Origin: an uncultured Clostridia bacterium
GTDB lineage: Bacteria > Bacillota > Clostridia > Oscillospirales > Oscillospiraceae
Assembly (NCBI GenBank): GCA_945482615.1
Contig: CALYRG010000005.1
Span: 1 to 58,277 of the forward strand
Length of the DNA: 58,277 bases
Reading direction: 5' to 3'
Shown: positions 1 through 58,277 of the stretch, piece after piece
Layout: each line of letters opens with the position of its first letter
How positions within the stretch are numbered: position 1 is the stretch's first letter
The notes under the pieces: model-generated
Databases searched by the model: none
The model's input: the letters and a program-made list of their open reading frames with translations, nothing else
Told to the model about the DNA's origin: nothing
Position numbers and translations under genes: made by a program

Positions 1-32
1 AAGACTGAAAGAAATTGAAGGAGGAGAAGAAG

Positions 33-344
33 ATGCTGCTGCTGAATATTGATCATGTTCCCGGCCGGGAAATGGAGGCTTTGGGAATCGTGAAGGGGAC
101 TGTGGTGCAGTCCAAGAACATCGGCAAGGATTTTATGGCCGGAATGAAGACCCTGGTGGGCGGTGAGATCGTGGGCTATACCGAGATGCTGGTGGAGGCC
201 CGCCAGATCGCCACCAAGCGGATGGTGGATGAGGCCACCGCCATGGGCGCCGATGCCATCGTGAACATCCGCTTTGGGTCCTCTGCCGTGATGCAGGGTG
301 CTGCCGAGGTCATCGCCTACGGCACGGCTATGAAGCTTCTTTAA
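33..344 (+). CDS. YbjQ/UPF0145 family protein
   Basis: A 103-residue protein of the YbjQ (UPF0145) family, small homomeric proteins of uncertain role sometimes described as heavy-metal binding. The family pattern is visible: an N-terminal strand region, VKGTVVQSKNIGKD near residue 20, then a helix and a GADAIVNIRF segment near residue 75. The frame is open from a TTG at 15, but the ATG at 33 is preceded by a strong AGGAGGAG site at 18-25 and gives the normal family length, so it is taken as the start. The function in the cell is not evident from the neighbours. Confidence 0.85.
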   Translation: MLLLNIDHVPGREMEALGIVKGTVVQSKNIGKDFMAGMKTLVGGEIVGYTEMLVEARQIATKRMVDEATAMGADAIVNIRFGSSAVMQGAAEVIAYGTAMKLL

Positions 345-354
345 CGCACAGAAA

Positions 355-377
355 GGGCCTCCCGGTTCGGGAGGCCA
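355..377. terminator. GC-rich hairpin after the ybjQ-like gene
   Basis: A perfect 8-base-pair stem (GGCCTCCC at 356-363 and GGGAGGCC at 369-376) with a 5-base loop lies just after the stop codon. No T-run follows on the plus strand, so it is a weak or factor-assisted terminator at best. Confidence 0.4.
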
Positions 378-412
378 AATGCATACGATATCGGGAAGGG
401 AAGAACCATCCT

Positions 413-940
413 ATGAAACATGTATATCTCATCGGCGGAACAATGGGTGTGGGAAAGACCACTGTCTGCAGAATCCTGAAGGGGAAGCTGAGTAACAGCG
501 TGTTCCTGGACGGGGACTGGTGCTGGGATATGCACCCGTTCCAGGTGACGGAGGAAACAAAGGGGATGGTGCTGGAGAATATCTGTTTCCTGCTGAATAA
601 CTTCATCCGCTGCTCAGCATACGATCACATCGTGTTCTGCTGGGTGATGCATGAGCAGGAAATTCTGGACAGCATTCTCTCCCGGCTGGATACGGAAGGC
701 TGCGCCGTCCACTGCATATCCCTGATCTGCAGCCAGGAAGCGCTGAGAGCCCGTCTGCAAAAGGATGTGGATGCCGGCATTCGGACGGAGGACGTGATGG
801 GTAGAAGCATCCCGCGGTTAGCGCAGTATGAAAAGCTGAACACCCGGAAAATCGATGTGACCCAGCTGAGCCCGGAGAATGCTGCCGAAAGGATTCTCCG
901 CTACACCCAAGCACAGCAGCCGGTCAAAGGGTGCAGATAA
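413..940 (+). CDS. P-loop nucleotide kinase-like protein
   Basis: A 175-residue soluble protein with a Walker A loop at residues 8-18 (GGTMGVGKTTV) and a conserved LDGD after the next strand (about residue 32), as in small nucleoside or shikimate-type kinases and AAA_33 ATPases. The substrate cannot be read from the sequence. The ribosome binding site is weak (GGGAAGGGA about 12 bases before ATG). The 3' end overlaps the 3' end of the convergent HAD gene by 17 bases (924-940), with no terminator between them. Confidence 0.75.
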   Translation: MKHVYLIGGTMGVGKTTVCRILKGKLSNSVFLDGDWCWDMHPFQVTEETKGMVLENICFLLNNFIRCSAYDHIVFCWVMHEQEILDSILSRLDTEGCAVHCISLICSQEALRARLQKDVDAGIRTEDVMGRSIPRLAQYEKLNTRKIDVTQLSPENAAERILRYTQAQQPVKGCR

Positions 941-1688
941 GGCGGGCAAGCTCCTTCCAGTCGTCGCCTTCGAACTCATAGTGGCGGCAGCCCTCCGGAG
1001 CTTTGCCCGGCAGCAGCCCGGGATCGGCGGGGGCCTGGAACGAAGGGGTCATGCCCGTGTGCATGTACAGGGTGGCAAGGCCCAGGGCGGCGGCACCGGC
1101 GATGTCCGTCTGACGGTCGTTGCCAATCATCAGGCACTTGCCGGGATCCAGCTGCCGGCTTTCCAGCAGGGCGCGGAAAAAACGGCTGTCGGGCTTCCGG
1201 CAGCGATAGTCTGAGGACAGGAAAATGCCGTCCAGCTGCTCCCCCAGGCCCAGGTGCCGCAGCTCGTAGGCGGTGAACACCTGCTGGGCGTTGCTCAGCA
1301 GCCACAGGCGGAAGCCCTTCTTCCGGAGCAGCGCCAGGGCATCCGGTACGTCCGGGTACAGCCGGATGTAGTCAAAGGAGAGAATGCGGAAGAGCTGCGC
1401 GGCATTGACGCCCAGCCGCTCCGAATCCTCCGTGACGCCCCTGTCCTGAAAAAGCTGTGCCATCACAGTCTCAAAGGGGATATCCGGGAAGCATTCATAG
1501 CTCTGCCCCGCTTTGGCCTCCCGGGCGGCGATGGCAGCTTCAAAGGCCCTTTTCAGCTCCGGGCCGGTGTAGTGGGCACCGTAGAAGCCAAAGTAGATGG
1601 CGGTCTTTTCCCAGACCGCATCGCTTTCCTCGGTGTGAATGTCTACCAGTGTGCCGTACAGGTCAAAAATCAGGTCCGTATAGGTCAT
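924..1688 (-). CDS. HAD family hydrolase (YjjG-like)
   Basis: A 254-residue haloacid dehalogenase-type phosphatase, subfamily IA. Motif I reads DLYGTLVD near residue 7, where Tyr replaces the usual second Asp as seen in YjjG/HAD-IA relatives. Motif II is LLSNAQ, the motif III lysine lies in RCRKPDSRFF, and the acidic motif IV is GNDRQTDIAGA. YjjG-type enzymes remove phosphate from pyrimidine nucleotides; that substrate is only an inference here. The frame is open further upstream, but ATG 1688 has a GGAGGAAG site and is used. This start overlaps the end of the upstream MFS gene by 26 bases, which suggests translational coupling. Confidence 0.85.
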   Translation of the reverse strand: MTYTDLIFDLYGTLVDIHTEESDAVWEKTAIYFGFYGAHYTGPELKRAFEAAIAAREAKAGQSYECFPDIPFETVMAQLFQDRGVTEDSERLGVNAAQLFRILSFDYIRLYPDVPDALALLRKKGFRLWLLSNAQQVFTAYELRHLGLGEQLDGIFLSSDYRCRKPDSRFFRALLESRQLDPGKCLMIGNDRQTDIAGAAALGLATLYMHTGMTPSFQAPADPGLLPGKAPEGCRHYEFEGDDWKELARLICTL

Positions 1689-2964
1689 GGCTGCTTCCTC
1701 CGTTTTTTCTTTCGTCTCTGGCGTACAGCGAGGGGAACCGCTTCCTGTCAGCGGGATAGCAGGCAGCGTACATGGCCAGCGCAAGAAGACCGCAGCCCAG
1801 GAAAATCGACCACAGAAGACGGTAATTGCCCTGGGCGATCATCAGAATAAAGCTGATGGCATACTGGGTCATGGAGAAGAAAACAGAGAACATCACGCTG
1901 ACGATGCCGCCGATGCGGCCCCGGTGGGAGGCGGGGATCCTCCGGGAGATGTAGGGATTCTCCCCCAGAACGTTGACCACCTCTCCCAGGGTATACACGA
2001 ACATGCCTACGTACAGCACCCACTGGGGCTTTCCCGGCATGAACAGAACCATCCCTGCCAGAAACAGGGTAAGCCCCAGAATGGACTTGGGAATCTCCGT
2101 CAGACGCCGCAGTGCCATGGTCAGGATGGGGGTGAACAGAATCACCACAAAGCCGTTCAGGGAGTTGAGATAGCCGTAGACCGCGGCTCCCGCCTGGCCC
2201 AGCTCCTCCTTCAGCTGCAAGGGGAGCAGGATGCCCACGGTGTTGTTGGTCAGGGACGCGAAGCAGCTTACCAGCAGCACGGCAAACACCACCTTGCGGT
2301 CCTTCAGCGCCCCGAATACGGAAAGGGTTTCGTCCACAGGGCGCTCATACTCGCCGAAGCTCTCTTCTGCGTCGGCGTCATCCCGGACAGCATTTTCAGG
2401 ATTCACAAAGAAGAATATGAGAACTGTGGAAACGAAAATCGATGCGCCGTTGAGCAGGAACGCCAGATTGGTATACCGGGCGAACAGGACACCGCCCAGC
2501 GCCGCGCCGAAGACATAGCCCAGGTTGAAGCCCAGGTAGGAGAGGGAAAAGGCCTTCTCCCGCTGCTTTGTGGTGGAGTAGTCGGCGTTCAGCGCGTCGT
2601 AGGCGGGCCGCTCCAGCGTCTGGAACAGGGACGCGAAGAAGATGATTGCCGCGGTGGCATAGCTGATGGGCAGGAGAAACGCCAGCACATACAGCGCCAC
2701 CGTCAGGCAGTCAAAGAGAATGATGATATTCTTCCGGGGAAACCGGTCGGCAAGCTTCCCGCCCAGCAGCGCCAGGGGCAGGGAGACTGCGCCCCCTGTT
2801 GCAATCAGCAGCGCGGCTACGCCGTCGCTGAACCCCAGCTTGGTGGTCAGAAGAAAGGTCATCATAGGCCAGACGAAGGAGCCCATAGCCGTGACGAGCT
2901 TTCCGACAAAGAGAATGTAGATTTCTTTTTTGAGTCCCCGGTATTGGGAAAACAGCTGATTCAT
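1663..2964 (-). CDS. MFS transporter
   Basis: A 433-residue polytopic membrane protein of the major facilitator superfamily with about 12 hydrophobic segments. The cytoplasmic loop after TM2 has the GGKLADRFPRK signature (motif A) near residue 69, and there is a large charged central loop near residues 195-215. Members export drugs or metabolites by proton antiport; the substrate is unknown. The start ATG has GAGGTAAGATGCT before it and a promoter further upstream. It is first in a two-gene unit with the overlapping HAD gene. Confidence 0.88.
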   Translation of the reverse strand: MNQLFSQYRGLKKEIYILFVGKLVTAMGSFVWPMMTFLLTTKLGFSDGVAALLIATGGAVSLPLALLGGKLADRFPRKNIIILFDCLTVALYVLAFLLPISYATAAIIFFASLFQTLERPAYDALNADYSTTKQREKAFSLSYLGFNLGYVFGAALGGVLFARYTNLAFLLNGASIFVSTVLIFFFVNPENAVRDDADAEESFGEYERPVDETLSVFGALKDRKVVFAVLLVSCFASLTNNTVGILLPLQLKEELGQAGAAVYGYLNSLNGFVVILFTPILTMALRRLTEIPKSILGLTLFLAGMVLFMPGKPQWVLYVGMFVYTLGEVVNVLGENPYISRRIPASHRGRIGGIVSVMFSVFFSMTQYAISFILMIAQGNYRLLWSIFLGCGLLALAMYAACYPADRKRFPSLYARDERKNGGSSHDLYGPDF

Positions 2965-2995
2965 AGCATCTTACCTCAGACAGCAGATGCCCGTT

Positions 2996-3024
2996 ATTCT
3001 ACCATGGATATGGGGAAAAAGCAA
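2996..3024 (-). promoter_or_regulatory. Sigma-A type promoter of the MFS-HAD unit
   Basis: On the minus strand, TTGCTT (3019-3024), a 17-base spacer and TAGAAT (2996-3001) stand about 30 bases before the MFS start codon. Confidence 0.6.
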
Positions 3025-3045
3025 TCGGGCAAATACCGGAAAGTT

Positions 3046-3498
3046 TCACTCCTGGGGGATCAGCTGATAGATGCAGATATCCGGCCCGGTTTCCCCGGGG
3101 AAGCCTCTGGTGATGAACTGGTTGGTGTGCAGAAAATCGGCCAGGCCGTCACAGTCGGTGTAGAAGGTGGGCACGGTGGTGAAGGGGCGGGGGCGGTTCC
3201 CGTCGGTGAACCAGCCGTTGTTTTCAATATAGATCTTTCCCTTCTGCCCGTAGCAGTCTGTGCCCTCCAGCATATAGCGGGCGGACATGTGGCGAACCAT
3301 GGCCAGGTTCTCCACCTGGGTATCACAGCCGCCGGGAAGGACGATGCCGTTGAAGATATCTCCTTCCACCGTTCCGGTGAAGGGAATCATGGTGATATGC
3401 CCGGCTTTGCCGTACAGTTCGCTTCGCCCAGCCCGGTCAATCACCACATGAATGGTCATAATTTTCTTTTCCAGATAGGTTTTTCTGTTCTGTTCCAT
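3046..3498 (-). CDS. DUF3237-like protein
   Basis: A 150-residue soluble protein resembling the DUF3237 family of small beta-barrel proteins: a repeated strand pattern, GTVEGDIFNGIVLPGGCD in the middle, a Y-LEGTDCYGQKGKIYIENNG strand pair and a C-terminal ITRGF segment. No catalytic residues are assigned for the family and the function is unknown. The start has GGAGG 13 bases upstream and a clear promoter. Transcribed alone; the next gene downstream has its own promoter. Confidence 0.65.
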   Translation of the reverse strand: MEQNRKTYLEKKIMTIHVVIDRAGRSELYGKAGHITMIPFTGTVEGDIFNGIVLPGGCDTQVENLAMVRHMSARYMLEGTDCYGQKGKIYIENNGWFTDGNRPRPFTTVPTFYTDCDGLADFLHTNQFITRGFPGETGPDICIYQLIPQE

Positions 3499-3566
3499 AG
3501 CTGTAAGTACCTCCTGATTGCTGTGTACCGGCTGCCTGTGGAGGAAAACCGGTGCCCTCTGGGTTC

Positions 3567-3595
3567 AGTATAGCATGACCTTGCACTTGTGTCCA
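3567..3595 (-). promoter_or_regulatory. Extended -10 promoter of the DUF3237 gene
   Basis: Minus strand: TGGACA (3590-3595), 17-base spacer, TATACT (3567-3572), with TGC directly before the -10 box (extended -10). The predicted start of transcription is near 3560. Confidence 0.7.
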
Positions 3596-3659
3596 TAGCA
3601 GGGTGGTCAGAAGCGTTCTCATCGGGGGCGCGATGACAGCAGATAACCGAATTTGAAAG

Positions 3660-3688
3660 TTGATATTGACCCGCCGATGGAGTACAAT
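3660..3688 (+). promoter_or_regulatory. Sigma-A promoter of the MATE gene
   Basis: Plus strand: TTGATA (3660-3665), 17-base spacer, TACAAT (3683-3688). The transcript would carry an 80-base leader before ATG 3775. No riboswitch was recognised in that leader. Confidence 0.7.
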
Positions 3689-3774
3689 GGTGCATCATAA
3701 GCTGAAACACTGTCATGCAGCGTCTGCCGGGGAAGCCCAGAGGCAGCCGCGGCAGAAAGCCTGGAGGGAATCCA

Positions 3775-5127
3775 ATGAAAGAAAACAACAGCCTGCTCCG
3801 GAGCGTGTGCAATCTGGCGGTTCCTGTGGCGTTGCAGTCCATGCTGCAGTCCTCTTTCAGCATTGTGGATCAGATCATGATCGGCCAGCTGGGCAGCGTC
3901 AGTGTCGCGGGCGTGGGCCTGGTGGGGAAGTTCACCGGGATCTACAGCGTTGTGGTGGCTGCCTTTGGCGCTGTGGCGGGTATAATGATTTCCCAGTACC
4001 TGGGGCAGAAGAATAGGGAAGAGGTGCGCAGGAGCTTCTTCCTGAATCTTGCGTTCGCGCTGGCCCTTGCCGGGCTGTTTACCCTTGGCTGCGTCCTGTT
4101 CCCGAAACAGATCATGGGTCTTTACACCACGGATACGCAGACGGTGGATGTAGCAGCTTCGTATCTTCTCATCCTGTCGGGGACCTTCTTACCCATGGCC
4201 GGGGCCACCCTGCTGGCGACCCTGTTTCGCTGCATGGAAAAGGCCGGCTATCCGCTGTATGCCAGCATCCTTGCGGCCCTTGCCAACACGGTTTTCAACT
4301 ACATTCTGATCTTCGGCAGGCTGGGCTTTTCGCCCATGGGAGCGCAGGGCGCAGCCATTGCCACGGTAATCTCCCAGTGCCTGAATTTCCTGCTGATGCT
4401 CATGATGTACAGAAGGCAGAGGGCGGCCTTTCCCCTTGCCGGGGGCGGGAGACTAGGGAGAACAGGCTTTCACTGGAAGCAGTACGGCGGGATTCTCCTG
4501 CCCATGCTGGCGTGCGAATTCTTCTGGAGCCTGGGGGAGAATGTCTACGCTGCGATCTATGGCCATCTGGGGACAGAGGCCTGCGCTGCCATGACGCTGA
4601 CGAATCCGGTTCAGGGCCTGATGATCGGCGCACTGTGCGGCCTGTCTCAGGCGGCGGCAGTGATCATCGGGAAGCTGCTGGGAGAAAACCAGCAGGAGAA
4701 GGCGTACCGGGCCTCCGGAAAACTTATGCTCTACGGCTTTGTCGGTTCCGCAGCCCTGTCAGTGGTGATTGTGCTGACCAGCGGCCTCTACGTAAAAATC
4801 TATCAGGTGGAGGACTCTGTCAAGCTCCTCACCCGGCAGATACTGTTTGCCTATGCACTGGTGGCTCCCTTTAAGATCCAGAACATGATTGTCGGAGGGG
4901 GCATCCTGCGCAGCGGCGGCAGGACGAAGTACGTCATGTACGTTGACCTCATCGGCACATGGCTCTTCGGCGTACCTCTGGGGCTGCTGTCGGCCTTTGT
5001 CTGGAATCTATCGATTCCCTATGTGTATTTCATCCTGTCACTGGAGGAGTGCGTCCGGTTCGGAATTACGCTGGTGATCTTCCGCAGCAGAAAATGGATG
5101 CATGTCCTGGACGCGACGGAAGGCTGA
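3775..5127 (+). CDS. MATE family efflux transporter
   Basis: A 450-residue membrane protein with about 12 transmembrane segments and the MATE fold signs: an N-terminal AVPVALQSMLQSSFSIVDQIMIGQLG segment (residues 14-39) and a second matching half from about residue 235. MATE proteins export cationic drugs or metabolites by Na+ or H+ antiport. The frame is open from 3715, but ATG 3775 follows TGGAGGGAATCCA and begins at the family's normal position. It is transcribed alone from its own promoter and converges with the flavoprotein operon 40 bases downstream. Confidence 0.9.
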   Translation: MKENNSLLRSVCNLAVPVALQSMLQSSFSIVDQIMIGQLGSVSVAGVGLVGKFTGIYSVVVAAFGAVAGIMISQYLGQKNREEVRRSFFLNLAFALALAGLFTLGCVLFPKQIMGLYTTDTQTVDVAASYLLILSGTFLPMAGATLLATLFRCMEKAGYPLYASILAALANTVFNYILIFGRLGFSPMGAQGAAIATVISQCLNFLLMLMMYRRQRAAFPLAGGGRLGRTGFHWKQYGGILLPMLACEFFWSLGENVYAAIYGHLGTEACAAMTLTNPVQGLMIGALCGLSQAAAVIIGKLLGENQQEKAYRASGKLMLYGFVGSAALSVVIVLTSGLYVKIYQVEDSVKLLTRQILFAYALVAPFKIQNMIVGGGILRSGGRTKYVMYVDLIGTWLFGVPLGLLSAFVWNLSIPYVYFILSLEECVRFGITLVIFRSRKWMHVLDATEG

Positions 5128-5167
5128 CTTGGATAGCCGTATTCCCGAATTCCCTATATCGTTTTCC

Positions 5168-5785
5168 TTACCGGATGAAATTGGTAAACACCCGGGGCTC
5201 TTGCTCAGGAAGACCATATTGCGCCTTGCCCAGGGCGATGCTCTTCATCAGGAAGCTCATGTTCCGGGCCAGTACCCGCATGACCTGCAGGCCTTCCAGA
5301 TCCTCCGCCGCCTGGCCGGGGGTCTGGCCGTGGACGCTGTTCCAGTACTGGCTGGAGGCGATGGGCATGCCGGAAATGGTGAAATACTTATTCAGCTCGT
5401 CAAAGGTAGCGGACAATCCGCCCCGCCGGGCCACCACCACACTGGCACCCACCTTCATGGTCTTGTCAAAGGGGGTGGAGTAGAACAGCCGGTCCAGGAA
5501 GGCGATCAAGGTGGCGTTGGCGCTGGCATAGTACACCGGAGAAGCCACCACAAGGCCGTCGGCTTCGGCAAAGCTCCGGGCGGTGGCGTTCACGGCATCG
5601 TCAAAGACGCATTTGCCGGTGCTCCTGCAGCTGCGGCAGCCGATGCAGCCCCGGATTGCCTGCTGGCCCACCTGCACCAGCTCCGTTTCAATCCCCTCGG
5701 CTTCAAAGACCTTTCGCATTTCCTCCAGGGAAATGGCGGTGTTTCCGTTGGCATGGGGAGAGCCGTTGATCATCAATACTTTCAT
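5168..5785 (-). CDS. Iron-sulfur flavoprotein-like NAD(P)H-dependent reductase
   Basis: A 205-residue flavodoxin-fold protein of the NADPH-dependent FMN reductase family: FMN phosphate loop NGSPHANGNT at residues 7-16 and a second FMN-binding loop (SPVYYASANA) near residue 86. Cysteines 47, 50, 53 and 59 make a compact C-x2-C-x2-C-x5-C motif as in archaeal and clostridial iron-sulfur flavoproteins, so a [4Fe-4S] cluster beside FMN is likely. ATG 5785 is preferred over 5794 because the AGAAAGGA site is then correctly spaced. It is the last gene of the operon with DUF362 and the PNPOx-like protein. Confidence 0.82.
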   Translation of the reverse strand: MKVLMINGSPHANGNTAISLEEMRKVFEAEGIETELVQVGQQAIRGCIGCRSCRSTGKCVFDDAVNATARSFAEADGLVVASPVYYASANATLIAFLDRLFYSTPFDKTMKVGASVVVARRGGLSATFDELNKYFTISGMPIASSQYWNSVHGQTPGQAAEDLEGLQVMRVLARNMSFLMKSIALGKAQYGLPEQEPRVFTNFIR

Positions 5786-5845
5786 GCAAGTCATCCTTTC
5801 TTTTACGCGGCACCCAGGGGGCGCGATTTTGCTTCCGGCTGTATT

Positions 5846-6712
5846 CTACTCCACTTCCACCAGGTCGTATTCCCGGGTGCCGTAGCCCAGAGCGGCGGCC
5901 GCTTCGATGGTGTGGACACCGTTCCGGCTTTCGATGCGCTCCAGCAGGTGGGACTTGCCGGGGTCGGTGCTGGCGTATACCAGATCCAGGCAGGCCTGGT
6001 CGATGGCGATGGGATCTGTGGAGGCCAGAATGCCGATGTCGGCCATGCATGGATCCTCTGCCACGGCGCAGCAGTCGCAGTCCACGCTCATGTTCTTCAT
6101 CACGTTGATGTACACCAGATTGCCGCCGAAGTAGTCGATGACGGAGCCGGCTGCATCCGCCATGGCCTCCAGGAAGGCGTTGTGATCTGCCGTCCACAGC
6201 TGCGCCGGGTCACCGGCGCCGTGGATGTAGGCTTTTCCGTAGGAGGAGCCCACACCGATGGACAGCTGCTTCAGCGCACCGCCGAAGCCCCCCATGGGAT
6301 GGCCCTTGAAGTGGGACAGTACCAGCATGGAGTCGTAGTTCACAATGTCCTTGCCGACAAAATTTTTCTGAATCACCCGGCCGCCGGGAATGGGCAGCTC
6401 CAGATCCGGGCCTTCGGCGTCCAGAAGATCCACCGGGAAAGTCCGGCTCCAGCCGTGCTCCTCGAGAAGCCCCCGGTGCCTGGCGGTGGTGTTCCGGGCG
6501 CCGGAATAGGCGGTGTTGCACTCCACCACCGTGCCGCCCACATGGTCAACAATGTCCTTCCAGAAGTCCGGCCGGAGAAAGTTCTGGTTGCCCTTTTCGC
6601 CGGAATGCACCTTCACTGCCACATTGCCGGGAAGCTCCTTACCCACCCGCTGGTACAGCTCCAGAACCTTCTCCGGGGTGATGGTTCGGGAAAAATAAAC
6701 GGTTGCTTTCAT
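5846..6712 (-). CDS. DUF362 domain-containing protein
   Basis: A 288-residue protein of the DUF362 family. It shows the family hallmarks: KVHSGEKGNQNFLRPDFWKDIV in the first 60 residues, then ECNTAYSGARNTTARH, SHFKGHPMGGFGGALKQLSIG near the middle, and DPIAIDQACLDLVY near residue 240. Unlike many relatives it lacks a C-terminal ferredoxin domain. DUF362 proteins are common near redox enzymes in anaerobes but their reaction is unknown. It sits 11 bases after the PNPOx-like gene and 60 before the flavoprotein, so the three are probably co-transcribed. Confidence 0.85.
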   Translation of the reverse strand: MKATVYFSRTITPEKVLELYQRVGKELPGNVAVKVHSGEKGNQNFLRPDFWKDIVDHVGGTVVECNTAYSGARNTTARHRGLLEEHGWSRTFPVDLLDAEGPDLELPIPGGRVIQKNFVGKDIVNYDSMLVLSHFKGHPMGGFGGALKQLSIGVGSSYGKAYIHGAGDPAQLWTADHNAFLEAMADAAGSVIDYFGGNLVYINVMKNMSVDCDCCAVAEDPCMADIGILASTDPIAIDQACLDLVYASTDPGKSHLLERIESRNGVHTIEAAAALGYGTREYDLVEVE

Positions 6713-6723
6713 AGTGTTCCTCC

Positions 6724-7224
6724 TTATTGGCAGTCCCGTTTTGGGATGGGACGCTTTTTTGCGGTGTAGTCCGATACGTGAACCTTGATGACGGTGACGC
6801 CCCCTACCATTTTGTCTACGAAGTCAAAATCCTTTCCCACCTGGGTCTTCATCAGAATCTTCAGGGCTTCCTTTTTGCCCTCCACATCCTCCACAAGCTC
6901 GGCCGTTCCCTCGCCCATGACGGAGGAATAGCCCACGCCGTACTGGCAGGCGGCCTGCCCGGTAAAGGGCACGATATCCGTATCGATTTCAATAAACACC
7001 CTGGGATTTTCCCGGAGGATATCCAGCTTGCGGCCCCGGGTCGCCCCATGCAGGTACAGGGTGAGCTTCCCCTCCTCCATGGTATAGCCATAGTTCATGG
7101 GCACCACGTAGGGCATATCCCCATCGATCATGCCCACGTGGACGATTTTGGCTCTGTCCAGGATTCCGATGATTTCCGAGGGATCGGTGACCTCCCGCTC
7201 CCTGCGTGTAATTCCGCGTTTCAT
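6724..7224 (-). CDS. Pyridoxamine 5'-phosphate oxidase-like (NimA-type) flavoprotein
   Basis: A 166-residue split-barrel FMN-binding protein. The pattern MKRGITRREREVTD followed by VHVGMIDGDMPYVVPMNYGY and LYLHGATRGRK is typical of the NimA-like branch of the PNPOx family (small-molecule or nitro-compound reductases). The actual substrate is unknown. ATG 7224 is used because GGGAGGC lies about 10 bases upstream, while the longer frame begins inside that site. It is the first gene of a three-gene redox operon with a near-consensus promoter and an operator-like palindrome. Confidence 0.85.
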   Translation of the reverse strand: MKRGITRREREVTDPSEIIGILDRAKIVHVGMIDGDMPYVVPMNYGYTMEEGKLTLYLHGATRGRKLDILRENPRVFIEIDTDIVPFTGQAACQYGVGYSSVMGEGTAELVEDVEGKKEALKILMKTQVGKDFDFVDKMVGGVTVIKVHVSDYTAKKRPIPKRDCQ

Positions 7225-7253
7225 GTTGCTGCCTCCCATATAATGTCGAGTCT

Positions 7254-7295
7254 ATGATATGGTATCATCATAAGCCATTTTTTCGCCTGTGTCAA
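7254..7295 (-). promoter_or_regulatory. Near-consensus promoter with overlapping operator-like palindrome
   Basis: Minus strand: TTGACA (7290-7295), exact 17-base spacer, TATGAT (7267-7272), start of transcription near 7260. An inverted repeat ATGATA-TGG-TATCAT (7254-7268) covers the predicted transcription start and touches the -10 box, the position expected for a repressor operator. The repressor is not identified in this window. Confidence 0.75.
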
Positions 7296-7366
7296 TCTGC
7301 ATCCGTCTGCCCCAACTGCACATTGTCAAAAGAGAAAATCCGTGGTAAAATGAATGCTGGGAAGGG

Positions 7367-7738
7367 TCAGTTTTTTTGCATGGCCCTTGCCATTTCGGCC
7401 ATCTCCTGGGACAGGTTCTCATAGAGCTGTGGGCCGGTCCAGGCGGTGTTGGTCAGGGTGAGCATGGCCTTTCTGGGGATGGGGGGCACCTGACGGCGGC
7501 GCAGGCCCTGCAAAAAGGCATCCAGCATTTCCTGGTCGAAGTAGGCCAGAACCAGCATCTGGCCTGGAACCTGTTCCCGGTGGATGACCTCCGGCAGGAG
7601 CCCCACCAGAGCGCCCAGAGTCAGCCCCTGCCGGGCTTTCTCTACGGTTACGGGATTCGCCCCGATTTCCCGGCACAGGGCCTCGATCTGAATTTGCGCC
7701 CCCAGGGGCAGATTGTAAAGCAGTACGGTGGGATTCAT
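7367..7738 (-). CDS. DUF3783 domain-containing protein
   Basis: A 123-residue soluble protein matching DUF3783, a small Clostridia family of unknown function. Its C-terminal half carries the recognisable VLAYFDQEMLDAFLQGLRR segment and VPPIPRKAMLTLTNTAWT. A predicted C-terminal helix follows. Start ATG 7738 has GGAAAGGACA upstream. The gene is divergent from the rhodanese gene with only 48 bases between them, so their promoters must overlap each other or the coding ends. Confidence 0.75.
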   Translation of the reverse strand: MNPTVLLYNLPLGAQIQIEALCREIGANPVTVEKARQGLTLGALVGLLPEVIHREQVPGQMLVLAYFDQEMLDAFLQGLRRRQVPPIPRKAMLTLTNTAWTGPQLYENLSQEMAEMARAMQKN

Positions 7739-7786
7739 GCAGTGTTGTCCTTTCCGTGTGTAAAATTTCCAAAGGAGTGGGAGAAT

Positions 7787-8245
7787 ATGAACATGTGGAT
7801 GTTGGCTTTGTGCATGGCGGCACTGCTGGCAGGCTGCTCCAGGGCGAGCATCGGCATCATCGGCGGGGCGGACGGCCCGACCAAAATCATTGTATCAGAG
7901 TCTGCGCAGCAGACGCAGAAAGGAGAAATTCAAATGCGCTATCAGACCATTACCCCGGAGGAAGCCAAGGCTGTGATGGATGGGGAGTCCTCGTATATCA
8001 TTCTGGATGTCCGGGAGCAGGAGGAATATGACCAGGGGCACATTCCGGGGGCGGTGCTGATGCCCCACACCCGGACCCAGGAGCTTGCGCCGGAGCTGGT
8101 TCCGGACCGGGACACTACGGTGCTGGTCTATTGCAGGAGCGGCAGACGGAGCGTTCTGGCGGCCCAGATGCTGGCAGATATGGGCTATACCGATGTGCGG
8201 GAGTTCGGCGGCATCCTGGACTGGCCCTATGACATTGTGAAGTAA
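7787..8245 (+). CDS. Rhodanese-like lipoprotein with decarboxylase-beta-like leader
   Basis: A 152-residue protein. Residues 1-17 form a lipoprotein signal ending in LLAGC (Cys17). Residues 21-34 read SIGIIGGADGPTKI, matching a signature of the beta subunit of sodium-pumping decarboxylases. Residues 54-152 form one rhodanese domain with active-site loop CRSGRR (Cys116) and the entry motif DVREQEEYDQGHIPGA. Rhodaneses carry sulfane sulfur. ATG 7787 follows AAAGGAGTGGGAGAAT. A second in-frame ATG at 7934 has a perfect ribosome binding site and would yield only the cytoplasmic rhodanese domain (residues 50-152). Confidence 0.82.
   Translation: MNMWMLALCMAALLAGCSRASIGIIGGADGPTKIIVSESAQQTQKGEIQMRYQTITPEEAKAVMDGESSYIILDVREQEEYDQGHIPGAVLMPHTRTQELAPELVPDRDTTVLVYCRSGRRSVLAAQMLADMGYTDVREFGGILDWPYDIVK
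7917..7936 (+). promoter_or_regulatory. Internal ribosome binding site and in-frame second start
   Basis: AGAAAGGAG (7917-7925) matches the anti-Shine-Dalgarno end over nine bases and stands 8 bases before an in-frame ATG (7934). The short product would lack the lipoprotein signal and the leader motif. Confidence 0.6.
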
Positions 8246-8282
8246 AGGGCGGCTATTTCCCGGGAAATGGGTGGGCTGCGCC

Positions 8283-9110
8283 TTACAGGGCGTCCCTTGG
8301 GCAGGCCTTGACGCACTCCATGCACAGGATGCACTCGGTGCCGTTGCGGCGGGAGCGGGCGTTGTCCGTCACGTCCACGTCCATGGGGCAGACCCGGGCG
8401 CATTTGCCGCAGTGGATGCACTTACTTTGGTCGCATTCTATCCGCACCAGAGAGAAATAGCTCATGGGCTTTAAGAAGACGGTGATGGGGCAGAGGGTTT
8501 TGCAGAAGGCCCGGTTGTCCCGGAGGGCAAAGGCAAGCCCGATTCCCAGGGCGTAGTACAATAGGTTTCCGATGACAAAAGCCCAGAACATGATTTTCTC
8601 CATGTTCCCAACCCCTGCCAGGAAAAGCCCGGCTACGAACAGAAGGGACAGGGCAAAGGTGACATACCGCAGAAAACCCGGCTTTTTCCTGGGCCCCGCG
8701 GGAACCTTGTAGGGCAGAAAGTCCAGAACCATTGCCGTCCAGCAGGCGTAGCCGCACCAGCCCCGGCCAAAGACCAGGGGGCCGAAGATCTTTGCTACGG
8801 CGTAGTGGATGGTGGCGGCCTCAAAAACGCCGGAGAACAGGTAGTACCAGAAGCCCTCAATCTGCATGTTTTCCCTGCAGATCAAGCCCAGGTAGATGAG
8901 CATATACAGCCCCACAAGAAGCTGCACCACCCGCCTTGCGTAGGGGTAGTTCCGCCGGAACAGCCACAGCCCCAGAGCAATGGAGGAGCCGATGTAGCTG
9001 AAATTCAGAAGATAGAAAAGGTTGTCCCTGGAAAGCCACAGCACCACGGCGACTGCCTCAAACAGCAGCCACAGGGCCAGGGGAAGAAGCCAGGATTTCT
9101 GTTTCGTCAT
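8283..9110 (-). CDS. Membrane polyferredoxin (NapH/YccM-like 4Fe-4S protein)
   Basis: A 275-residue protein with about five transmembrane helices in residues 1-205, a conserved CGYACWTAMV motif after the third, and two C-terminal 4Fe-4S motifs (CIHCGKCARVCP and CILCMECVKACP) from about residue 233. NapH-like proteins pass electrons across or along the membrane to redox partners; the partner is not present here. Its ATG overlaps the stop of the preceding coiled-coil gene by four bases (ATGA), so the two are co-translated. It converges on the rhodanese gene with 37 bases between stops. Confidence 0.85.
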   Translation of the reverse strand: MTKQKSWLLPLALWLLFEAVAVVLWLSRDNLFYLLNFSYIGSSIALGLWLFRRNYPYARRVVQLLVGLYMLIYLGLICRENMQIEGFWYYLFSGVFEAATIHYAVAKIFGPLVFGRGWCGYACWTAMVLDFLPYKVPAGPRKKPGFLRYVTFALSLLFVAGLFLAGVGNMEKIMFWAFVIGNLLYYALGIGLAFALRDNRAFCKTLCPITVFLKPMSYFSLVRIECDQSKCIHCGKCARVCPMDVDVTDNARSRRNGTECILCMECVKACPRDAL

Positions 9111-9328
9111 GGCAGCACCTCTTCCCGGGGCTCGTCCTCCAGAAGGCCGTAAACCCGGTACATGGTCAGAAATTGCCGATACATCAGCTTATTGCCCAGC
9201 AGCTGGCGGTAGGTGGCGGATTTTTCCTTTCCCTGGGCCTTCAGCTGCTCCAGCTGCTGCACGGTGGAGCGGTACTGCTCCTGCAGGGAAGCGAGCATCT
9301 GCTCAAATTGCTGCAATCTGTCTTCCAT
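9107..9328 (-). CDS. Small coiled-coil protein upstream of the polyferredoxin
   Basis: A 73-residue protein, mostly helical. Residues 1-45 are rich in Gln, Glu and Leu with heptad-like spacing (LQQFEQMLASLQEQY), suggesting a coiled coil; a YRQFLTMYRVYG segment and an acidic tail follow. No known family was recognised. ATG 9328 follows AGGAGGAGTCCC; the frame is open further upstream but only through the palindromic element. The 4-base overlap with the polyferredoxin gene suggests a joint role, for example as a small partner subunit. Confidence 0.7.
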   Translation of the reverse strand: MEDRLQQFEQMLASLQEQYRSTVQQLEQLKAQGKEKSATYRQLLGNKLMYRQFLTMYRVYGLLEDEPREEVLP

Positions 9329-9349
9329 GGGACTCCTCCTGGAAATGAT

Positions 9350-9521
9350 GATAAGGCAATACCGCATAATGGGGCAAGGAGATTCGGCGCGAGATTTTGG
9401 CACAAGCGAAAGTACGAAAAATGCGGGAATACTGGATGTATTTCCCATTTTTCGTACTGCACGATTGGGGCAAAAGATCCGCCGAAGCCCGCAGCTCCCA
9501 CCTAAGCGGTGTTGCCATAAA
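9350..9521. mobile_element. 172-base palindromic MITE-like element
   Basis: The two ends are imperfect inverted repeats: GGCAATACCGC (9355-9365) against GCGGTGTTGCC (9506-9516), continuing with TTCGGCG/CGCCGAA (9383-9389, 9480-9486). At the centre is a long hairpin of AGTACGAAAAATG (9411-9423) with its exact complement (9446-9458), plus 8 further inner pairs around the loop TGGAT. The two arms align along almost their whole length. The element is flanked by a 7-base direct repeat AAATGAT (9343-9349 and 9522-9528), a probable target-site duplication. It encodes no protein and lies between divergent genes. Confidence 0.7.
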
Positions 9522-9609
9522 AAATGATACCATAAAATCCGGGAAAAGGGTAGCCCTTTCCCAAAATTTGTGACACAATCGATTTACAACATGATAAGGA
9601 GGCTGCTGT

Positions 9610-9840
9610 ATGAAAAAACTCTTTGACGCTGCCGACCGCTACCTGAAAACTGCCGACTGGAAGGATATGGCACTTATCAAATTCTGCCTGTTCTCCATGG
9701 GCATTCTTGCAGGCACATACATTCCCCGGAAAAACAGGGACATTGCCCGGGGGATCGCGCTGGGTGTCTTCGCATCCACCTACATCCCGCTGATGGCGAA
9801 ATTCCTGCCCTGCCTGTTCCCGGGCAAAGCGGAGGATTGA
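9610..9840 (+). CDS. Small conserved membrane protein of unknown function
   Basis: A 76-residue protein with two hydrophobic stretches (KFCLFSMGILAGTYI near residues 24-38, and IALGVFASTYIPLMAKFLPCLF near 49-70) separated by a basic RKNRD turn. Its N-terminal KKLFDAADRYLKTADWKD is typical of a short protein family common in Clostridia that databases often mislabel as a phosphate-transporter permease. The start follows AAGGAGGCTGCTGT. It is monocistronic and ends at a strong terminator. A hairpin GGGAAAAGGG-TAG-CCCTTTCCC (9541-9562) lies in its upstream region. Confidence 0.75.
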   Translation: MKKLFDAADRYLKTADWKDMALIKFCLFSMGILAGTYIPRKNRDIARGIALGVFASTYIPLMAKFLPCLFPGKAED

Positions 9841-9859
9841 TTCCTCTACAAACAATAGA

Positions 9860-9893
9860 CGGACGGTTCAGCGTGCTGAGCCGTCCGCTTTTC
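9860..9893 (+). terminator. Rho-independent terminator
   Basis: A 12-base-pair stem (9860-9871 with 9876-9887, one G-U pair), a 4-base loop, then CTTTT. It ends the small membrane protein gene and lies between convergent genes, so it may also slow transcripts of the HD-GYP gene. Confidence 0.85.
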
Positions 9894-9904
9894 ACTGTTC
9901 GGGG

Positions 9905-11404
9905 TTATTGGGGGATATCCTCCTGGATGGTGCCGACGGCGCCCAGACAGCGGGGCGCTCCATCAAAGGCCCAGACGGAGCGGCACCGGCACCGGAAGGC
10001 GGAGCCATTGGAAAGCCGGAAGCACAGGGCAAAATCCGGATGGCCCGGGGAGGCCTGGTTCTGAGCATCCTGCCAGCGGGGAAGCGACTGGCCTGCCAGC
10101 TGCAGGACGGCCTCGTCATGCACCGGGTCGGTGATGGTACTGTGCAGATCCAGAAGCCGGGCGGCTTTGTCTGAGAGCGTCAGCATCGGCGGGTCGCAGT
10201 GGTAGACAAAGGTCATGTCACCGGCGGAGGCTTCAAAGAAGTCAGCCCGGGTCTGCTCAAACCGAAACTGGGAGATCAGCTGGTTGGAGGCGGTGAGCTC
10301 CTCGTGGAGGGAAATCTCCTCAGTAAGGTATTCCAGCTCCCGCTTTTCCCGCACCAGCGCGGGATCGGCATGCAGAGCCTGGGGCAGAGAGTCTCCCAGC
10401 TCCAGCAGACACTCCAGAAGCAATGGGTTAAAAGCGCCGCATTGTCCCCCCAGGATCATGGAAATGGCCGTCTCGTGGGAGAAGGCTTTCTTGTAGCACC
10501 GGTCGCTGGTCAGAGCATCGTACACGTCCGCCAGAGACACCACCTGGGCGGAAAGGGGGATGGCATCGCCCACCAGACCGTCGGGATAGCCCCGGCCGTC
10601 ATAGCGCTCGTGGTGCCACCGGCAGATGTCCCGGGCAGTGCGCAGAAGGGGAACCTTCTCATATTCCGGTGTTCCCTCCAGCATCCGGGCGCCCTCTGCC
10701 GGATGGGTCTTGATGACGGCAAATTCCTCCGGGGTGAGCTTGCCGGGCTTGTTGAGAATTTCATCGGGGATGCTGATTTTTCCAATATCGTGGAAGCTGG
10801 ACGCCTGACTGATCATCCGTACATCCTGCATGGTGATACCATAGCGGTTCGTCCGGGCCATCACCTGACGCAGGAGCAGCTCCGTGATCAGATTGATATT
10901 GCGCACATGCAGACCGCTTTCCTGATTTCGGAACTCTACGATCTGGCTGAGAATGGACAGCATCAGATCATAGGTCTTGGTGCGCTCATAGATTTCTTCG
11001 GCCACGGTGGCAGCCAGCCTGCGCTGCTTGTCATACAGGGCGATGGTGTTCTTGACCCGGCGTTTGACAATGAAGGAATCGAAGGGCCGGGAGATAAAGT
11101 CCGTAGCGCCCAGATCGTAGGCCCGGCTGATAAAATCGTGGCCGGTCTCGGAGGAAATGACGATCACCGGCAGATCATCGATCCAGTGCCGGCGGTTCAT
11201 GTAGCCAAGAACCTGATACCCATCGCATTCCGGCATCATCAGATCCAGCAGCATCACAGACAGCTCATGGCACTGCTTTTCCAGAATCTGGATGGCCTGG
11301 ATGCCATTTTCTGCCTCAAGAATGTCATACTGGTCTTCCAGCATACAGGACAGCAGGTCACGGTTCAGATCAGAATCGTCCACAATCAGGATTCTCGGCT
11401 TCAT
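9905..11404 (-). CDS. Response regulator with HD-GYP domain
   Basis: A 499-residue two-component protein. Residues 1-120 are a receiver domain with acidic pocket DDSD at 9-12 and phospho-acceptor Asp54 (LLDLMMP). Residues 150-330 are an HD-GYP domain with HD at 205-206, HHERYDGRGYP at 264-274 and an intact GYP triplet, the usual signs of a cyclic-di-GMP phosphodiesterase. Residues from about 355 form a helical linker followed by a divergent PAS-like sensor region. ATG 11404 (AGAGGAA upstream) begins exactly at the receiver domain. It has its own promoter. No partner kinase is adjacent. Confidence 0.88.
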   Translation of the reverse strand: MKPRILIVDDSDLNRDLLSCMLEDQYDILEAENGIQAIQILEKQCHELSVMLLDLMMPECDGYQVLGYMNRRHWIDDLPVIVISSETGHDFISRAYDLGATDFISRPFDSFIVKRRVKNTIALYDKQRRLAATVAEEIYERTKTYDLMLSILSQIVEFRNQESGLHVRNINLITELLLRQVMARTNRYGITMQDVRMISQASSFHDIGKISIPDEILNKPGKLTPEEFAVIKTHPAEGARMLEGTPEYEKVPLLRTARDICRWHHERYDGRGYPDGLVGDAIPLSAQVVSLADVYDALTSDRCYKKAFSHETAISMILGGQCGAFNPLLLECLLELGDSLPQALHADPALVREKRELEYLTEEISLHEELTASNQLISQFRFEQTRADFFEASAGDMTFVYHCDPPMLTLSDKAARLLDLHSTITDPVHDEAVLQLAGQSLPRWQDAQNQASPGHPDFALCFRLSNGSAFRCRCRSVWAFDGAPRCLGAVGTIQEDIPQ

Positions 11405-11520
11405 ATCGCGTTCCTCTCTGGCATGATGTGCCACGCCGATCCCGCGGCTCCGGGCGGGCACCTTGACCTGCGCCGCCGGAATTTCGGATCGACAAAAATG
11501 TACATAAATCAACACAATAT

Positions 11521-11548
11521 ATTATACATAATATCACTCGAATTGCAA
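11521..11548 (-). promoter_or_regulatory. Sigma-A promoter of the HD-GYP gene
   Basis: Minus strand: TTGCAA (11543-11548), 16-base spacer, TATAAT (11521-11526). The leader would be about 110 bases long. Confidence 0.7.
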
Positions 11549-11584
11549 GATATATTGAAGATTTTGCCCGTTTGGGACAAGGAG

Positions 11585-11616
11585 AAAATGCCCCTGTGTC
11601 AGGAAGACACAGGGGC
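11585..11616 (-). terminator. Terminator of the dehydratase/CooC cluster
   Basis: An 11-base-pair perfect stem (11590-11600 with 11606-11616) and 5-base loop. On the minus strand it is followed by ATTTTC. It lies just after the last gene of the cluster and marks its 3' end. Confidence 0.85.
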
Positions 11617-11622
11617 ACTGGA

Positions 11623-12342
11623 CTATGGGCGGTTTGCCAGGCCGAAGTGAAGCTCCTTCATGCCCTCCACCTGGTCACAGATGGGCTGGAGCTTGCAGGT
11701 GCCGCAGTCTGTCATCCCGGTGCTCAGAATGTGATCCAGGGCTTTGGTGATGGATTCCGTCTGCCGGGTCAGTGCCTGCAGCTCCTGGAAGGGGAAGCCG
11801 GGATCGGTGACGAAGATCAGCCGCACGGCCTGGATGGAAGGATTCTTGTGGAACTGGCGGAGCATCATCGTCCCAACGTGAGAGAAGGACAGGCCCCGGT
11901 TCAGGGCCTCCCGGCTGACCCGGGCGCTTTCCCGCCCATTGATCCGGGAGACCCGGATCATAAAGCCCTGGGGGCTGACATGGTAGCGGACGAACTCCAG
12001 CTTCTTGACGGCGTCGTATAAGGCGCTGCCCTGGGTCATGGTGCCCGGCTTCACCCGGACAAGGGCGATTCTTGCGTAGTGGGTGTCCCTGTGAATGCCG
12101 GAAAGATCCGGGCCGATGCACAGCAGCTCGTCCCTGGGGACGAAGGACGCATCTTCCGTCACCGCTGTGGCACCCAGGGCGAAAAAGCTCTGGCCGCTTC
12201 CGCCCAGCTCGTAGGCCATGTCCTGGCGGAACACCAGATTCTCCCGCCCGGCCTCCTGCCATGGCGCTTCGGGCAGGGGGGCGGCCGGGAAGGGACGGCA
12301 GAGCTGGTCGATGGCGGTGATTACCTCATCATACAGCTTCAT
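11623..12342 (-). CDS. Acetyl-CoA synthase central-domain-like protein (CODH beta family)
   Basis: A 239-residue protein. From recalled family sequence, residues 76-225 follow the central part of acetyl-CoA synthase (AcsB/CdhC): IGPD at 76-79, GFMIRVS at 126-132, then RVSREALNRGLSFSHVG (141-157), the F-x4-PSI segment (164-170) and VTD (178-180). A cysteine group C-x2-C-x5-C follows at 213, 216 and 222. In true ACS the same place holds the first A-cluster cysteines, but the fourth cysteine and the whole catalytic C-terminal domain are absent, so it cannot be a complete ACS. It is the last gene of the cluster; its ATG overlaps the stop of the small membrane protein by one base. A scaffold or metal-handling role is inference. 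Confidence 0.7.
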   Translation of the reverse strand: MKLYDEVITAIDQLCRPFPAAPLPEAPWQEAGRENLVFRQDMAYELGGSGQSFFALGATAVTEDASFVPRDELLCIGPDLSGIHRDTHYARIALVRVKPGTMTQGSALYDAVKKLEFVRYHVSPQGFMIRVSRINGRESARVSREALNRGLSFSHVGTMMLRQFHKNPSIQAVRLIFVTDPGFPFQELQALTRQTESITKALDHILSTGMTDCGTCKLQPICDQVEGMKELHFGLANRP

Positions 12343-12509
12343 TACAGGTGCTTATCCCGCTTGATGTTGTCGTAGTGCTTCAGGAACAGAGGCTCCAGCG
12401 CCGCGGTGAGCTTCATGTCCAGGTTGAAAAAGTACACCGTGAAGGTGAGGACGAACAGGGCCGCCGCCACCGCCAGGACAATGAGAACGATTTTCAGGAG
12501 CAGATACAT
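12342..12509 (-). CDS. 55-residue single-span membrane protein in the dehydratase cluster
   Basis: A short gene found by reading between its neighbours. ATG 12509 is preceded by AGGAGGATTTGT, and the product begins MYLLLKIVLIVLAVAAALF, one hydrophobic helix of about 25 residues, followed by a basic/acidic tail ending KRDKHL. The stop TAA shares a base with the next ATG (TAATG), and the gene lies 12 bases after the activator gene, so it is placed as an operon member. No family is recognised. It may anchor part of the complex at the membrane. Confidence 0.7.
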   Translation of the reverse strand: MYLLLKIVLIVLAVAAALFVLTFTVYFFNLDMKLTAALEPLFLKHYDNIKRDKHL

Positions 12510-12521
12510 ACAAATCCTCCT

Positions 12522-13319
12522 TTACCTTTGGGCCATGCCCTTCTGGCGGGCAAATTCCGCAGCGCCCAGAGCGCCGATGAGCTGGGGGTCCACCGGCAGG
12601 TCGATGACCTTCAGCTTGAGCACCTTCTCGATGGCGGCCTTCAGGCCCGCATTCTTGGCACAGCCGCCGGTGAGGGTGATTCTGTCCACGGCCCCGGCCT
12701 TCTTGGCCATGACGAAGCAGCGCTTGGCAACGGACAGCTGGATGCCCGCGGCAATCTCGTCCATGGGCTTGCCCTCGCCTACCAGGGAGATGACCTCGGA
12801 CTCGGCGAATACCGTGCACTGGGCGGTGATGGGGATGACGTTCCTTGCCTTCAGGGACAGCTGGGAAAACTCGGTCAGATCCATTTCAAAGGCTCTTGCC
12901 ATGGCCTCATAAAACCTACCGGTACCGGCGGCACACTTGTCGTTCATGGCAAAGTTCAGCACGGTGCCGTCGGTGTCCACGGCAATGCCCTTCACGTCCT
13001 GGCCGCCGATGTCGATGATGGCCTTGACGCTGGGATCGGCCACGTGCACGCCCATGGCGTGGCAGCTGATCTCGGAGATGTTTTCGTCGGCAGCGGGAAC
13101 CTTGTTGCGTCCATAGCCGGTGCCTACCAGATAGGCAAGATCCATGGCGCTTTTCAGCTCCGGAACCTGGGCCACGGCCTGGGCAATGGCATCCTCACAG
13201 CTGAGCACCGCGTTGATGCGGCTTCTCAGGGTGACGTTTGACACCATCCTGCCGGTCTCGTCCAGAATGACGCATTTTGTGTAGGTGGAACCGGAATCAC
13301 ATCCGCCGTAATACTTCAT
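12522..13319 (-). CDS. 2-hydroxyacyl-CoA dehydratase activator-type ATPase (BadF/BadG/HgdC family)
   Basis: A 265-residue ASKHA-fold ATPase. The N-terminal phosphate loop GCDSGSTYTKC, the IDIGGQDVKGI motif and MNDKCAAGTGRF are all present; the conserved cysteines coordinate a [4Fe-4S] cluster between two subunits in HgdC and BcrA/D. Such activators hydrolyse ATP to push one low-potential electron into the dehydratase or reductase component. ATG 13319 has AAAGGAG at the right distance, better than the GTG at 13325. It lies 18 bases after the larger HgdAB-like subunit, the expected partner. Confidence 0.92.
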   Translation of the reverse strand: MKYYGGCDSGSTYTKCVILDETGRMVSNVTLRSRINAVLSCEDAIAQAVAQVPELKSAMDLAYLVGTGYGRNKVPAADENISEISCHAMGVHVADPSVKAIIDIGGQDVKGIAVDTDGTVLNFAMNDKCAAGTGRFYEAMARAFEMDLTEFSQLSLKARNVIPITAQCTVFAESEVISLVGEGKPMDEIAAGIQLSVAKRCFVMAKKAGAVDRITLTGGCAKNAGLKAAIEKVLKLKVIDLPVDPQLIGALGAAEFARQKGMAQR

Positions 13320-13337
13320 GTTCACTTCTCCTTTGCA

Positions 13338-14900
13338 TTACCAAGAGTGTTCATCATCGATGATTTCCAGAGTGGGATCCAGAGGCTCTTCCTGCAGGAC
13401 ACTTCTCATATAGCGGTTGACCTGATCCCGGACGCCCTGCCGGGAGGTGATCCGGGGATCGAACAGGTCATGGGTGACCCACACCAGGTGGATGCCCTTC
13501 TCCCGGGCCTTTTCCTCAAACATGCCGTGCATACCGTCCAGAGCTTTGCAGCTCATGTGCTCCCAGAGGATGACCATGTCGGCGTTGAACTCCTCCACGA
13601 AGTCCCACAGCTCATCCAGCAGCACCTTGTAGCCGCCGTGGGTGCGGTTGCGCATGATCATGTTCTCCGTCAGCCAGGCGATGTCGTAGATGGCCTGCTC
13701 CCGGCCCTCGGGGGTGTTTTCCTCGCAGAGCATCTTGGTGGACACCATGGACAGCATGTCCGTCAGAGGCACAATGCCCCAGCAGTTGAGAATCCACAGC
13801 AGGAAGTCCATGTAGAAGTGGGACTGCACGCCCCAGACGATGGCCCGGTGGCGGTACTCCTTTGCCATCTTTCGCTTTGCCTTGTAGGCCTGCTGGGCAA
13901 GCTTCATGATCTTCCGGTCGGTCTCCACAAAGGCGGGAATCTTGCCGCAGATGGCCATGTAGTTGGTCTCGGTGTACAGGGCCAGGTTGGAGCCGAAGAC
14001 CTGGGGGTAGTCGGTCTTGTTCATGTCCAGCCAGTCCATACGGTAGCGGGTGGAGATGTTGACCCGCTTGGCGCACTCGAAGTAGTAATCCCAGTCCCAC
14101 TTTTCCCCGGTGTGCTCCTCGATAAAGGCGATGGCGTTGCGCACCTCCTGGGCGGCGTACTCCTGCACGTCGTCTTCCCGGTGGCGCAGGGGGGCGGCCA
14201 GCTGGAAGCAGGGAATGCCGTCCTCCAGCTCCAGCCGCTTGGAGATGACGCCGTTGCCCATCAGGGAGCCGTCGCAGGTGGTGTTGCACTGGATGGCGCA
14301 GGCACCCAGAACGGGGGCGTCGTCGTCGATGGACACACCGGCCTCCGCCTCCGGCATGGGGCACACGTCACCGGCAAGGCCAAATTCCTGGGCCACATCG
14401 ATGTAGTGCTCTGCCGCGTGCTGGTTCAGCAGCACGGAGACGTAGGTGGAGGGGGTCTCCCGGCTCAGTCCCTTGACCGTGGGGAAGCCCATGAGCACGG
14501 CGGTCATTTCGTTTTCGTCCACCAGCACAACCTTCTTGGAAAATTCCTTGTCGTTGCCGATGCGCCGGTCTCCCCGGAACAGGTTATCCAGGAGCTTTGC
14601 CACGTCCTCAATGACCAGATCCTGCTCCAGGTGGCAGATGCGCAGATACTCGTCCCGCAGGCCCTGGGTGTGCCGGTCCACCATCATGGGAACGGCCAGG
14701 TAGTTGGCCATCCAGCGGTAGCGGAACATGGCCTTGATGTTTCGGGGCTTGATGATAAAGCCGGCCAGGGTGCCCATAATGTGCAGCCAGCGCCAGTAGT
14801 CGTACATGGTGTCCCGGAAGCCACGCCATTCCCGGCGCTTGCGAACCTTGCCTCCGGTATAGAAATCGCCCAGGCGATCCATTCCCACTTCCTTAGCCAT
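13338..14900 (-). CDS. 2-hydroxyacyl-CoA dehydratase family subunit (HgdB-like, large)
   Basis: A 520-residue protein of the HgdA/HgdB/BcrB/BcrC family, about 100 residues longer than typical subunits, with an extra basic N-terminus (residues 1-60). Family cysteines are seen in GDVCPMPE, CAIQCNTTCDGS and HMSCKAL, the last in the position that binds the [4Fe-4S] cluster. These subunits catalyse ATP-driven radical dehydration or reduction of acyl-CoA or related substrates. The actual substrate is not known. ATG 14900 follows AGGGAGGTGCGAAAA and overlaps the previous stop by 8 bases. Confidence 0.85.
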   Translation of the reverse strand: MAKEVGMDRLGDFYTGGKVRKRREWRGFRDTMYDYWRWLHIMGTLAGFIIKPRNIKAMFRYRWMANYLAVPMMVDRHTQGLRDEYLRICHLEQDLVIEDVAKLLDNLFRGDRRIGNDKEFSKKVVLVDENEMTAVLMGFPTVKGLSRETPSTYVSVLLNQHAAEHYIDVAQEFGLAGDVCPMPEAEAGVSIDDDAPVLGACAIQCNTTCDGSLMGNGVISKRLELEDGIPCFQLAAPLRHREDDVQEYAAQEVRNAIAFIEEHTGEKWDWDYYFECAKRVNISTRYRMDWLDMNKTDYPQVFGSNLALYTETNYMAICGKIPAFVETDRKIMKLAQQAYKAKRKMAKEYRHRAIVWGVQSHFYMDFLLWILNCWGIVPLTDMLSMVSTKMLCEENTPEGREQAIYDIAWLTENMIMRNRTHGGYKVLLDELWDFVEEFNADMVILWEHMSCKALDGMHGMFEEKAREKGIHLVWVTHDLFDPRITSRQGVRDQVNRYMRSVLQEEPLDPTLEIIDDEHSW

Positions 14901-16089
14901 TTTTCGCACCTCCCTGGAGCTTTTTGATTTCAATGCTCTCTACGAAGGCCTGCACCCGGGTGCGCAGCTGGCCGGACACCCCGATGGAGTAGGGGCGGTC
15001 CACCGAAAGCACCGGATAGCCGAAGTCCTCCCGGAGAACGTGGGAGCCTACCATCTTTTCGTAGGCCCAGGGGTCGCAGAACTTTACCTGCTCGTAGATG
15101 ATGCCGTCGGCGCCGTATTCTTTTGCCAGGCCCGCCACATAGCTGCGCCGCTGCTGAATTTTCGCCTGGTTCATAAACCGCGGGCACTGGCCCCGGTACA
15201 TGTACTGGCGGCAGATCTGGGTCAGGGCGTCCTCGTCATCTGTCAGGACGATGGGGTCTCTGCCGGGGAAGGAGCCGTAGCAGTACCGGTCGGCGCAGAC
15301 GTAGGCGCCGGAGTCCTCGATGAGCTTCACAACGTCCACATCGTCCATTTCCGAGCCAACCAGAACCACCCTCGCCCGGAAGGGACTGCGCGCATCCGGC
15401 TGCCGGGTCTTCAGCTCCTCCAGGGTTTGCTCCAGCTTGTCGATGATAAGGTACTTGGGGGCGGCGTAGGTGGCCATGGTGATGATGTGGTATTCATAGC
15501 CGGTGATGGTGGGCTTTTCTCCCTTGCGGTATTCCCCGATGGCCCGGATGAGGCGGCACACCCGGTTGTGCTCCTCCACGGCTTTGCGGATGGCAGCGTC
15601 GGAGGTGTCGATGCCGTAGTGCTGAGAAAGGGGCTTCAGAATGTGGTTTTTGCACTGCAGCACGTACAGGTTCAGGCCGTTGTCGTCGGCCTTCATGGGA
15701 ACCTCCATGTACTCGTAGAAGAACTTCTCCTTGTCCATGGTTTTCAGCAGCTCCATATTCTCTACGCACCGGTTCATCATGGAGCAGCCGTCTGGGGTGA
15801 TGATGCAGTCGGCGAAGTTGAAGCCGCCCTCGATAGCCCGCTCCAGCAGCGCCCGGGAGTATTCGCACAGGAAGCTGGTCATGTAGTAGGTGCCCATCTC
15901 CATGGAGCCGGTGCGGGGCGCCCGCAGCCGGGCGGAGAAGGTTCCTCCCAGATTGAGCAGCGGCTCCGGTACGTTCTCGCAGGTATAGGCAATGCAGAGC
16001 TTTCCCTCGCCCTGGGCCTGACGCACCAGATCGTTATGGGCATCCTCCAGCAGCCGCTCAAAGTAGTATAGATGCTTTAAGTCCTTCAT
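14893..16089 (-). CDS. 2-hydroxyacyl-CoA dehydratase family subunit (HgdA-like)
   Basis: A 398-residue protein, normal length for the family. Conserved features are CENVPEPLL near residue 36, CSMMNRCVEN near residue 101, and the C-terminal QVKFCDPWAYEK with PVLSVDRPY, which hold the cluster-binding cysteines. It should pair with the 520-residue neighbour to form a heterodimer activated by the BadF-type ATPase. Its start overlaps the end of the CooC-like gene by four bases (ATGA), tying the metallochaperone ATPase to the dehydratase in one translation unit. Confidence 0.88.
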   Translation of the reverse strand: MKDLKHLYYFERLLEDAHNDLVRQAQGEGKLCIAYTCENVPEPLLNLGGTFSARLRAPRTGSMEMGTYYMTSFLCEYSRALLERAIEGGFNFADCIITPDGCSMMNRCVENMELLKTMDKEKFFYEYMEVPMKADDNGLNLYVLQCKNHILKPLSQHYGIDTSDAAIRKAVEEHNRVCRLIRAIGEYRKGEKPTITGYEYHIITMATYAAPKYLIIDKLEQTLEELKTRQPDARSPFRARVVLVGSEMDDVDVVKLIEDSGAYVCADRYCYGSFPGRDPIVLTDDEDALTQICRQYMYRGQCPRFMNQAKIQQRRSYVAGLAKEYGADGIIYEQVKFCDPWAYEKMVGSHVLREDFGYPVLSVDRPYSIGVSGQLRTRVQAFVESIEIKKLQGGAKNG

Positions 16090-16874
16090 TTCGGGTTGCC
16101 TCCTTCCAGAATCCCCAGGTTGACAAGGGCCGTCTCCACCTTCCGGTAGATTTCGGTGGTGGGTTCCAGACTGTAGACAGTGGAGCCCAGCATGTCGCTC
16201 ATGGACATGGCCTTGTCATCGCCGATGCAGGAAAGCAGGGGAATGTCCCCGGTGGAGAGTCTGTCCTGCATGGAAAGCTCCGGCATCCGGTTGACGATCA
16301 GGCCGGCCTTTTCAAAGTGAACCAGATTCTTAGCCACGGCGTGGATGGTCTGCACCACCTGCAGACCCTTCCGGCTGGCATCGGACACCAGCAGCAGGTG
16401 TGTCACCCGCTCCATCACCCGGCGGTTGATCTGCTCGATGCCTGCCTCGCCGTCAATGACCACATAGTCGAAGCTTCCGGCAATCAGGCGGATAATCTCC
16501 TTGAGGTAGGCGTTGACCTTGCAGTAGCAGCCGGCGGACTCCGGCCTGCCGATGGCCAGGAAGGAGACGTTGCCCCGCTCCACCAGAGCGTCGAACAGAC
16601 GGTACTTGGCCTCCCCCAGCATTTCGATGGCGGCGCCGGTGTCGCCGTTTTCCGCGGAGGCCACGAACTCCCGGCGGATGTCGTCCACGGTGGACTCGGC
16701 TTCCATGCCCAGGGCGGTGGCAAGGCCAACAGCCGGGTCGGCATCGATGGCGAGAATCCGCTTGTCCGGATAGCGATCCGCCAGCAGCCGGACGGTCAGG
16801 GCGGAAATAGAGGTCTTCCCCACGCCGCCCTTGCCCACCAGGGCGATGACGGTGGTATTGTTCGCTTCTTTCAT
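16086..16874 (-). CDS. CooC-like nickel-insertion ATPase
   Basis: A 262-residue MinD/SIMIBI-class ATPase with a deviant Walker A at residues 13-21 (GKGGVGKTS), Walker A' Asp in AIDADPAVG (43-50) and VVIDGEAGIEQ. Cys116 and Cys118 form the C-x-C motif that in CooC binds a metal ion between two subunits. CooC loads nickel into CO dehydrogenase, and the related AcsF acts on acetyl-CoA synthase. No CODH or full ACS occurs in the window. Start ATG follows TTGGAGGGATT. A strong hairpin separates it from the upstream HypA-like gene. Confidence 0.88.
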   Translation of the reverse strand: MKEANNTTVIALVGKGGVGKTSISALTVRLLADRYPDKRILAIDADPAVGLATALGMEAESTVDDIRREFVASAENGDTGAAIEMLGEAKYRLFDALVERGNVSFLAIGRPESAGCYCKVNAYLKEIIRLIAGSFDYVVIDGEAGIEQINRRVMERVTHLLLVSDASRKGLQVVQTIHAVAKNLVHFEKAGLIVNRMPELSMQDRLSTGDIPLLSCIGDDKAMSMSDMLGSTVYSLEPTTEIYRKVETALVNLGILEGGNPK

Positions 16875-16889
16875 AATCCCTCCAAGGTT

Positions 16890-16916
16890 TGAAAGCCCCG
16901 GGACCCGGGGCTTTCA
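16890..16916 (-). promoter_or_regulatory. Perfect 13-base-pair hairpin between hypA-like and cooC-like genes
   Basis: A perfect palindrome (TGAAAGCCCCGGG and its complement around a single central base) in the gap between two operon genes. No T-run follows on the minus strand, so it probably acts as an RNA-stability or processing element rather than a full terminator. Confidence 0.6.
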
Positions 16917-16924
16917 TGATTCGG

Positions 16925-17269
16925 CTAAAGGATGGTGATATCTTTGATGTTGACTTCGTTTCCGGTTCGCAGCCAGGTCTCACCGCTTCCGCAGTAGGGG
17001 CAGATTTTGCCCTGGGGTACGGTGTCGTAGTCCTTGCCGCAGCCGTCGCAGTGGGTGACGGCGTGGATTTCCTCCACCAGCAGCTGGCAGTCGTTCAGCA
17101 GGGGAACGCGCTTACAGTTCCAGTTCCACACGTCGATGAGGTAGTCGGGGATAATGGTGGACACCTGACCGATCTGCAGGGTCACGGAGTGAACCCGCTG
17201 GGCCTGGTTCTCCTTGGCCACAGCCACCACACTGTCGGCGATGTGAAACACTACTCCAAGCTCATGCAT
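16925..17269 (-). CDS. hypA: HypA-like hydrogenase/nickel metallochaperone
   Basis: A 114-residue HypA-family protein. It starts MHELG, so His2, the nickel ligand, is present. The zinc site is intact: CDGC at 74-77 and CPYC at 90-93. HypA delivers nickel to NiFe-hydrogenase (and urease in some species). No hydrogenase or urease genes are in the window, and it sits 3 bases after the FAD/FeS oxidoreductase and before the CooC-like gene, so its client may be the neighbouring dehydratase-like or ACS-like protein. That client is inference. Confidence 0.87.
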   Translation of the reverse strand: MHELGVVFHIADSVVAVAKENQAQRVHSVTLQIGQVSTIIPDYLIDVWNWNCKRVPLLNDCQLLVEEIHAVTHCDGCGKDYDTVPQGKICPYCGSGETWLRTGNEVNIKDITIL

Positions 17270-17272
17270 GGC

Positions 17273-20146
17273 TCAGTCCTTCTTCTTGAAGAGGCCGGAG
17301 ATGTCCTCGCCCAGGCGCTTGACGGCCATGGAGGCAACCACCTTGATCTTGTCCTCGGCACGGCGCATGTCGGTGCATTCGGGGTGATCCCGCTTCAGGT
17401 GGATGGCATCGAAGACACACTTGGTGGTGCACACGCCGCAGCCGATGCACTTGTTGGGGTCTACCCAGCTGGCGCCGCAGCCCAGGCAGCGGGCGGTCTC
17501 GATCTTCACCTGCTCCTCGGTGAGGGTCTTGTGGGCATCCCGGAAGGAATTCTTCGGGATGCTCTCGTCCATTCCGGCCTCCTGACGGCCTGCGTGGTCG
17601 TAGCTGGGGACGCTGATGTTGTCCTTGTCCAGCATGACGAAGTCCCGGCGGTTCCGGCCGATGGTCATGTCCGCGCCCTTGTGCACATACCGGTGCAGGG
17701 ACTCGGCGGCGCACTTGCCCTCCTCGATGGCGTCGATGAGGAACTTGGGGCCGTGGTACACGTCGCCGCCCACGAAGATGTCGGGCTCGGCGGTCTGGTA
17801 GGTCAGAGGATCGGCCACAGGATAATTGCCGTGGTGGAATTCCACCTTGGTGCCCTCCAGGAGGCGGCCCCATTCAATGGCCTGACCGATGGCGAAGACC
17901 ACATGGTCGGCCTTCAGCTCCATGGTCTCGTTTTCATCGTACACAGGGCTGAATTTTCCGGTTTCGGGGTCGATGGTGCGCAGGCACTTCTTGAAGATGA
18001 CGGCGGTGACATGGCCGTTTTCGTCCTGTACCAGCTCCTTGGGGCCCCAGCTGTTGCAGATCTCGATGCCTTCTTCCAGGCTTTCGGCGATCTCATCCCG
18101 GGAGGCGGGCATGGTGGCACGGTCTTCCAGGCAGACCATGCTGACCTTGGCAGCGCCGAAGCGGGAGGCGGTCTTGGCGCAGTCCACGGCAACGTTGCCG
18201 CCGCCGATGACGATCACGTCGCCTTCCATCTTCTGGGTCTCGTCCTCCAGAGCGTGGTGCAGGAAGTCCACGGCGATGCTGGTGCCCGCAGCGTTCTCCC
18301 CGGGGACACCGGGCAGGCGGCCGCCCTGGCAGCCGATGGCAACGTAGAAGGCCTCAAAGCCCTGCTCCCGCAGCTGGGGGATGGTCACGTCCCTGCCCAC
18401 CTCTACGCCGCAGCGGATGTCCACGCCAAGCTGGCGCAGCACATCGATTTCGGCGTCAATGACATCCTTCTCCAGCTTGAAGGAGGGGATGCCGTAGGTC
18501 ATCATGCCGCCGGGCTTGGCGCTCTTTTCAAACACGGTGGGCTTGTAGCCGATGGTGGCCAGGTAGTAGGCAGCGGACAGACCCGCGGGGCCGCCGCCGA
18601 TGATGGCGATTTTCTGGGCCCACTGCTTGACCCGGTTGGAGGCGATGACCACCGGCGGGATGTAGCGGGTCTCGGCCTTCAGATCCTGCTCGGCAATGAA
18701 CTTTTTCACGGCGTCGATGGAGACGGCCTGGTCGATGGAGCCACGGGTACAGGCGTCCTCACAGCGCTTGTTGCAGACCCGGCCGCAGACGGCGGGGAAG
18801 GGGTTATCCTTCTTGATGAGGGCCAGAGCCTCGGTGTACTTGCCCTGAGCGGCCAGCTTCAGGTAGCCCTGAACGGCGATGTGGGCGGGACAGGCGGTCT
18901 TGCAGGGGGCGGTGCCCTTGTCGTAGCAGTTGACCCGGTTGTTGTCCCGGTAGTCGGGATCCCAGTGCTCCGGGCCCCATTTCAGGCCGTGGGGCAGCTC
19001 GTGCTTGGGATATTCCACGACCTTGCCTTCCTTGTCGCACAGCTTCTGGCCCAGCTTCACGGCACCGGCGGGGCAGTACTCCACGCACTTGCCGCAGGCC
19101 ACGCACTTGTCCCGGTCAACCTCCGCAGTGTAGGCGGAGCGGGACAGGTTGGGGGTGTTGAACAGCTGAGAGGTACGCAGGGCGTTGCAGATCTTTACGT
19201 TGCAGTTGCAGATGCCGAAGATCTTGTTCTCGCCGTCGATGTTGGTGACCTGGTGGACGAAGCCATTGTCCTCGGCCACCTGGAGGATGTGCATGGCCTC
19301 TTCATAGGTGATGTCGTGGCCCTTGCCGGATTCCCGGCAGTAGTCGGCAAAGTCGCCCACGCCGATACACCAGGAGGAGGGATCGTCCGCGCAGCCCTCA
19401 CCCATGGCGGCCCGGCTGGCCCGGCAGGAGCACTGGCCCACGCCGATGTGGCCCTCGTACTTTTTCAGCCAGTAGGACAGGTGCTCCAGATCCACGGAGG
19501 TGTTTTCCATCTCGATGGCCTTTTCCACGGGGATGACGTGCATACCCACGCCGCCGCCGCCGGGAGGCAGCAGATGCGTGACGCCCGCCAGGGGGATGTA
19601 GGTCATCCGCTCGAAGAAGTAGCCCACGTCGGGGTGCTCCTGCAGGCGCTTGTTGTAGTTGGAGGTCTCGCCACGATCGTTGTAGGAAGGGTTTTCGCTG
19701 AGGTTGTCCGCCTCCTCCATGTTGAACATCTCGGCGGAGCCGGGGACGAACATGGTCAGGATGTACCGCCGCTCGGAGGGAGGTGCGGTGCGGCCGTTGT
19801 GGTCGTAGTGGTAGCCGTAGTCGAATTCCAGCAGACCGATGTAGGCCATCTCCTCCAGAAGCTTTTCAAACTTCTCCCGGCCTTCCTCCGGAATCTTGTT
19901 CATCTTCATCAGCTGGGGGACGGTGTAGGGAACCCGCACGTCCATGGACAGGGCTACGTCGGCCATCTCGTCGGTGAGGATGGCGGCCAGGCCCCAGTAT
20001 TCGGGGTCGTCGGCGGTGATGCCCTTGAGCTTGTGGGCCACCACATCCGTGACCTTCCGGCCCAGCTTCAGAATCTTTTCTCTGGGGGCGGGATCTCCCT
20101 TGCAGGGGGGATTGAGCGCACGTTTTTTCAGTTGTTCATCAATCAT
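17273..20146 (-). CDS. Multidomain 4Fe-4S/FAD NAD(P)H oxidoreductase (GltD-like)
   Basis: A 957-residue soluble electron-transfer protein. Residues 1-340 form a helical N-terminal region with cysteine groups at 239-241 (CSC), 252, 260, 270 and 313-320. A ferredoxin motif CVACGKCVEYCP lies at 348-359. The GltD-type FeS entry (Cys415, 419, 454, 458, 462, 466) is followed by an FAD dinucleotide fold GGGPAG at 517-522 and an NAD(P)H fold with VIGGGNVAVDCAK. A C-terminal ferredoxin pair ends it (CLGCGASW and CIGCGVCTTKC). It probably supplies electrons from NAD(P)H. ATG 20146 (AAGGAGTGGAAATC upstream) starts the operon; the longer frame uses a TTG inside the -35 box. Confidence 0.87.
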   Translation of the reverse strand: MIDEQLKKRALNPPCKGDPAPREKILKLGRKVTDVVAHKLKGITADDPEYWGLAAILTDEMADVALSMDVRVPYTVPQLMKMNKIPEEGREKFEKLLEEMAYIGLLEFDYGYHYDHNGRTAPPSERRYILTMFVPGSAEMFNMEEADNLSENPSYNDRGETSNYNKRLQEHPDVGYFFERMTYIPLAGVTHLLPPGGGGVGMHVIPVEKAIEMENTSVDLEHLSYWLKKYEGHIGVGQCSCRASRAAMGEGCADDPSSWCIGVGDFADYCRESGKGHDITYEEAMHILQVAEDNGFVHQVTNIDGENKIFGICNCNVKICNALRTSQLFNTPNLSRSAYTAEVDRDKCVACGKCVEYCPAGAVKLGQKLCDKEGKVVEYPKHELPHGLKWGPEHWDPDYRDNNRVNCYDKGTAPCKTACPAHIAVQGYLKLAAQGKYTEALALIKKDNPFPAVCGRVCNKRCEDACTRGSIDQAVSIDAVKKFIAEQDLKAETRYIPPVVIASNRVKQWAQKIAIIGGGPAGLSAAYYLATIGYKPTVFEKSAKPGGMMTYGIPSFKLEKDVIDAEIDVLRQLGVDIRCGVEVGRDVTIPQLREQGFEAFYVAIGCQGGRLPGVPGENAAGTSIAVDFLHHALEDETQKMEGDVIVIGGGNVAVDCAKTASRFGAAKVSMVCLEDRATMPASRDEIAESLEEGIEICNSWGPKELVQDENGHVTAVIFKKCLRTIDPETGKFSPVYDENETMELKADHVVFAIGQAIEWGRLLEGTKVEFHHGNYPVADPLTYQTAEPDIFVGGDVYHGPKFLIDAIEEGKCAAESLHRYVHKGADMTIGRNRRDFVMLDKDNISVPSYDHAGRQEAGMDESIPKNSFRDAHKTLTEEQVKIETARCLGCGASWVDPNKCIGCGVCTTKCVFDAIHLKRDHPECTDMRRAEDKIKVVASMAVKRLGEDISGLFKKKD

Positions 20147-20168
20147 GATTTCCACTCCTTTTTGTCGG

Positions 20169-20278
20169 CGGCAGATGGCAGAGGATTTTGTGCCATTTGC
20201 ATGAGAATCTGCCGGATTTTTGGCAAAATGTGTATATTCTCCTGAAAATAGAATAAACAAAAAAGGAACAGATTGCAA
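20169..20278 (-). promoter_or_regulatory. Promoter and structured leader of the dehydratase/CooC cluster
   Basis: Minus strand: TTGCAA (20273-20278), 17-base spacer, TATTCT (20250-20255), start near 20243. The roughly 97-base leader can fold into an 8-base-pair stem (20207-20214 with 20169-20176) enclosing a TGGCA/TGCCA hairpin (20191-20195 with 20176-20180), ending shortly before the ribosome binding site. Confidence 0.6.
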
Positions 20279-20311
20279 GCGACAAAAAGAAAGATTTGTT
20301 GCTTTTTCGGT

Positions 20312-20328
20312 ATCCTCCCGGAGGGGAT
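20312..20328. promoter_or_regulatory. Possible TetR operator between divergent promoters
   Basis: A 17-base near-palindrome, ATCCTCCCGGAGGGGAT, lies midway between the cluster promoter and the tetR promoter. It is the best operator candidate seen, but the match is imperfect and nothing proves binding. Confidence 0.35.
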
Positions 20329-20343
20329 GCTCTGGAGGCCCGC

Positions 20344-20371
20344 TTGCATTTCCTCAGAAGTATGGTATAAT
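20344..20371 (+). promoter_or_regulatory. Promoter of the TetR-type regulator
   Basis: Plus strand: TTGCAT (20344-20349), 16-base spacer, TATAAT (20366-20371). A second TATAAT lies at 20378-20383. Confidence 0.6.
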
Positions 20372-20404
20372 ACAATATATAATCGGATCGTGGGGGGTAT
20401 GCAT

Positions 20405-20944
20405 ATGGGAAAGAACACCACTTCTTCGCTGCTCAGGGAATGCATTGTGCAGGGCCTGCTGCTCCTGCTGCAGGAAAAGCCCCTGGAGGACATCTCCGTC
20501 AAGGAGATTGTGGAAAAGGCCGGGGTCAACCGATCCACCTACTACCGGCATTTCCGGGACAAGGAGGAGGTCGCCCGTCATTTCTACCGCCTGCGGCTGG
20601 ATGAAGCCCTGGCCACTGCCTACCAGGGGATCACGCCCCTTGACTACCTGGCGGGCATTTTTGCGCGCTTTCTGCAATACCGGGAGGAGCTGCTCCTGCT
20701 GGAAAAGCACAATCTGACCTACCTGCTGCTGGTGGAGATGAACTCCCGGATTCCCCAGGTTCACAGCCCCCGGGAGGGAGCCGCCCACTCCCTGCACTGC
20801 AACTACCACATCGGCGGGGTGTTCAACAGCTTCCGCTACTGGCTCAGCGAGAATATGGCCACCGCCCCCGAAAAGCTGGCGGCCCAGTGCATGACCTTCC
20901 TGCCGGAAAACTTCGCCCCCATGCTGCTGAAACGGCGCGAATAG
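20405..20944 (+). CDS. TetR/AcrR family transcriptional regulator
   Basis: A 179-residue regulator. The N-terminal helix-turn-helix is clear: PLEDISVKEIVEKAGVNRSTYYRHFRDKEE at about residues 26-55. The C-terminal ligand domain resembles the TetR_C_33/DhaS-like type (HIGGVFNSFRYWLSE near residue 139). ATG 20405 has GGGGGG seven bases upstream; ATG 20399 is too close to it. It is divergent from the dehydratase/CooC cluster across a 257-base intergenic region, so it is likely the cluster's regulator. Confidence 0.85.
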   Translation: MGKNTTSSLLRECIVQGLLLLLQEKPLEDISVKEIVEKAGVNRSTYYRHFRDKEEVARHFYRLRLDEALATAYQGITPLDYLAGIFARFLQYREELLLLEKHNLTYLLLVEMNSRIPQVHSPREGAAHSLHCNYHIGGVFNSFRYWLSENMATAPEKLAAQCMTFLPENFAPMLLKRRE

Positions 20945-21023
20945 GAGAGGCGGAAAATCAAGGGTTGCCTTTCTGATGCGTTTCCGCTACAATGGGGAAA
21001 GCAAAAAACAAGGAGTCAATTGT

Positions 21024-21716
21024 ATGTGGGCTGTTATCGTAAATGTGATTACCGTGGTGGTGGGCTCTCTGGTGGGACTGCTGGCCCGGAACCTGATCTC
21101 GAAAAAGCTGTCGGATGCCATTATGCTGGGTATCGGCGCCTGCACGGTGTACATCGGCATTTCCGGCGCCCTCCAGGGCAGCAACACTCTGGTGCTGGTG
21201 CTGTCCATGGCCATCGGCGGAGCGGTGGGAACGGCCCTTGACCTGGACGGCAAGCTGGGAAGCCTGGGCGGGCTGCTGGACACTCTGGTGAAAAAGTCCG
21301 GCAGACTGGGTCAATCTCAGGGGAATATCGTCCAGGCCTTTGTCTCGGCAAGCCTCCTGTTCTGCGTAGGCTCCATGACCATTGTGGGCTCCCTCAACGC
21401 AGGACTGTCCCATGACTATGAGCTGCTGTACACCAAGTCGGTGATGGACATCATCTCGTCTGCCATGCTGTCGGCCAGCCTGGGCATCGGTGTGCTGTTC
21501 TCGGCGGTGTTTGTGCTGGTGTTCCAGGGAGGCATCTGTATGCTGGCCGGGGTGCTGGCCCCCTTCCTGGGGGAGTACGCCCGGGGAGAGCTGATCTGCG
21601 CCGGGTCGGTGGTCATCATGCTGCTGGGCCTGAACATTCTGGGCATCACCAAAATCAAGGTGGCCGATTACCTCCCCGCCCTGCTCATCGCCCCGCTTTT
21701 GTGCCTGATTATGTGA
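21024..21716 (+). CDS. DUF554 family membrane protein
   Basis: A 230-residue polytopic membrane protein with about seven hydrophobic helices, of the DUF554 (YdfK/YqgA) family, whose transport role is unproven. Visible family signs are GSLVGLLARNLISKKLSDAIMLGIGACTVYIGI at the N-terminus, ALDLDGKLG near residue 73, and FCVGSMTIVGSLNAGL near residue 112. The start follows AAGGAGTCAATTGT. It is followed by a strong terminator. A decayed copy of its last part lies at 28229-28324. Confidence 0.88.
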   Translation: MWAVIVNVITVVVGSLVGLLARNLISKKLSDAIMLGIGACTVYIGISGALQGSNTLVLVLSMAIGGAVGTALDLDGKLGSLGGLLDTLVKKSGRLGQSQGNIVQAFVSASLLFCVGSMTIVGSLNAGLSHDYELLYTKSVMDIISSAMLSASLGIGVLFSAVFVLVFQGGICMLAGVLAPFLGEYARGELICAGSVVIMLLGLNILGITKIKVADYLPALLIAPLLCLIM

Positions 21717-21746
21717 AAAAAAAGCACGCCGAAGCGTGCTTTTTTC
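21715..21746. terminator. Bidirectional terminator between DUF554 and lipoprotein genes
   Basis: AAAAAAAGCACGC-CGAA-GCGTGCTTTTTT: an A-run, an 8-base-pair GC core, a tetraloop and a T-run, working on both strands for the convergent genes. A second GC-rich stem (21759-21767 with 21784-21792), followed by a T-run on the plus strand, backs it up. Confidence 0.9.
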
Positions 21747-21800
21747 ATAGTCTGCGTCCCCCGCCCCGGGTGGTTTAACACGTGGGGCGGGGCGCTTTTT

Positions 21801-22967
21801 TCACAGAACGGGGTCAGACCACTCGGAGCCGCCGCCTCCTCCGCCTCCGCCGCCGGAGCTGCCTCCGGAGTCGGAGCCTCCGCCTCCACCGCTGGAGATC
21901 GGGGTCGGGCTTACAAAGTCCTTGGCTACGTAGCCCGGAGCATCGTCCACGGTGACCAGGTAGCAGCTGCCCAGGTCGCAGAGCACATGAATGGGCTTGT
22001 TGGAATAGAGAACGGTTCCCTCTCCCTGGAGGTAGAAGCTGTCATAGAGTCTGGCGTTGTACCTGGCATAGCCGTCCCAGGGCGTGTAGGGCTCCTCACC
22101 GGCTCTTCTTATCAGGGAGGAGGAAACGTGGGCATACAGGTCGTTCAGAAGCACGGTGCAGCAGCCCTCCCAGCTTTCGCAGAAGCCGTCCTCAATGACG
22201 ATCTGCACGGTATCGTCCCGGTCATAGAAGCCCAGAACGACCTGCGTCCCATCGGCCCGGACGGTTGCCTGACCGGTGACGGTGCCCTGCTGGGGGATGG
22301 CGGACAGCAGGACAATACCTCCACGGATGCCCAGGGAGATGTCGCCGCCGTCCTGACCGCCGGAGCTGCCGCCGCCTCCGCCTCCACCGCCACCGCCGCC
22401 GCCGGAGTCGGAGCCGCCGCTGGGAATTGCGTATTTACTGACGGTTTTGGCGCTGACAAAGCCGGTGATGTCCCCCACCCGTACAACCAGGCACTCGCCC
22501 AGGTCGTCCAGCACCTCCACCCGGATGTTGGTGGACAGCGACTTCACGGGGGTGCCGGTCAGGCGGTAATTGTCAAAAACCTTGGCATCCCAGCGGGCAT
22601 AGCCTGTCCAGGCTTCATAGGCAGGGGCACCGGGCATGGCAAGCAGCTGCTTTTCCACCAGGCCGTAGCCATTTTCCAGCTGCACCACATAGTGGTTTTC
22701 GTCATATTCGCCCACCACATCCAGGGTGTCGCCCCGGGAAAAAATTGCCAGGATCGCGGGAACGTGATCTGCCAGAATGGTGCCCTCCTCGGTCTGGGGC
22801 AGAGGCTCCGTGGGAGGCTCCGTGGTCTCAGGAGGCTGGGTTTCGGCAGGCAGAGTTTCCGGGGGAGCTTCCGTCTCCACAGGAGCCTGGGGCCTCGGGG
22901 AGGTCTTTGCGCAGCCGGCGCACAGGATCAGCACCAGTGCCAAAAGGATGGCTGAGAATCGTTTCAT
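21801..22967 (-). CDS. Glycine-rich lipoprotein with duplicated SH3-like modules
   Basis: A 388-residue surface lipoprotein. The signal ends in LCAGC (Cys19). A Thr/Pro/Glu-rich linker (21-60) leads to a first module containing WTGYARWDAKVFDNY, then a glycine-rich bridge with twelve consecutive Gly near residue 193, a second module with the matching WDGYARYNARLYDSF, and a C-terminal Gly/Ser tail. The modules resemble bacterial SH3-like wall-binding domains but are divergent. It is 14 bases downstream of the large LRR protein gene and has its own AAGGAGG site, so the two are probably co-expressed. The exact function is unknown. Confidence 0.7.
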   Translation of the reverse strand: MKRFSAILLALVLILCAGCAKTSPRPQAPVETEAPPETLPAETQPPETTEPPTEPLPQTEEGTILADHVPAILAIFSRGDTLDVVGEYDENHYVVQLENGYGLVEKQLLAMPGAPAYEAWTGYARWDAKVFDNYRLTGTPVKSLSTNIRVEVLDDLGECLVVRVGDITGFVSAKTVSKYAIPSGGSDSGGGGGGGGGGGGSSGGQDGGDISLGIRGGIVLLSAIPQQGTVTGQATVRADGTQVVLGFYDRDDTVQIVIEDGFCESWEGCCTVLLNDLYAHVSSSLIRRAGEEPYTPWDGYARYNARLYDSFYLQGEGTVLYSNKPIHVLCDLGSCYLVTVDDAPGYVAKDFVSPTPISSGGGGGSDSGGSSGGGGGGGGGSEWSDPVL

Positions 22968-22981
22968 GTTCTGTTCCCTCC

Positions 22982-25900
22982 TTATCCTTTGTAGTCCGCG
23001 TCGTACTGATCGCCGTAAACGTAGTGGATGATGTTCCAGACATATTCATAGGCGGCAGAGCCGGGGGTGAAGGCATTGCGGTTCTGCCAGGCAATGTAGC
23101 CGATGCTCCGGTAGACGATACCGCCGTAGATGGTGACGGTTTCGCCCGTTTCATCGGCCAGGATGATGTAGGGCCGCATGGCGATGTCCTCCCTGCAGTC
23201 CTCATCCGTAAAGCCCACCAGCACGTTGGTGTACTGAATCAGGCTGCCGGTATCCTTGAAGATGGGGTCGGACACCCCCTTCTTATAGGCGTGATTGGAT
23301 TTCACACCGGTATCGCCCAGCACCAGGGACACACTGCTCCCGGACGTACCCGCCCGGCACAGGGCCGTGCCGTATTCCACCAGGGTGTAGCCGGCAAGCC
23401 CCTCGCCCATCAGGGCGGAGCGGGTACTCTTATTGATGGAGGTAATCATCCGGATGCCCTTGTTGCCGGTAATGCGGATGGAGCAGCCGGAATACTGCAG
23501 CAGGTTCTGAAGCTCCGGCAGGTGCTGTACGGTCATGCCGGAATCGGTCTTTTCCACCCGATAGACATTCATCCCGGTGGGATACTGGGTGTGCCGGTCA
23601 CCGGAGCCGGTGTTGAAGGAATAGGTCACGAGAATCGAAGAGGCGCCTTCCGGCAGAACCACATAGGAATTTCCGGCATCGTCCGTCTGAACGGAGACGG
23701 GGACGCCGTCAATCCAGACGGTGCTCTGGTTTTCCAGCTCCGTTCCTGTGAGCACAAGACGGTTTCCGCTGTAGACCAGGGGCCTGGTTTCTTCCTGCTG
23801 GCAGACAGCGCATTTCCGGGTTTCCACGCCGTCCGCCTCAGGGGTGGCGGGGGTGGTGACTTCCCATTCGCCCCAGCTATGCTCCGAGCATACGGCTTTC
23901 CAGGTGATGGTTCCGCCGTAGTTCTGGAGCTTATCGGATGTCCACGTGTTATTGCCGAAAGGATAGTAGGCGGTGGCGGTTATTCCGTTGAAAGCATAAT
24001 TGATGATGGAGGGGGCATCCCCGGCAAAGGTAATCGTCTGAAGCTTGGAACAGGAAGCGAAGGCGTACATGGACACCTGTGTTACATTTTTCGGAATGAT
24101 GATGCTGCTAAGCTCTGTGCAGCCGCTGAACGTACAGTAGCTGATGAAGGTTACGCTGTCCGGAATGGTGACGCTGGTGAGCTTGGTGCACTCCTGGAAC
24201 GCATACATGGGAAGCTGGGTCACACCCTCCGGGATGGTGATGCTGGTCAGATTGGGGCAGAGGGAGAAAGCACTCTCGCCAATGCTGGTTACACCCTCCG
24301 GGATGGTAACACCGGCAAGACTGCAGCAGCAGAACGCCGAGCAGCCTATGGTGGTCACACTGTCCGGGATGGTGTATTCCCCGGAGAAGGGCCTTGGGAA
24401 GTGAATCAATGTGGACTTGTCTTTATTGAACAGCACACCGTACTGATCGCTGGAGTAGTTCGGGTTATCCGGGTCTACAGAAATTCCCTCCAGTTTAGCA
24501 CATCCAGAAAACGCACCCTGGCCAATGGTGGTTACGCTTGCCGGAATGCTGACTTCGGTGAGACTTTCACACCAAACGAACGCATTCTCATCAATGGTGG
24601 TCACGCCGTTGGGGATGTTGATGTGGGACAGCTTGCTGCAGGATTTGAATGCATATTCTCCGATACTGGTCATGCTGTCCGGGAGGGTGACACCGGTCAG
24701 GTTGCTGCAGTCATAGAACGCATAGGTTCCAATGCTGGTTACGCCTTCCGGGATGGAAACATCGGTCAGATTGAGACAATTCCCAAACGCACGACTGCCA
24801 ATGCTTGTTGCGCCTGACTCTATGACGACATGTTTTATCTTTGCTGTGCTGCTAAACCAGGGAACGTCCTCGCAATATTCATAATCGGCCATTGCTCCGG
24901 TGCCGGAGATGGTAAGAGTCCCGTCCGCTGTCAGCACCCAGGTCAGGTTTTCGCCGCAGGTGCCGCCAAGTGCGCCGCAGCGGGTGCAGACGCCGTCCAC
25001 AAAGTTGTGTCCTGCAGGGATGGCAACGGTGGTCAGCACCTTTGTGCCAGTTTCATCCTCAAAATTCTTGTCGCAGACTGAGCAGTGATAATGTGCCACA
25101 ACGCCGTCCTGGGTACAGGTGGCCGCTTGGGCTGCAACAGGGGAAAGGGTGTGGGCAGCAGGGATGGAGACGGTGGTCAGCTCTGTTGTGCCAGTTTTAT
25201 CCGCATAATTCTTGCCGCAGACAGAGCAGTGGTAGTGTTCCCTGACACCGGCTTCCGTGCAGGTGGCTTCTTTGGCATCCACCTTGGTGAGGGTGTGACT
25301 GGTAGTAGGAACTTCTTCCTGGGCGACCAATACCATGCCGCAGACAGAGCAGTGGCTGCCCTGGGTGAGGCCGGTTTCCGTACAGGTGGCGGCCTTGGCT
25401 TCATCAATGACTTCCGTATGGGTCATTCCGCCGGTGCATCCTTCCACCCAGGTGACATAGCTGCCGTAGCTGTCCCGGATCTCCTGCGTCCAGGAGGTGT
25501 TCCCGTGGGGGTAATAGGCGGTTACCGCGGAGTTGAAAATATCGTCTGTTCCGGTAAAGCCATCCCCCAGGAACTGCACAGTGGTCAGCTTGGAGCAGTC
25601 ATAGAAAACTTCGCGTCCGATGGAGCTGACCCCATCGGGAATGGTGACAGAGGTCAGACCGGTGCAGCCCTTGAATGTGAAGTCCGCAATGGAGGAGATC
25701 CCCTTGGAAATCGAAATGGAGGTCAGACCGGTGCAGCCGGAGAAAGCGGAGCTTCCCATGGAGGTTACGCTGTCGGGAATGGTGACAGAGGTCAGACCGG
25801 TACAGCCCTGGAAGGCGCAGCTTTCGATGGAGGAGACCTTATTGGGAATGGTGATAGAGGTCAGACTGGAACAGCCATAGAAAGTGTTGGTTCTGATGAT

Positions 25901-27937
25901 GCTGACCCCATCGGGAATGGTGACAGAGGTCAGACTGGAGCAGCGATAGAAAGCGAAGCTGAAGATGTTGGTGACGCTATCGGGAATGGTGACAGAGGTC
26001 AGGCGAGAGCAGTCGGAAAACAGGGAGTTGTCGATGGTGGTGACTCCATCGGGAATGGTGAGGCTGGTCAGATTGGAACAGCGGCAGAAAGCATAGCCTC
26101 CAATAAAGGAGACTCCATCGGGAATGACGACAGAGGTCAGGCTGGAGCAGCCAAAGAAAGCGCTGTATCCGATGGAGGTGACCCCATCCGTAAGGACAAC
26201 CGAGGTGATCTTCGCGCGATCAGAGTACCAGGGCGCGGGAGAGCTTTGGGAATAATCCGCCATTTTCCCGGTTCCGGAAATGGTGAGTGTGCCGTCGGTG
26301 GTAAGGATATAGGTGAGATTGTCCCCATTCTTGCCGCAGCTTCCCGTGATGGCGCCGCATTTGCTGCAGACCCCATTCACAAAGGTGTGCCCCGCGGGAA
26401 TGGTCTGCTGGGCCTCCAGAATCTCCCCGCAGACGGAGCATTTCTTGCCCTCGGTAAGACCGGTCTCGGTACAGGTGGCGGCCTTGCCGGGGATGGAAAC
26501 CTCCGTATGTTTGGAGGTATCTCCTTCAATTTGGGAGAAGGTCAGCGTGGAATTATGGCTGCTTGTGGTGCGCTGAATCAGCACTCTTACCTGGGAGCAG
26601 CTGGGGCCCACAACGGTCACATTCATCCTTGTACTGGTTCCGCGGAAGGGGTGGCCATAGGCGTTGGAGTCATTCAGAAAGTAGAATTCAACGGCATTGT
26701 TTGTGAAGGTGGCCTGGGTCATGCCAGAGCAGCCCTCAAAGAGGTAGGGACCTACATAGGCACAATCCACAGTGACAGTTTGCAAATTGGTACATCCGCC
26801 AAACATTCTGTAGCCGGAACCTGCTCCTGAGTAGCTGCCATTCATATTCACTTTGTCCGTGATATGGACGGTGGTCAATGCGGTGCAGCCATCAAAAACG
26901 CACTCGCCCGGCGTTATGGTGCCGGAGCCAAAATCAATGGATGTCAGGGAATCGCAATATGCAAAGCAGTAATTCCCCAGAGACAGGGAGAGACTTCCAA
27001 AGGAAACAGACGTTAAGGCGCTGCCGCGAAAAGCGTTTTCGCCGATGCGGGTGATGCCCTCCGGCAGAACAAGGGAAGTGATGATGTTCTTATACTCATG
27101 CCATGAGCGATAGGCAGGGTCGCTGTAGTCGTACATGTCGCCGCTGCCCGTAATGGTAAAGACACCATCATTGGTAAGGGTATAGGTCAGATTTGCACCG
27201 CAGTTGCCGGAGGCGACGACAGTTGCCGCGGGGGCAGTCAGGGAGTTGAAGTAATCGAACAGGGGCGCGAAGGTGGATTCCACGTCGGAGACCAGGGCCT
27301 TTTGGGATTCGGTCAGGGCTTCGTAGGCATCGTAGGCAGACTGCACCTGATTGTAGACTTTCGCCTGATCCTCCATGGACATGGCCTTGACTTCCTCCAG
27401 GGTGGGGAGGGCGTCTATCATGGCCTGAACCCCTTCGGCGGCCTTGCTGTCCGCGCAGTCCTGGCAGACATAGGTGCAGGGCTGCTCCGGGGTGGGCGCT
27501 ATGTAGCCGCAGGCGGCATCGTGGATATGGGGGCAGACCAGCTCCCGGGTCACGCACCCGCTTTCCGCAGAGCAGGTGTGGCCGCAGGGAGTCCCTTCCA
27601 CGGCCTCCACATAGCTGCAGCCCTCGGCATGGGTGAGAACACCCTGCGCATCGGGGACGCAGTCGCAGTCTTGCCCCTCCACGGCCTCCACATAGCCGCA
27701 GGTGTCATCATGGGCATGGACGCATTCGGTCACGGCCTGATAGCAGCCTTCCGTGTGTTCATGGGTGCAGGGACTTCCCGGGCTTGCCGGGGTGTAGCCA
27801 CACTCGGGGGTATGGACGGTATGGTGCGGGCAAAGGCCGTCCGATTCCTCCGCAAAAGAGAAAATCGGGATGTTTCCAAAAAGCAACACCGCCGTCATCA
27901 GACAGCAAAGCGTCCGTTTCCAGGGCTGATGGTTCAT
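22982..27937 (-). CDS. Large secreted BspA-type leucine-rich repeat protein
   Basis: A 1651-residue secreted protein. A signal peptide (about residues 1-28) is followed by a Cys/His-rich head of repeated units such as PCTHEHTEGC and DDTCGYVEAVEG up to about residue 160, then a helical spacer. Three blocks of LRR_5 repeats follow (units like LTSVTIPDGVTSIG) separated by linkers with paired C-x-x-C (KKCSVCGE, GVCSKCGA). The C-terminal 350 residues form a separate domain without an LPxTG motif. BspA-type proteins bind host or bacterial surfaces; that role is inferred. ATG 27937 follows TAGGAGGAAGCAAT. Confidence 0.85.
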   Translation of the reverse strand: MNHQPWKRTLCCLMTAVLLFGNIPIFSFAEESDGLCPHHTVHTPECGYTPASPGSPCTHEHTEGCYQAVTECVHAHDDTCGYVEAVEGQDCDCVPDAQGVLTHAEGCSYVEAVEGTPCGHTCSAESGCVTRELVCPHIHDAACGYIAPTPEQPCTYVCQDCADSKAAEGVQAMIDALPTLEEVKAMSMEDQAKVYNQVQSAYDAYEALTESQKALVSDVESTFAPLFDYFNSLTAPAATVVASGNCGANLTYTLTNDGVFTITGSGDMYDYSDPAYRSWHEYKNIITSLVLPEGITRIGENAFRGSALTSVSFGSLSLSLGNYCFAYCDSLTSIDFGSGTITPGECVFDGCTALTTVHITDKVNMNGSYSGAGSGYRMFGGCTNLQTVTVDCAYVGPYLFEGCSGMTQATFTNNAVEFYFLNDSNAYGHPFRGTSTRMNVTVVGPSCSQVRVLIQRTTSSHNSTLTFSQIEGDTSKHTEVSIPGKAATCTETGLTEGKKCSVCGEILEAQQTIPAGHTFVNGVCSKCGAITGSCGKNGDNLTYILTTDGTLTISGTGKMADYSQSSPAPWYSDRAKITSVVLTDGVTSIGYSAFFGCSSLTSVVIPDGVSFIGGYAFCRCSNLTSLTIPDGVTTIDNSLFSDCSRLTSVTIPDSVTNIFSFAFYRCSSLTSVTIPDGVSIIRTNTFYGCSSLTSITIPNKVSSIESCAFQGCTGLTSVTIPDSVTSMGSSAFSGCTGLTSISISKGISSIADFTFKGCTGLTSVTIPDGVSSIGREVFYDCSKLTTVQFLGDGFTGTDDIFNSAVTAYYPHGNTSWTQEIRDSYGSYVTWVEGCTGGMTHTEVIDEAKAATCTETGLTQGSHCSVCGMVLVAQEEVPTTSHTLTKVDAKEATCTEAGVREHYHCSVCGKNYADKTGTTELTTVSIPAAHTLSPVAAQAATCTQDGVVAHYHCSVCDKNFEDETGTKVLTTVAIPAGHNFVDGVCTRCGALGGTCGENLTWVLTADGTLTISGTGAMADYEYCEDVPWFSSTAKIKHVVIESGATSIGSRAFGNCLNLTDVSIPEGVTSIGTYAFYDCSNLTGVTLPDSMTSIGEYAFKSCSKLSHINIPNGVTTIDENAFVWCESLTEVSIPASVTTIGQGAFSGCAKLEGISVDPDNPNYSSDQYGVLFNKDKSTLIHFPRPFSGEYTIPDSVTTIGCSAFCCCSLAGVTIPEGVTSIGESAFSLCPNLTSITIPEGVTQLPMYAFQECTKLTSVTIPDSVTFISYCTFSGCTELSSIIIPKNVTQVSMYAFASCSKLQTITFAGDAPSIINYAFNGITATAYYPFGNNTWTSDKLQNYGGTITWKAVCSEHSWGEWEVTTPATPEADGVETRKCAVCQQEETRPLVYSGNRLVLTGTELENQSTVWIDGVPVSVQTDDAGNSYVVLPEGASSILVTYSFNTGSGDRHTQYPTGMNVYRVEKTDSGMTVQHLPELQNLLQYSGCSIRITGNKGIRMITSINKSTRSALMGEGLAGYTLVEYGTALCRAGTSGSSVSLVLGDTGVKSNHAYKKGVSDPIFKDTGSLIQYTNVLVGFTDEDCREDIAMRPYIILADETGETVTIYGGIVYRSIGYIAWQNRNAFTPGSAAYEYVWNIIHYVYGDQYDADYKG

Positions 27938-27980
27938 ATTGCTTCCTCCTACGTTCCAAGGGTATAACACAGTACTTTAC

Positions 27981-28009
27981 AGTATAGCACTTCATTACCC
28001 GCATGTCCA
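27981..28009 (-). promoter_or_regulatory. Extended -10 promoter of the LRR protein/lipoprotein unit
   Basis: Minus strand: TGGACA (28004-28009), 17-base spacer ending TGC, TATACT (27981-27986). It has the same boxes and spacer length as the DUF3237 promoter. The region 27938-28732 holds no intact gene: this promoter, two gene remnants, repeats and a terminator. Confidence 0.7.
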
Positions 28010-28071
28010 TAGATTTCCGGAAAACTTGTACGAGGTTTCCGGAAAGGAATCCGGCGGCGCAAATGGGAGCG

Positions 28072-28227
28072 TCAGCTTTCTGTGTCCCGGAGGCGTTCCA
28101 CCACGCTGTGCTTTGCTGCGTGGCGGTACATGACCGAGGGAATGGCCCAGCCCAGCAGGACGAATATGGGAATCAGCAGCAGCACAGGCGTAATGGTGTA
28201 CCGGCAGCGGTAGAACCAGTAGCAGTA
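28072..28227 (-). pseudogene. C-terminal remnant of a membrane protein
   Basis: A minus-strand reading frame ends at 28072. Its last 50 or so codons look like genuine protein: a hydrophobic span (TPVLLLIPIFVLLGWAIP) followed by a charged tail ending ERLRDTES. Upstream the frame runs into the antisense of the DUF554 fragment, which is non-coding, so only the 3' part of an original gene seems to remain. No family was recognised. Confidence 0.35.
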
Positions 28228-28228
28228 A

Positions 28229-28324
28229 GCCGGGGTGCTGGTCCCTTTCCTGGGGGAGTACGCCCGGGGGGAGCTGATCTGCGCCGGGTCGGTGGTCATC
28301 ATGCTTCTGGGCCTGATTATGTAA
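28229..28324 (+). pseudogene. 3' fragment of a duplicated DUF554 gene
   Basis: This stretch reads in frame as the last part of the DUF554 protein (AGVLVPFLGEYARGELICAG, then SVVIMLLGLIM and stop) and is nearly identical in DNA to 21549-21633 plus the gene's very end. A 75-base in-frame deletion lies between two GCCTGA repeats (21628-21633 and 21703-21708 in the intact gene). A stop codon stands directly upstream and there is no start, so it is a dead fragment. Confidence 0.85.
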
Positions 28325-28387
28325 AAAAAATATGCATATCTGCCTGACGCAGCAAACCGGATAATGGTTGTTTGTCGGGTTCCCACC

Positions 28388-28520
28388 GTAGGGGCGGTTA
28401 TCAACCGCCCGAAGGTAGGGGCGGTTATGCGAACCGCCCGAAGGTAGGGGCGGTTATCAACCGCCCGAAGGTAGGGGCGGTTATCAACCGCCCGAAGGTA
28501 GGGGCGATTATCAATCGCCC
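28388..28520. repeat. Five tandem copies of a 23-base palindromic repeat
   Basis: Units at 28388-28410, 28415-28439, 28444-28466, 28471-28493 and 28498-28520, separated by GAAG. The consensus is GTAGGGGCGGTTATC followed by AACCGCCC, each unit a small hairpin. The fifth unit has paired changes (GGCGATT with AATCGCC) that keep the stem. A half copy in reverse orientation follows near 28548. Two more copies occur at 38933-38990. Confidence 0.85.
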
Positions 28521-28573
28521 GCAAAAAGCGCTGCGGCAGGAGAACAGGCGGGCGATTGATAGGAAATTATGGT

Positions 28574-28594
28574 ATGATTGCCACCGGCAATCAT
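28574..28594. repeat. Perfect 9-base-pair hairpin
   Basis: ATGATTGCC-ACC-GGCAATCAT lies in the non-coding stretch between the repeat array and the terminator of the Na/Pi cotransporter gene. No T-run follows. Confidence 0.45.
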
Positions 28595-28690
28595 GGAGAT
28601 TTTGATTCGCTGCGCGTAGCACCACGCCCTTACGGATATGCAGGAGGCCGGCATTGTGTTGTCAGTGAGGGCGCAGCCGTAGTACGCAGA

Positions 28691-28718
28691 AAAGAGCGCA
28701 GGACGAAACGCCCTGCGC
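28691..28718 (-). terminator. Terminator of the Na/Pi cotransporter gene
   Basis: On the minus strand a GCGCAGGGCG stem (28709-28718 with 28696-28705, one G-U pair) with a short loop is followed by TCTTTTC, directly after the gene's stop codon. Confidence 0.8.
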
Positions 28719-28732
28719 CATTTTGATACGAT

Positions 28733-30472
28733 TTATAAGCTGAACTGGCGGGAGAAGCGGTGGAAGTCCTGCCGGAACTGCTCGCTGTCGGAGCGGATCT
28801 CGCTCAGGTACCTGTGGGTGTCAAAGCTTCTGTGGGACAGCTCCACCACGGCCACGGCGATGTTGGAGCAGTGGTCGGAGACCCGCTCCAGGTTGCCCAG
28901 GAGGTCTGCCAGGATGAAGCCCAGCTCGATGGAGCATTCCCCCGACTGGAGCCGGGCCACGTGGCGGGCCCGGATGGCGGCGGTGAGCTTGTCGATGGTC
29001 TGCTCCAGGGGCTCCACCTGCATGGCAAGGAAGAGATCGTTGCCTTTGTAGGCCCCCTCGGTCAGGCGCAGAATCTCCCGGATGGCAGCCGTCAGAACGG
29101 ACAGCTCATGAAGGGCATTGTCGGAGAAGCGAAGGCCCTTATCGTGAAGCTCCTGGGCGGAGTGCAGAATGTTCACCGCGTGGTCGCCCAGCCGCTCGAA
29201 GTCGCCGATGGTGTGCAGCATTCTGGAAACCTTCAAAGAGTCCGGTTCGGACAGCCGCTTGGAGGACAGCCGCACCAGATATGTGCCCAGCTCGTCCTCG
29301 TACCGGTCCAGGATGTTTTCACTGTCAAGAATCTCCGCCACGGCGGTTTCCTCGAAACAATCCAGCAGGGACACGGCCTGGGTCAGGGTAGCCGAAGCCA
29401 CCTGAGCCATCTGCCCCGTCAGGTTGTCGCACTCGGAGATGGCCACGCTGGGGGTGTTCAGCAGACGCTCGTCCAGCAGGGCGGGAGCAGCAGGCTGGGG
29501 GGTATCGGGAAGCACCCGGTTGGCGAGGCGCTCCAGCTGGGCGGTGAAGGGGAAGAGCAGGAAGGTGGTGATCACGTTGAAGGCGGTATGCACCACAGCG
29601 ATGCCCACCGCGTCAATGGGCTGGGCAGTGAAGGAGAAGCGCAAAACAGCATCCGCCGCGCAGTAGGCAGTCAGGCACACCGCCGTGCCGATGAGGTTGA
29701 AGGCAACGTGCACAACGGCTACCTTCCGGGCGTTCTTGCTGACGCCGATGCTGGAGAGCATGGCGGTAACACAGGTTCCGATATTCTGACCCATGATGAT
29801 GGGAATGGCGGCGCCGTAGCTGACGGCCCCGGTGAGCGCCAAAGCCTGCAGGATGCCCACGGAGGCGGAGGAGGACTGGATAATGGCGGTGATGGCAAGA
29901 CCTGCCAGCACACCCAGAATGGGGTTGCGGAAGGCGGTGAACATGCTGACGAAGGCCGGGTTGTTGGCCAGAGGCTTCACTGCGCCGCTCATGAGCTTCA
30001 TGCCGTACATCAGCACGGCAAAGCCCACCAGAATGGTGCCGATGTCCTTTCTGCGGGGGTGGCTGCCCATCATCAGAATAATGCCCACGAAGGCAAACAG
30101 CAGGGAGAAATTCTCCGGCTTTAACAGACTGATAAAAATGTTGTCCGATTCGATGCCCACCAGCGTCAGCACCCAGGAGGTCATGGTGGTGCCGATGTTG
30201 GAGCCCATGATAACACCGATGCTCTGGCCGATGGTCAGGATGCCGGAGTTGACCAGGCCCACCAGCATGACGGTGACAGCGGAGGAGGACTGAATGGCAG
30301 CGGTGATTCCCGCACCAAGCAGCAGAGATTTCAGGGGACTGGCGGTCATTTTCTTCAGCAGGGATTCCAGTTTACCGCCGGCCATACGCTCCAGCCCGGC
30401 GGACAGCACCTGCATACCGTACAGGAAGAAGGCCAGCCCGCCAAGCAGGGTAATTCCGGAAAGAATATCCAT
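28733..30472 (-). CDS. Na+/phosphate cotransporter family protein with PhoU-like domain
   Basis: A 579-residue membrane protein. Residues 1-330 hold about eight to ten transmembrane helices with the two inverted Na/Pi motifs: QSSSAVTVMLVGLVNSG near residue 60 and QSSSASVGILQALALTG near residue 202. Residues 350-579 form a soluble PhoU-like helical bundle. It imports, or possibly exports, phosphate with sodium. It lies after phoU but has its own Pho-box promoter and a terminator, so it belongs to the phosphate regulon without sharing the pst transcript. Confidence 0.92.
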   Translation of the reverse strand: MDILSGITLLGGLAFFLYGMQVLSAGLERMAGGKLESLLKKMTASPLKSLLLGAGITAAIQSSSAVTVMLVGLVNSGILTIGQSIGVIMGSNIGTTMTSWVLTLVGIESDNIFISLLKPENFSLLFAFVGIILMMGSHPRRKDIGTILVGFAVLMYGMKLMSGAVKPLANNPAFVSMFTAFRNPILGVLAGLAITAIIQSSSASVGILQALALTGAVSYGAAIPIIMGQNIGTCVTAMLSSIGVSKNARKVAVVHVAFNLIGTAVCLTAYCAADAVLRFSFTAQPIDAVGIAVVHTAFNVITTFLLFPFTAQLERLANRVLPDTPQPAAPALLDERLLNTPSVAISECDNLTGQMAQVASATLTQAVSLLDCFEETAVAEILDSENILDRYEDELGTYLVRLSSKRLSEPDSLKVSRMLHTIGDFERLGDHAVNILHSAQELHDKGLRFSDNALHELSVLTAAIREILRLTEGAYKGNDLFLAMQVEPLEQTIDKLTAAIRARHVARLQSGECSIELGFILADLLGNLERVSDHCSNIAVAVVELSHRSFDTHRYLSEIRSDSEQFRQDFHRFSRQFSL

Positions 30473-30530
30473 GGTGTTTGATCTCCTTAATTGTATTCTA
30501 TAGTATGATTCTATGCATTCTCTATTTTTT

Positions 30531-30585
30531 ACAATACAGGAGAATTGTAAAATGTGAAACCAGTCTTTTGTAAAATCGGTGTAAA
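30531..30585 (-). promoter_or_regulatory. Pho-box promoter of the Na/Pi cotransporter gene
   Basis: Minus strand: TTTACA hexamers at 30580-30585, 30569-30574 and 30546-30551, with steps of 11 and 23 bases, then a 9-base gap and the -10 box TATTGT (30531-30536). The order and spacing match the PhoP-box layout of Gram-positive bacteria and are repeated before pstS. Confidence 0.7.
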
Positions 30586-30593
30586 ATGGAGGC

Positions 30594-31250
30594 TTATCCC
30601 TCCAGCTCCTCGCTTCTGTGGACGCCGGTGAGGGTGTATTCCACCCACTCGGCGATGTTGGTGGCGTGGTCGCCGATGCGCTCCAGGTATTTGGCGATCA
30701 TCAGAAGATCCAGGGCGTATTCTCCTTCGGAGGCATCCTGCCGGATCAGCTGGATGAGTCCTGCCTTGACCCGGGCAAAGTCCTGATCCACGCCGTCATC
30801 CTGCTGCATCACCGCCCGGGCCAGGTTCAGATCCCGGCGGACGAAGGCCTCTACACTGTCCGTGACCATTTTCGTTGCGGCACCGGCCATCCGGCAGAGG
30901 TCGTGACAGGCATCCACGGTGCGGCCTCCGAGGAAGGGAATGATCTCGGCAATGTCCTCGGCCTGGTCACCGATGCGCTCCATGTCCGTAATCATTTTCA
31001 GGGCGGCGGAAATCTGCCGCAGATCCCGGGCCACCGGCTGCTGCTGCAGAAGCAGCTGCAGGCAGGCGTTTTCAATACGGCGCTCCATCCGGTCAATTTC
31101 CGGATCCAGAGCGGAAATATGGTTCAAAGCCTCCTGATCCGATTCTGTCAGGGCCCGCACCACCTGGGTCAGTGCGTCCTCGCACAGGGCGCCCATCCGG
31201 GTCAGATCCCGGTTCAGCTCCCGGAGCTGTTCATCAAAATGGGTTCTCAT
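30594..31250 (-). CDS. phoU: Phosphate signalling protein PhoU
   Basis: A 218-residue all-helical protein made of two PhoU repeats: FDEQLRELNRDLTRMGALCEDAL at the N-terminus and the repeated ERIGDQAEDIAEI / ERIGDHATNIAEW signatures near residues 86 and 188. PhoU links the Pst transporter to the PhoR/PhoP sensor system and holds the regulon off when phosphate is plentiful. ATG 31250 shares one base with the pstB stop (TGATG); the longer frame reads antisense through pstB. It is the last gene of the pst operon. Confidence 0.95.
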   Translation of the reverse strand: MRTHFDEQLRELNRDLTRMGALCEDALTQVVRALTESDQEALNHISALDPEIDRMERRIENACLQLLLQQQPVARDLRQISAALKMITDMERIGDQAEDIAEIIPFLGGRTVDACHDLCRMAGAATKMVTDSVEAFVRRDLNLARAVMQQDDGVDQDFARVKAGLIQLIRQDASEGEYALDLLMIAKYLERIGDHATNIAEWVEYTLTGVHRSEELEG

Positions 31251-32005
31251 CAGCCAAACCTCCCGGTAATATAGTCTTCGGTGCGCTTGTCCCTGGGGGT
31301 GGAGAAAATTTCCTGGGTGGGGCCAAACTCCACCAGATCCCCCAGCAGGAAAAACGCGGTGTTGTCGGAAATGCGCAGTGCCTGCTGCATGTTGTGGGTG
31401 ACAATGACGATGGTGTACTTCTGCTTCAGCTCCAGGGCCAGATCTTCGATCTTGGAGGTGGAGATGGGATCCAGGGCGCTGGTGGGCTCGTCCATCAGCA
31501 GCACATCCGGCTCCACGGCCAGCGCCCGGGCAATGCACAGCCGTTGCTGCTGGCCGCCGGACAGGCCAAGGGCGGACTTACCCAGACGGTCCTTGACCTC
31601 CTCCCAGATAGCCGCGCCCTTCAGGGAACGCTCCACGATCTCGTCCAGCTTTGCCTTGCTGCGGATGCCGTGGGTGCGGGGGCCGTAGGCTACGTTGTCG
31701 TAGATGCTCATGGGGAAGGGGTTGGGCTTCTGAAACACCATGCCGATGTTTTTGCGAAGGTCATTGACGTTGACGGAAGGGTCGAATATTTCCGTACCCC
31801 GATAGCGGATGTCGCCGGTGATCTTTACATCGGGAATCAGGTCGTTCATCCGGTTCAGGGTCTTGAGGAAGGTGGACTTGCCGCAGCCCGAGGGGCCGAT
31901 GAGGGCGGTGATCTCATGCTCCGGGATGTCCATGGTGATATTTTTCAGCGCCTGGTGACTTCCGTACCACAGGCACTGATCCTTGACGGTGATGACTGCG
32001 CTCAT
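31250..32005 (-). CDS. pstB: Phosphate ABC transporter ATP-binding protein PstB
   Basis: A 251-residue ABC ATPase. Walker [10 protein letters not shown] lies near residue 37, the signature [15 protein letters not shown] near 148, Walker B with DEPTSALDP near 171, and the switch His in VTHNMQQA. The sequence between Walker A and the Q-loop ([20 protein letters not shown]) is specific to PstB. It powers phosphate import through PstC/PstA. It overlaps pstA by four bases and phoU by one. Confidence 0.97.
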
Positions 32006-32847
32006 ATGCTTCTCCTTTTCTGGAAATACCTTCCCACCGCGGTGGCAGCCAGATGGATGCAGGTGGTCAGCACCATCAGGATGGCAGCAATGGCAAAGGC
32101 AATTTCAAATTCTCCGTTCTCCTTGGCGTAGACGTACAGGGCGACCGTCAGAGTGGCGCCGGCGCTGGTGAGCCCCTTGAAAAGCCCGTTCAGGGCGTGG
32201 GCAAAGCCCGCGGTAAACAGCAGCGCTGCCGACTCTCCCAGGATGCGGCCCACACACAGGATGCAGCCGGTGATGACGCCGTCCACACAGCCGGGGAGCA
32301 CCACCGTGCGGATGACCCGCCACTTTCCCGCGCCCAGGCCGAAGGCACCCTCCCGGTAGGCCTGGGGAACGGTTTTCAGGCTCTCCTGGGTGGTGCGCAT
32401 GACCGTAGGCAGGTTCATGATGGCCAGGGTCATGGCTCCGGCCAGAAGGGAGGTTCGCATTCCCAGGAAGGAGCAGAAGATCAGCATACCCGTAAGACCA
32501 TAGATGATGGAGGGAATGCCGGAGAGGGTTTCGGCGGCATACTCAATGGCGTCCACCAGGCGCTTGTTCTGAGCGTATTCCGTCAGATACACCGCCGCCC
32601 CCACCCCCAGGGGCAGGACGAACACCAGCGTCGCCAGAACGATATAGAGGGTGTTGAGTATGTCCGGCAGGATGCCGATGGTACCCGCGAGGTAGCTGGG
32701 ACTGGTGGACAGCAGCTTCCAGGTGATATTGGGAAGACCCTTGTACAGCACATAGCCGATGAGAAACAGCACCAGGCCGCAGGTCAGCGCCACGCTCAGA
32801 AACATGAAAAGGCGCATAATGAAATCGTATAGCTTTCGGGATGTCAT
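32002..32847 (-). CDS. pstA: Phosphate ABC transporter permease PstA
   Basis: A 281-residue permease with six transmembrane helices and the EAA loop that contacts PstB ([21 protein letters not shown] near residue 166). [12 protein letters not shown] near residue 112 is typical of the phosphate permeases. It forms the membrane channel with PstC. It overlaps pstC and pstB by four bases each, giving a tightly coupled translation unit. Confidence 0.95.
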
Positions 32848-33722
32848 GTGTTCGCCTCCTTGTCCCGTTTCAGGAAGAAGTTCAATGCGGCGTTAATGAG
32901 CATGATGAACAGGTACAGAACCAACGCGATGGAGTACAGTGCCTGCTTCTGCAGACTGCCGTCGGCGGCGTAGGACATTTCGCTGGCCACGGCGGTGGTG
33001 AGGAAGCGCACACTCTGGAAGATGGAGGGCATGTTGGGGGCGTTGCCTGCCACCATCATCACAGCCATGGCCTCGCCGATGGCCCGGCCGACGCCCAGCA
33101 CCACTGCGGCAGCGATGCCGCTTTTGGCAGCCGGCGCGGAGACCCGGAACCAGGTCTCCGTTTCCGTTGCCCCCAGGGCCAGGGAGGCATCCTCGTACTC
33201 CCGGGGCACCGCATCCAGAGCATTGAGGGAGACCTTGACGATGGAGGGCAGGATCATAATGGCCAGCACGATCATAGCCGCAAACAGACTGGCGCCGTCG
33301 GGCAGGCGGAAGGCCTGGCGGATGAAGGGAACAAGAACCATCATGCCCACCAGACCGTAGACCACGGAGGGGATGCCCGCCAGCAGACTCACCGCGGCTT
33401 CCAGCACCGACCGGATTCTTTTCGGGGCACATTTGGATAGGTACACGGCTGTAAAAAAGCCCACCGGCACGCCGATGACGATAGCGCCGGCAGTGCCGTA
33501 GACGCTGGTGAGGATGAAGGGGAGAATGCCGTAGGAGGGATCTGCCGCTGTGGAGGCCCAGGTGCGGCCAAAGAGGAAGGGAACCAGACCGATTTGGGCG
33601 ATGGCGGGCAGACCCGACAGCACCAGATATACGGTGATGAGCAGCACACAGCCCACGGTGATGAGTCCGGCGCACAGGAAAACGCCCTGGGCGATGTGCT
33701 CAATGGATTGTCGTTGTTTCAT
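32844..33722 (-). CDS. pstC: Phosphate ABC transporter permease PstC
   Basis: A 292-residue permease with six transmembrane helices, GIPSVVYGLVGMMVLVPF near residue 115 and the EAA-type loop DASLALGATETETWFRV near 178. It pairs with PstA. The start follows GAAAGGAGACTCC. A 10-base-pair hairpin lies in the 69-base gap between pstS and this gene, which usually lets pstS mRNA outlast the rest. Confidence 0.95.
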   Translation of the reverse strand: MKQRQSIEHIAQGVFLCAGLITVGCVLLITVYLVLSGLPAIAQIGLVPFLFGRTWASTAADPSYGILPFILTSVYGTAGAIVIGVPVGFFTAVYLSKCAPKRIRSVLEAAVSLLAGIPSVVYGLVGMMVLVPFIRQAFRLPDGASLFAAMIVLAIMILPSIVKVSLNALDAVPREYEDASLALGATETETWFRVSAPAAKSGIAAAVVLGVGRAIGEAMAVMMVAGNAPNMPSIFQSVRFLTTAVASEMSYAADGSLQKQALYSIALVLYLFIMLINAALNFFLKRDKEANT

Positions 33723-33749
33723 GGAGTCTCCTTTCGGAAGGGAACAGGG

Positions 33750-33773
33750 AGGCTCCCTCTGACGAGGGAGCCT
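33750..33773 (-). promoter_or_regulatory. Intercistronic hairpin between pstS and pstC
   Basis: AGGCTCCCTC (33750-33759) pairs perfectly with GAGGGAGCCT (33764-33773) around a TGAC loop. There is no T-run in the direction of transcription, so it probably protects or processes the pstS mRNA, or acts as a weak attenuator, rather than ending transcription. Confidence 0.65.
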
Positions 33774-33791
33774 GAGACATACACGGAGCGC

Positions 33792-34589
33792 TTACGCCAG
33801 GGGCACCGCGCCGGCGGCGGAGATGATGCCGCTTGCCTCGGCGGAGGTGGCGAAGTCGAAGAACGCCTGAGCGGTGGCGGAGAGCTTGGTGTCAGCCTTG
33901 GTCACCAGGACGAAGGGACGCTGCACCACATAGCTGCCGTCCTTGACGGTGTCCTCGGTGGGGGCCACACCGCCCACGGTCAGAGCCTTGACGGTATCCT
34001 TAACGGAGGCCAGGGAGGCGTAGCCGATGGCGTTGGGGTTGCCGGCCACGGTGGTGATCACGTCGCCGGTGGAGGTCAGCTCCTGACGGTAGACGCAGGA
34101 ATCCTTGGTGCCGGTGATGGACTCAAAGCCGTCCCGGGTGCCGCTGCCGGCTTCCCGGCCGATGACCACGATCTGTCCGTCGGCGCCGCCGACATCCGCC
34201 CAGTTGGTGATCTGCCCGGTGTAGATCTTGGCAATGTCCTCCAGGGACAGGTCAGACACGGTGTTCTCCGGGTTTACAATGATGGCGATGCCGTCCAGAG
34301 CCAGAACAGTTTCCGTAAGACCGCTCTCCTTTTCGCTGTCCTTCAGACTCCGGGAGGACAGGCCAATGTCGCAGCGGCCTTCCAGGACAGCGGTGATGCC
34401 GGAGCCGGAGCCGGTGGGGTTGTAGGTAAAGGTGGCGCCGGACTTCTGGCTGAAGGCTTCGCCCAGAGCACCGATGACCTTCTCCATGGAGGTGGAGCCG
34501 TCGGTGGAGACGGACTTGTCAGCCTTGGCGCAGCCTGCGAAGGAAAGGATCAGGGCAGCAGCCATCAGGATTGCGAGTATTCTTTTCAT
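33792..34589 (-). CDS. pstS: Phosphate-binding lipoprotein PstS
   Basis: A 265-residue extracytoplasmic phosphate receptor. The signal ends in LSFAGC (Cys20). Phosphate-contact segments are visible: DGSTSMEKV near residue 30, NPTGSGSGI near 56, SSRSL near 78, and REAGSGTRDGFE near 146. It delivers phosphate to PstC/PstA. ATG 34589 follows AAGGAGAAATTGAAA; the upstream extension of the frame covers the promoter and is not coding. It is the first gene of pstS-pstC-pstA-pstB-phoU. Confidence 0.95.
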   Translation of the reverse strand: MKRILAILMAAALILSFAGCAKADKSVSTDGSTSMEKVIGALGEAFSQKSGATFTYNPTGSGSGITAVLEGRCDIGLSSRSLKDSEKESGLTETVLALDGIAIIVNPENTVSDLSLEDIAKIYTGQITNWADVGGADGQIVVIGREAGSGTRDGFESITGTKDSCVYRQELTSTGDVITTVAGNPNAIGYASLASVKDTVKALTVGGVAPTEDTVKDGSYVVQRPFVLVTKADTKLSATAQAFFDFATSAEASGIISAAGAVPLA

Positions 34590-34641
34590 TTTCAATTTCT
34601 CCTTATGAAATGATTGACAATGGATTTGCCTTACGGGACTC

Positions 34642-34696
34642 ATCATAAAGGACAATTGTAAAAAGCGAAACCATGCTTGCGTCAAGATCCTGTAAA
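34642..34696 (-). promoter_or_regulatory. Proximal Pho-box promoter of the pst operon
   Basis: Minus strand: TTTACA (34691-34696), TTGACG (34680-34685) and TTTACA (34657-34662), a 9-base gap, then TATGAT (34642-34647). Steps are 11 and 23 bases, identical to the Na/Pi promoter. The 20 bases at 34654-34673 match 30543-30562 at 18 positions. Confidence 0.72.
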
Positions 34697-34818
34697 GCCT
34701 TTCGTCAGATTTCCCGGAATCATGCCCACGCCGTCCATATCGCAGATAAAGCCCTGCTTGCTTCGAAGTGTTTCCATTGGGTTTTCCTCACAATAATCAA
34801 AATGCAGAATACCCATTT

Positions 34819-34874
34819 ATTGTACCCGGCTTCCTGTAAAATCCGCTACCGAGGTTCGGTAAAGAAAAGGTAAA
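34819..34874 (-). promoter_or_regulatory. Distal Pho-box-like promoter of the pst operon
   Basis: Minus strand: TTTACC (34869-34874), TTTACC (34858-34863), TTTACA (34835-34840), a 10-base gap, TACAAT (34819-34824). The 11- and 23-base steps are the same as in the other two Pho-type promoters. The 363-base gap 34590-34953 holds this, the proximal promoter and the plus-strand promoter at 34887; nothing else was seen. Confidence 0.55.
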
Positions 34875-34886
34875 TTTAAAATATGT

Positions 34887-34915
34887 TTGTAATTCCGACA
34901 TATTTCTGCTATACT
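34887..34915 (+). promoter_or_regulatory. Promoter of the sortase-like gene
   Basis: Plus strand: TTGTAA (34887-34892), 17-base spacer, TATACT (34910-34915), about 32 bases before the ribosome binding site AGGAGGTGG's start codon. It lies back-to-back with the distal Pho-type promoter of the pst operon. Confidence 0.65.
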
Positions 34916-34953
34916 ATAGTCTCAATCTGGAAAAACTTTGAGGAGGTGGACCC

Positions 34954-35595
34954 ATGAGCGCCAGAGGGGTCATGGCATCTGTTTTGGGCTTTGTGCTGTC
35001 GCTGCCGGTGCTGCTGGCACTCAAAGGGGCTCTGGCGGTGCCGCCCAGGGACACGCCGGTGCAGACCGTGCCGACGACTGCGCAAGCCACGGTGCAGACC
35101 ACTGCCGAAACCGCCCCGCCCCAGACCTTCCCCACGGAGGAGATTCTGACCTCGCTTCCCCAGGAAACTGTGGACACCAGAATCACAGGGCAGACCATGC
35201 CCGGGGAGCCGACGGACTTTGTGGGCAGATGGAAGATCCCGGCGGTAAACATCGATGTGGCCTGCTACGGAAACAATGCCCAGGTCACGGTGGATAATGT
35301 GGACAGTGCTGCCTACTATGTCAACTCCGGCCATCAGGTCATTGCCGACCACAACTATCAGGGCTTCAGCGCCATCGGAAGCTGCAAGCCCGGCACCCTG
35401 GCGTACCTGGAAAAGCGGGACGGACAGGTGGTGTCCTACTACTGTGTGGCGGTGATCAAGGGCCACAATACGGAGGACGCCCTCACCGATGAGAGCTATG
35501 TGCCCATCGACAAGCTGCACCCCGGCACCCTGGTCAATTACACCTGCAACGAAAACTGGCAGAATGTGACCATCGCCTTCTTCCAGCCGGAATAA
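34954..35595 (+). CDS. Sortase-like exported protein
   Basis: A 213-residue membrane-anchored protein: one N-terminal hydrophobic helix (residues 6-28), a Thr/Pro-rich linker to about residue 75, then a beta-rich domain. KIPAVNIDVACYG (94-106), VIADHNYQGFSAI (129-141, His133) and LVNYTC (193-198, Cys198) are laid out like the sortase barrel with its His and Cys. The arginine normally found after the catalytic cysteine is not seen (NENWQNVTIAFF follows), so activity is uncertain. No LPxTG protein is in the window. ATG 34954 follows GAGGAGGTGGACCC. Confidence 0.55.
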   Translation: MSARGVMASVLGFVLSLPVLLALKGALAVPPRDTPVQTVPTTAQATVQTTAETAPPQTFPTEEILTSLPQETVDTRITGQTMPGEPTDFVGRWKIPAVNIDVACYGNNAQVTVDNVDSAAYYVNSGHQVIADHNYQGFSAIGSCKPGTLAYLEKRDGQVVSYYCVAVIKGHNTEDALTDESYVPIDKLHPGTLVNYTCNENWQNVTIAFFQPE

Positions 35596-35623
35596 GCAGA
35601 CGCAGGATTTGACATATCGGCAC

Positions 35624-35652
35624 TTGCTTTTTGTTCTTTGGTCTGATATGAT
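35624..35652 (+). promoter_or_regulatory. Promoter of the FAD-dependent dehydrogenase gene
   Basis: Plus strand: TTGCTT (35624-35629), 17-base spacer, TATGAT (35647-35652) with an extended -10 TGA before it. A TTGACA at 35609 lacks a good -10 partner. The leader is about 140 bases. Confidence 0.55.
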
Positions 35653-35700
35653 GGAAGCAAGCAAATCCGGTGCGGGATGCTGGTTTGAATTTGTTGAAAT

Positions 35701-35776
35701 GGCGGCGATTTTCTGCCGCCTTGGAAATAAAGATGTGTGTTCCGCGTTCCGTAGGGGCGCGGAGCACTTTTTCTTT
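35701..35776 (+). promoter_or_regulatory. Leader with hairpin and terminator-like structure
   Basis: In the 5' leader, GGCGGC/GCCGCC form a first hairpin (35701-35720). A second stem of 10 pairs (35737-35746 with 35758-35767, one G-U) is followed by TTTTTCTTT (35768-35776), the form of an intrinsic terminator, 24 bases before the start codon. It may attenuate the FAD-dehydrogenase transcript or end read-through from the sortase-like gene. Confidence 0.55.
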
Positions 35777-35800
35777 GAAATACAGGAGGAAACGGAAACT

Positions 35801-37168
35801 ATGCAGTACGATGTGATTATTGTGGGCGCCGGTCCCGGCGGTATTTTTGCCGCCTATGAGCTGACCCGGCGGGATGAACACCTGAAAATTGCCGTGTTCG
35901 AGGCGGGGCATCCCCTGAACAAGCGCCGCTGCCCCATCAACGGCACCACGGTGAAAAGCTGTATCAGCTGCAAAAGCTGCTCCATTATGAGCGGCTTCGG
36001 CGGCGCCGGGGCCTTCTCCGATGGAAAATACAATATCACCAATGACTTCGGCGGCACGCTTTACGAATACATCGGCAAGCAGAAGGCCCTGGAGCTGATG
36101 CGCTATGTGGACGAAATCAACATGGCCTACGGCGGCGCGGGCACCAAGCTCTACTCCACCGCCGGAACCCAGTTCAAGAAGCTGTGCCTGCAAAACGACC
36201 TGCACCTGCTGGATGCCTCCGTCCGCCATCTGGGCACGGACATCAACTATGTGGTGCTGGAAAACCTGTACGATCACCTCAGGGAGCGGGTGGACTTCTT
36301 CTTCGACACCCCGGTAAAGTCCATTGAGGCGGTGGAGGGCGGCTTCCGGGTGGAATGCGCAGAGGGGAGCTACCTGGGCCGCAAATGCATTGTCTCCGTG
36401 GGCCGCAGCGGCAGCAAGTGGATGGAGACGGTGTGCCGGGAGCTGGACATCCCCACCCGCTCCAACCGGGTGGATATCGGCGTGCGGGTGGAGCTGCCCG
36501 CGGTGGTGTTCTCCCACCTGACGGACGAGCTGTACGAAAGCAAGATCGTCTATAAGACCCCCAAGTACGGCGACCGGGTGCGCACCTTCTGCATGAACCC
36601 CAAGGGCGCGGTGGTCAACGAAAACACCAACGGTATCATCACCGTCAACGGCCACAGCTATGAAGACCCGGCAAAGCAGACGGAGAACACCAACTTCGCC
36701 CTGCTGGTAGCCAAGCATTTCTCCGAGCCCTTCAAGGATTCCAACGGCTACGGCGAGTCCATCGCAAGGCTCAGCAATATGCTGGGCGGCGGCGTCATCG
36801 TCCAGCGCTTCGGCGACCTGATCCGGGGCCAGCGCTCCACCCCCAAGCGGATGGAGGAGTCCTTTGTCACCCCCACCCTCAACGCTACCCCCGGCGACCT
36901 GAGCCTGGTGCTGCCCAAGCGGATCCTGGACGGCATCATCGAAATGCTCTACGCCCTGGACAAGATCGCCCCCGGCACAGCCAATGACGACACCCTGCTC
37001 TACGGCGTGGAGGTCAAGTTCTATAATATGGAAGTGGCTGTGGACGAGAAGCTGGAAACCAAGTACCCCGGCCTGTATATCATCGGCGACGGCAGCGGCA
37101 TTACGCACTCTTTGTCCCATGCCTCTGCCAGCGGCGTGTACGTGGCCCGGGAGATCACACAGAAGTAA
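35801..37168 (+). CDS. FAD-dependent dehydrogenase (COG2509 type)
   Basis: A 455-residue flavoprotein. The FAD dinucleotide fold GAGPGG is at residues 9-14, followed by a family-specific cysteine group (Cys44, 54, 57, 60) and SGFGGAGAFSDGKYN near residue 64. The C-terminal GLYIIGDGSGITHSLSHASASG closes the FAD site. This family of uncharacterised dehydrogenases is common in anaerobic Firmicutes. ATG 35801 with CAGGAGGAAACGG upstream begins at the first strand of the FAD fold; the longer frame covers the structured leader. A decayed MATE gene follows. Confidence 0.87.
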   Translation: MQYDVIIVGAGPGGIFAAYELTRRDEHLKIAVFEAGHPLNKRRCPINGTTVKSCISCKSCSIMSGFGGAGAFSDGKYNITNDFGGTLYEYIGKQKALELMRYVDEINMAYGGAGTKLYSTAGTQFKKLCLQNDLHLLDASVRHLGTDINYVVLENLYDHLRERVDFFFDTPVKSIEAVEGGFRVECAEGSYLGRKCIVSVGRSGSKWMETVCRELDIPTRSNRVDIGVRVELPAVVFSHLTDELYESKIVYKTPKYGDRVRTFCMNPKGAVVNENTNGIITVNGHSYEDPAKQTENTNFALLVAKHFSEPFKDSNGYGESIARLSNMLGGGVIVQRFGDLIRGQRSTPKRMEESFVTPTLNATPGDLSLVLPKRILDGIIEMLYALDKIAPGTANDDTLLYGVEVKFYNMEVAVDEKLETKYPGLYIIGDGSGITHSLSHASASGVYVAREITQK

Positions 37169-37171
37169 ATC

Positions 37172-37485
37172 ATGGCAAGAACCATGGATATGACCCGGGG
37201 AAGGCCCCTGCCGCTTATGGCCTCCTTCGCCGTCCCGCTGATGGCGGGCAATGTCTGCCAGCTGCTCTACAGCGTGGCGGACAGCGCCGTGGTTGGCAGA
37301 GTTCTGGGCGTTCAGGCCTTTGCCGCCGTGGGCGCAGCCAGCTTTTACAGCTGGCTGGTGATGGACATCGTCCTGGGCTCGGCGGGAAGGACAGTTCCGC
37401 CCTTCGCCGGACGGCAGCCATGCTGGTGCTGCTGAACCTGTCTTACTGCGCCGCCTACCGCAGCCGGTGCAGGCAAATGCAATGA
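37172..37485 (+). pseudogene. Decayed MATE transporter gene
   Basis: The first 60 codons are a normal MATE N-terminus (LMASFAVPLMAGNVCQLLYS, then VADSAVVGRVLG). After codon 67 the sequence jumps and, in another frame, reads like a MATE C-terminus (MLVLLNLSYCAAYRSRC, stop at 37485). About 350 codons are missing and the frame is shifted, so the gene is a remnant. It begins 3 bases after the FAD-dehydrogenase stop, so it was once probably in that operon. Confidence 0.75.
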
Positions 37486-37513
37486 CCCACATTCTGGATT
37501 TGGAGGGTTTTCC

Positions 37514-38833
37514 ATGAAACTGAACACCAAGCGTACCGTGCTCATCGGCTTCGCGTTCCTGTCCATCTGCGCTTTCTGGCAGATGTACGACAATCTGGTT
37601 CCCCTGATTCTCACCAACACCTTCCACATCGACAAGACCATTTCCGGCGCCATCATGGCGGCAGACAATGTGCTGGCGCTGTTTTTGCTGCCGCTGTTCG
37701 GCGGGCTGTCCGACCGCTGCGGCAGTAAGCTGGGCCGCCGCCGGCCCTTCATCCTCTTTGGAACCCTGGCGGCGGTGGTGCTGATGCTGGGCCTGCCCCT
37801 GATCGCCGACAGCTATCACGTCCAGGCCGCCCCCTTCAAGCTGTATCTGTTTATCTCCCTGCTGGGCTGCCTGCTGGTGGCCATGGGAACCTACCGCAGC
37901 CCCGCCGTGGCGCTGATGCCCGACGTGACCCCCAAGCCTCTGCGCTCCAAGGCCAACGCCATCATCAACCTCATGGGCTCCATCGGCGGCATTGTGTATC
38001 TGATCATCACAACCTTCCTGTACAAGACCAAGAGCGAAACCTACATCACCTACTTCCCCCTGTTTGCCATCGTGGGCGGCATTATGCTGGCTGCGCTGCT
38101 GGTGGTCATGCTCCTGGTGGACGAGCCCAGGCTGGCCGCCCAGCAGAGAGCCTATGAGGAAAAGCATCCCGAGGACAATCTGGCCCAGCAGACCATCTCC
38201 GGTGAGGAGCTGCCCCCGGAGGTCAAGAGGAGCCTTGCGTTTCTGCTCGCCTCCATCGCCCTGTGGTTTATCAGCTACAACGGCGTCACCACCTGGTTCT
38301 CCGTCTACGCCCAGAATACCTGGGGCATGAGTTTGGGCCAGGCCAACACCTGCGTGACCATCGCCACCGCCGGTGCCATCGTCAGCTACATCCCCATCGG
38401 CGTGGTGGCAAGCAGAGTTGGCCGCCGCCGCACCATCCGCGCGGGTGTGCTGATGCTCACCACCTGCTTCACCGCGGCCTTTGTGTACACCATGCTCTCG
38501 GACACCTTCTCGCCGCTATTGTACGCGCTGTTTATTCTGCTGGGTGTGGGCTGGGCCTCCATCAACGTCAACAGCCTGCCTATGGTGGTGGAGATGTGCA
38601 GAAGCGCCGATGTGGGCAAGTTCACCGGCCTGTACTACACCTTCTCCATGTCCGCCCAGATCGTGACCCCCATTGTGGCGGGATGGCTGCTGGATCACGT
38701 CAGCAGCAAGGCGCTGTTCCCCTACGCCGCGATTTTCTCCCTCGCCGCCTTCCTCACCATGGGAATGGTCGGGCACGGCGACAACAAGGTGGATGCCAAG
38801 CGGGGCCTGGAAGCCTTTGACGTGGATGACTGA
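37514..38833 (+). CDS. MFS transporter (GPH/SLC45-like)
   Basis: A 439-residue transporter with twelve predicted helices. The N-terminal FWQMYDNLVPLILTNTFHID and the loop GGLSDRCGSKLGRRRPFILFG (motif A, near residue 60) resemble the sugar/glycoside cation symporters. GTYRSPAVALMPDVTPKPLRSKANAIINL near residue 120 is the second conserved loop of that group. The substrate is likely a sugar but is not determined. The start follows TTGGAGGGTTTTCC. It may share the transcript of the FAD-dehydrogenase gene. Confidence 0.85.
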   Translation: MKLNTKRTVLIGFAFLSICAFWQMYDNLVPLILTNTFHIDKTISGAIMAADNVLALFLLPLFGGLSDRCGSKLGRRRPFILFGTLAAVVLMLGLPLIADSYHVQAAPFKLYLFISLLGCLLVAMGTYRSPAVALMPDVTPKPLRSKANAIINLMGSIGGIVYLIITTFLYKTKSETYITYFPLFAIVGGIMLAALLVVMLLVDEPRLAAQQRAYEEKHPEDNLAQQTISGEELPPEVKRSLAFLLASIALWFISYNGVTTWFSVYAQNTWGMSLGQANTCVTIATAGAIVSYIPIGVVASRVGRRRTIRAGVLMLTTCFTAAFVYTMLSDTFSPLLYALFILLGVGWASINVNSLPMVVEMCRSADVGKFTGLYYTFSMSAQIVTPIVAGWLLDHVSSKALFPYAAIFSLAAFLTMGMVGHGDNKVDAKRGLEAFDVDD

Positions 38834-38932
38834 CAGAATTAGCGGAAGCTGCCGGCACGCCGGTGGCTTCATACCAGTTCCCGATAGAATGGTTTGTGCA
38901 TATCGGCTTGACTCAGCTTCCGCGCCTCAAAC

Positions 38933-38990
38933 GGGCGGTTGATAACCGCCCCTACGGGAGGAACGGCAGGCGGTTGATAACCGCCCCTAC
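38933..38990. repeat. Two copies of the palindromic repeat, reverse orientation
   Basis: Copies at 38933-38955 and 38968-38990, each reading GGCGGTTGATAACCGCC plus CCTAC, the reverse complement of the units at 28388-28520. They lie between the MFS gene and the rsgA terminator. Confidence 0.85.
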
Positions 38991-39020
38991 GATAATGAAA
39001 GACTGGTATCAGCTTTTTCG

Positions 39021-39066
39021 TAAAAAATGGCATGGCCTTCCCAACGCCGGAAAGGTCATGCCATTG
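39021..39066 (-). terminator. Terminator of the housekeeping operon
   Basis: A long stem (about 16 pairs with one mismatch or wobble region, 39049-39065 with 39026-39041) is followed on the minus strand by TTTTTTAC. It stands right after rsgA and ends the cdaA-to-rsgA gene string. Confidence 0.9.
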
Positions 39067-39067
39067 T

Positions 39068-39967
39068 TTATTTTTTGCTGCCGGGGCGCTCCCAGGGCTT
39101 TATGAGGCTTGCCTGCTCGTAGAGCCGCTGGTAGCTTTCATACCGGCTGGGGGCAATGGTTCCTGCCTGCACCGCCTGACGGACAGCACAGCCCGGCTCC
39201 TTTCGGTGGGTGCAGTCGGCAAACTGGCAGTGCCCAAGGAAGGGCGCAAAATCCGGGAAGGCGTATTGCAGATCCTCCTTGAGAATGCCGTCCTCAAACT
39301 CCGTATCAAAGGAGGCAAAGCCCGGCGTATCGGCAACCAGGGTATCGCCCCCCAGGCTGTACAGCGCCACATGGCGGGTGGTGTGCCGGCCCCGTCCCAG
39401 CTTCTGGGAAACCTCTCCGGTGGCCAGCTTCAGCTCCGGCTTCAGGGCGTTGAGAATGCTGCTTTTGCCCACGCCGGAGTTGCCGGTAAAGGCGGTGAGC
39501 TTTCCTTCCAGAGCCGCCCGAAGCGCCTCCACACCCTCCCCGGTCTGCGCACTGGTGGAAAACACCGCAAAGCCCGCCTTCCGGTACAGGGCGGCCAGCT
39601 CCCGGGCCGGGTCCAGGTCGCTCTTGTTCAGGCACAGGGCCACCTCTACCTGCCGGTCAGCCGCCAGCGCCGCCACCCGGTCGATGAGGAAGGGCTCCGT
39701 CACCGGATTGACAGCGGAGGCGAAGATCACAAGAAGATCCACATTGGCCACCGCCGGGCGGATAAAGCTGTTGCGCCTTGGCAGAATTTCCTCCACCATG
39801 CCCTTGCCCCGCTCCACGGTAATCCGGGCAATGTCCCCGGTGAGGGGGACGCTGTCCTCCCGGCGCAGCACGCCTCTGCCCCGGCAGGTGATCAGGCCCC
39901 GGGGCGTGATCACGTCATAAAACCCGCTGAGAGAACGGACGATCCGTCCGGTCAGTTCCTCCGCCAT
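39068..39967 (-). CDS. rsgA: Ribosome small-subunit-dependent GTPase RsgA
   Basis: A 299-residue circularly permuted GTPase. An N-terminal OB-fold is followed by G4 (NKSD near residue 120), then G1 (GNSGVGKSS near 165) and G3 (DTPGF near 215). A C-terminal zinc motif comprises CQFADCTHRKEPGC. It helps mature the 30S subunit. ATG 39967 is preferred over 39973 because GGAGGA then has proper spacing. It directly follows the prkC stop, as in many Firmicutes. Confidence 0.95.
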   Translation of the reverse strand: MAEELTGRIVRSLSGFYDVITPRGLITCRGRGVLRREDSVPLTGDIARITVERGKGMVEEILPRRNSFIRPAVANVDLLVIFASAVNPVTEPFLIDRVAALAADRQVEVALCLNKSDLDPARELAALYRKAGFAVFSTSAQTGEGVEALRAALEGKLTAFTGNSGVGKSSILNALKPELKLATGEVSQKLGRGRHTTRHVALYSLGGDTLVADTPGFASFDTEFEDGILKEDLQYAFPDFAPFLGHCQFADCTHRKEPGCAVRQAVQAGTIAPSRYESYQRLYEQASLIKPWERPGSKK

Positions 39968-39969
39968 GG

Positions 39970-42051
39970 TCATTCCTCCGCAGGAGAGGAGTCGAAGTAG
40001 ACCTCCTGGGTGCGCTGGTATTCGCCGTCCACGTAGAGGTCATAGTACACCGTTCCCCTTCCCGTCAGCTCCACATAGGTGCTGGTCTGTCCGGGGGGCA
40101 CCTGCTTGGATGCCAGCACGGTATCCTCCCCCTTCCGGCGAACCTCCAGCATGTACTCCACCTTCCGCTCCGGAACATCGAAGGAAACGGTAATGGTGAC
40201 GGGAGGCGTCGTCTCCTCCGGCGGCTCCGTCTCCACCTGAAGGCCTGCGGAATACTGGATGATGATCTGGGTTGTCACATCCAGCTCCTTGTTCTTGTCT
40301 ACGGACTGGAACACCACCTCATTTACCGGGCGCTGGCTCTCGGTGGGCTCATAGCGCACATTGGTAAAGCCCAGAGGCTCCATGACCTTTTTGGCTGCCT
40401 CCACATCCATGCCGATGAGCTCCGGCATGAACTGCATCACAATATCCGGGCCGGAGCTGACGTAGATATACACCGTCTGGCCTTCCTTCACCTCTTCGTT
40501 GGCGGCAGGGTCGGTGCGGGTGACCACGCCAGCGTCGTAGACGTAGCTGGGCTCCTTCTTGGTCAGGGGCTTGTAGCCCTGCTTTTCCAGAAGGGCATAG
40601 GCTTCCTCCGCCGAGGCGCCCACAAAGTTGTCCATGCGCTTGCTCTCCGGCTCCGGGCCCATGCTCACCGTGATATACAAATCAGACCCCCGCTGGACCT
40701 TCATGCCGCCGGCGGGCTGCTGATCGATGATCTGTCCCTCCCGGTAGGTATCGTGGTACTGCTTGGGATTGAGGTGGATGTTGAAATCTCCGTAGTGCTC
40801 CGCCAGCCCGTCGTCAAAGGTCTGGCCCTGGAGGTACGGAACCTCCACCAGGTCGCGCTCCTGATCCAGCAGCGCACCGTTGAACAGGGCCACCAGAAAC
40901 ACGATGATGGCCATGACCGCCACTGCGCTGCACACTACGATGGCGGTAGCCGCCACCCGGTTGCGCTGTTCTTCCTTCTTCTTCTCCTTGACCTGCTGGC
41001 GGGTGGTGCGGCGCTCCGTCAGAGGGTCCTTCGCAGAGGTGGGCGGCTCCCTGGTGGGGGCGGCGTTCTTCCTGTGCAGGCTCATCCGCTCCGGTGCAGG
41101 CTTCTGGCCGGTCTTGGCCATGACCTTCTTCTCCGCGGTGGTGAGCTTCCCGCCGCCGGGCATACTGTCCGGATGAATGACCTGGGTTGCGTCATCGGTG
41201 AGGAAGTGATAGGGGAAGGCAATGGCGGGGTTCTTCCGGAATTCCTCCATATCCTGGAGCATTTCCGTGGCGGAAACGTACCGGTCCCGCACCTCCAGGG
41301 CCATGGCCTTCATGATGATCTGCTCCAGACCGTAGGGAATGTTGGGGTTCAGGGCGGAGGGACGGCGCGCGCCGCCGTTGATATGCTGGATGGCCACCGC
41401 CACCGCCGATTCGCCGTCGTAGGGCGGACGGCCTGTCATCATCTCATACATGACAACGCCCAGGGAATAGATGTCCGAGCGGTTGTCGGTGTGGCCTCCC
41501 TTGGCCTGCTCCGGGGAGATGTAGTGTACCGAGCCAAGGGCCTCCTTGGTCAGGGTGTTGCTCTTGTTCATCACCCGGGCGATGCCGAAGTCCATGACCT
41601 TCACGGAGCCGTTTTTCAGCACCATGATGTTGTGGGGCTTGATGTCCCGGTGGACGATGCCCCGGCTGTGGGCGTGCTCCAGGCCCTTGGCGATCTGCAT
41701 GGCAAAGTGCAGCGTCTCCTTCCAGTTGAGCACGCCCTTCTTTTCCATGTACTGCTTCAGGGAGATGCCGTCGATAAGCTCCATGACGATGAAGTTCACG
41801 CCGCCCACCGAGGAAACGTCGTACACCTGGACGATGTTGGGGTGACTGAGCATGGCCACGGCCTCGCCCTCCGCCCGGAAGCGGCGGCGGAACTCCTCGT
41901 CCCCGGCAAACTCGTCCTTTAATATCTTGATGGCTACCAGCCGGTTCAGGCGATGGCATAAAGCCTTATAGACCACGGCCATGCCGCCGGTTCCGATGAC
42001 CTCCAGAATCTCGTAGCGGTCATCCAGCAGCCGTCCAATATATTGATCCAT
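39970..42051 (-). CDS. prkC: PASTA-domain Ser/Thr protein kinase PrkC/Stk1
   Basis: A 693-residue membrane kinase. The kinase domain (residues 1-275) has the VAIKIL lysine, HRDIKPHNIM catalytic loop and DFGIAR. A basic juxtamembrane region leads to one transmembrane helix near residues 368-392, then extracellular PASTA repeats (VPYLQGQTFDDGLAEHYG and two or more further units) and a C-terminal beta-rich tail. It senses peptidoglycan fragments and phosphorylates growth and wall proteins. It lies between its phosphatase prpC and rsgA. Confidence 0.95.
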   Translation of the reverse strand: MDQYIGRLLDDRYEILEVIGTGGMAVVYKALCHRLNRLVAIKILKDEFAGDEEFRRRFRAEGEAVAMLSHPNIVQVYDVSSVGGVNFIVMELIDGISLKQYMEKKGVLNWKETLHFAMQIAKGLEHAHSRGIVHRDIKPHNIMVLKNGSVKVMDFGIARVMNKSNTLTKEALGSVHYISPEQAKGGHTDNRSDIYSLGVVMYEMMTGRPPYDGESAVAVAIQHINGGARRPSALNPNIPYGLEQIIMKAMALEVRDRYVSATEMLQDMEEFRKNPAIAFPYHFLTDDATQVIHPDSMPGGGKLTTAEKKVMAKTGQKPAPERMSLHRKNAAPTREPPTSAKDPLTERRTTRQQVKEKKKEEQRNRVAATAIVVCSAVAVMAIIVFLVALFNGALLDQERDLVEVPYLQGQTFDDGLAEHYGDFNIHLNPKQYHDTYREGQIIDQQPAGGMKVQRGSDLYITVSMGPEPESKRMDNFVGASAEEAYALLEKQGYKPLTKKEPSYVYDAGVVTRTDPAANEEVKEGQTVYIYVSSGPDIVMQFMPELIGMDVEAAKKVMEPLGFTNVRYEPTESQRPVNEVVFQSVDKNKELDVTTQIIIQYSAGLQVETEPPEETTPPVTITVSFDVPERKVEYMLEVRRKGEDTVLASKQVPPGQTSTYVELTGRGTVYYDLYVDGEYQRTQEVYFDSSPAEE

Positions 42052-42080
42052 TGTATTGATAGCTCCTTTCCGAATGATCG

Positions 42081-42812
42081 CTAGATGGCCACCAGAACGC
42101 TTGTCACATTGTCCGGTGCGCCCCGGCGTCTGGCAATGCGCAGCATACGCTTGCAGCAGTTGTTTTTATAAACACCGTGGACGACTTCAAAGAGAATCTC
42201 CTGGTCGTCCAGGAGGTTGCTCAGGCCGTCGCTGCACAGCAGCAGAAATTCGCCCTTCACAAGCTCCTTATGGAATATGTCCATTTGCACCGTGGGCTCC
42301 GTGCCCACGGCCCGGGTGATGAAGTTCTTGCCGGGATAGCTCTTGGCCCGCTCCGGGCTCAGCTCCCCCCGATCCACCATCAGCTGCACCAGAGAGTGAT
42401 CCTTGGTCACCTGGGTGATGCCGCCACGGCTGATATGGTAGCCCCGGCTGTCGCCAACGTTGACAAAGGTGGCAGTCCTGCCCTGCACCAGCACCGCAAC
42501 CAGGGTGGTGCCCATGCCGCTGAACTCCTCAAACTGAGCCGACTGGTCGAAGACCGTGAAGTTGGCAAGCTTTACCGCGCTTACCAGCATCTGATCCGCT
42601 TTCTCCTGATCCATACCAGGGGTGTAGCACCGGCGAACCTCCTCCACGAAGACCTCTGCGGCCAGAGAGCTTGCCACATTTCCGGACTTGGCGCCGCCCA
42701 TTCCGTCACACACGATGCACAGCACCGCCGATTTATCCAGCTGTTCAATTCGGAAGGCGTCCTGATTCTGTTTTCGGACACATCCGGGATCCGTCAGTCC
42801 CCAGCTTTGCAT
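42081..42812 (-). CDS. prpC: PP2C-family protein phosphatase PrpC/Stp1
   Basis: A 243-residue manganese-dependent phosphatase. Metal-binding motifs are intact: GCVRKQNQDAF near residue 10, VCDGMGGAKSG near 34, SDGLSNLLDDQE near 193 and GAPDNVTSVLV at the end. It reverses phosphorylation by PrkC, whose gene follows 29 bases downstream. Start ATG follows GAGGAGCTTGCT. Confidence 0.95.
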   Translation of the reverse strand: MQSWGLTDPGCVRKQNQDAFRIEQLDKSAVLCIVCDGMGGAKSGNVASSLAAEVFVEEVRRCYTPGMDQEKADQMLVSAVKLANFTVFDQSAQFEEFSGMGTTLVAVLVQGRTATFVNVGDSRGYHISRGGITQVTKDHSLVQLMVDRGELSPERAKSYPGKNFITRAVGTEPTVQMDIFHKELVKGEFLLLCSDGLSNLLDDQEILFEVVHGVYKNNCCKRMLRIARRRGAPDNVTSVLVAI

Positions 42813-42850
42813 AGCAAGCTCCTCTCGTCTTTCTCTTTCCTGTGCGGAGG

Positions 42851-43885
42851 CTACTGCTCCGCCTTCTGCTTTGTGTATTTCCGGCGCAGCTGCCCGCAGC
42901 TGGCGTCAATGTCGCCGCCCAGAGTCCGCCGGACGGTGGCGGGGATGCCCCCATCCTCCAGAAGCTTCTGAAAGGCCGCTACGTCAGCGCGGGTGCTGGG
43001 CTTTAAGGGGCTTTCCTCCACGTGGTTCAGGGGGATGAGGTTAAAGTGGGCGGGCAGTCCCTTCAGCCGCCGGATCAGCTCCCTGGCATCCTGGGGCCGG
43101 TCATTGACCCCCTGGATCATGGCGTATTCAAAGGATATCCGCCGGGAGGTGGCCGCGTAGTACCGCCGGCAGGCATCCAGCAGCTCCTCTATGGGGTAGG
43201 CCCGGCTCACCGGCATGATGGTGCGGCGGATCTCGTCGTTGGGGGCATGGAGAGACACCGACAGCGTCAACTGTAATTTCTTCGCCGCCAGCTGGTCGAT
43301 CTTCGGCACCAGGCCGCAGGTGGACAGGCTGATGTGCCGCATGGAGATGTTCAGCCCCTGTTCGCTGTTGACCAGCTCCAGGAAGCGCATCACGTTGTCA
43401 AAGTTATCCAGCGGCTCCCCGATGCCCATGAGCACGATGTGGGAGATGGGAAGGCCGCTGTCCCGCTGGGTGAAGGCCACCTGATCCAGCATCTCAAAGG
43501 GCTCCAGCTTCCGCACCAGCCCTCCCAGGGTGGAGGCACAAAAGGCGCAGCCCATCCGGCAGCCCACCTCCGTGGAGATGCACACGGTGTTGCCGTAGTG
43601 GTAGCGCATGAGCACCGTCTCCACGCAGTTGCCGTCGTGCAGCTGCCACAGATATTTGATGGTGCCGTCTTTCTTCGACTCCTGCCTGCGCACCACCTTG
43701 GGTGGGCACAGAGGATACCGCTCCTCCAGCACAGTTCGCAGACTCTTGGGGACGTTGGTCATCTCGTCGTAGCCGTATATGCCCTTTTGCAGCCACCCAT
43801 ACACCTGCCCCGCGCGAAAGGCCGGCTGGCCCATATTTTTGAATACCTCCGCCAGCTCCGTCTGGGTCAGGGATTTGAGATTCAT
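42851..43885 (-). CDS. rlmN: 23S rRNA (adenine-C2)-methyltransferase RlmN
   Basis: A 344-residue radical SAM enzyme. The cluster motif C-x3-C-x2-C (GCRMGCAFCAS) lies near residue 110, GIGEPLDNFDNV near 155, and the C-terminal GGDIDASCGQLR near 330 holds one catalytic cysteine. It methylates A2503 of 23S rRNA and A37 of some tRNAs. ATG 43885 overlaps the rsmB stop by four bases. Confidence 0.95.
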   Translation of the reverse strand: MNLKSLTQTELAEVFKNMGQPAFRAGQVYGWLQKGIYGYDEMTNVPKSLRTVLEERYPLCPPKVVRRQESKKDGTIKYLWQLHDGNCVETVLMRYHYGNTVCISTEVGCRMGCAFCASTLGGLVRKLEPFEMLDQVAFTQRDSGLPISHIVLMGIGEPLDNFDNVMRFLELVNSEQGLNISMRHISLSTCGLVPKIDQLAAKKLQLTLSVSLHAPNDEIRRTIMPVSRAYPIEELLDACRRYYAATSRRISFEYAMIQGVNDRPQDARELIRRLKGLPAHFNLIPLNHVEESPLKPSTRADVAAFQKLLEDGGIPATVRRTLGGDIDASCGQLRRKYTKQKAEQ

Positions 43886-45186
43886 GGCTTTCTCCTTAGC
43901 TTGCAGATAAAAAATCCGTCGGTGTCGTACTGGCCGGGGATAAAGGTAAACATTCCCGTTGTATTCTCCGGAAGCTTTTCCAGCTTTTCGGGGACAAACT
44001 CCCGGTTTTCTGCCAGAAATGCCGCCGCGACCTCCTCATTTTCCCCCCGGAGCACCGTACAGGTGGAGTACAGCAGCACCCCGCCGGGGCGCACGTACCG
44101 GGCCTGGTTCCGGAGGATCGCCAGCTGCAGCTCCGGAAGCAGGTGAATCTGGCTCAGGTCTTTGTAGCGGATATCCGGCTTCTTGCGGATGATGCCCAGC
44201 CCCGAGCAGGGGACGTCCGCAATGACGCAGTCCATGGCGTTTTCCCACTCCGGGACAAATTGGGCTGCGTCCTGTACCCGGGCAGTGATATTGGTAAGCC
44301 CTAACCGCTGGACGCCTTTTTCCAGCAGCAGCCGCTTGTGGTCATAGATATCGCAGGAGATGATCTGTCCTTTGCCGCCCATGGCAATGGCGGCGGCAAA
44401 GCTCTTGCCCCCGGGGGCGGCGCAGCAGTCCAGCACTCTTGCCCCCTCCCTGGGAAGCCCCGCGCACAGAACGCTGACGTGGGCCGCCGGATCCTGGACG
44501 TAGTACAGCCCCTTTTGGAAGGAGGGAAGCTTTTCAAGGCTCCCGGTGCCGGACAGCAGCAGGCAGTCAGGCAGCCAGGGATGCGCCTTTGCGGTGACCC
44601 CCTCCGCCTCCAGAATGGAGACAGCCTCCCGGGCCGTGACCCGGAGGGTATTCACCTGCACCGCCGTGTCGGGCATACCGTTGTCGGTGATGAGCATGGG
44701 CTCCAAAGCGCCCTTGGGCAGATTCTTTTTCAGCAGGGAAATCAGCTCGTCCGGGTGACTGTATTTTTCCGCATAGCCGGTGGGAGCCGTTAAGTTGTCC
44801 TTCTGCCGCAGAGCCGCCCGAAGGACGGCGTTGACCAGCCCCGCCGCCTTGGGATTGGGGCAGTATTTCTTGGCCAAAGCCACGCTTTCATTCACCGCGG
44901 CGGAGTCCGGAATCCGGTCCATTTCCAGAATCTGGTACAGCCCCAGCCGCAGACAGTCCAGGGCCACCGGATGCAGGGCGCTGCGCTTGCCGGTGAGCAG
45001 CTGCTCCAGGTAAAAGTCCAGCTTCATCCGGTTCTGGGTCACGCCGTAGCACAGAAAGGACGCCAGCGCCGCATCCCGGGCATCCAGCCTGTCCCGGCGC
45101 AGGGCCTCCTTCAGAGCGGCATTGACCCAGGCGCCGTCCCGGCGGCAGGCTGTCAGCACGGACAGCGCCGTCTGACGGGCGCTCAC
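43882..45186 (-). CDS. rsmB: 16S rRNA (cytosine-C5)-methyltransferase RsmB
   Basis: A 434-residue enzyme: an N-terminal NusB-like RNA-binding domain (residues 1-140) and a Rossmann methyltransferase domain with DCCAAPGGKS near residue 247, catalytic PCSGLG near 318 and the second cysteine in YSTCTVLRGENE near 372. It modifies C967 of 16S rRNA. The start is taken as GTG 45186, which overlaps the fmt stop (GTGA) and gives the usual length; the longer frame is antisense-like leader. No closer ATG is better supported. Confidence 0.92.
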   Translation of the reverse strand: MSARQTALSVLTACRRDGAWVNAALKEALRRDRLDARDAALASFLCYGVTQNRMKLDFYLEQLLTGKRSALHPVALDCLRLGLYQILEMDRIPDSAAVNESVALAKKYCPNPKAAGLVNAVLRAALRQKDNLTAPTGYAEKYSHPDELISLLKKNLPKGALEPMLITDNGMPDTAVQVNTLRVTAREAVSILEAEGVTAKAHPWLPDCLLLSGTGSLEKLPSFQKGLYYVQDPAAHVSVLCAGLPREGARVLDCCAAPGGKSFAAAIAMGGKGQIISCDIYDHKRLLLEKGVQRLGLTNITARVQDAAQFVPEWENAMDCVIADVPCSGLGIIRKKPDIRYKDLSQIHLLPELQLAILRNQARYVRPGGVLLYSTCTVLRGENEEVAAAFLAENREFVPEKLEKLPENTTGMFTFIPGQYDTDGFFICKLRRKP

Positions 45187-46091
45187 CCTTTCAGGGGATG
45201 GCCCCGGAAATAGTCGGGGGCCGCCATCCGCTTTCCCCCCTGGGCCTGTAAGGACGTGATTTCCACCGCGCCCTCCCCACAGGCAATTTGAAGTCCGGTC
45301 TTGCTGATGCCCAGAATCTGGCCGGGCTTCCCGGAGCCGGGGATGCATTTCGTCTCAAATACCTTAAACAGGGTGCCCTGAAGCTCCATGGTTGCAATGG
45401 GCCAGGGGTTCAGGCCCCGGACATGGTCGTGAACCTGCCGGGCGGATTTCGTAAAGTCAATGGGGCAGATGCTTTTGTCCAGCATGGGGGCGTAGGAGAC
45501 CAGAGCCTCGTCCTGAGGCTTGGCGGAAACCGGCCCCGCTGCCAGCCGGGTCAGGGTCTTGCTCAGAAGAACCGCTCCCAGCTCCGTCAGCCGGTCCAGC
45601 AGCTGCCCCGCCGTCTCATTTTCCCCGATGGCGGTGGGCACAGCATCGATGATGTCTCCTGCGTCCATCTCCCGGCACAGGTACATGGCGGTGACGCCGG
45701 TCTCCTGATCGCCGTTCAGCACCGCCCACTGGTAGGGGGCGGAGCCCCGGTACTTGGGTAAGAGGCTGGCGTGGATGTTGATGCAGCCCAGGGTTGGGAT
45801 GTCCAGCACCCGCTGGGGCAGAATCCGGCCATAGGCCACCACCGCACACACATCGGGCCGCAGGGAGCGCAGGGTCTCCACCGTCTCGTCCTCCCGGAAG
45901 GTCTCCGGCTGGAATACAGGGATTCCCGCGCTCTGGGCCACCTCCTTCACAGGCGGGGCCACCAGCTTCATCCCCCGGCCCTTGGGCCGGTCGGGCTGGG
46001 TGTATACGCCGACGACCTCAAAGCCGTCGGCAAGGATCTGTTTCAGGCACTGGGCCGCAATGTCCGGCGTGCCCATGAAAACCACACGCAT
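45183..46091 (-). CDS. fmt: Methionyl-tRNA formyltransferase Fmt
   Basis: A 302-residue enzyme that formylates initiator Met-tRNA. The N-terminal domain has VFMGTPDIAA at the start, then NIHASLLPKYRGSAPYQWAVL (catalytic Asn and His, near residue 104) and the catalytic Asp in the AGDII segment near 140. The C-terminal OB-like domain runs from about residue 205. The start follows GGAGGGATACC. It is adjacent to def, as usual. Confidence 0.96.
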   Translation of the reverse strand: MRVVFMGTPDIAAQCLKQILADGFEVVGVYTQPDRPKGRGMKLVAPPVKEVAQSAGIPVFQPETFREDETVETLRSLRPDVCAVVAYGRILPQRVLDIPTLGCINIHASLLPKYRGSAPYQWAVLNGDQETGVTAMYLCREMDAGDIIDAVPTAIGENETAGQLLDRLTELGAVLLSKTLTRLAAGPVSAKPQDEALVSYAPMLDKSICPIDFTKSARQVHDHVRGLNPWPIATMELQGTLFKVFETKCIPGSGKPGQILGISKTGLQIACGEGAVEITSLQAQGGKRMAAPDYFRGHPLKG

Positions 46092-46112
46092 GGTATCCCT
46101 CCGTCAGATAGG

Positions 46113-46586
46113 TTACTCCGGGTTTTTCAGCTCTTCCTCCGTGAGGAAGCGATCCATGACCTCTGTGAAGACGATGCCGTCCAGGTGATCCAGCTCATGG
46201 CAGAAGCACCGGGCGGTCAGCCCCTCTCCCTCGGCCTCGAACCAGTTGCCGTCCCGATCCTGGGCCCGCACCTTGGCATAGCTGGGCCGGGTCACCAGGC
46301 CGTACTTGCCGGGAACGCTGAGGCAGCCTTCCGCCCCGGTCTGCTCTCCGGAGGTCTCCACCAGAGTGGGGTTGACCAGCTCCAGAATCTCCTCACCGGT
46401 GTCCACAACGACCACCCGGCGCAGAATGCCCACCTGGGGCGCCGCCAGTCCTACGCCGTCGGCCTCCTCCAAAGTATCTTTCATATCCTTCAGAAGCTTG
46501 TGCAGCTTCCAGTCAAAGGAGGTCACCTCCCGGCAGGTCTTGTGCAGGGCGGATTCGTCCACTGTCAGAATTTTACGCAGTCCCAT
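46113..46586 (-). CDS. def: Peptide deformylase Def
   Basis: A 157-residue metalloenzyme that removes the N-formyl group from nascent proteins. All three motifs are present: GVGLAAPQVG near residue 43, EGCLSVPG near 87 with the metal-binding cysteine, and CHELDHLDG near 130 with the two metal-binding histidines and catalytic Glu. It lies between priA and fmt. Confidence 0.96.
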   Translation of the reverse strand: MGLRKILTVDESALHKTCREVTSFDWKLHKLLKDMKDTLEEADGVGLAAPQVGILRRVVVVDTGEEILELVNPTLVETSGEQTGAEGCLSVPGKYGLVTRPSYAKVRAQDRDGNWFEAEGEGLTARCFCHELDHLDGIVFTEVMDRFLTEEELKNPE

Positions 46587-46627
46587 GTTGTATCCTCTTT
46601 TCTGTTCTATTCTATGGAAACTCGGCT

Positions 46628-49081
46628 TTATACTTCAAAGCCGTTGACATCAATGTAGGCGCTGACGCCGCGCATCTGCTTATCCGTGCCAAACTGCCGG
46701 AGCATGGAGGCCAGCAGCAGCCGAAGAGGCCTCGTCATGCGGCAGCGCAGGGTCAGCTGGCAGCGGTAGCGGAAGTTGATTTTGGGCACCACACAGGGGG
46801 CGGGCCCCAGCACCGTCAGCTGCTCCCGACAATAGTCCGGCTGGGCCATGGCGGCAAGCACACTGTCCCGAAACTTGCAGGCCCCCCGGAAGATCCACTG
46901 CTCGTCCTCTCCGGTGAAGATTACCGAAACAAGGTCGCCGAAGGGGGGCGCGTTCTGCACCCGGCGAAGATTGATTTCCAGGTTATAGAAGCTGTCGTAG
47001 TCCTGTTTGGCCGCCAGCGTCAGGATGCTGTGCTCCGGCGCCAGGGTCTGCAAAATGGCCCGGCCAGGAGTCTCCCCCCGGCCTGCCCGGCCCACTACCT
47101 GGGTCAGCAGGTTGAAGGTGGTCTCTCCCGCCCGGTAGCCGCCGGTGTACAGGCTCAGATCCGCGTCCAGCACCCCAACCAGGGTCACCCGGGGCAGGTT
47201 CAGGCCCTTGGCCACCATCTGTGTGCCGATGAGCACCGGAATCCGCTCCTGCTGGAAGCGTTCGAGAATCTTTTCGTGGGTGTTCACGGCGCTGACCGTG
47301 TCCGTGTCCATCCGCAGAACCGGCATCTCCGGGAACAGCTCCGCCATCACCTCCTGCACCTTCTGGGTGCCGCAGCCCAGGGTTTTCAGAGGGCCGCCGC
47401 AGGTGGGGCAGCGGCTGGGAGCGCTCTGGGAGAAGCCGCAGTAGTGGCACATCAGCCGCCCGTTGGCGCTGTGGTAGGTCAGCCGTACGCCGCACCGGGG
47501 GCACTCCGGGGCCTTGCCGCAGTCCACGCATTGCAGGGCGCGGCTGTTGCCCCGGCGGTTGATGAGCAATATCGCCTGGTTTCCCGCCTGGACGGTCTCC
47601 ATCAGAGCCTGGCGCAGGGGGATGCTCAGAGGGGTATCGTTGCCCATTTCCAGCTCATGGCGCATATCCACGATCTGGGTTTGGGGCAGGGGCCGTCCGT
47701 TGTAGCGCCCCGGCAGACGGTAGAGGGTGTAGTCCCCGGCCTTGGCGTGGTACATGGTCTGAACCGCCGGGGTGGCAGAGCCCAGCAGCACCAGGGCCTT
47801 CTCCCGGGTGCCCCGGAGGATGGCCACCTCCCGGGCGGAGTACCGGGGCACATTTTCGGATTTATAGGAATGCTCCTGTTCCTCATCCAGAATAATCAGG
47901 CCAGGGGTGCAGGGGGCGAACACCGCGGAGCGGGTACCCACCACCACCTTGGCCTGCCCATTTCGGACACGGAGCCATTGGTCTCGTCGTTCTCCGGCCC
48001 CCAGGCTGCTGTGGAGCACTGCCACCTGCTGGCCAAAATAGGCTGCCATCAGCCCCAGAAGCTGGGGCGTCAGGGCAATTTCCGGCACCAGAAGCAGGGC
48101 GCTTTTTCCCTCCTCCAGGCACCGCTGGATCAGTCGGATATACACGGCGGTCTTGCCGGAGCCGGTGACGCCATACAGCAGGGCCACCCCCGGGGTGTCG
48201 GACAACAGCTGCTTCTGAAGACCCTGATAGCAGGTCTCCTGCTCCGGTGTCAGCACCAGAGGGCCGTTAAGCTTCGCAGGTTTGATCTCCCGGCAGCGGA
48301 GCACCGGGCGTTCCTCCAATGTCAGATATCCCAGACCTTCCAGCCGTTTCAGGGTTTGCAGGGTGCAGCCGGTGTAGTAGCACAGCTCCTTGGCCGCGGC
48401 AGCGCCCACACCGCACAGCAGATGCAGAACCTCCTGCTGCAGCCGGGCGGAGCGGGGACGGCTGTCCGCAAACTCCATGGCTTCCTCCGGGGGCACCGCC
48501 AGAACGGCAATGCGCTCCGTCCGGTCAGACAGCCGCTGGCGGAAGTCTTTGTCCAGGGTGATCCACTTTTTCCCGGCCAGGTACTTGAGAATCGCCTCCC
48601 GGTCTTCTTCCCCGGGGATCAGCTCCCGCAGACGGCTTTCCTCCGCCTGACCTCCCAGGGCTTCCAGAAGCTCCAGAACCTCCCGGGCTCCGGCCTTGCG
48701 GATGGTCTTCTCCTTCCAGGATCGATCCTCCGAAAGCCTCAAGGTCTCCTTTGCCTCCATCCACACCGCCGCAGGCAGCATGGCCCGGACGGCATCAAAG
48801 AAGGTGCAGAAATACCGCTCCCGGAGAAACGCCGCCAGACGGAGCTGGTGGTTCGTCAGCAGGGGGGTGTCGTCCAGACAGGTTTCCACGCATTTGAGCC
48901 CCTGGGGATTTCCATCCTCCAGGGACAAAACGATGCCCTCGGTGCGCCGGTTTCCCCGGCCGAAGGGAAGGCTGACCCGCTGTCCGGGAGACAGGGTCAT
49001 ATCCTCGGGAACCCGGTAGGAGTATGGCTTGTCAATGGCAAAATTGGCCGCTGCAACAGCAATTTTTCCGATCAAAGCCAT
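46628..49081 (-). CDS. priA: Primosomal replication-restart helicase PriA
   Basis: An 817-residue superfamily 2 helicase. An N-terminal DNA-binding domain leads to Walker A GVTGSGKTAVY near residue 305, Walker B ILDEEQEHSYK (DEEQ in place of the common DEEH), and the zinc-binding insertion of paired cysteines (CVDCGKAPECPRCG, CHYCG, CPTCGG) near residues 510-550. Motifs V-VI include LNLPRVTLVGVLDADLSL and QVVGRAGRG. It reloads the replisome at stalled forks. The length is slightly above the usual 730-800. Confidence 0.95.
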   Translation of the reverse strand: MALIGKIAVAAANFAIDKPYSYRVPEDMTLSPGQRVSLPFGRGNRRTEGIVLSLEDGNPQGLKCVETCLDDTPLLTNHQLRLAAFLRERYFCTFFDAVRAMLPAAVWMEAKETLRLSEDRSWKEKTIRKAGAREVLELLEALGGQAEESRLRELIPGEEDREAILKYLAGKKWITLDKDFRQRLSDRTERIAVLAVPPEEAMEFADSRPRSARLQQEVLHLLCGVGAAAAKELCYYTGCTLQTLKRLEGLGYLTLEERPVLRCREIKPAKLNGPLVLTPEQETCYQGLQKQLLSDTPGVALLYGVTGSGKTAVYIRLIQRCLEEGKSALLLVPEIALTPQLLGLMAAYFGQQVAVLHSSLGAGERRDQWLRVRNGQAKVVVGTRSAVFAPCTPGLIILDEEQEHSYKSENVPRYSAREVAILRGTREKALVLLGSATPAVQTMYHAKAGDYTLYRLPGRYNGRPLPQTQIVDMRHELEMGNDTPLSIPLRQALMETVQAGNQAILLINRRGNSRALQCVDCGKAPECPRCGVRLTYHSANGRLMCHYCGFSQSAPSRCPTCGGPLKTLGCGTQKVQEVMAELFPEMPVLRMDTDTVSAVNTHEKILERFQQERIPVLIGTQMVAKGLNLPRVTLVGVLDADLSLYTGGYRAGETTFNLLTQVVGRAGRGETPGRAILQTLAPEHSILTLAAKQDYDSFYNLEINLRRVQNAPPFGDLVSVIFTGEDEQWIFRGACKFRDSVLAAMAQPDYCREQLTVLGPAPCVVPKINFRYRCQLTLRCRMTRPLRLLLASMLRQFGTDKQMRGVSAYIDVNGFEV

Positions 49082-49131
49082 ACACGATCCTCCCCGGGAA
49101 TGTTTTCACGCCCTGTAAAATGCGACTGTTT

Positions 49132-49338
49132 TCAGTTGCGGTATTCTTCCTTCACGGAAGCAGTAAGAGAGCCCTCGGCCACCTCCTGGATGGCCATGGT
49201 CACAGGCTTCTCCGGCAGATCCTCCTGGAAGGCCTCGGCCTCGGCAGCAATCTGCCGTGCCCGGTGGGCCACCACATTTACCAGCAGATACCGGCTGTCC
49301 ACATTCTTCAAAAGCTCAGCTACAGGGGGGTAAAGCAT
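49132..49338 (-). CDS. rpoZ: RNA polymerase omega subunit RpoZ
   Basis: A 68-residue protein beginning MLYPPVAELLKNVDSRYLLVNVVAHRAR, the conserved omega core, with a C-terminal VTMAIQEVAEG helix. It stabilises the beta' subunit of RNA polymerase. ATG 49338 is chosen because GGAGG stands 8 bases before it; two earlier in-frame starts are too close to or within that site. It follows gmk as in most Firmicutes. Confidence 0.93.
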   Translation of the reverse strand: MLYPPVAELLKNVDSRYLLVNVVAHRARQIAAEAEAFQEDLPEKPVTMAIQEVAEGSLTASVKEEYRN

Positions 49339-49392
49339 GTTCATTTCCTCCAAAATCTCAAATGTACAAAATCTATAAAAGCTCTGAATATC

Positions 49393-49938
49393 TCAGAAGT
49401 TCTCGATAAGTTTCAGCATTTCCTGGGCACAGCGGTCGGCATCGTCGTTGACAAGGACGTGGTCGTACCACACCCGCTGCTCCATTTCCCATTTGGCCCG
49501 CTCCAGCCGCAGGACAATCTGCTCCTCCGGGGTGTCGCCCCGGCCCCGGATGCGTTTTTCCAGCTCTTCCATGCTGGGGGGCATGATGAACAGCAGCAGG
49601 GCCTCCGGCGCAGAGGTCTTCACCTGCCGGGCGCCCTTGGGCTCAATATCCAGCAGCACGGAGCCATGGCGCAGCTTTTCCTCCGCCTGGGCCCGGGGGG
49701 TGCCATAGTAGTTGGCCATGTGGGCGTCATACTCTAAGAATTCTCCCCGGCGGATCATGTCCTCAAACTTTTCTTTGGTGATGAAGTAATAGTGCACCCC
49801 ATCCACCTCGCCGGGTCTGGGAGGACGGGTGGTGGCGGAGACGGAGAAGGACAGATCGTGTCTTCGTTCCATCACCTTTTTCAGGACGGTTCCCTTTCCC
49901 ACGCCGGATGCGCCGGACACAACAATGAGCCTTGTCAT
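49393..49938 (-). CDS. gmk: Guanylate kinase Gmk
   Basis: A 181-residue enzyme converting GMP to GDP. The P-loop [10 protein letters not shown] is at residues 8-17; the GMP-binding part includes [13 protein letters not shown] near 35 and the lid [19 protein letters not shown] near 69. ATG 49938 overlaps the remA stop by four bases and removes an upstream extension not found in the family. Confidence 0.96.
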
Positions 49939-50180
49939 GCCTCCTCCTTTCCCATCCAGCGGCGGCAAAGCTCCTCCGAAGGAATGGCGGACAGCAGAAT
50001 GTGATCGGTGTCCATCAGAAGCACCGACTGGGTCTTGCGGCCAAAGGATGCGTCAATGAGCATCCCCCGGTCCCTGGCCTCCTGGATCAGGCGCTTGATG
50101 GGTGCGGAATCCGGCGCTACAATGGCCAGTACCCGCTCCGATGCCGCCATGGAGCCAAAGCCGATATTGATGAGCTTCAT
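49935..50180 (-). CDS. remA: RemA-like regulator (DUF370)
   Basis: An 81-residue protein with the DUF370/RemA pattern: [21 protein letters not shown] at the N-terminus, then [14 protein letters not shown] and a [17 protein letters not shown] strand pair. In Bacillus RemA is a DNA-binding activator of matrix and osmoprotection genes. In this clade its targets are unknown. The gene sits between yicC and gmk, the standard Firmicutes position. Confidence 0.92.
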
Positions 50181-50194
50181 ACAGGAACCATCCT

Positions 50195-51076
50195 TTACTC
50201 AATATTCTGGGTCTGCTCCCGGATCTTTTCCAGCTCCGCCTTGATGTCCACCACGATCCGGGCCAGACGCACATCGGTACACTTGGAGCCGATGGTGTTG
50301 GCCTCCCGGTTCATCTCCTGGAGCAGGAAGTCCAGCTTCCGGCCCATGGGAGAGCCCCCGGCCAGCATGGTATTCATCTGATCCAGGTGGCTGCGCAGCC
50401 GAACCGTTTCCTCGTCCACGGCCACCTTGTCGGCGAAGATGGCGGCCTCCATGAGGATGCGGCTTTCATCGATGGCGGTGTTTTCCAGAACCTCCCGGAG
50501 CTTGTTGTAGAGCTTCGTCCGGTAGTCGATGACGGTCTGGGCATTGCCCTGCTCCACCTGGGAAACCAGGGCCAGGATGGTCTCGCCCCGGTCGTGGAGA
50601 TCCTTCTTGAGGGCCGCCCCTTCTGCGGTGCGCATCTGGTCAAAACGGTCAAGGGCCTCTCCCACCACCGTCAGCAGGTCGGCTTTCAGGGCATCCTCGT
50701 CCACCTCCGGCCGCTCCACGGTAAAGACCTCGGGAAGCCTTGACAGGGTGGACACGCTGATATCATCGCACACGCCGTAGTCCCGGACCATCTGGTGCAT
50801 GGCATCCAAGTACCCCTCCACAACGCCGGTGTTCAGGGTGACCCTGGCCTGATCGGCGGTCTCGGCCTGGACGGAGATGCTCACGTCCACCTTGCCCCGG
50901 GAGATCACTGCCTTGACGGCCTGCTTCACCGCATCCTCCCCGAAGGAAAGACTGCGGGGCATTTTCACCGTGCAGTCCAGGTAGCGGTTGTTCACCGACC
51001 GGACCTCCACCGTAAACTCCCTGCCGTTCAGGGAGTGGATGGCCCGGCCGTAGCCGGTCATGCTCTTAACAACCAT
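50195..51076 (-). CDS. YicC family endoribonuclease-like protein
   Basis: A 293-residue protein of the YicC/YloC family: MTGYGRA at the start, [13 protein letters not shown] near residue 30, and the C-terminal DUF1732 part with [19 protein letters not shown] near 250. YicC proteins have been linked to RNA turnover. ATG 51076 follows GAGGAGACGTGTGAAC and overlaps the end of the RseC-like gene by 11 bases. Confidence 0.93.
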
Positions 51077-51506
51077 GTTCACACGTCTCCTCTTTCCCGG
51101 CCTTTTTTGCCATGGCCGTAATTTCATACCGGGTCTGCCGCCTGCGCATCACCAGCCTGTCGTAGACCACGGCACAGACAACGCCCAGGAAAAAGCCGAT
51201 CCCGCCGCCCAGGGGGCCGAAGCGCCCGGGCAGGGTTCCAACCCAGTAGCCCACAAAGAACAGCAGCAGCGGGGTGCCGTACAGCACTGCAGCCGCCTGG
51301 AGCACCGGGCCGGAGGCCGACTCCACCTTTACCACATCCCCCACGCCGGCACCGATGAGATTGTCGGCAGTGAACTCCACCGCCTCGGTGGCCGCTCCGC
51401 AGCCGGAGCACTTGTGACAGTCTCCGGAGCAGGCGCTCTGGCGGATGTGCACCACCAGAGCCTGATTATCAGGAAGTGTCTTTCTGACACGTACCAGTTG
51501 TTCCAT
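51066..51506 (-). CDS. SoxR-reducing system protein RseC family
   Basis: A 146-residue membrane protein. The N-terminal domain carries the cysteine cluster SACSGDCHKCSGC (residues 24-36), and two transmembrane helices lie near residues 73-93 and 97-117. RseC-type proteins connect to electron-transfer complexes such as Rnf; no Rnf genes are in this window. It lies between cdaR and yicC. Confidence 0.85.
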   Translation of the reverse strand: MEQLVRVRKTLPDNQALVVHIRQSACSGDCHKCSGCGAATEAVEFTADNLIGAGVGDVVKVESASGPVLQAAAVLYGTPLLLFFVGYWVGTLPGRFGPLGGGIGFFLGVVCAVVYDRLVMRRRQTRYEITAMAKKAGKEETCEHGC

Positions 51507-51515
51507 ACTGACTCC

Positions 51516-52757
51516 TTATGGCCTGACCGCCTGCAGCACAGCCGTTACCGTGTAGCTGCCCAGAGCGCCCAGCTGGGTGTATTCCTCCGGGATGACGACC
51601 CGGGCCTTGTAGGTGGAGGTGCCTGCCTCCGCACTGGCAAAGTCCACCTCCACGGCGAGAAGCGCAGGATCGAAGGTGCTGATGATGTTGGCGGGGCCCC
51701 GCAGCCGGACCTCCAGAGCCGTGTTGATGATCTCCGCATCCAGGCCCTCGGGGACGTTGATGGGCACAAAGGTGTCCACCTTGAAGGTCTTGGTCATCAG
51801 TCCTGTAAAGCTCACCGTGACGGTTGCCTCATTGACACCGGTCTGGTTGGTGACACCCTCCGGCAGGGTGATGGGGAACACCAGCTCATTGCTGGTCTTT
51901 TCCAGCTCCGCCAGCTGGATGGTCGCCAGGGTGAAGGTGTCGCCCAGGGTCTCCAGCACCGCGTCACTGGCGGAAACCCGGATCACCTGAGGCTCCACCT
52001 GAATGGTGGTGTTGCCCTCGTTGGCGCCGCCGCCGTAGTTCACATTCACGGCAAGCTGAAGCTCCCGAATGCGGCGGATGGGCATATCCACCCGAATCTG
52101 CTCTACATTGGTGGTGATGTCCTGCGCATCCACGGGATTGCCTTCGGAATCACACAGAGTGTAGCGGTAGCTTTCGCTGATGGATTCCACCCGGCCGGTC
52201 AGATCCACCTCGATTGCGGCATATTCGATGGTGTCCACCACTGCCGCGGGGCCGGAGATGGTCACCACCGTGTTGTCCAGCACGGCATTTTCCGCATCGT
52301 ACAGGTAGTTTTCGGCCCGGGTGCCTGTCCACTTGATCTGAACCGGCAGCTCCTTGGTGCGCTTATAGTCTACGTCAATCAATACGCTCGCCGGCTTGCG
52401 CTCCTCCACGGCAACGGAGCCGGAGGATACATCGCCGGGATAGACCGGGGTGAAGGCCAGGGCAATGCGCTCCCCGGGCTCGGTCACCTTGGACACATCC
52501 GCCTTCACCGTCATGCCGCTGGAGCCGATTTTGTTCAGGTCGCTGCGGGAGCCCCGCAGACGCAGGGAGACGGTGTTCACAGAGGCCTTGGTGATCATCA
52601 GATTCCGGTCCGCCAGCACGGATTCCCCCTCCAGCACCACCGGAATATTATAGAAGGTACGGCTGTCCTCCAGGCTGACGTTGCTCACCACGAACATCCA
52701 CAGGGCGAAGGCGATTACAAAGGACAGAAGCAGGCTGTAGAATTTATTCCTTCTCAT
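51516..52757 (-). CDS. cdaR: YbbR-domain protein, regulator of diadenylate cyclase (CdaR-like)
   Basis: A 413-residue membrane-anchored protein: one N-terminal helix (YSLLLSFVIAFALWMFVV, residues 6-23) and about four YbbR beta-repeats outside the cell (units such as VTKADVSKVTEPGERIALAF and VEVDLTGRVESI). CdaR binds CdaA and tunes c-di-AMP synthesis. ATG 52757 has GGGAGGCGGACGAGC before it and overlaps the cdaA 3' end by 14 bases. Confidence 0.92.
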   Translation of the reverse strand: MRRNKFYSLLLSFVIAFALWMFVVSNVSLEDSRTFYNIPVVLEGESVLADRNLMITKASVNTVSLRLRGSRSDLNKIGSSGMTVKADVSKVTEPGERIALAFTPVYPGDVSSGSVAVEERKPASVLIDVDYKRTKELPVQIKWTGTRAENYLYDAENAVLDNTVVTISGPAAVVDTIEYAAIEVDLTGRVESISESYRYTLCDSEGNPVDAQDITTNVEQIRVDMPIRRIRELQLAVNVNYGGGANEGNTTIQVEPQVIRVSASDAVLETLGDTFTLATIQLAELEKTSNELVFPITLPEGVTNQTGVNEATVTVSFTGLMTKTFKVDTFVPINVPEGLDAEIINTALEVRLRGPANIISTFDPALLAVEVDFASAEAGTSTYKARVVIPEEYTQLGALGSYTVTAVLQAVRP

Positions 52758-53613
52758 GCTCGTCCGCCTCCCATCCATTGAGCTTGCGAATAATGCCGCC
52801 AAAGCCCCTCTGGGCTTCCTCCGATGTGCTGCACAGTCTGCTGCGCAGGAGCTTGTCCAGGGTCTGGGGGGCCAGGTGCCGCTTGAGAACCCCGCCCTCC
52901 GCCACGGAAATGGTGCCGGTCTCCTCGGACACTACCACAACAATGGCATCGGAGACCTCCGACATGCCGACCCCCGCCCGGTGCCGGGTACCCAGCTCCG
53001 GGGGCAGATGGGTGTTATTGGTCAGGGGCAGCACGCACCCCGCCGCCGCAATCCGTCCCTCCCGGATGATGGCCGCGCCGTCATGGAGGGCCGCCTTGGG
53101 GAAGAAGATGTTGCGCAGCAGCTGCTCGGTGGTCAGGCCATCGATGGTGGTGCCTGTTTTGAAATACTCATCCAGCTTGTGCTCCCGCTCAAAGACGATG
53201 AGGGCGCCCACCTTCTCCCGGCTCATGTGCTCGCAGGCAAGCACGGTCTGGGTGATGATGGCATCCATCTCCTGGGTGGCCTTATTGATGCCGAAGAAGC
53301 TTCGCAGCTGGACGGAGCCCAGGTGGTTGATCATCTGCCGGAGCTCCGGCTGGAACAGCACCACAAAGGCCAGAAGTCCAACGGCCAGGAACTGGCTCAG
53401 AATCCAGTTGAGGGTATGCAGCTTCATCACATCGGTGATCCATGCCGCCACCACCAGCAGCACCACCGTCCGGGCCAGCCGCATGGTGTGGGGCGTACGC
53501 ACCAGGGGTAAAAGCTTATAGATCAGCAGGGCCACGACCACAATATCCAGGTAGTCCGACCACTGCATATTGTTGATTGTCTGCAATAAATCACGCAGTA
53601 TCTGTTCCATCAT
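52744..53613 (-). CDS. cdaA: Diadenylate cyclase CdaA
   Basis: A 289-residue c-di-AMP synthase. Three N-terminal transmembrane helices (about residues 15-85) precede the DAC domain with the catalytic DGAAII near residue 187 and GTRHRAGVGMSEVSDA near 218. c-di-AMP controls potassium and cell-wall balance. The start could be ATG 53613 or the next ATG 53610; GAGGTG stands just upstream. It is the first gene of the long housekeeping string. Confidence 0.96.
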   Translation of the reverse strand: MMEQILRDLLQTINNMQWSDYLDIVVVALLIYKLLPLVRTPHTMRLARTVVLLVVAAWITDVMKLHTLNWILSQFLAVGLLAFVVLFQPELRQMINHLGSVQLRSFFGINKATQEMDAIITQTVLACEHMSREKVGALIVFEREHKLDEYFKTGTTIDGLTTEQLLRNIFFPKAALHDGAAIIREGRIAAAGCVLPLTNNTHLPPELGTRHRAGVGMSEVSDAIVVVVSEETGTISVAEGGVLKRHLAPQTLDKLLRSRLCSTSEEAQRGFGGIIRKLNGWEADEHEKE

Positions 53614-53684
53614 CTGCACCTCATTTATGTCAAGCGCCGGCAGAGCATTCTGCGGCAGTATATAGTATAGCTATTATCTGTTCT

Positions 53685-53713
53685 ATTATAGCGTTTCAGA
53701 GGCCTGATGGCAA
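53685..53713 (-). promoter_or_regulatory. Promoter of the cdaA-to-rsgA gene string
   Basis: Minus strand: TTGCCA (53708-53713), 17-base spacer, TATAAT (53685-53690). Start of transcription near 53678, about 65 bases before cdaA. Confidence 0.7.
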
Positions 53714-53784
53714 TAGCAATTGTGTAAAAATTTACGGCCAATTCTGCCGGATTCTTTTACCGGCGCAAGGCGTTCTTCCGGATA

Positions 53785-54897
53785 TTACCTGGGGTGTCGG
53801 ATTTTGCCCCGGGCTGCGCAGGCACAGAAGGCTTCGATGTCCTCCCGGGTGGTGTCAAAGCCCAGACTCAGGCGCACCGTACCGGTTTCCAGAGTCCCGG
53901 CGCTCCGGTGGGCCAGGGGCGCGCAGTGCAGCCCCGCCCGGAGGGCAAAGCCATGCTCTGCCAGGCGCTGGGCCTCCTCCTCGCAGTCCCCATGGGGAAG
54001 ATAGGAAAGGGTCGCTGCCTGGTGGGGCCCGGAAAACACCCGCAGTCCCCCTTCGGAAAGCTTCCCGGCGCAGAGGGTCAGCAGGGCGTGCTCCCGGAGA
54101 AGCAGATTCTCCGGCCCCCGGCGGCGCACCCAGGCCATTCCGGCCCCCAGTCCCGCGATCCCCGGCACATTCTGGGTTCCGGCCTCCAGCCGGTCGGGAA
54201 GCTCCTCCGGCATGGTCTGCTCCCGGGACATGCTGCCGGTGCCGCCGTAGAGCAGGGGCTGGGCATCCCCGCTGCACAGCAGAAGCCCCGTACCCTGGGG
54301 GCCGTACAGCCCCTTGTGCCCCGGCATGGCCAGAAACGCCGCCCCCAGCCCTTCAAAATCCAGAGGCAGCACCCCGGCAGACTGGGCGGCATCCACGATC
54401 AGGGGGATGCCCCGGTCCCGGCACATCCGGGCAATGTCCTCCAGGGGCAGAATATAGCCGAATACATTGGATACGTGGGTCACCACCGCCGCCTCCACCC
54501 CCGGCTGCAGGGCCCGGTCGAAGCACGCCAGGGTGTCCTCCCAGTCAAAGAGCTTCTCCCCCGCCACGGTGAGCGCGGCATTCAGGGCGTGAAGCGGCCG
54601 GGTGACGGCGTTGTGCTCAAAGCCGGAGATTACCACCCGGCCCCCGGGGTGAACCAGAGAGCGGATGGCGATGTTCAGACCGTGGGTGCAGTTCATGGTG
54701 AAAACCACCTGCTCCGGCCGGCAGGAAAAGAGCCTGCCGGCCTCCTCCCGGGCCCGGAACACCACCCTTGCCGCCTGCTCCGCGGCGGCATAGCCGCCCC
54801 GGCCCGGGCTGGCACAGACATGCATGGCCCGCTCCACCGCCCGGGAAACCTGAGGCGGCTTGTGAAAGGAAGTCGCTCCGTAGTCAAGATAACTCAT
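53785..54897 (-). CDS. Cysteine desulfurase family PLP enzyme
   Basis: A 370-residue class V aminotransferase-fold enzyme of the group-II (SufS-like) type. The PLP lysine lies in MPGHKGLYGPQGTG near residue 192, the cofactor Asp in VDAAQSAGV near 167, and the active-site cysteine in RAGLHCAPLAH near 328. It mobilises sulfur, and in this branch possibly selenium. It overlaps the DUF3343 gene by four bases, a pairing that links both to sulfur/selenium transfer. Confidence 0.88.
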   Translation of the reverse strand: MSYLDYGATSFHKPPQVSRAVERAMHVCASPGRGGYAAAEQAARVVFRAREEAGRLFSCRPEQVVFTMNCTHGLNIAIRSLVHPGGRVVISGFEHNAVTRPLHALNAALTVAGEKLFDWEDTLACFDRALQPGVEAAVVTHVSNVFGYILPLEDIARMCRDRGIPLIVDAAQSAGVLPLDFEGLGAAFLAMPGHKGLYGPQGTGLLLCSGDAQPLLYGGTGSMSREQTMPEELPDRLEAGTQNVPGIAGLGAGMAWVRRRGPENLLLREHALLTLCAGKLSEGGLRVFSGPHQAATLSYLPHGDCEEEAQRLAEHGFALRAGLHCAPLAHRSAGTLETGTVRLSLGFDTTREDIEAFCACAARGKIRHPR

Positions 54898-55148
54898 AGC
54901 TCCAGCGCCTCCAGCTCCCCCTCTCCCAGCGCCCCATAGACCCGGCGCAGAGGGATATTCTCCCGGCGCAGCAGCGCCACGGCTTCTGCAATATCCCGGG
55001 TCCACAGCCGCAGGGCATACCCGCAGCCCTGCTCCTCCATCCACCGGGGAGTGCGCCGGAGGCTGCACCGCACCGATGCTTCCTTTAGCAGCCGCTCTCC
55101 CCGCTGGGCGAAGGTCACAGAGCGGAATGTGATATAATAGCTTTTCAT
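54894..55148 (-). CDS. DUF3343 putative Se/S carrier-like protein
   Basis: An 84-residue protein of the DUF3343 family: YYITFRSVTFAQRGERLLKE at the start and the conserved CGYALRLW near residue 43, with a preceding RTPRWM. The family is proposed to carry sulfur or selenium between proteins. ATG 55148 follows GCAGGGAGGGTGGCGCT. It is co-translated with the downstream cysteine desulfurase. No clear promoter was found. Confidence 0.85.
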   Translation of the reverse strand: MKSYYITFRSVTFAQRGERLLKEASVRCSLRRTPRWMEEQGCGYALRLWTRDIAEAVALLRRENIPLRRVYGALGEGELEALEL

Positions 55149-55243
55149 AGCGCCACCCTCCCTGCACAATCTATGCGCCTCAGGCCAGAAACGTGTCAGA
55201 AAGAGGCTGACAGGGCCCGGCGCCCAATAGGAGCCAGACCCTG

Positions 55244-55277
55244 CAAAAGCCGGACGGCCGGGAAGCACCCGGCCGTC
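55244..55277 (-). terminator. Terminator after ispF
   Basis: A perfect 10-base-pair stem GACGGCCGGG/CCCGGCCGTC (55253-55262, 55268-55277), followed on the minus strand by CGGCTTTTGC, just after the ispF stop. Confidence 0.85.
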
Positions 55278-55282
55278 TGCGG

Positions 55283-55756
55283 TCAAATTTTATCAATCAG
55301 GCACACCGCGTGGCAGGACATGCCCTCGCCGGTTCCGGTGAAGCCCAGCTTTTCCTCGGTGGTGGCCTTCACGTTCACCTGAGCGGCAGCAATGCCCAGA
55401 GCGGAAGCGATGTTTTCTTCCATCTGCGGAATATAGTCTTTCAGCCTGGGCCTCTGGGCGATCATGGTCACATCGATGTTGCCCACGCCGTACCCGGCGG
55501 AGCGGAGCTTTTCCCCCACCTGGGCCAGCAGCTTCAGGGAGTCTGCCCCCTTGTACTGTGGGTCGGTGTCCGGGAAGTGCCGCCCGATGTCCCCCAGTCC
55601 CGCCGCGCCCAGCAGGGCATCGGACACCGCGTGGAGCAGCACGTCCGCATCGCTGTGGCCCAAAAGGCCCTTCTCATAGGGAATCGTCACGCCGCCCAGG
55701 ATCAGCGCCCGTCCCTCCACCAGCCGGTGGACATCATAGCCATGTCCGATTCTCAT
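55283..55756 (-). CDS. ispF: 2-C-methyl-D-erythritol 2,4-cyclodiphosphate synthase IspF
   Basis: A 157-residue MEP-pathway enzyme. Metal ligands are in GHGYDVHRL at residues 4-12 and the cap segment [19 protein letters not shown] near 34; [13 protein letters not shown] closes the C-terminus. It makes the cyclic diphosphate in isoprenoid synthesis. Its ATG overlaps the ispD stop by four bases. Confidence 0.96.
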
Positions 55757-56475
55757 AGGCTTTCCTCCAGAATTGCCTCGGCAATTTTCAGATCCAGGGG
55801 AGTGGTGATCTTGATATTCCGCTCCTCCCCCTCCACGATCTTCACCTTCATGCCCATATTTTCCACGGCGGAGCAGTCGTCGGTGACGGCTGTCCCCTCG
55901 GTTCCGGCCTTGTGCAGGGCCGCCTTCAGAAGGTCGATGTCAAATACCTGGGGGGTCTGAACGGCATAGAGAAGGGCCCTATCCGGGGTGGACTCCACCA
56001 GTCCGCCCTTCACGGTCTTGATGGTGTCCTTCACCGGGATGGCGGGCGCCGCCGCCCCATAGGTGCTGGCCGCCCGGACGGTACGGTCAATGAGCTGCCA
56101 GGTGACCAGGGGCCGGGCCCCATCCTGGATGGCGGCCAGGCCGCAGCCCTTCGACAGAGCGCCCAGCCCTGCGGCTACGGAATCCTGCCGGGTCTTTCCT
56201 CCTGCCACCACTGCCCGAACCTTGGGGAAGGCTTTGCTCAGGTCGGTGACGGCCAGGATCAGATCCGGCCGGGTGACAATGACGATTTCCGCCACCGCGT
56301 CGCACGCCTGGAAGGCCGCCAGCGTCCGGCCCAGCACCGGCGTCCCCGCCAGGGGGGTGAGAATCTTGTCAATGCCCTTCATCCGGGAGGCGCTTCCCGC
56401 CGCCACGATCACCGCGCCGCAGGTTTTCAGCTTCAGCGCTTTCCGGGCAGGTTTGGTGAGCTTGGTAATGTCCAT
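55753..56475 (-). CDS. ispD: 2-C-methyl-D-erythritol 4-phosphate cytidylyltransferase IspD
   Basis: A 240-residue nucleotidyltransferase. The CTP-binding [18 protein letters not shown] lies at about residues 22-40 after a lysine-rich N-terminal extension, with [10 protein letters not shown] near 120 and VTDDCSAVE near 210. It transfers CMP to methylerythritol phosphate in the MEP pathway. It is 3 bases after murD and overlaps ispF, so the three are one unit. Confidence 0.95.
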
Positions 56476-56478
56476 GGC

Positions 56479-57834
56479 TTACAGCTCCTTTATCAGCTTC
56501 TTAAAGTGTTCTCCCCGCACCATGAAGTTCTTAAACTGGTCAAAGGCGGCGCTGGCAGGACTCATCAGCACCACGTCCCCTTCCTGCGCTGCGTTCGCCG
56601 CCGCATACACTGCCGGGTCAAAGCTGCCGCAGTCCACAATTTCCAGAGCGGCAGGATCATACGCAGGGCAGGCAAGCACCGCGTCCCGGATCTTCGGGCC
56701 GGTAGCGCCCCCCAGGAACAGCTTTTTCACGTGGGCACAGATCTCCGGCCCCAGAACGTCATAGGGGATGTGCTTGTCGTAGCCTCCGGCGATGAGGATG
56801 ACCTTCTCCGGGAAGCTGCGCAGCCCTGCAATGGTGCGGCTGGGGCTGGAGGCGATGGAGTCGTTGTAGTAGCGCACCCCATCCTTGATGCGCACCAGCT
56901 CAATGCGGTGCTCCACCCCGCCGAAATGCTTCGCAACGGAGCGGATGCATGCGTCCGGCACCAGCCCCTCCACCATGGCGATGGCTGCCATGTAGTTCTC
57001 CACGTTGTGAACCCCTGGCAGGAGAATGTCCGAAACCGGCAGCACTTCCACCCCGCCCCGGCAGATGATGCCGTCCCGGATGCATACATGCCCTTCCCCC
57101 AGCCGGGAGAAGAAACGGGTGGCTCCGTTTCCCCGGAGACCTGCGGTGATGGCGTTGTCGGCGTTCAGCACCAGAAGGCCGGATTCGTCCTGATGGCGGT
57201 AGATGTTCTTCTTGGCATCCACATACTCCTCCATGTCCTTGTGAATGTCCAGATGGTTGGGAGCCAGATTGGTAATCAGCGCCCGGCTGGGACTGCGGCG
57301 CATATCCATGAGCTGGAAGGAGCTGAGCTCCACCACCGCGTAGTCCTCTTCCTGCATCTGCCGCACCAGGGGCAGCAGGGGCGTGCCGATGTTTCCCCCC
57401 AGCCAGACGGTTTTTCCGGCGGCCTTCAGCATTTCGGCGATGAGGGTTGTGGTGGTGGTCTTTCCATCGGAGCCGGTGACGGCGATCAGCTGGCAGGGGG
57501 CCACCTCAAAGAAAACCTCCATCTCCGAGGTCACCACGGCGCCCTTTGCCCGGATGTCCTCCAGGAGGCCCGGGTGCATACTGGGGGTGCGGAACACCAC
57601 GTCCGCCTCCACCCCCTGGAGATAGTTTTCTCCCAGGTGCAGCCGGCAGCCCGCCTGCTCCAGCGCCAGCACCTCGGCATCCAGCTTCTCCCGGGGGGTT
57701 CTGTCACAGCCCAGAACCTCGCAGCCGTATTCCAGCAGCAGCCGCACCAACGGCCGGTTGCTGACCCCCAGCCCCAGCACGGCGATCCGCCTGCCCTTCA
57801 AGGACGCAAAATAGGAATCAAAAGCACTTCCCAT
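56479..57834 (-). CDS. murD: UDP-N-acetylmuramoyl-L-alanine--D-glutamate ligase MurD
   Basis: A 451-residue peptidoglycan ligase. The N-terminal substrate fold has VLGLGVSNRPLV, the central ATP loop GSDGKTTTT near residue 111, NLAPNHLDIHKDMEEYVDAKKNIY near 180, and a C-terminal domain with DSIASSPSRTIAGL. It adds D-glutamate to the cell-wall precursor. ATG 57834 follows AGAGGTTTGACC; the longer frame runs through the promoter. Confidence 0.96.
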   Translation of the reverse strand: MGSAFDSYFASLKGRRIAVLGLGVSNRPLVRLLLEYGCEVLGCDRTPREKLDAEVLALEQAGCRLHLGENYLQGVEADVVFRTPSMHPGLLEDIRAKGAVVTSEMEVFFEVAPCQLIAVTGSDGKTTTTTLIAEMLKAAGKTVWLGGNIGTPLLPLVRQMQEEDYAVVELSSFQLMDMRRSPSRALITNLAPNHLDIHKDMEEYVDAKKNIYRHQDESGLLVLNADNAITAGLRGNGATRFFSRLGEGHVCIRDGIICRGGVEVLPVSDILLPGVHNVENYMAAIAMVEGLVPDACIRSVAKHFGGVEHRIELVRIKDGVRYYNDSIASSPSRTIAGLRSFPEKVILIAGGYDKHIPYDVLGPEICAHVKKLFLGGATGPKIRDAVLACPAYDPAALEIVDCGSFDPAVYAAANAAQEGDVVLMSPASAAFDQFKNFMVRGEHFKKLIKEL

Positions 57835-57865
57835 GGTCAAACCTCTTTTCGAAACATTTTCCAAT

Positions 57866-57894
57866 AGTATATCGCCCCGGAAAAGATTTTGCAA
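57866..57894 (-). promoter_or_regulatory. Promoter of murD-ispD-ispF
   Basis: Minus strand: TTGCAA (57889-57894), 17-base spacer, TATACT (57866-57871). It stands back-to-back with the rnpB promoter, the two -35 boxes being 5 bases apart. Confidence 0.75.
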
Positions 57895-57899
57895 GACAT

Positions 57900-57928
57900 T
57901 TGACAATTTCCCATTCTTGGGGTACAAT
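57900..57928 (+). promoter_or_regulatory. Promoter of rnpB
   Basis: Plus strand: TTGACA (57900-57905), 17-base spacer, TACAAT (57923-57928), start near 57935. Confidence 0.85.
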
Positions 57929-57934
57929 ACTTCC

Positions 57935-58277
57935 GCGACCAGGCCGGACAGCCGCGGCTATTCGCCCAACGGCGGATAGATGAGGAAAGTCCGGGCTCCA
58001 CAGGGCAGGGGATAACGGGTAACGCCCGCCGAGGGTGACCTCAGGACAAGTGCAACAGAGATATACCACCGCAGGGCTTCGGTTCTGCGGCCAGGGTGAA
58101 AAGGTGGGGTAAGAGCCCACCCGGCTTATGGAGACATAAGTTTTACGATGTAAACTCTATCCCGGAGCAACGCCGTGGAGGGACATGTGATCGGCCCGAT
58201 CGTCCCGAGGAGGCGGCTTGATCCCGTGAGCGATTGCGGGGCTAGATAGATGGCTGTCAAGACAGAACCCGGCTTAC
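57935..58277 (+). ncRNA. rnpB: RNase P RNA (class A), 3' end cut by window edge
   Basis: The universally conserved parts are present in order: GAGGAAAGTCCGGGCTCC (P4 5' side, about 57980), the ACAGAGATATACC-type segment near 58057, AGGGTGAAAAGGTG near 58095 with GGTAAGAGCCCACC, and the 3' P4 strand ACAGAACCCGGCTTAC at the window end. The layout is that of the ancestral A type rather than the Bacillus B type. The RNA is the catalytic part of RNase P, which cuts tRNA 5' leaders. Only a few 3' bases seem missing. Confidence 0.95.

Follow-up and report, generated by a model that had tools for sequence, protein, structure and literature searches.

A conserved gene cluster of gut bacteria pairs a putative ATP-driven low-potential reductase with CODH-type nickel assembly genes

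Organization of the locus

The window analysed here is a stretch of 58,277 nt from an uncultured Clostridia bacterium. All eight minus-strand open reading frames described for it in an earlier note were confirmed at 11623-20146. The overlaps of 1–8 bases reported there follow from the coordinates: the genes of the ACS-like and the membrane protein share one base (12342), those of HgdB and the CooC-like ATPase four (16086-16089) and those of HgdA and HgdB eight (14893-14900), with the ATG of HgdA at 14900. The eight genes are two modules. The core module comprises a CooC-like P-loop ATPase (16086..16874), the subunits HgdB (398 aa, BzdN/DCCP-like, 14893..16089) and HgdA (520 aa, BzdO/HadB-like, 13338..14900), an ASKHA-type ATPase activase of the BcrA/HgdC kind (12522..13325), a 55-aa protein which we read as a single-pass membrane protein (12342..12509), and an acetyl-CoA synthase (ACS)-like protein of 239 aa (11623..12342). 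The second module consists of an IsrA-like FAD/NAD(P)/Fe-S oxidoreductase of 957 aa, that is, a flavo-Fe/S protein of the putative isoprene reductase type (17273..20146), and a HypA-like nickel chaperone (16925..17269). It occurs also away from the core.

Distribution of the core genes

The gene set is not a chance grouping. We sampled 296 genomes from a single family, which we take to be Lachnospiraceae. The short ACS-like gene occurs in 21 of them, exactly those that also encode HgdA, so that the core is present in about 7% of the sampled genomes. We further compared 28 sources (the window, seven out of nine loci of one set and all 20 loci of another). The activase and the ACS-like gene are present in all 28, CooC in 27, HgdB and HgdA in 26 each. 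Two loci were left out: L003, where a contig end cuts the core (HgdA, an 86-aa piece of the activase, the membrane protein and the ACS-like gene are present), and L006, with 4,973 bases and the ACS-like gene as the only one found. The one source lacking CooC, L008, is also cut by a contig end. Locus L010, which comes from isolate 1XD21-13, contains all eight genes.

CODH, hydrogenase and urease are indeed missing from the window, and neither CODH nor a NiFe large subunit nor urease alpha was found in the entire assembly (1.82 Mb, 71% complete). To count these enzymes we used 24 core genomes, which are 27 minus three with full ACS matches (G260, G193 and G451); the ACS-like profile is unreliable for full ACS, as it matched G451 and missed the full-ACS encoders G577, G361 and G254. 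CODH above the cut-off is absent from 18 of the 24, a NiFe large-subunit match also from 18 (the remaining six matches are partial), and urease from 23. The system thus persists without CODH above the cut-off and without urease, and mostly without a NiFe large-subunit match. It is not restricted to CODH-encoding genomes, the part of the note's own counter-case that was checked.

HgdB, HgdA and the activase

Both subunits match PF06050 (HGD-D) above the cut-off of 28.4 bits, HgdA with 119 and HgdB with 288 bits. Six cysteines of HgdB (C37/75/102/270/302/338) are invariant in 30 aligned rows and align with the double-cubane ligands of BzdN (C36/73/100/263/293/327), and three cysteines of HgdA align with the [4Fe-4S] ligands of BzdO. 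BzdNO has the same division of six and three cysteines over two PF06050 subunits and also a BcrA-type activase (PMC11971306). The core differs from it by a single activase gene, the 520-aa HgdA, the CooC and ACS-like partners and the membrane peptide. Furthermore, Ser stands at the position of the catalytic His131 of BzdO in 30 out of 30 rows. DCCP with its ATPase (6eno, 7yyl) shares the fold and the six aligned cysteines, but is encoded by one gene and forms a homodimer (PMC11971306), whereas the core has two unlike subunits. The cut-off of 350 bits for NF040772, the double-cubane anaerobic reductase (DCCP) equivalog, was not reached (HgdB 131, HgdA 33 bits), nor were those of the bzd/bcr benzoyl-CoA reductase equivalogs (bzdN 88 of 454 bits) or of HadB and HadC (19 of 750 and 68 of 700 bits). 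The activase scores 211.8 bits with TIGR00241 (cut-off 125.4) and 195.7 bits with BcrAD_BadFG, above the Pfam cut-off; its C131 and C170 are invariant in 28 rows.

The 2-hydroxyisocaproyl-CoA dehydratase HadBC (3o3m) also shares fold and activase type with the core. It has no cysteines equivalent to HgdB C37 and C270, which match cysteines in BzdN and DCCP and non-cysteines in the dehydratase beta subunit. Since HgdB has six double-cubane cysteines, a dehydratase is disfavoured, and judged by sequence the HgdAB pair is an ATP-driven reductase resembling benzoyl-CoA reductase and DCCP rather than a simple dehydratase. Hence the families and the activator named in the earlier note stand, and its dehydratase-like assignment gives way to a BzdNO/DCCP-like one. 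If the locus encoded an ordinary 2-hydroxyacyl-CoA dehydratase and the adjacent metal genes were unrelated to it, this would account for the combination of PF06050 and one activase known from HAD systems and for the predicted structure of HgdA, in which the match to HadBC is as good as that to BzdO. We regard it as very improbable, not only on account of C37 and C270 but also of the near-perfect linkage to CooC and the ACS-like gene; moreover, among the families recurring in at least three loci none was seen by eye to resemble an acyl-CoA pathway gene.

C373 of HgdA was considered as a retained distal double-cubane ligand, with a nickel site in mind, and rejected: it lies opposite a non-cysteine of MbdO in the profile alignment and does not pair with HgdB C270 in the weak HgdA-HgdB alignment.

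The ACS-like protein and the small membrane protein

The ACS-like domain reported before was found again with CdhC (PF03598, 29.1 bits, cut-off 24). The protein is a true relative of ACS, consisting of the middle domain and a C-terminal CxxCx5C-x9-H, in which the cysteines sit at the A-cluster position and the His at the spacing of a fourth ligand. Compared with acetyl-CoA synthase (1oao, 3git), it lacks the N-terminal domain, the third domain and the nickel-binding CGC, the last of which is absent from all of the 236 homologues listed. With 22.4 of 800 bits the score for full-length acetyl-CoA synthase is not reached, and in the structure model the cysteine tail has a pLDDT below 50. In the acetogens Eubacterium callanderi and Acetobacterium malicum, where this gene alone was looked for, it is present as well.

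In 8 of the 21 core genomes two to three HgdA genes are present but a single full-length ACS-like gene (for G458 two HgdA copies were counted, as two of its three lines belong to a single gene divided between contigs C39 and C66). One ACS-like gene for several HgdBA pairs therefore suggests HgdAB as its clients. The roles could also be reversed, HgdAB and the activase reductively activating a nickel centre on the ACS-like protein, which would then be catalyst or regulator. In the activation of MCR, the Ni in F430 is reduced. The cysteines at the A-cluster position and the strict co-occurrence with HgdA would agree with such a role; the missing CGC and the gene numbers argue against it, and we consider it unlikely.

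Still less probable is that, in some species, the core stands in for CODH/ACS as an unconventional CO/CO2 or acetyl-CoA enzyme. It would explain why genomes with no CODH above the cut-off have CODH maturation genes and an ACS fragment, and CO dehydrogenase activity without a CODH/ACS homologue has been reported for a Lachnospiraceae acetogen, 'Ca. Galacturonibacter soehngenii' (PMC7000372). However, the core coexists with CODH in 6 of the 24 genomes, among them G255, G159, G306 and G399, and the A-cluster CGC is lacking as stated above.

The 55-aa protein has no Pfam or NCBIfam match. It carries a conserved tail (NLDMKL..EP..KHYD..KRDK), and its gene is located on the same strand at most 1.4 kb downstream of 37 out of 42 HgdA copies, extra HgdBA pairs included.

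CooC and other nickel-linked genes

The CooC-like ATPase aligns with the solved CooC 3kje (E 3.2e-12), and its C-x-C motif, pointed out previously, falls on that of 3kje. The protein thus has both the deviant P-loop and the metal motif of the CooC family; the motif reads CYC in 27 of 27 core copies. In the phylogenetic tree the core CooC proteins form one clade (support 98/94) which groups with CODH-type CooC and is apart from the ATPase encoded between CODH and ACS (100/100). According to PMC6006190, CooC of R. rubrum does not bind nickel tightly. Therefore, CooC alone is no proof of nickel.

A second line comes from a gene for a small His-rich, CooJ-like protein. It occurs in 9 of the 21 core genomes and in 38 of 275 core-less ones (Fisher p 0.002, three genomes that seeded the profile included). 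In seven out of eight carriers that have the core without CODH above the cut-off, it is located within 5 kb of the core. Of the 38 core-less carriers, 31 have it at most 5 kb from CODH; for one of these, G518, the neighbour is a CODH fragment scoring below the cut-off. All seven core-linked genomes, three of which (G461, G346, G298) are profile seeds, have CooT (PF10133, above cut-off) beside the His-rich gene. In G505 a single strand carries the His-rich gene, CooT, CooC, HgdB, HgdA, the activase, the membrane protein and the ACS-like gene. The cooCTJ set for nickel insertion into CODH (PMC6006190) has the same constituents, a CooC with CxC, a CooT with Cys2 and a small His-rich protein, which in G505 all share a strand with the core. 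Differences are that in the seven genomes there is no recognised CODH to serve, and that the His-rich stretch is N-terminal here and C-terminal in R. rubrum CooJ. Only 7 of the 21 core genomes showed CooT and the His-rich gene in the neighbourhood of the core, and neither gene was detected in the window. This evidence thus stems from other genomes and is invisible in the window sequence alone.

Elsewhere, the His-rich gene of G192 lies 4.2 kb away from an additional HgdBA pair and does not adjoin CooC, that of G306, which has both core and CODH, adjoins CODH, and that of G458 is 14 kb from the core. A NiCo riboswitch was found neither in the window nor in the eight loci examined out of the set of 20.

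By these comparisons of genes and genomes, nickel is better supported than in the earlier note, through the CooC grouping and the CooT/CooJ-like linkage. Of the metal-assembled, possibly nickel-containing reductase or dehydratase proposed there, a nickel-linked ATP-driven system appears probable, and the dehydratase is disfavoured by the six double-cubane cysteines.

HypA and the IsrA-like oxidoreductase

The HypA-like protein with the expected His2, followed by Glu3 and two CxxC, scores 96.2 bits with PF01155 (cut-off 28.9) and stays below the equivalog TIGR00100 (64.8 versus 88.1 bits). The 957-residue FeS/FAD oxidoreductase was likewise recognised, with Fer4_20 and Pyr_redox_2 above Pfam cut-offs, and could further be placed as IsrA-like. 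Its N-terminal Cys6 site (C239, C241, C260, C313, C315 and C320, invariant in nine rows) with two CxC motifs and the HypA neighbour are as in IsrA clade 9 oxidoreductases. The description of IsrA, a putative isoprene reductase (PMC10134865), gives the same FAD/FeS layout and HypA neighbour and prints the same CxC spacing of 74. The protein here has 957 aa versus 901, and its gene adjoins the core.

The earlier note had made HypA part of the HgdAB system, from which one might propose that HypA and CooC jointly carry out the nickel maturation of HgdAB, with the FAD protein donating electrons. All eight genes are adjacent in the window, HypB stands directly before CooC on the same strand in four loci (L007, L010, L011 and L046), and the IsrA-like gene is enriched with the core (16 of 21 core versus 52 of 275 core-less genomes; these 68 remain after removal of 20 weak matches, with best E above 1e-30, from 88 genomes). 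However, HypA is absent from 4 of the 24 core genomes, and the same four have neither HypB above the cut-off nor a strong IsrA-like match. In addition, L126, L128 and L168 contain the IsrA-like gene and HypA at a distance from the core, and HypA is reported to be near 73% of 988 IsrA homologues (PMC10134865). HypA as nickel donor of HgdAB was therefore rejected as the main reading; we hold joint maturation to be rather improbable. The client of HypA is likely the IsrA-like protein and, since HypA tracks the latter, HypA is no evidence for nickel in HgdAB. The IsrA-like protein itself may equally be a partner ene-reductase or an electron source.

Proposed function and significance

With somewhat more confidence than doubt, we favour the view that the core encodes a low-potential, ATP-driven member of the class I benzoyl-CoA reductase/DCCP/HAD superfamily, a reductase with CODH-type nickel assembly, with which the IsrA-like protein is associated. 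The families, cysteine conservation, fold matches, co-occurrence and gene linkage are established; what we infer are the route of the electrons, the tethering to the membrane, the involvement of nickel, the function of the ACS-like protein and the substrate. By homology, a small donor would hand an electron to the activase, which would transfer it, with ATP, to the [8Fe-9S] double cubane of HgdB, from where it would reach an open-site [4Fe-4S] cluster in HgdA, the site of substrate reduction. The small membrane protein may tether HgdAB. CooC, in some genomes with CooT and the CooJ-like protein, and the truncated ACS-like protein would make up a common set for assembly or activation, which would serve one to three HgdBA cassettes per genome and most likely install or activate a centre containing nickel. 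That the set is shared is secure for the ACS-like gene alone; the extra HgdBA cassette of G469 (L163) carries an activase of its own. HypA would mature the IsrA-like protein, a flavo-Fe/S reductase which would be separate from the core but associated with it, and which would either deliver electrons or carry out the reduction of the product.

Among the matches listed from open-licence titles and abstracts, no description of the core combined with nickel genes was found, and in the passages searched of a genomic-context survey of CODH (PMC13056359) the words 'dehydratase' and 'HypA' do not occur. Our results point to a nickel-dependent reductase that is without description in the literature searched and is present mostly in species without recognised CODH. 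If it is a nickel enzyme, the short list of such enzymes would be extended, the CooC and CooT genes found here without CODH would have a role, and double-cubane ATP-driven reduction would be linked with the nickel world of CODH/ACS, both operating at very low potential. The core also offers a concrete candidate to account for reductive metabolism of the gut that is so far unexplained. More tentatively, and with the odds rather against it, one may think of a new class of nickel enzyme in CODH-less gut anaerobes, an ATP-driven double-cubane reductase whose catalytic or activating centre would contain nickel, inserted by CODH-type CooC/CooT/CooJ machinery on an ACS-derived scaffold, and with HgdBA cassettes that could be exchanged to suit different substrates.

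Composition and conservation of the gene set

The eight open reading frames at 11623–20146 (minus strand, ORF translation), in a host assembly of 1.82 Mb and 71% completeness, fall into the families which the earlier note had named for them. Pfam supports all of these except CooC, which it places only as a ParA/ArsA-like ATPase; a sequence search matched this protein to the Carboxydothermus CooC of solved structure, the two cysteines of the CxC motif aligning. For the small membrane protein a family search (Pfam, NCBIfam) gave no match. Elsewhere in the window, a protein of 1662 aa at 22982–27970 (minus strand) looks, from its translation, like a surface-type protein carrying numerous short leucine-rich repeats, and a bacterial RNase P RNA at 57936–58277 (plus strand) is cut by the window end.

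Gene content was compared over 28 sources, the window and 27 related loci (seven of nine from named contigs and all 20 further stretches), omitting L003, where a contig end cuts the core, and L006, 4,973 bases with the ACS-like gene alone. Activase and ACS-like protein are present in all 28, CooC in 27, HgdB and HgdA in 26 each, and the FAD protein and HypA in just 11. The shortfall in one locus (L008) is due to a contig end, and in another (L047) the HgdBA pair is located elsewhere in the same genome. Among 296 genomes of one family, taken as Lachnospiraceae and mostly drafts, the short ACS-like gene occurs in 21 (a 22nd match, in G451, belongs to a full ACS); the genomes with HgdA matches under an E-value of 1e-30 are the identical 21. 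A class-wide draw gave matches in 8 of 293 genomes, six by the short ACS-like form, the window's own among them. Pairwise distances correlate between core genes (Pearson 0.97 for HgdA-HgdB, 0.85 for activase-ACS-like), much of which shared ancestry alone would explain; those of the FAD protein correlate with the core too (0.87–0.93, 10 loci).

The IsrA-like protein and HypA

Six N-terminal cysteines of the 957-aa FAD protein are invariant in all nine aligned rows and include two CxC pairs spaced by 74 residues. IsrA, a putative isoprene reductase, is described with the same spacing in its Cys6 site (CxC at 180/182 and 254/256); of 988 IsrA homologues, 73% are reported near HypA and 56% near HypB (PMC10134865). 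A TetR-type regulator (PF00440, 36.8 bits) is found at 20273–20944 (plus strand), divergent from the IsrA-like operon; for IsrA homologues, a TetR neighbour is reported in 21% (PMC10134865). An N-terminal profile of the FAD protein matched 88 of the 296 genomes, 68 of them strongly; a strong match is found in 16 of the 21 core genomes and in 52 of the 275 lacking the core (Fisher p 1e-7). Since strong matches are enriched in core genomes and neither part always accompanies the other, the eight genes are two modules, associated yet separable. IsrA-like gene and HypA also stand together away from the core (L126, L128, L168). In L164 (G507, 3234–9067) an extra HgdB-HgdA-membrane protein set is directly followed by an IsrA-like gene, the remaining core being absent there.

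For the following counts, 27 genomes were searched and three with full ACS dropped, leaving 24 with the short ACS-like gene, including the window's own, incomplete one. HypA is absent from four of these (G175, G306, G531, G298), and the same four are without a strong IsrA-like match. Thus, HypA tracks IsrA-like proteins within the surveyed family. In a fifth core genome without a strong IsrA-like match (G457), HypA adjoins a partial NiFe-type match on contig C153. Counter to this division into modules, HypB immediately precedes CooC in four loci, so the Hyp proteins may be common to the core as well. Two tandem HypB genes lie at about 8893–10205 of contig C14 of the window's own genome (L119), with no neighbouring nickel enzyme recognised by eye; such pairs also occur in G311, G538, G331, G505, G469 and G346. 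In L170 (G505, 4828–9070) an IsrA-like gene adjoins one whose product is a nickel inserter of the LarC type (PF01969, 470 bits).

Relation to CODH

The earlier note had proposed a metal-assembled, possibly nickel-containing reductase or dehydratase, to be refuted if the genes co-occurred only in genomes that encode CODH/ACS. For CODH, this check did not refute the proposal: 18 of the 24 genomes, mostly drafts, have no CODH over the cut-off. In the other six one was found, two of these reaching only 479–492 bits. The NiFe large subunit gave partial matches in six of 24 (positions 1–70 of 508, frames of 364–373 aa), and urease occurs in one. A Lachnospiraceae acetogen described as having CO dehydrogenase activity and no CODH/ACS homologue (PMC7000372) is a lead only. 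A CODH-like type of 478–534 bits and frames of about 670–730 aa, distinct from the CODHs of 580–800 bits, is carried by G270, G325, G434, G436, G474, G387, G577, G462, G254 and G327. L174 (G306, 10433–14865) holds two full ACS genes in tandem within a CODH locus.

In a tree with five rows for each kind of CODH-locus ATPase, core CooC forms a single clade (support 98/94); together with the CooC preceding CODH it is separated at 100/100 from the ATPase whose gene lies between those of CODH and ACS.

A His-rich protein and CooT

Three core loci have, as an unplanned finding, a gene for a His-rich protein (about 90 aa) close by. A profile seeded from these three copies matched 47 of the 296 genomes, 38 without and nine with the core. 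In core-less carriers a CODH gene is no more than 5 kb away from it in 31 of 38 and no more than 20 kb away in 33; these counts include G518, where the CODH is a fragment scoring below the cut-off. In G306, with core and CODH over the cut-off, it stands by CODH. Of the eight core carriers without such a CODH, seven have it no more than 5 kb from a core gene (seeds excluded, four of five); in G192, one of the seven, the neighbour is an extra HgdBA pair at 4.2 kb, and in G458 the core is 14 kb away. CooT (PF10133, over the cut-off) adjoins it in all seven core-linked cases and there begins Met-Cys; Cys2 is reported as nickel ligand of R. rubrum CooT (PMC6006190). Acetyl-CoA-pathway loci (G451, G306, G577, G361, G254) show the order His-rich, CooT, one more gene in two of them, then CooC and CODH. 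In G505 His-rich, CooT, CooC, HgdB, HgdA, activase, membrane protein and ACS-like follow on one strand. Neither CooT nor the His-rich gene was seen in the window; this evidence comes from other genomes.

By homology, activase and ATP would charge the HgdB double cubane, which would in turn reduce the cluster of HgdA as well as the substrate. CooC and the ACS-like protein would probably prepare a metal centre, aided by CooT and the His-rich protein in genomes that have them. Because the accompanying gene set is of the CODH type, we infer that the metal is nickel. The partner flavoenzymes, IsrA-like in the window and a PF00724 ene-reductase elsewhere, suggest, as a guess, that unsaturated compounds are reduced. 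The latter enzyme, a flavin ene-reductase, is encoded on one strand together with ACS-like, His-rich and CooT in three loci (assigned by PF00724 in L053, by BLAST cluster in L057 and L059). None of the loci that carry CooT plus the His-rich gene has an IsrA-like gene and HypA beside the main core.
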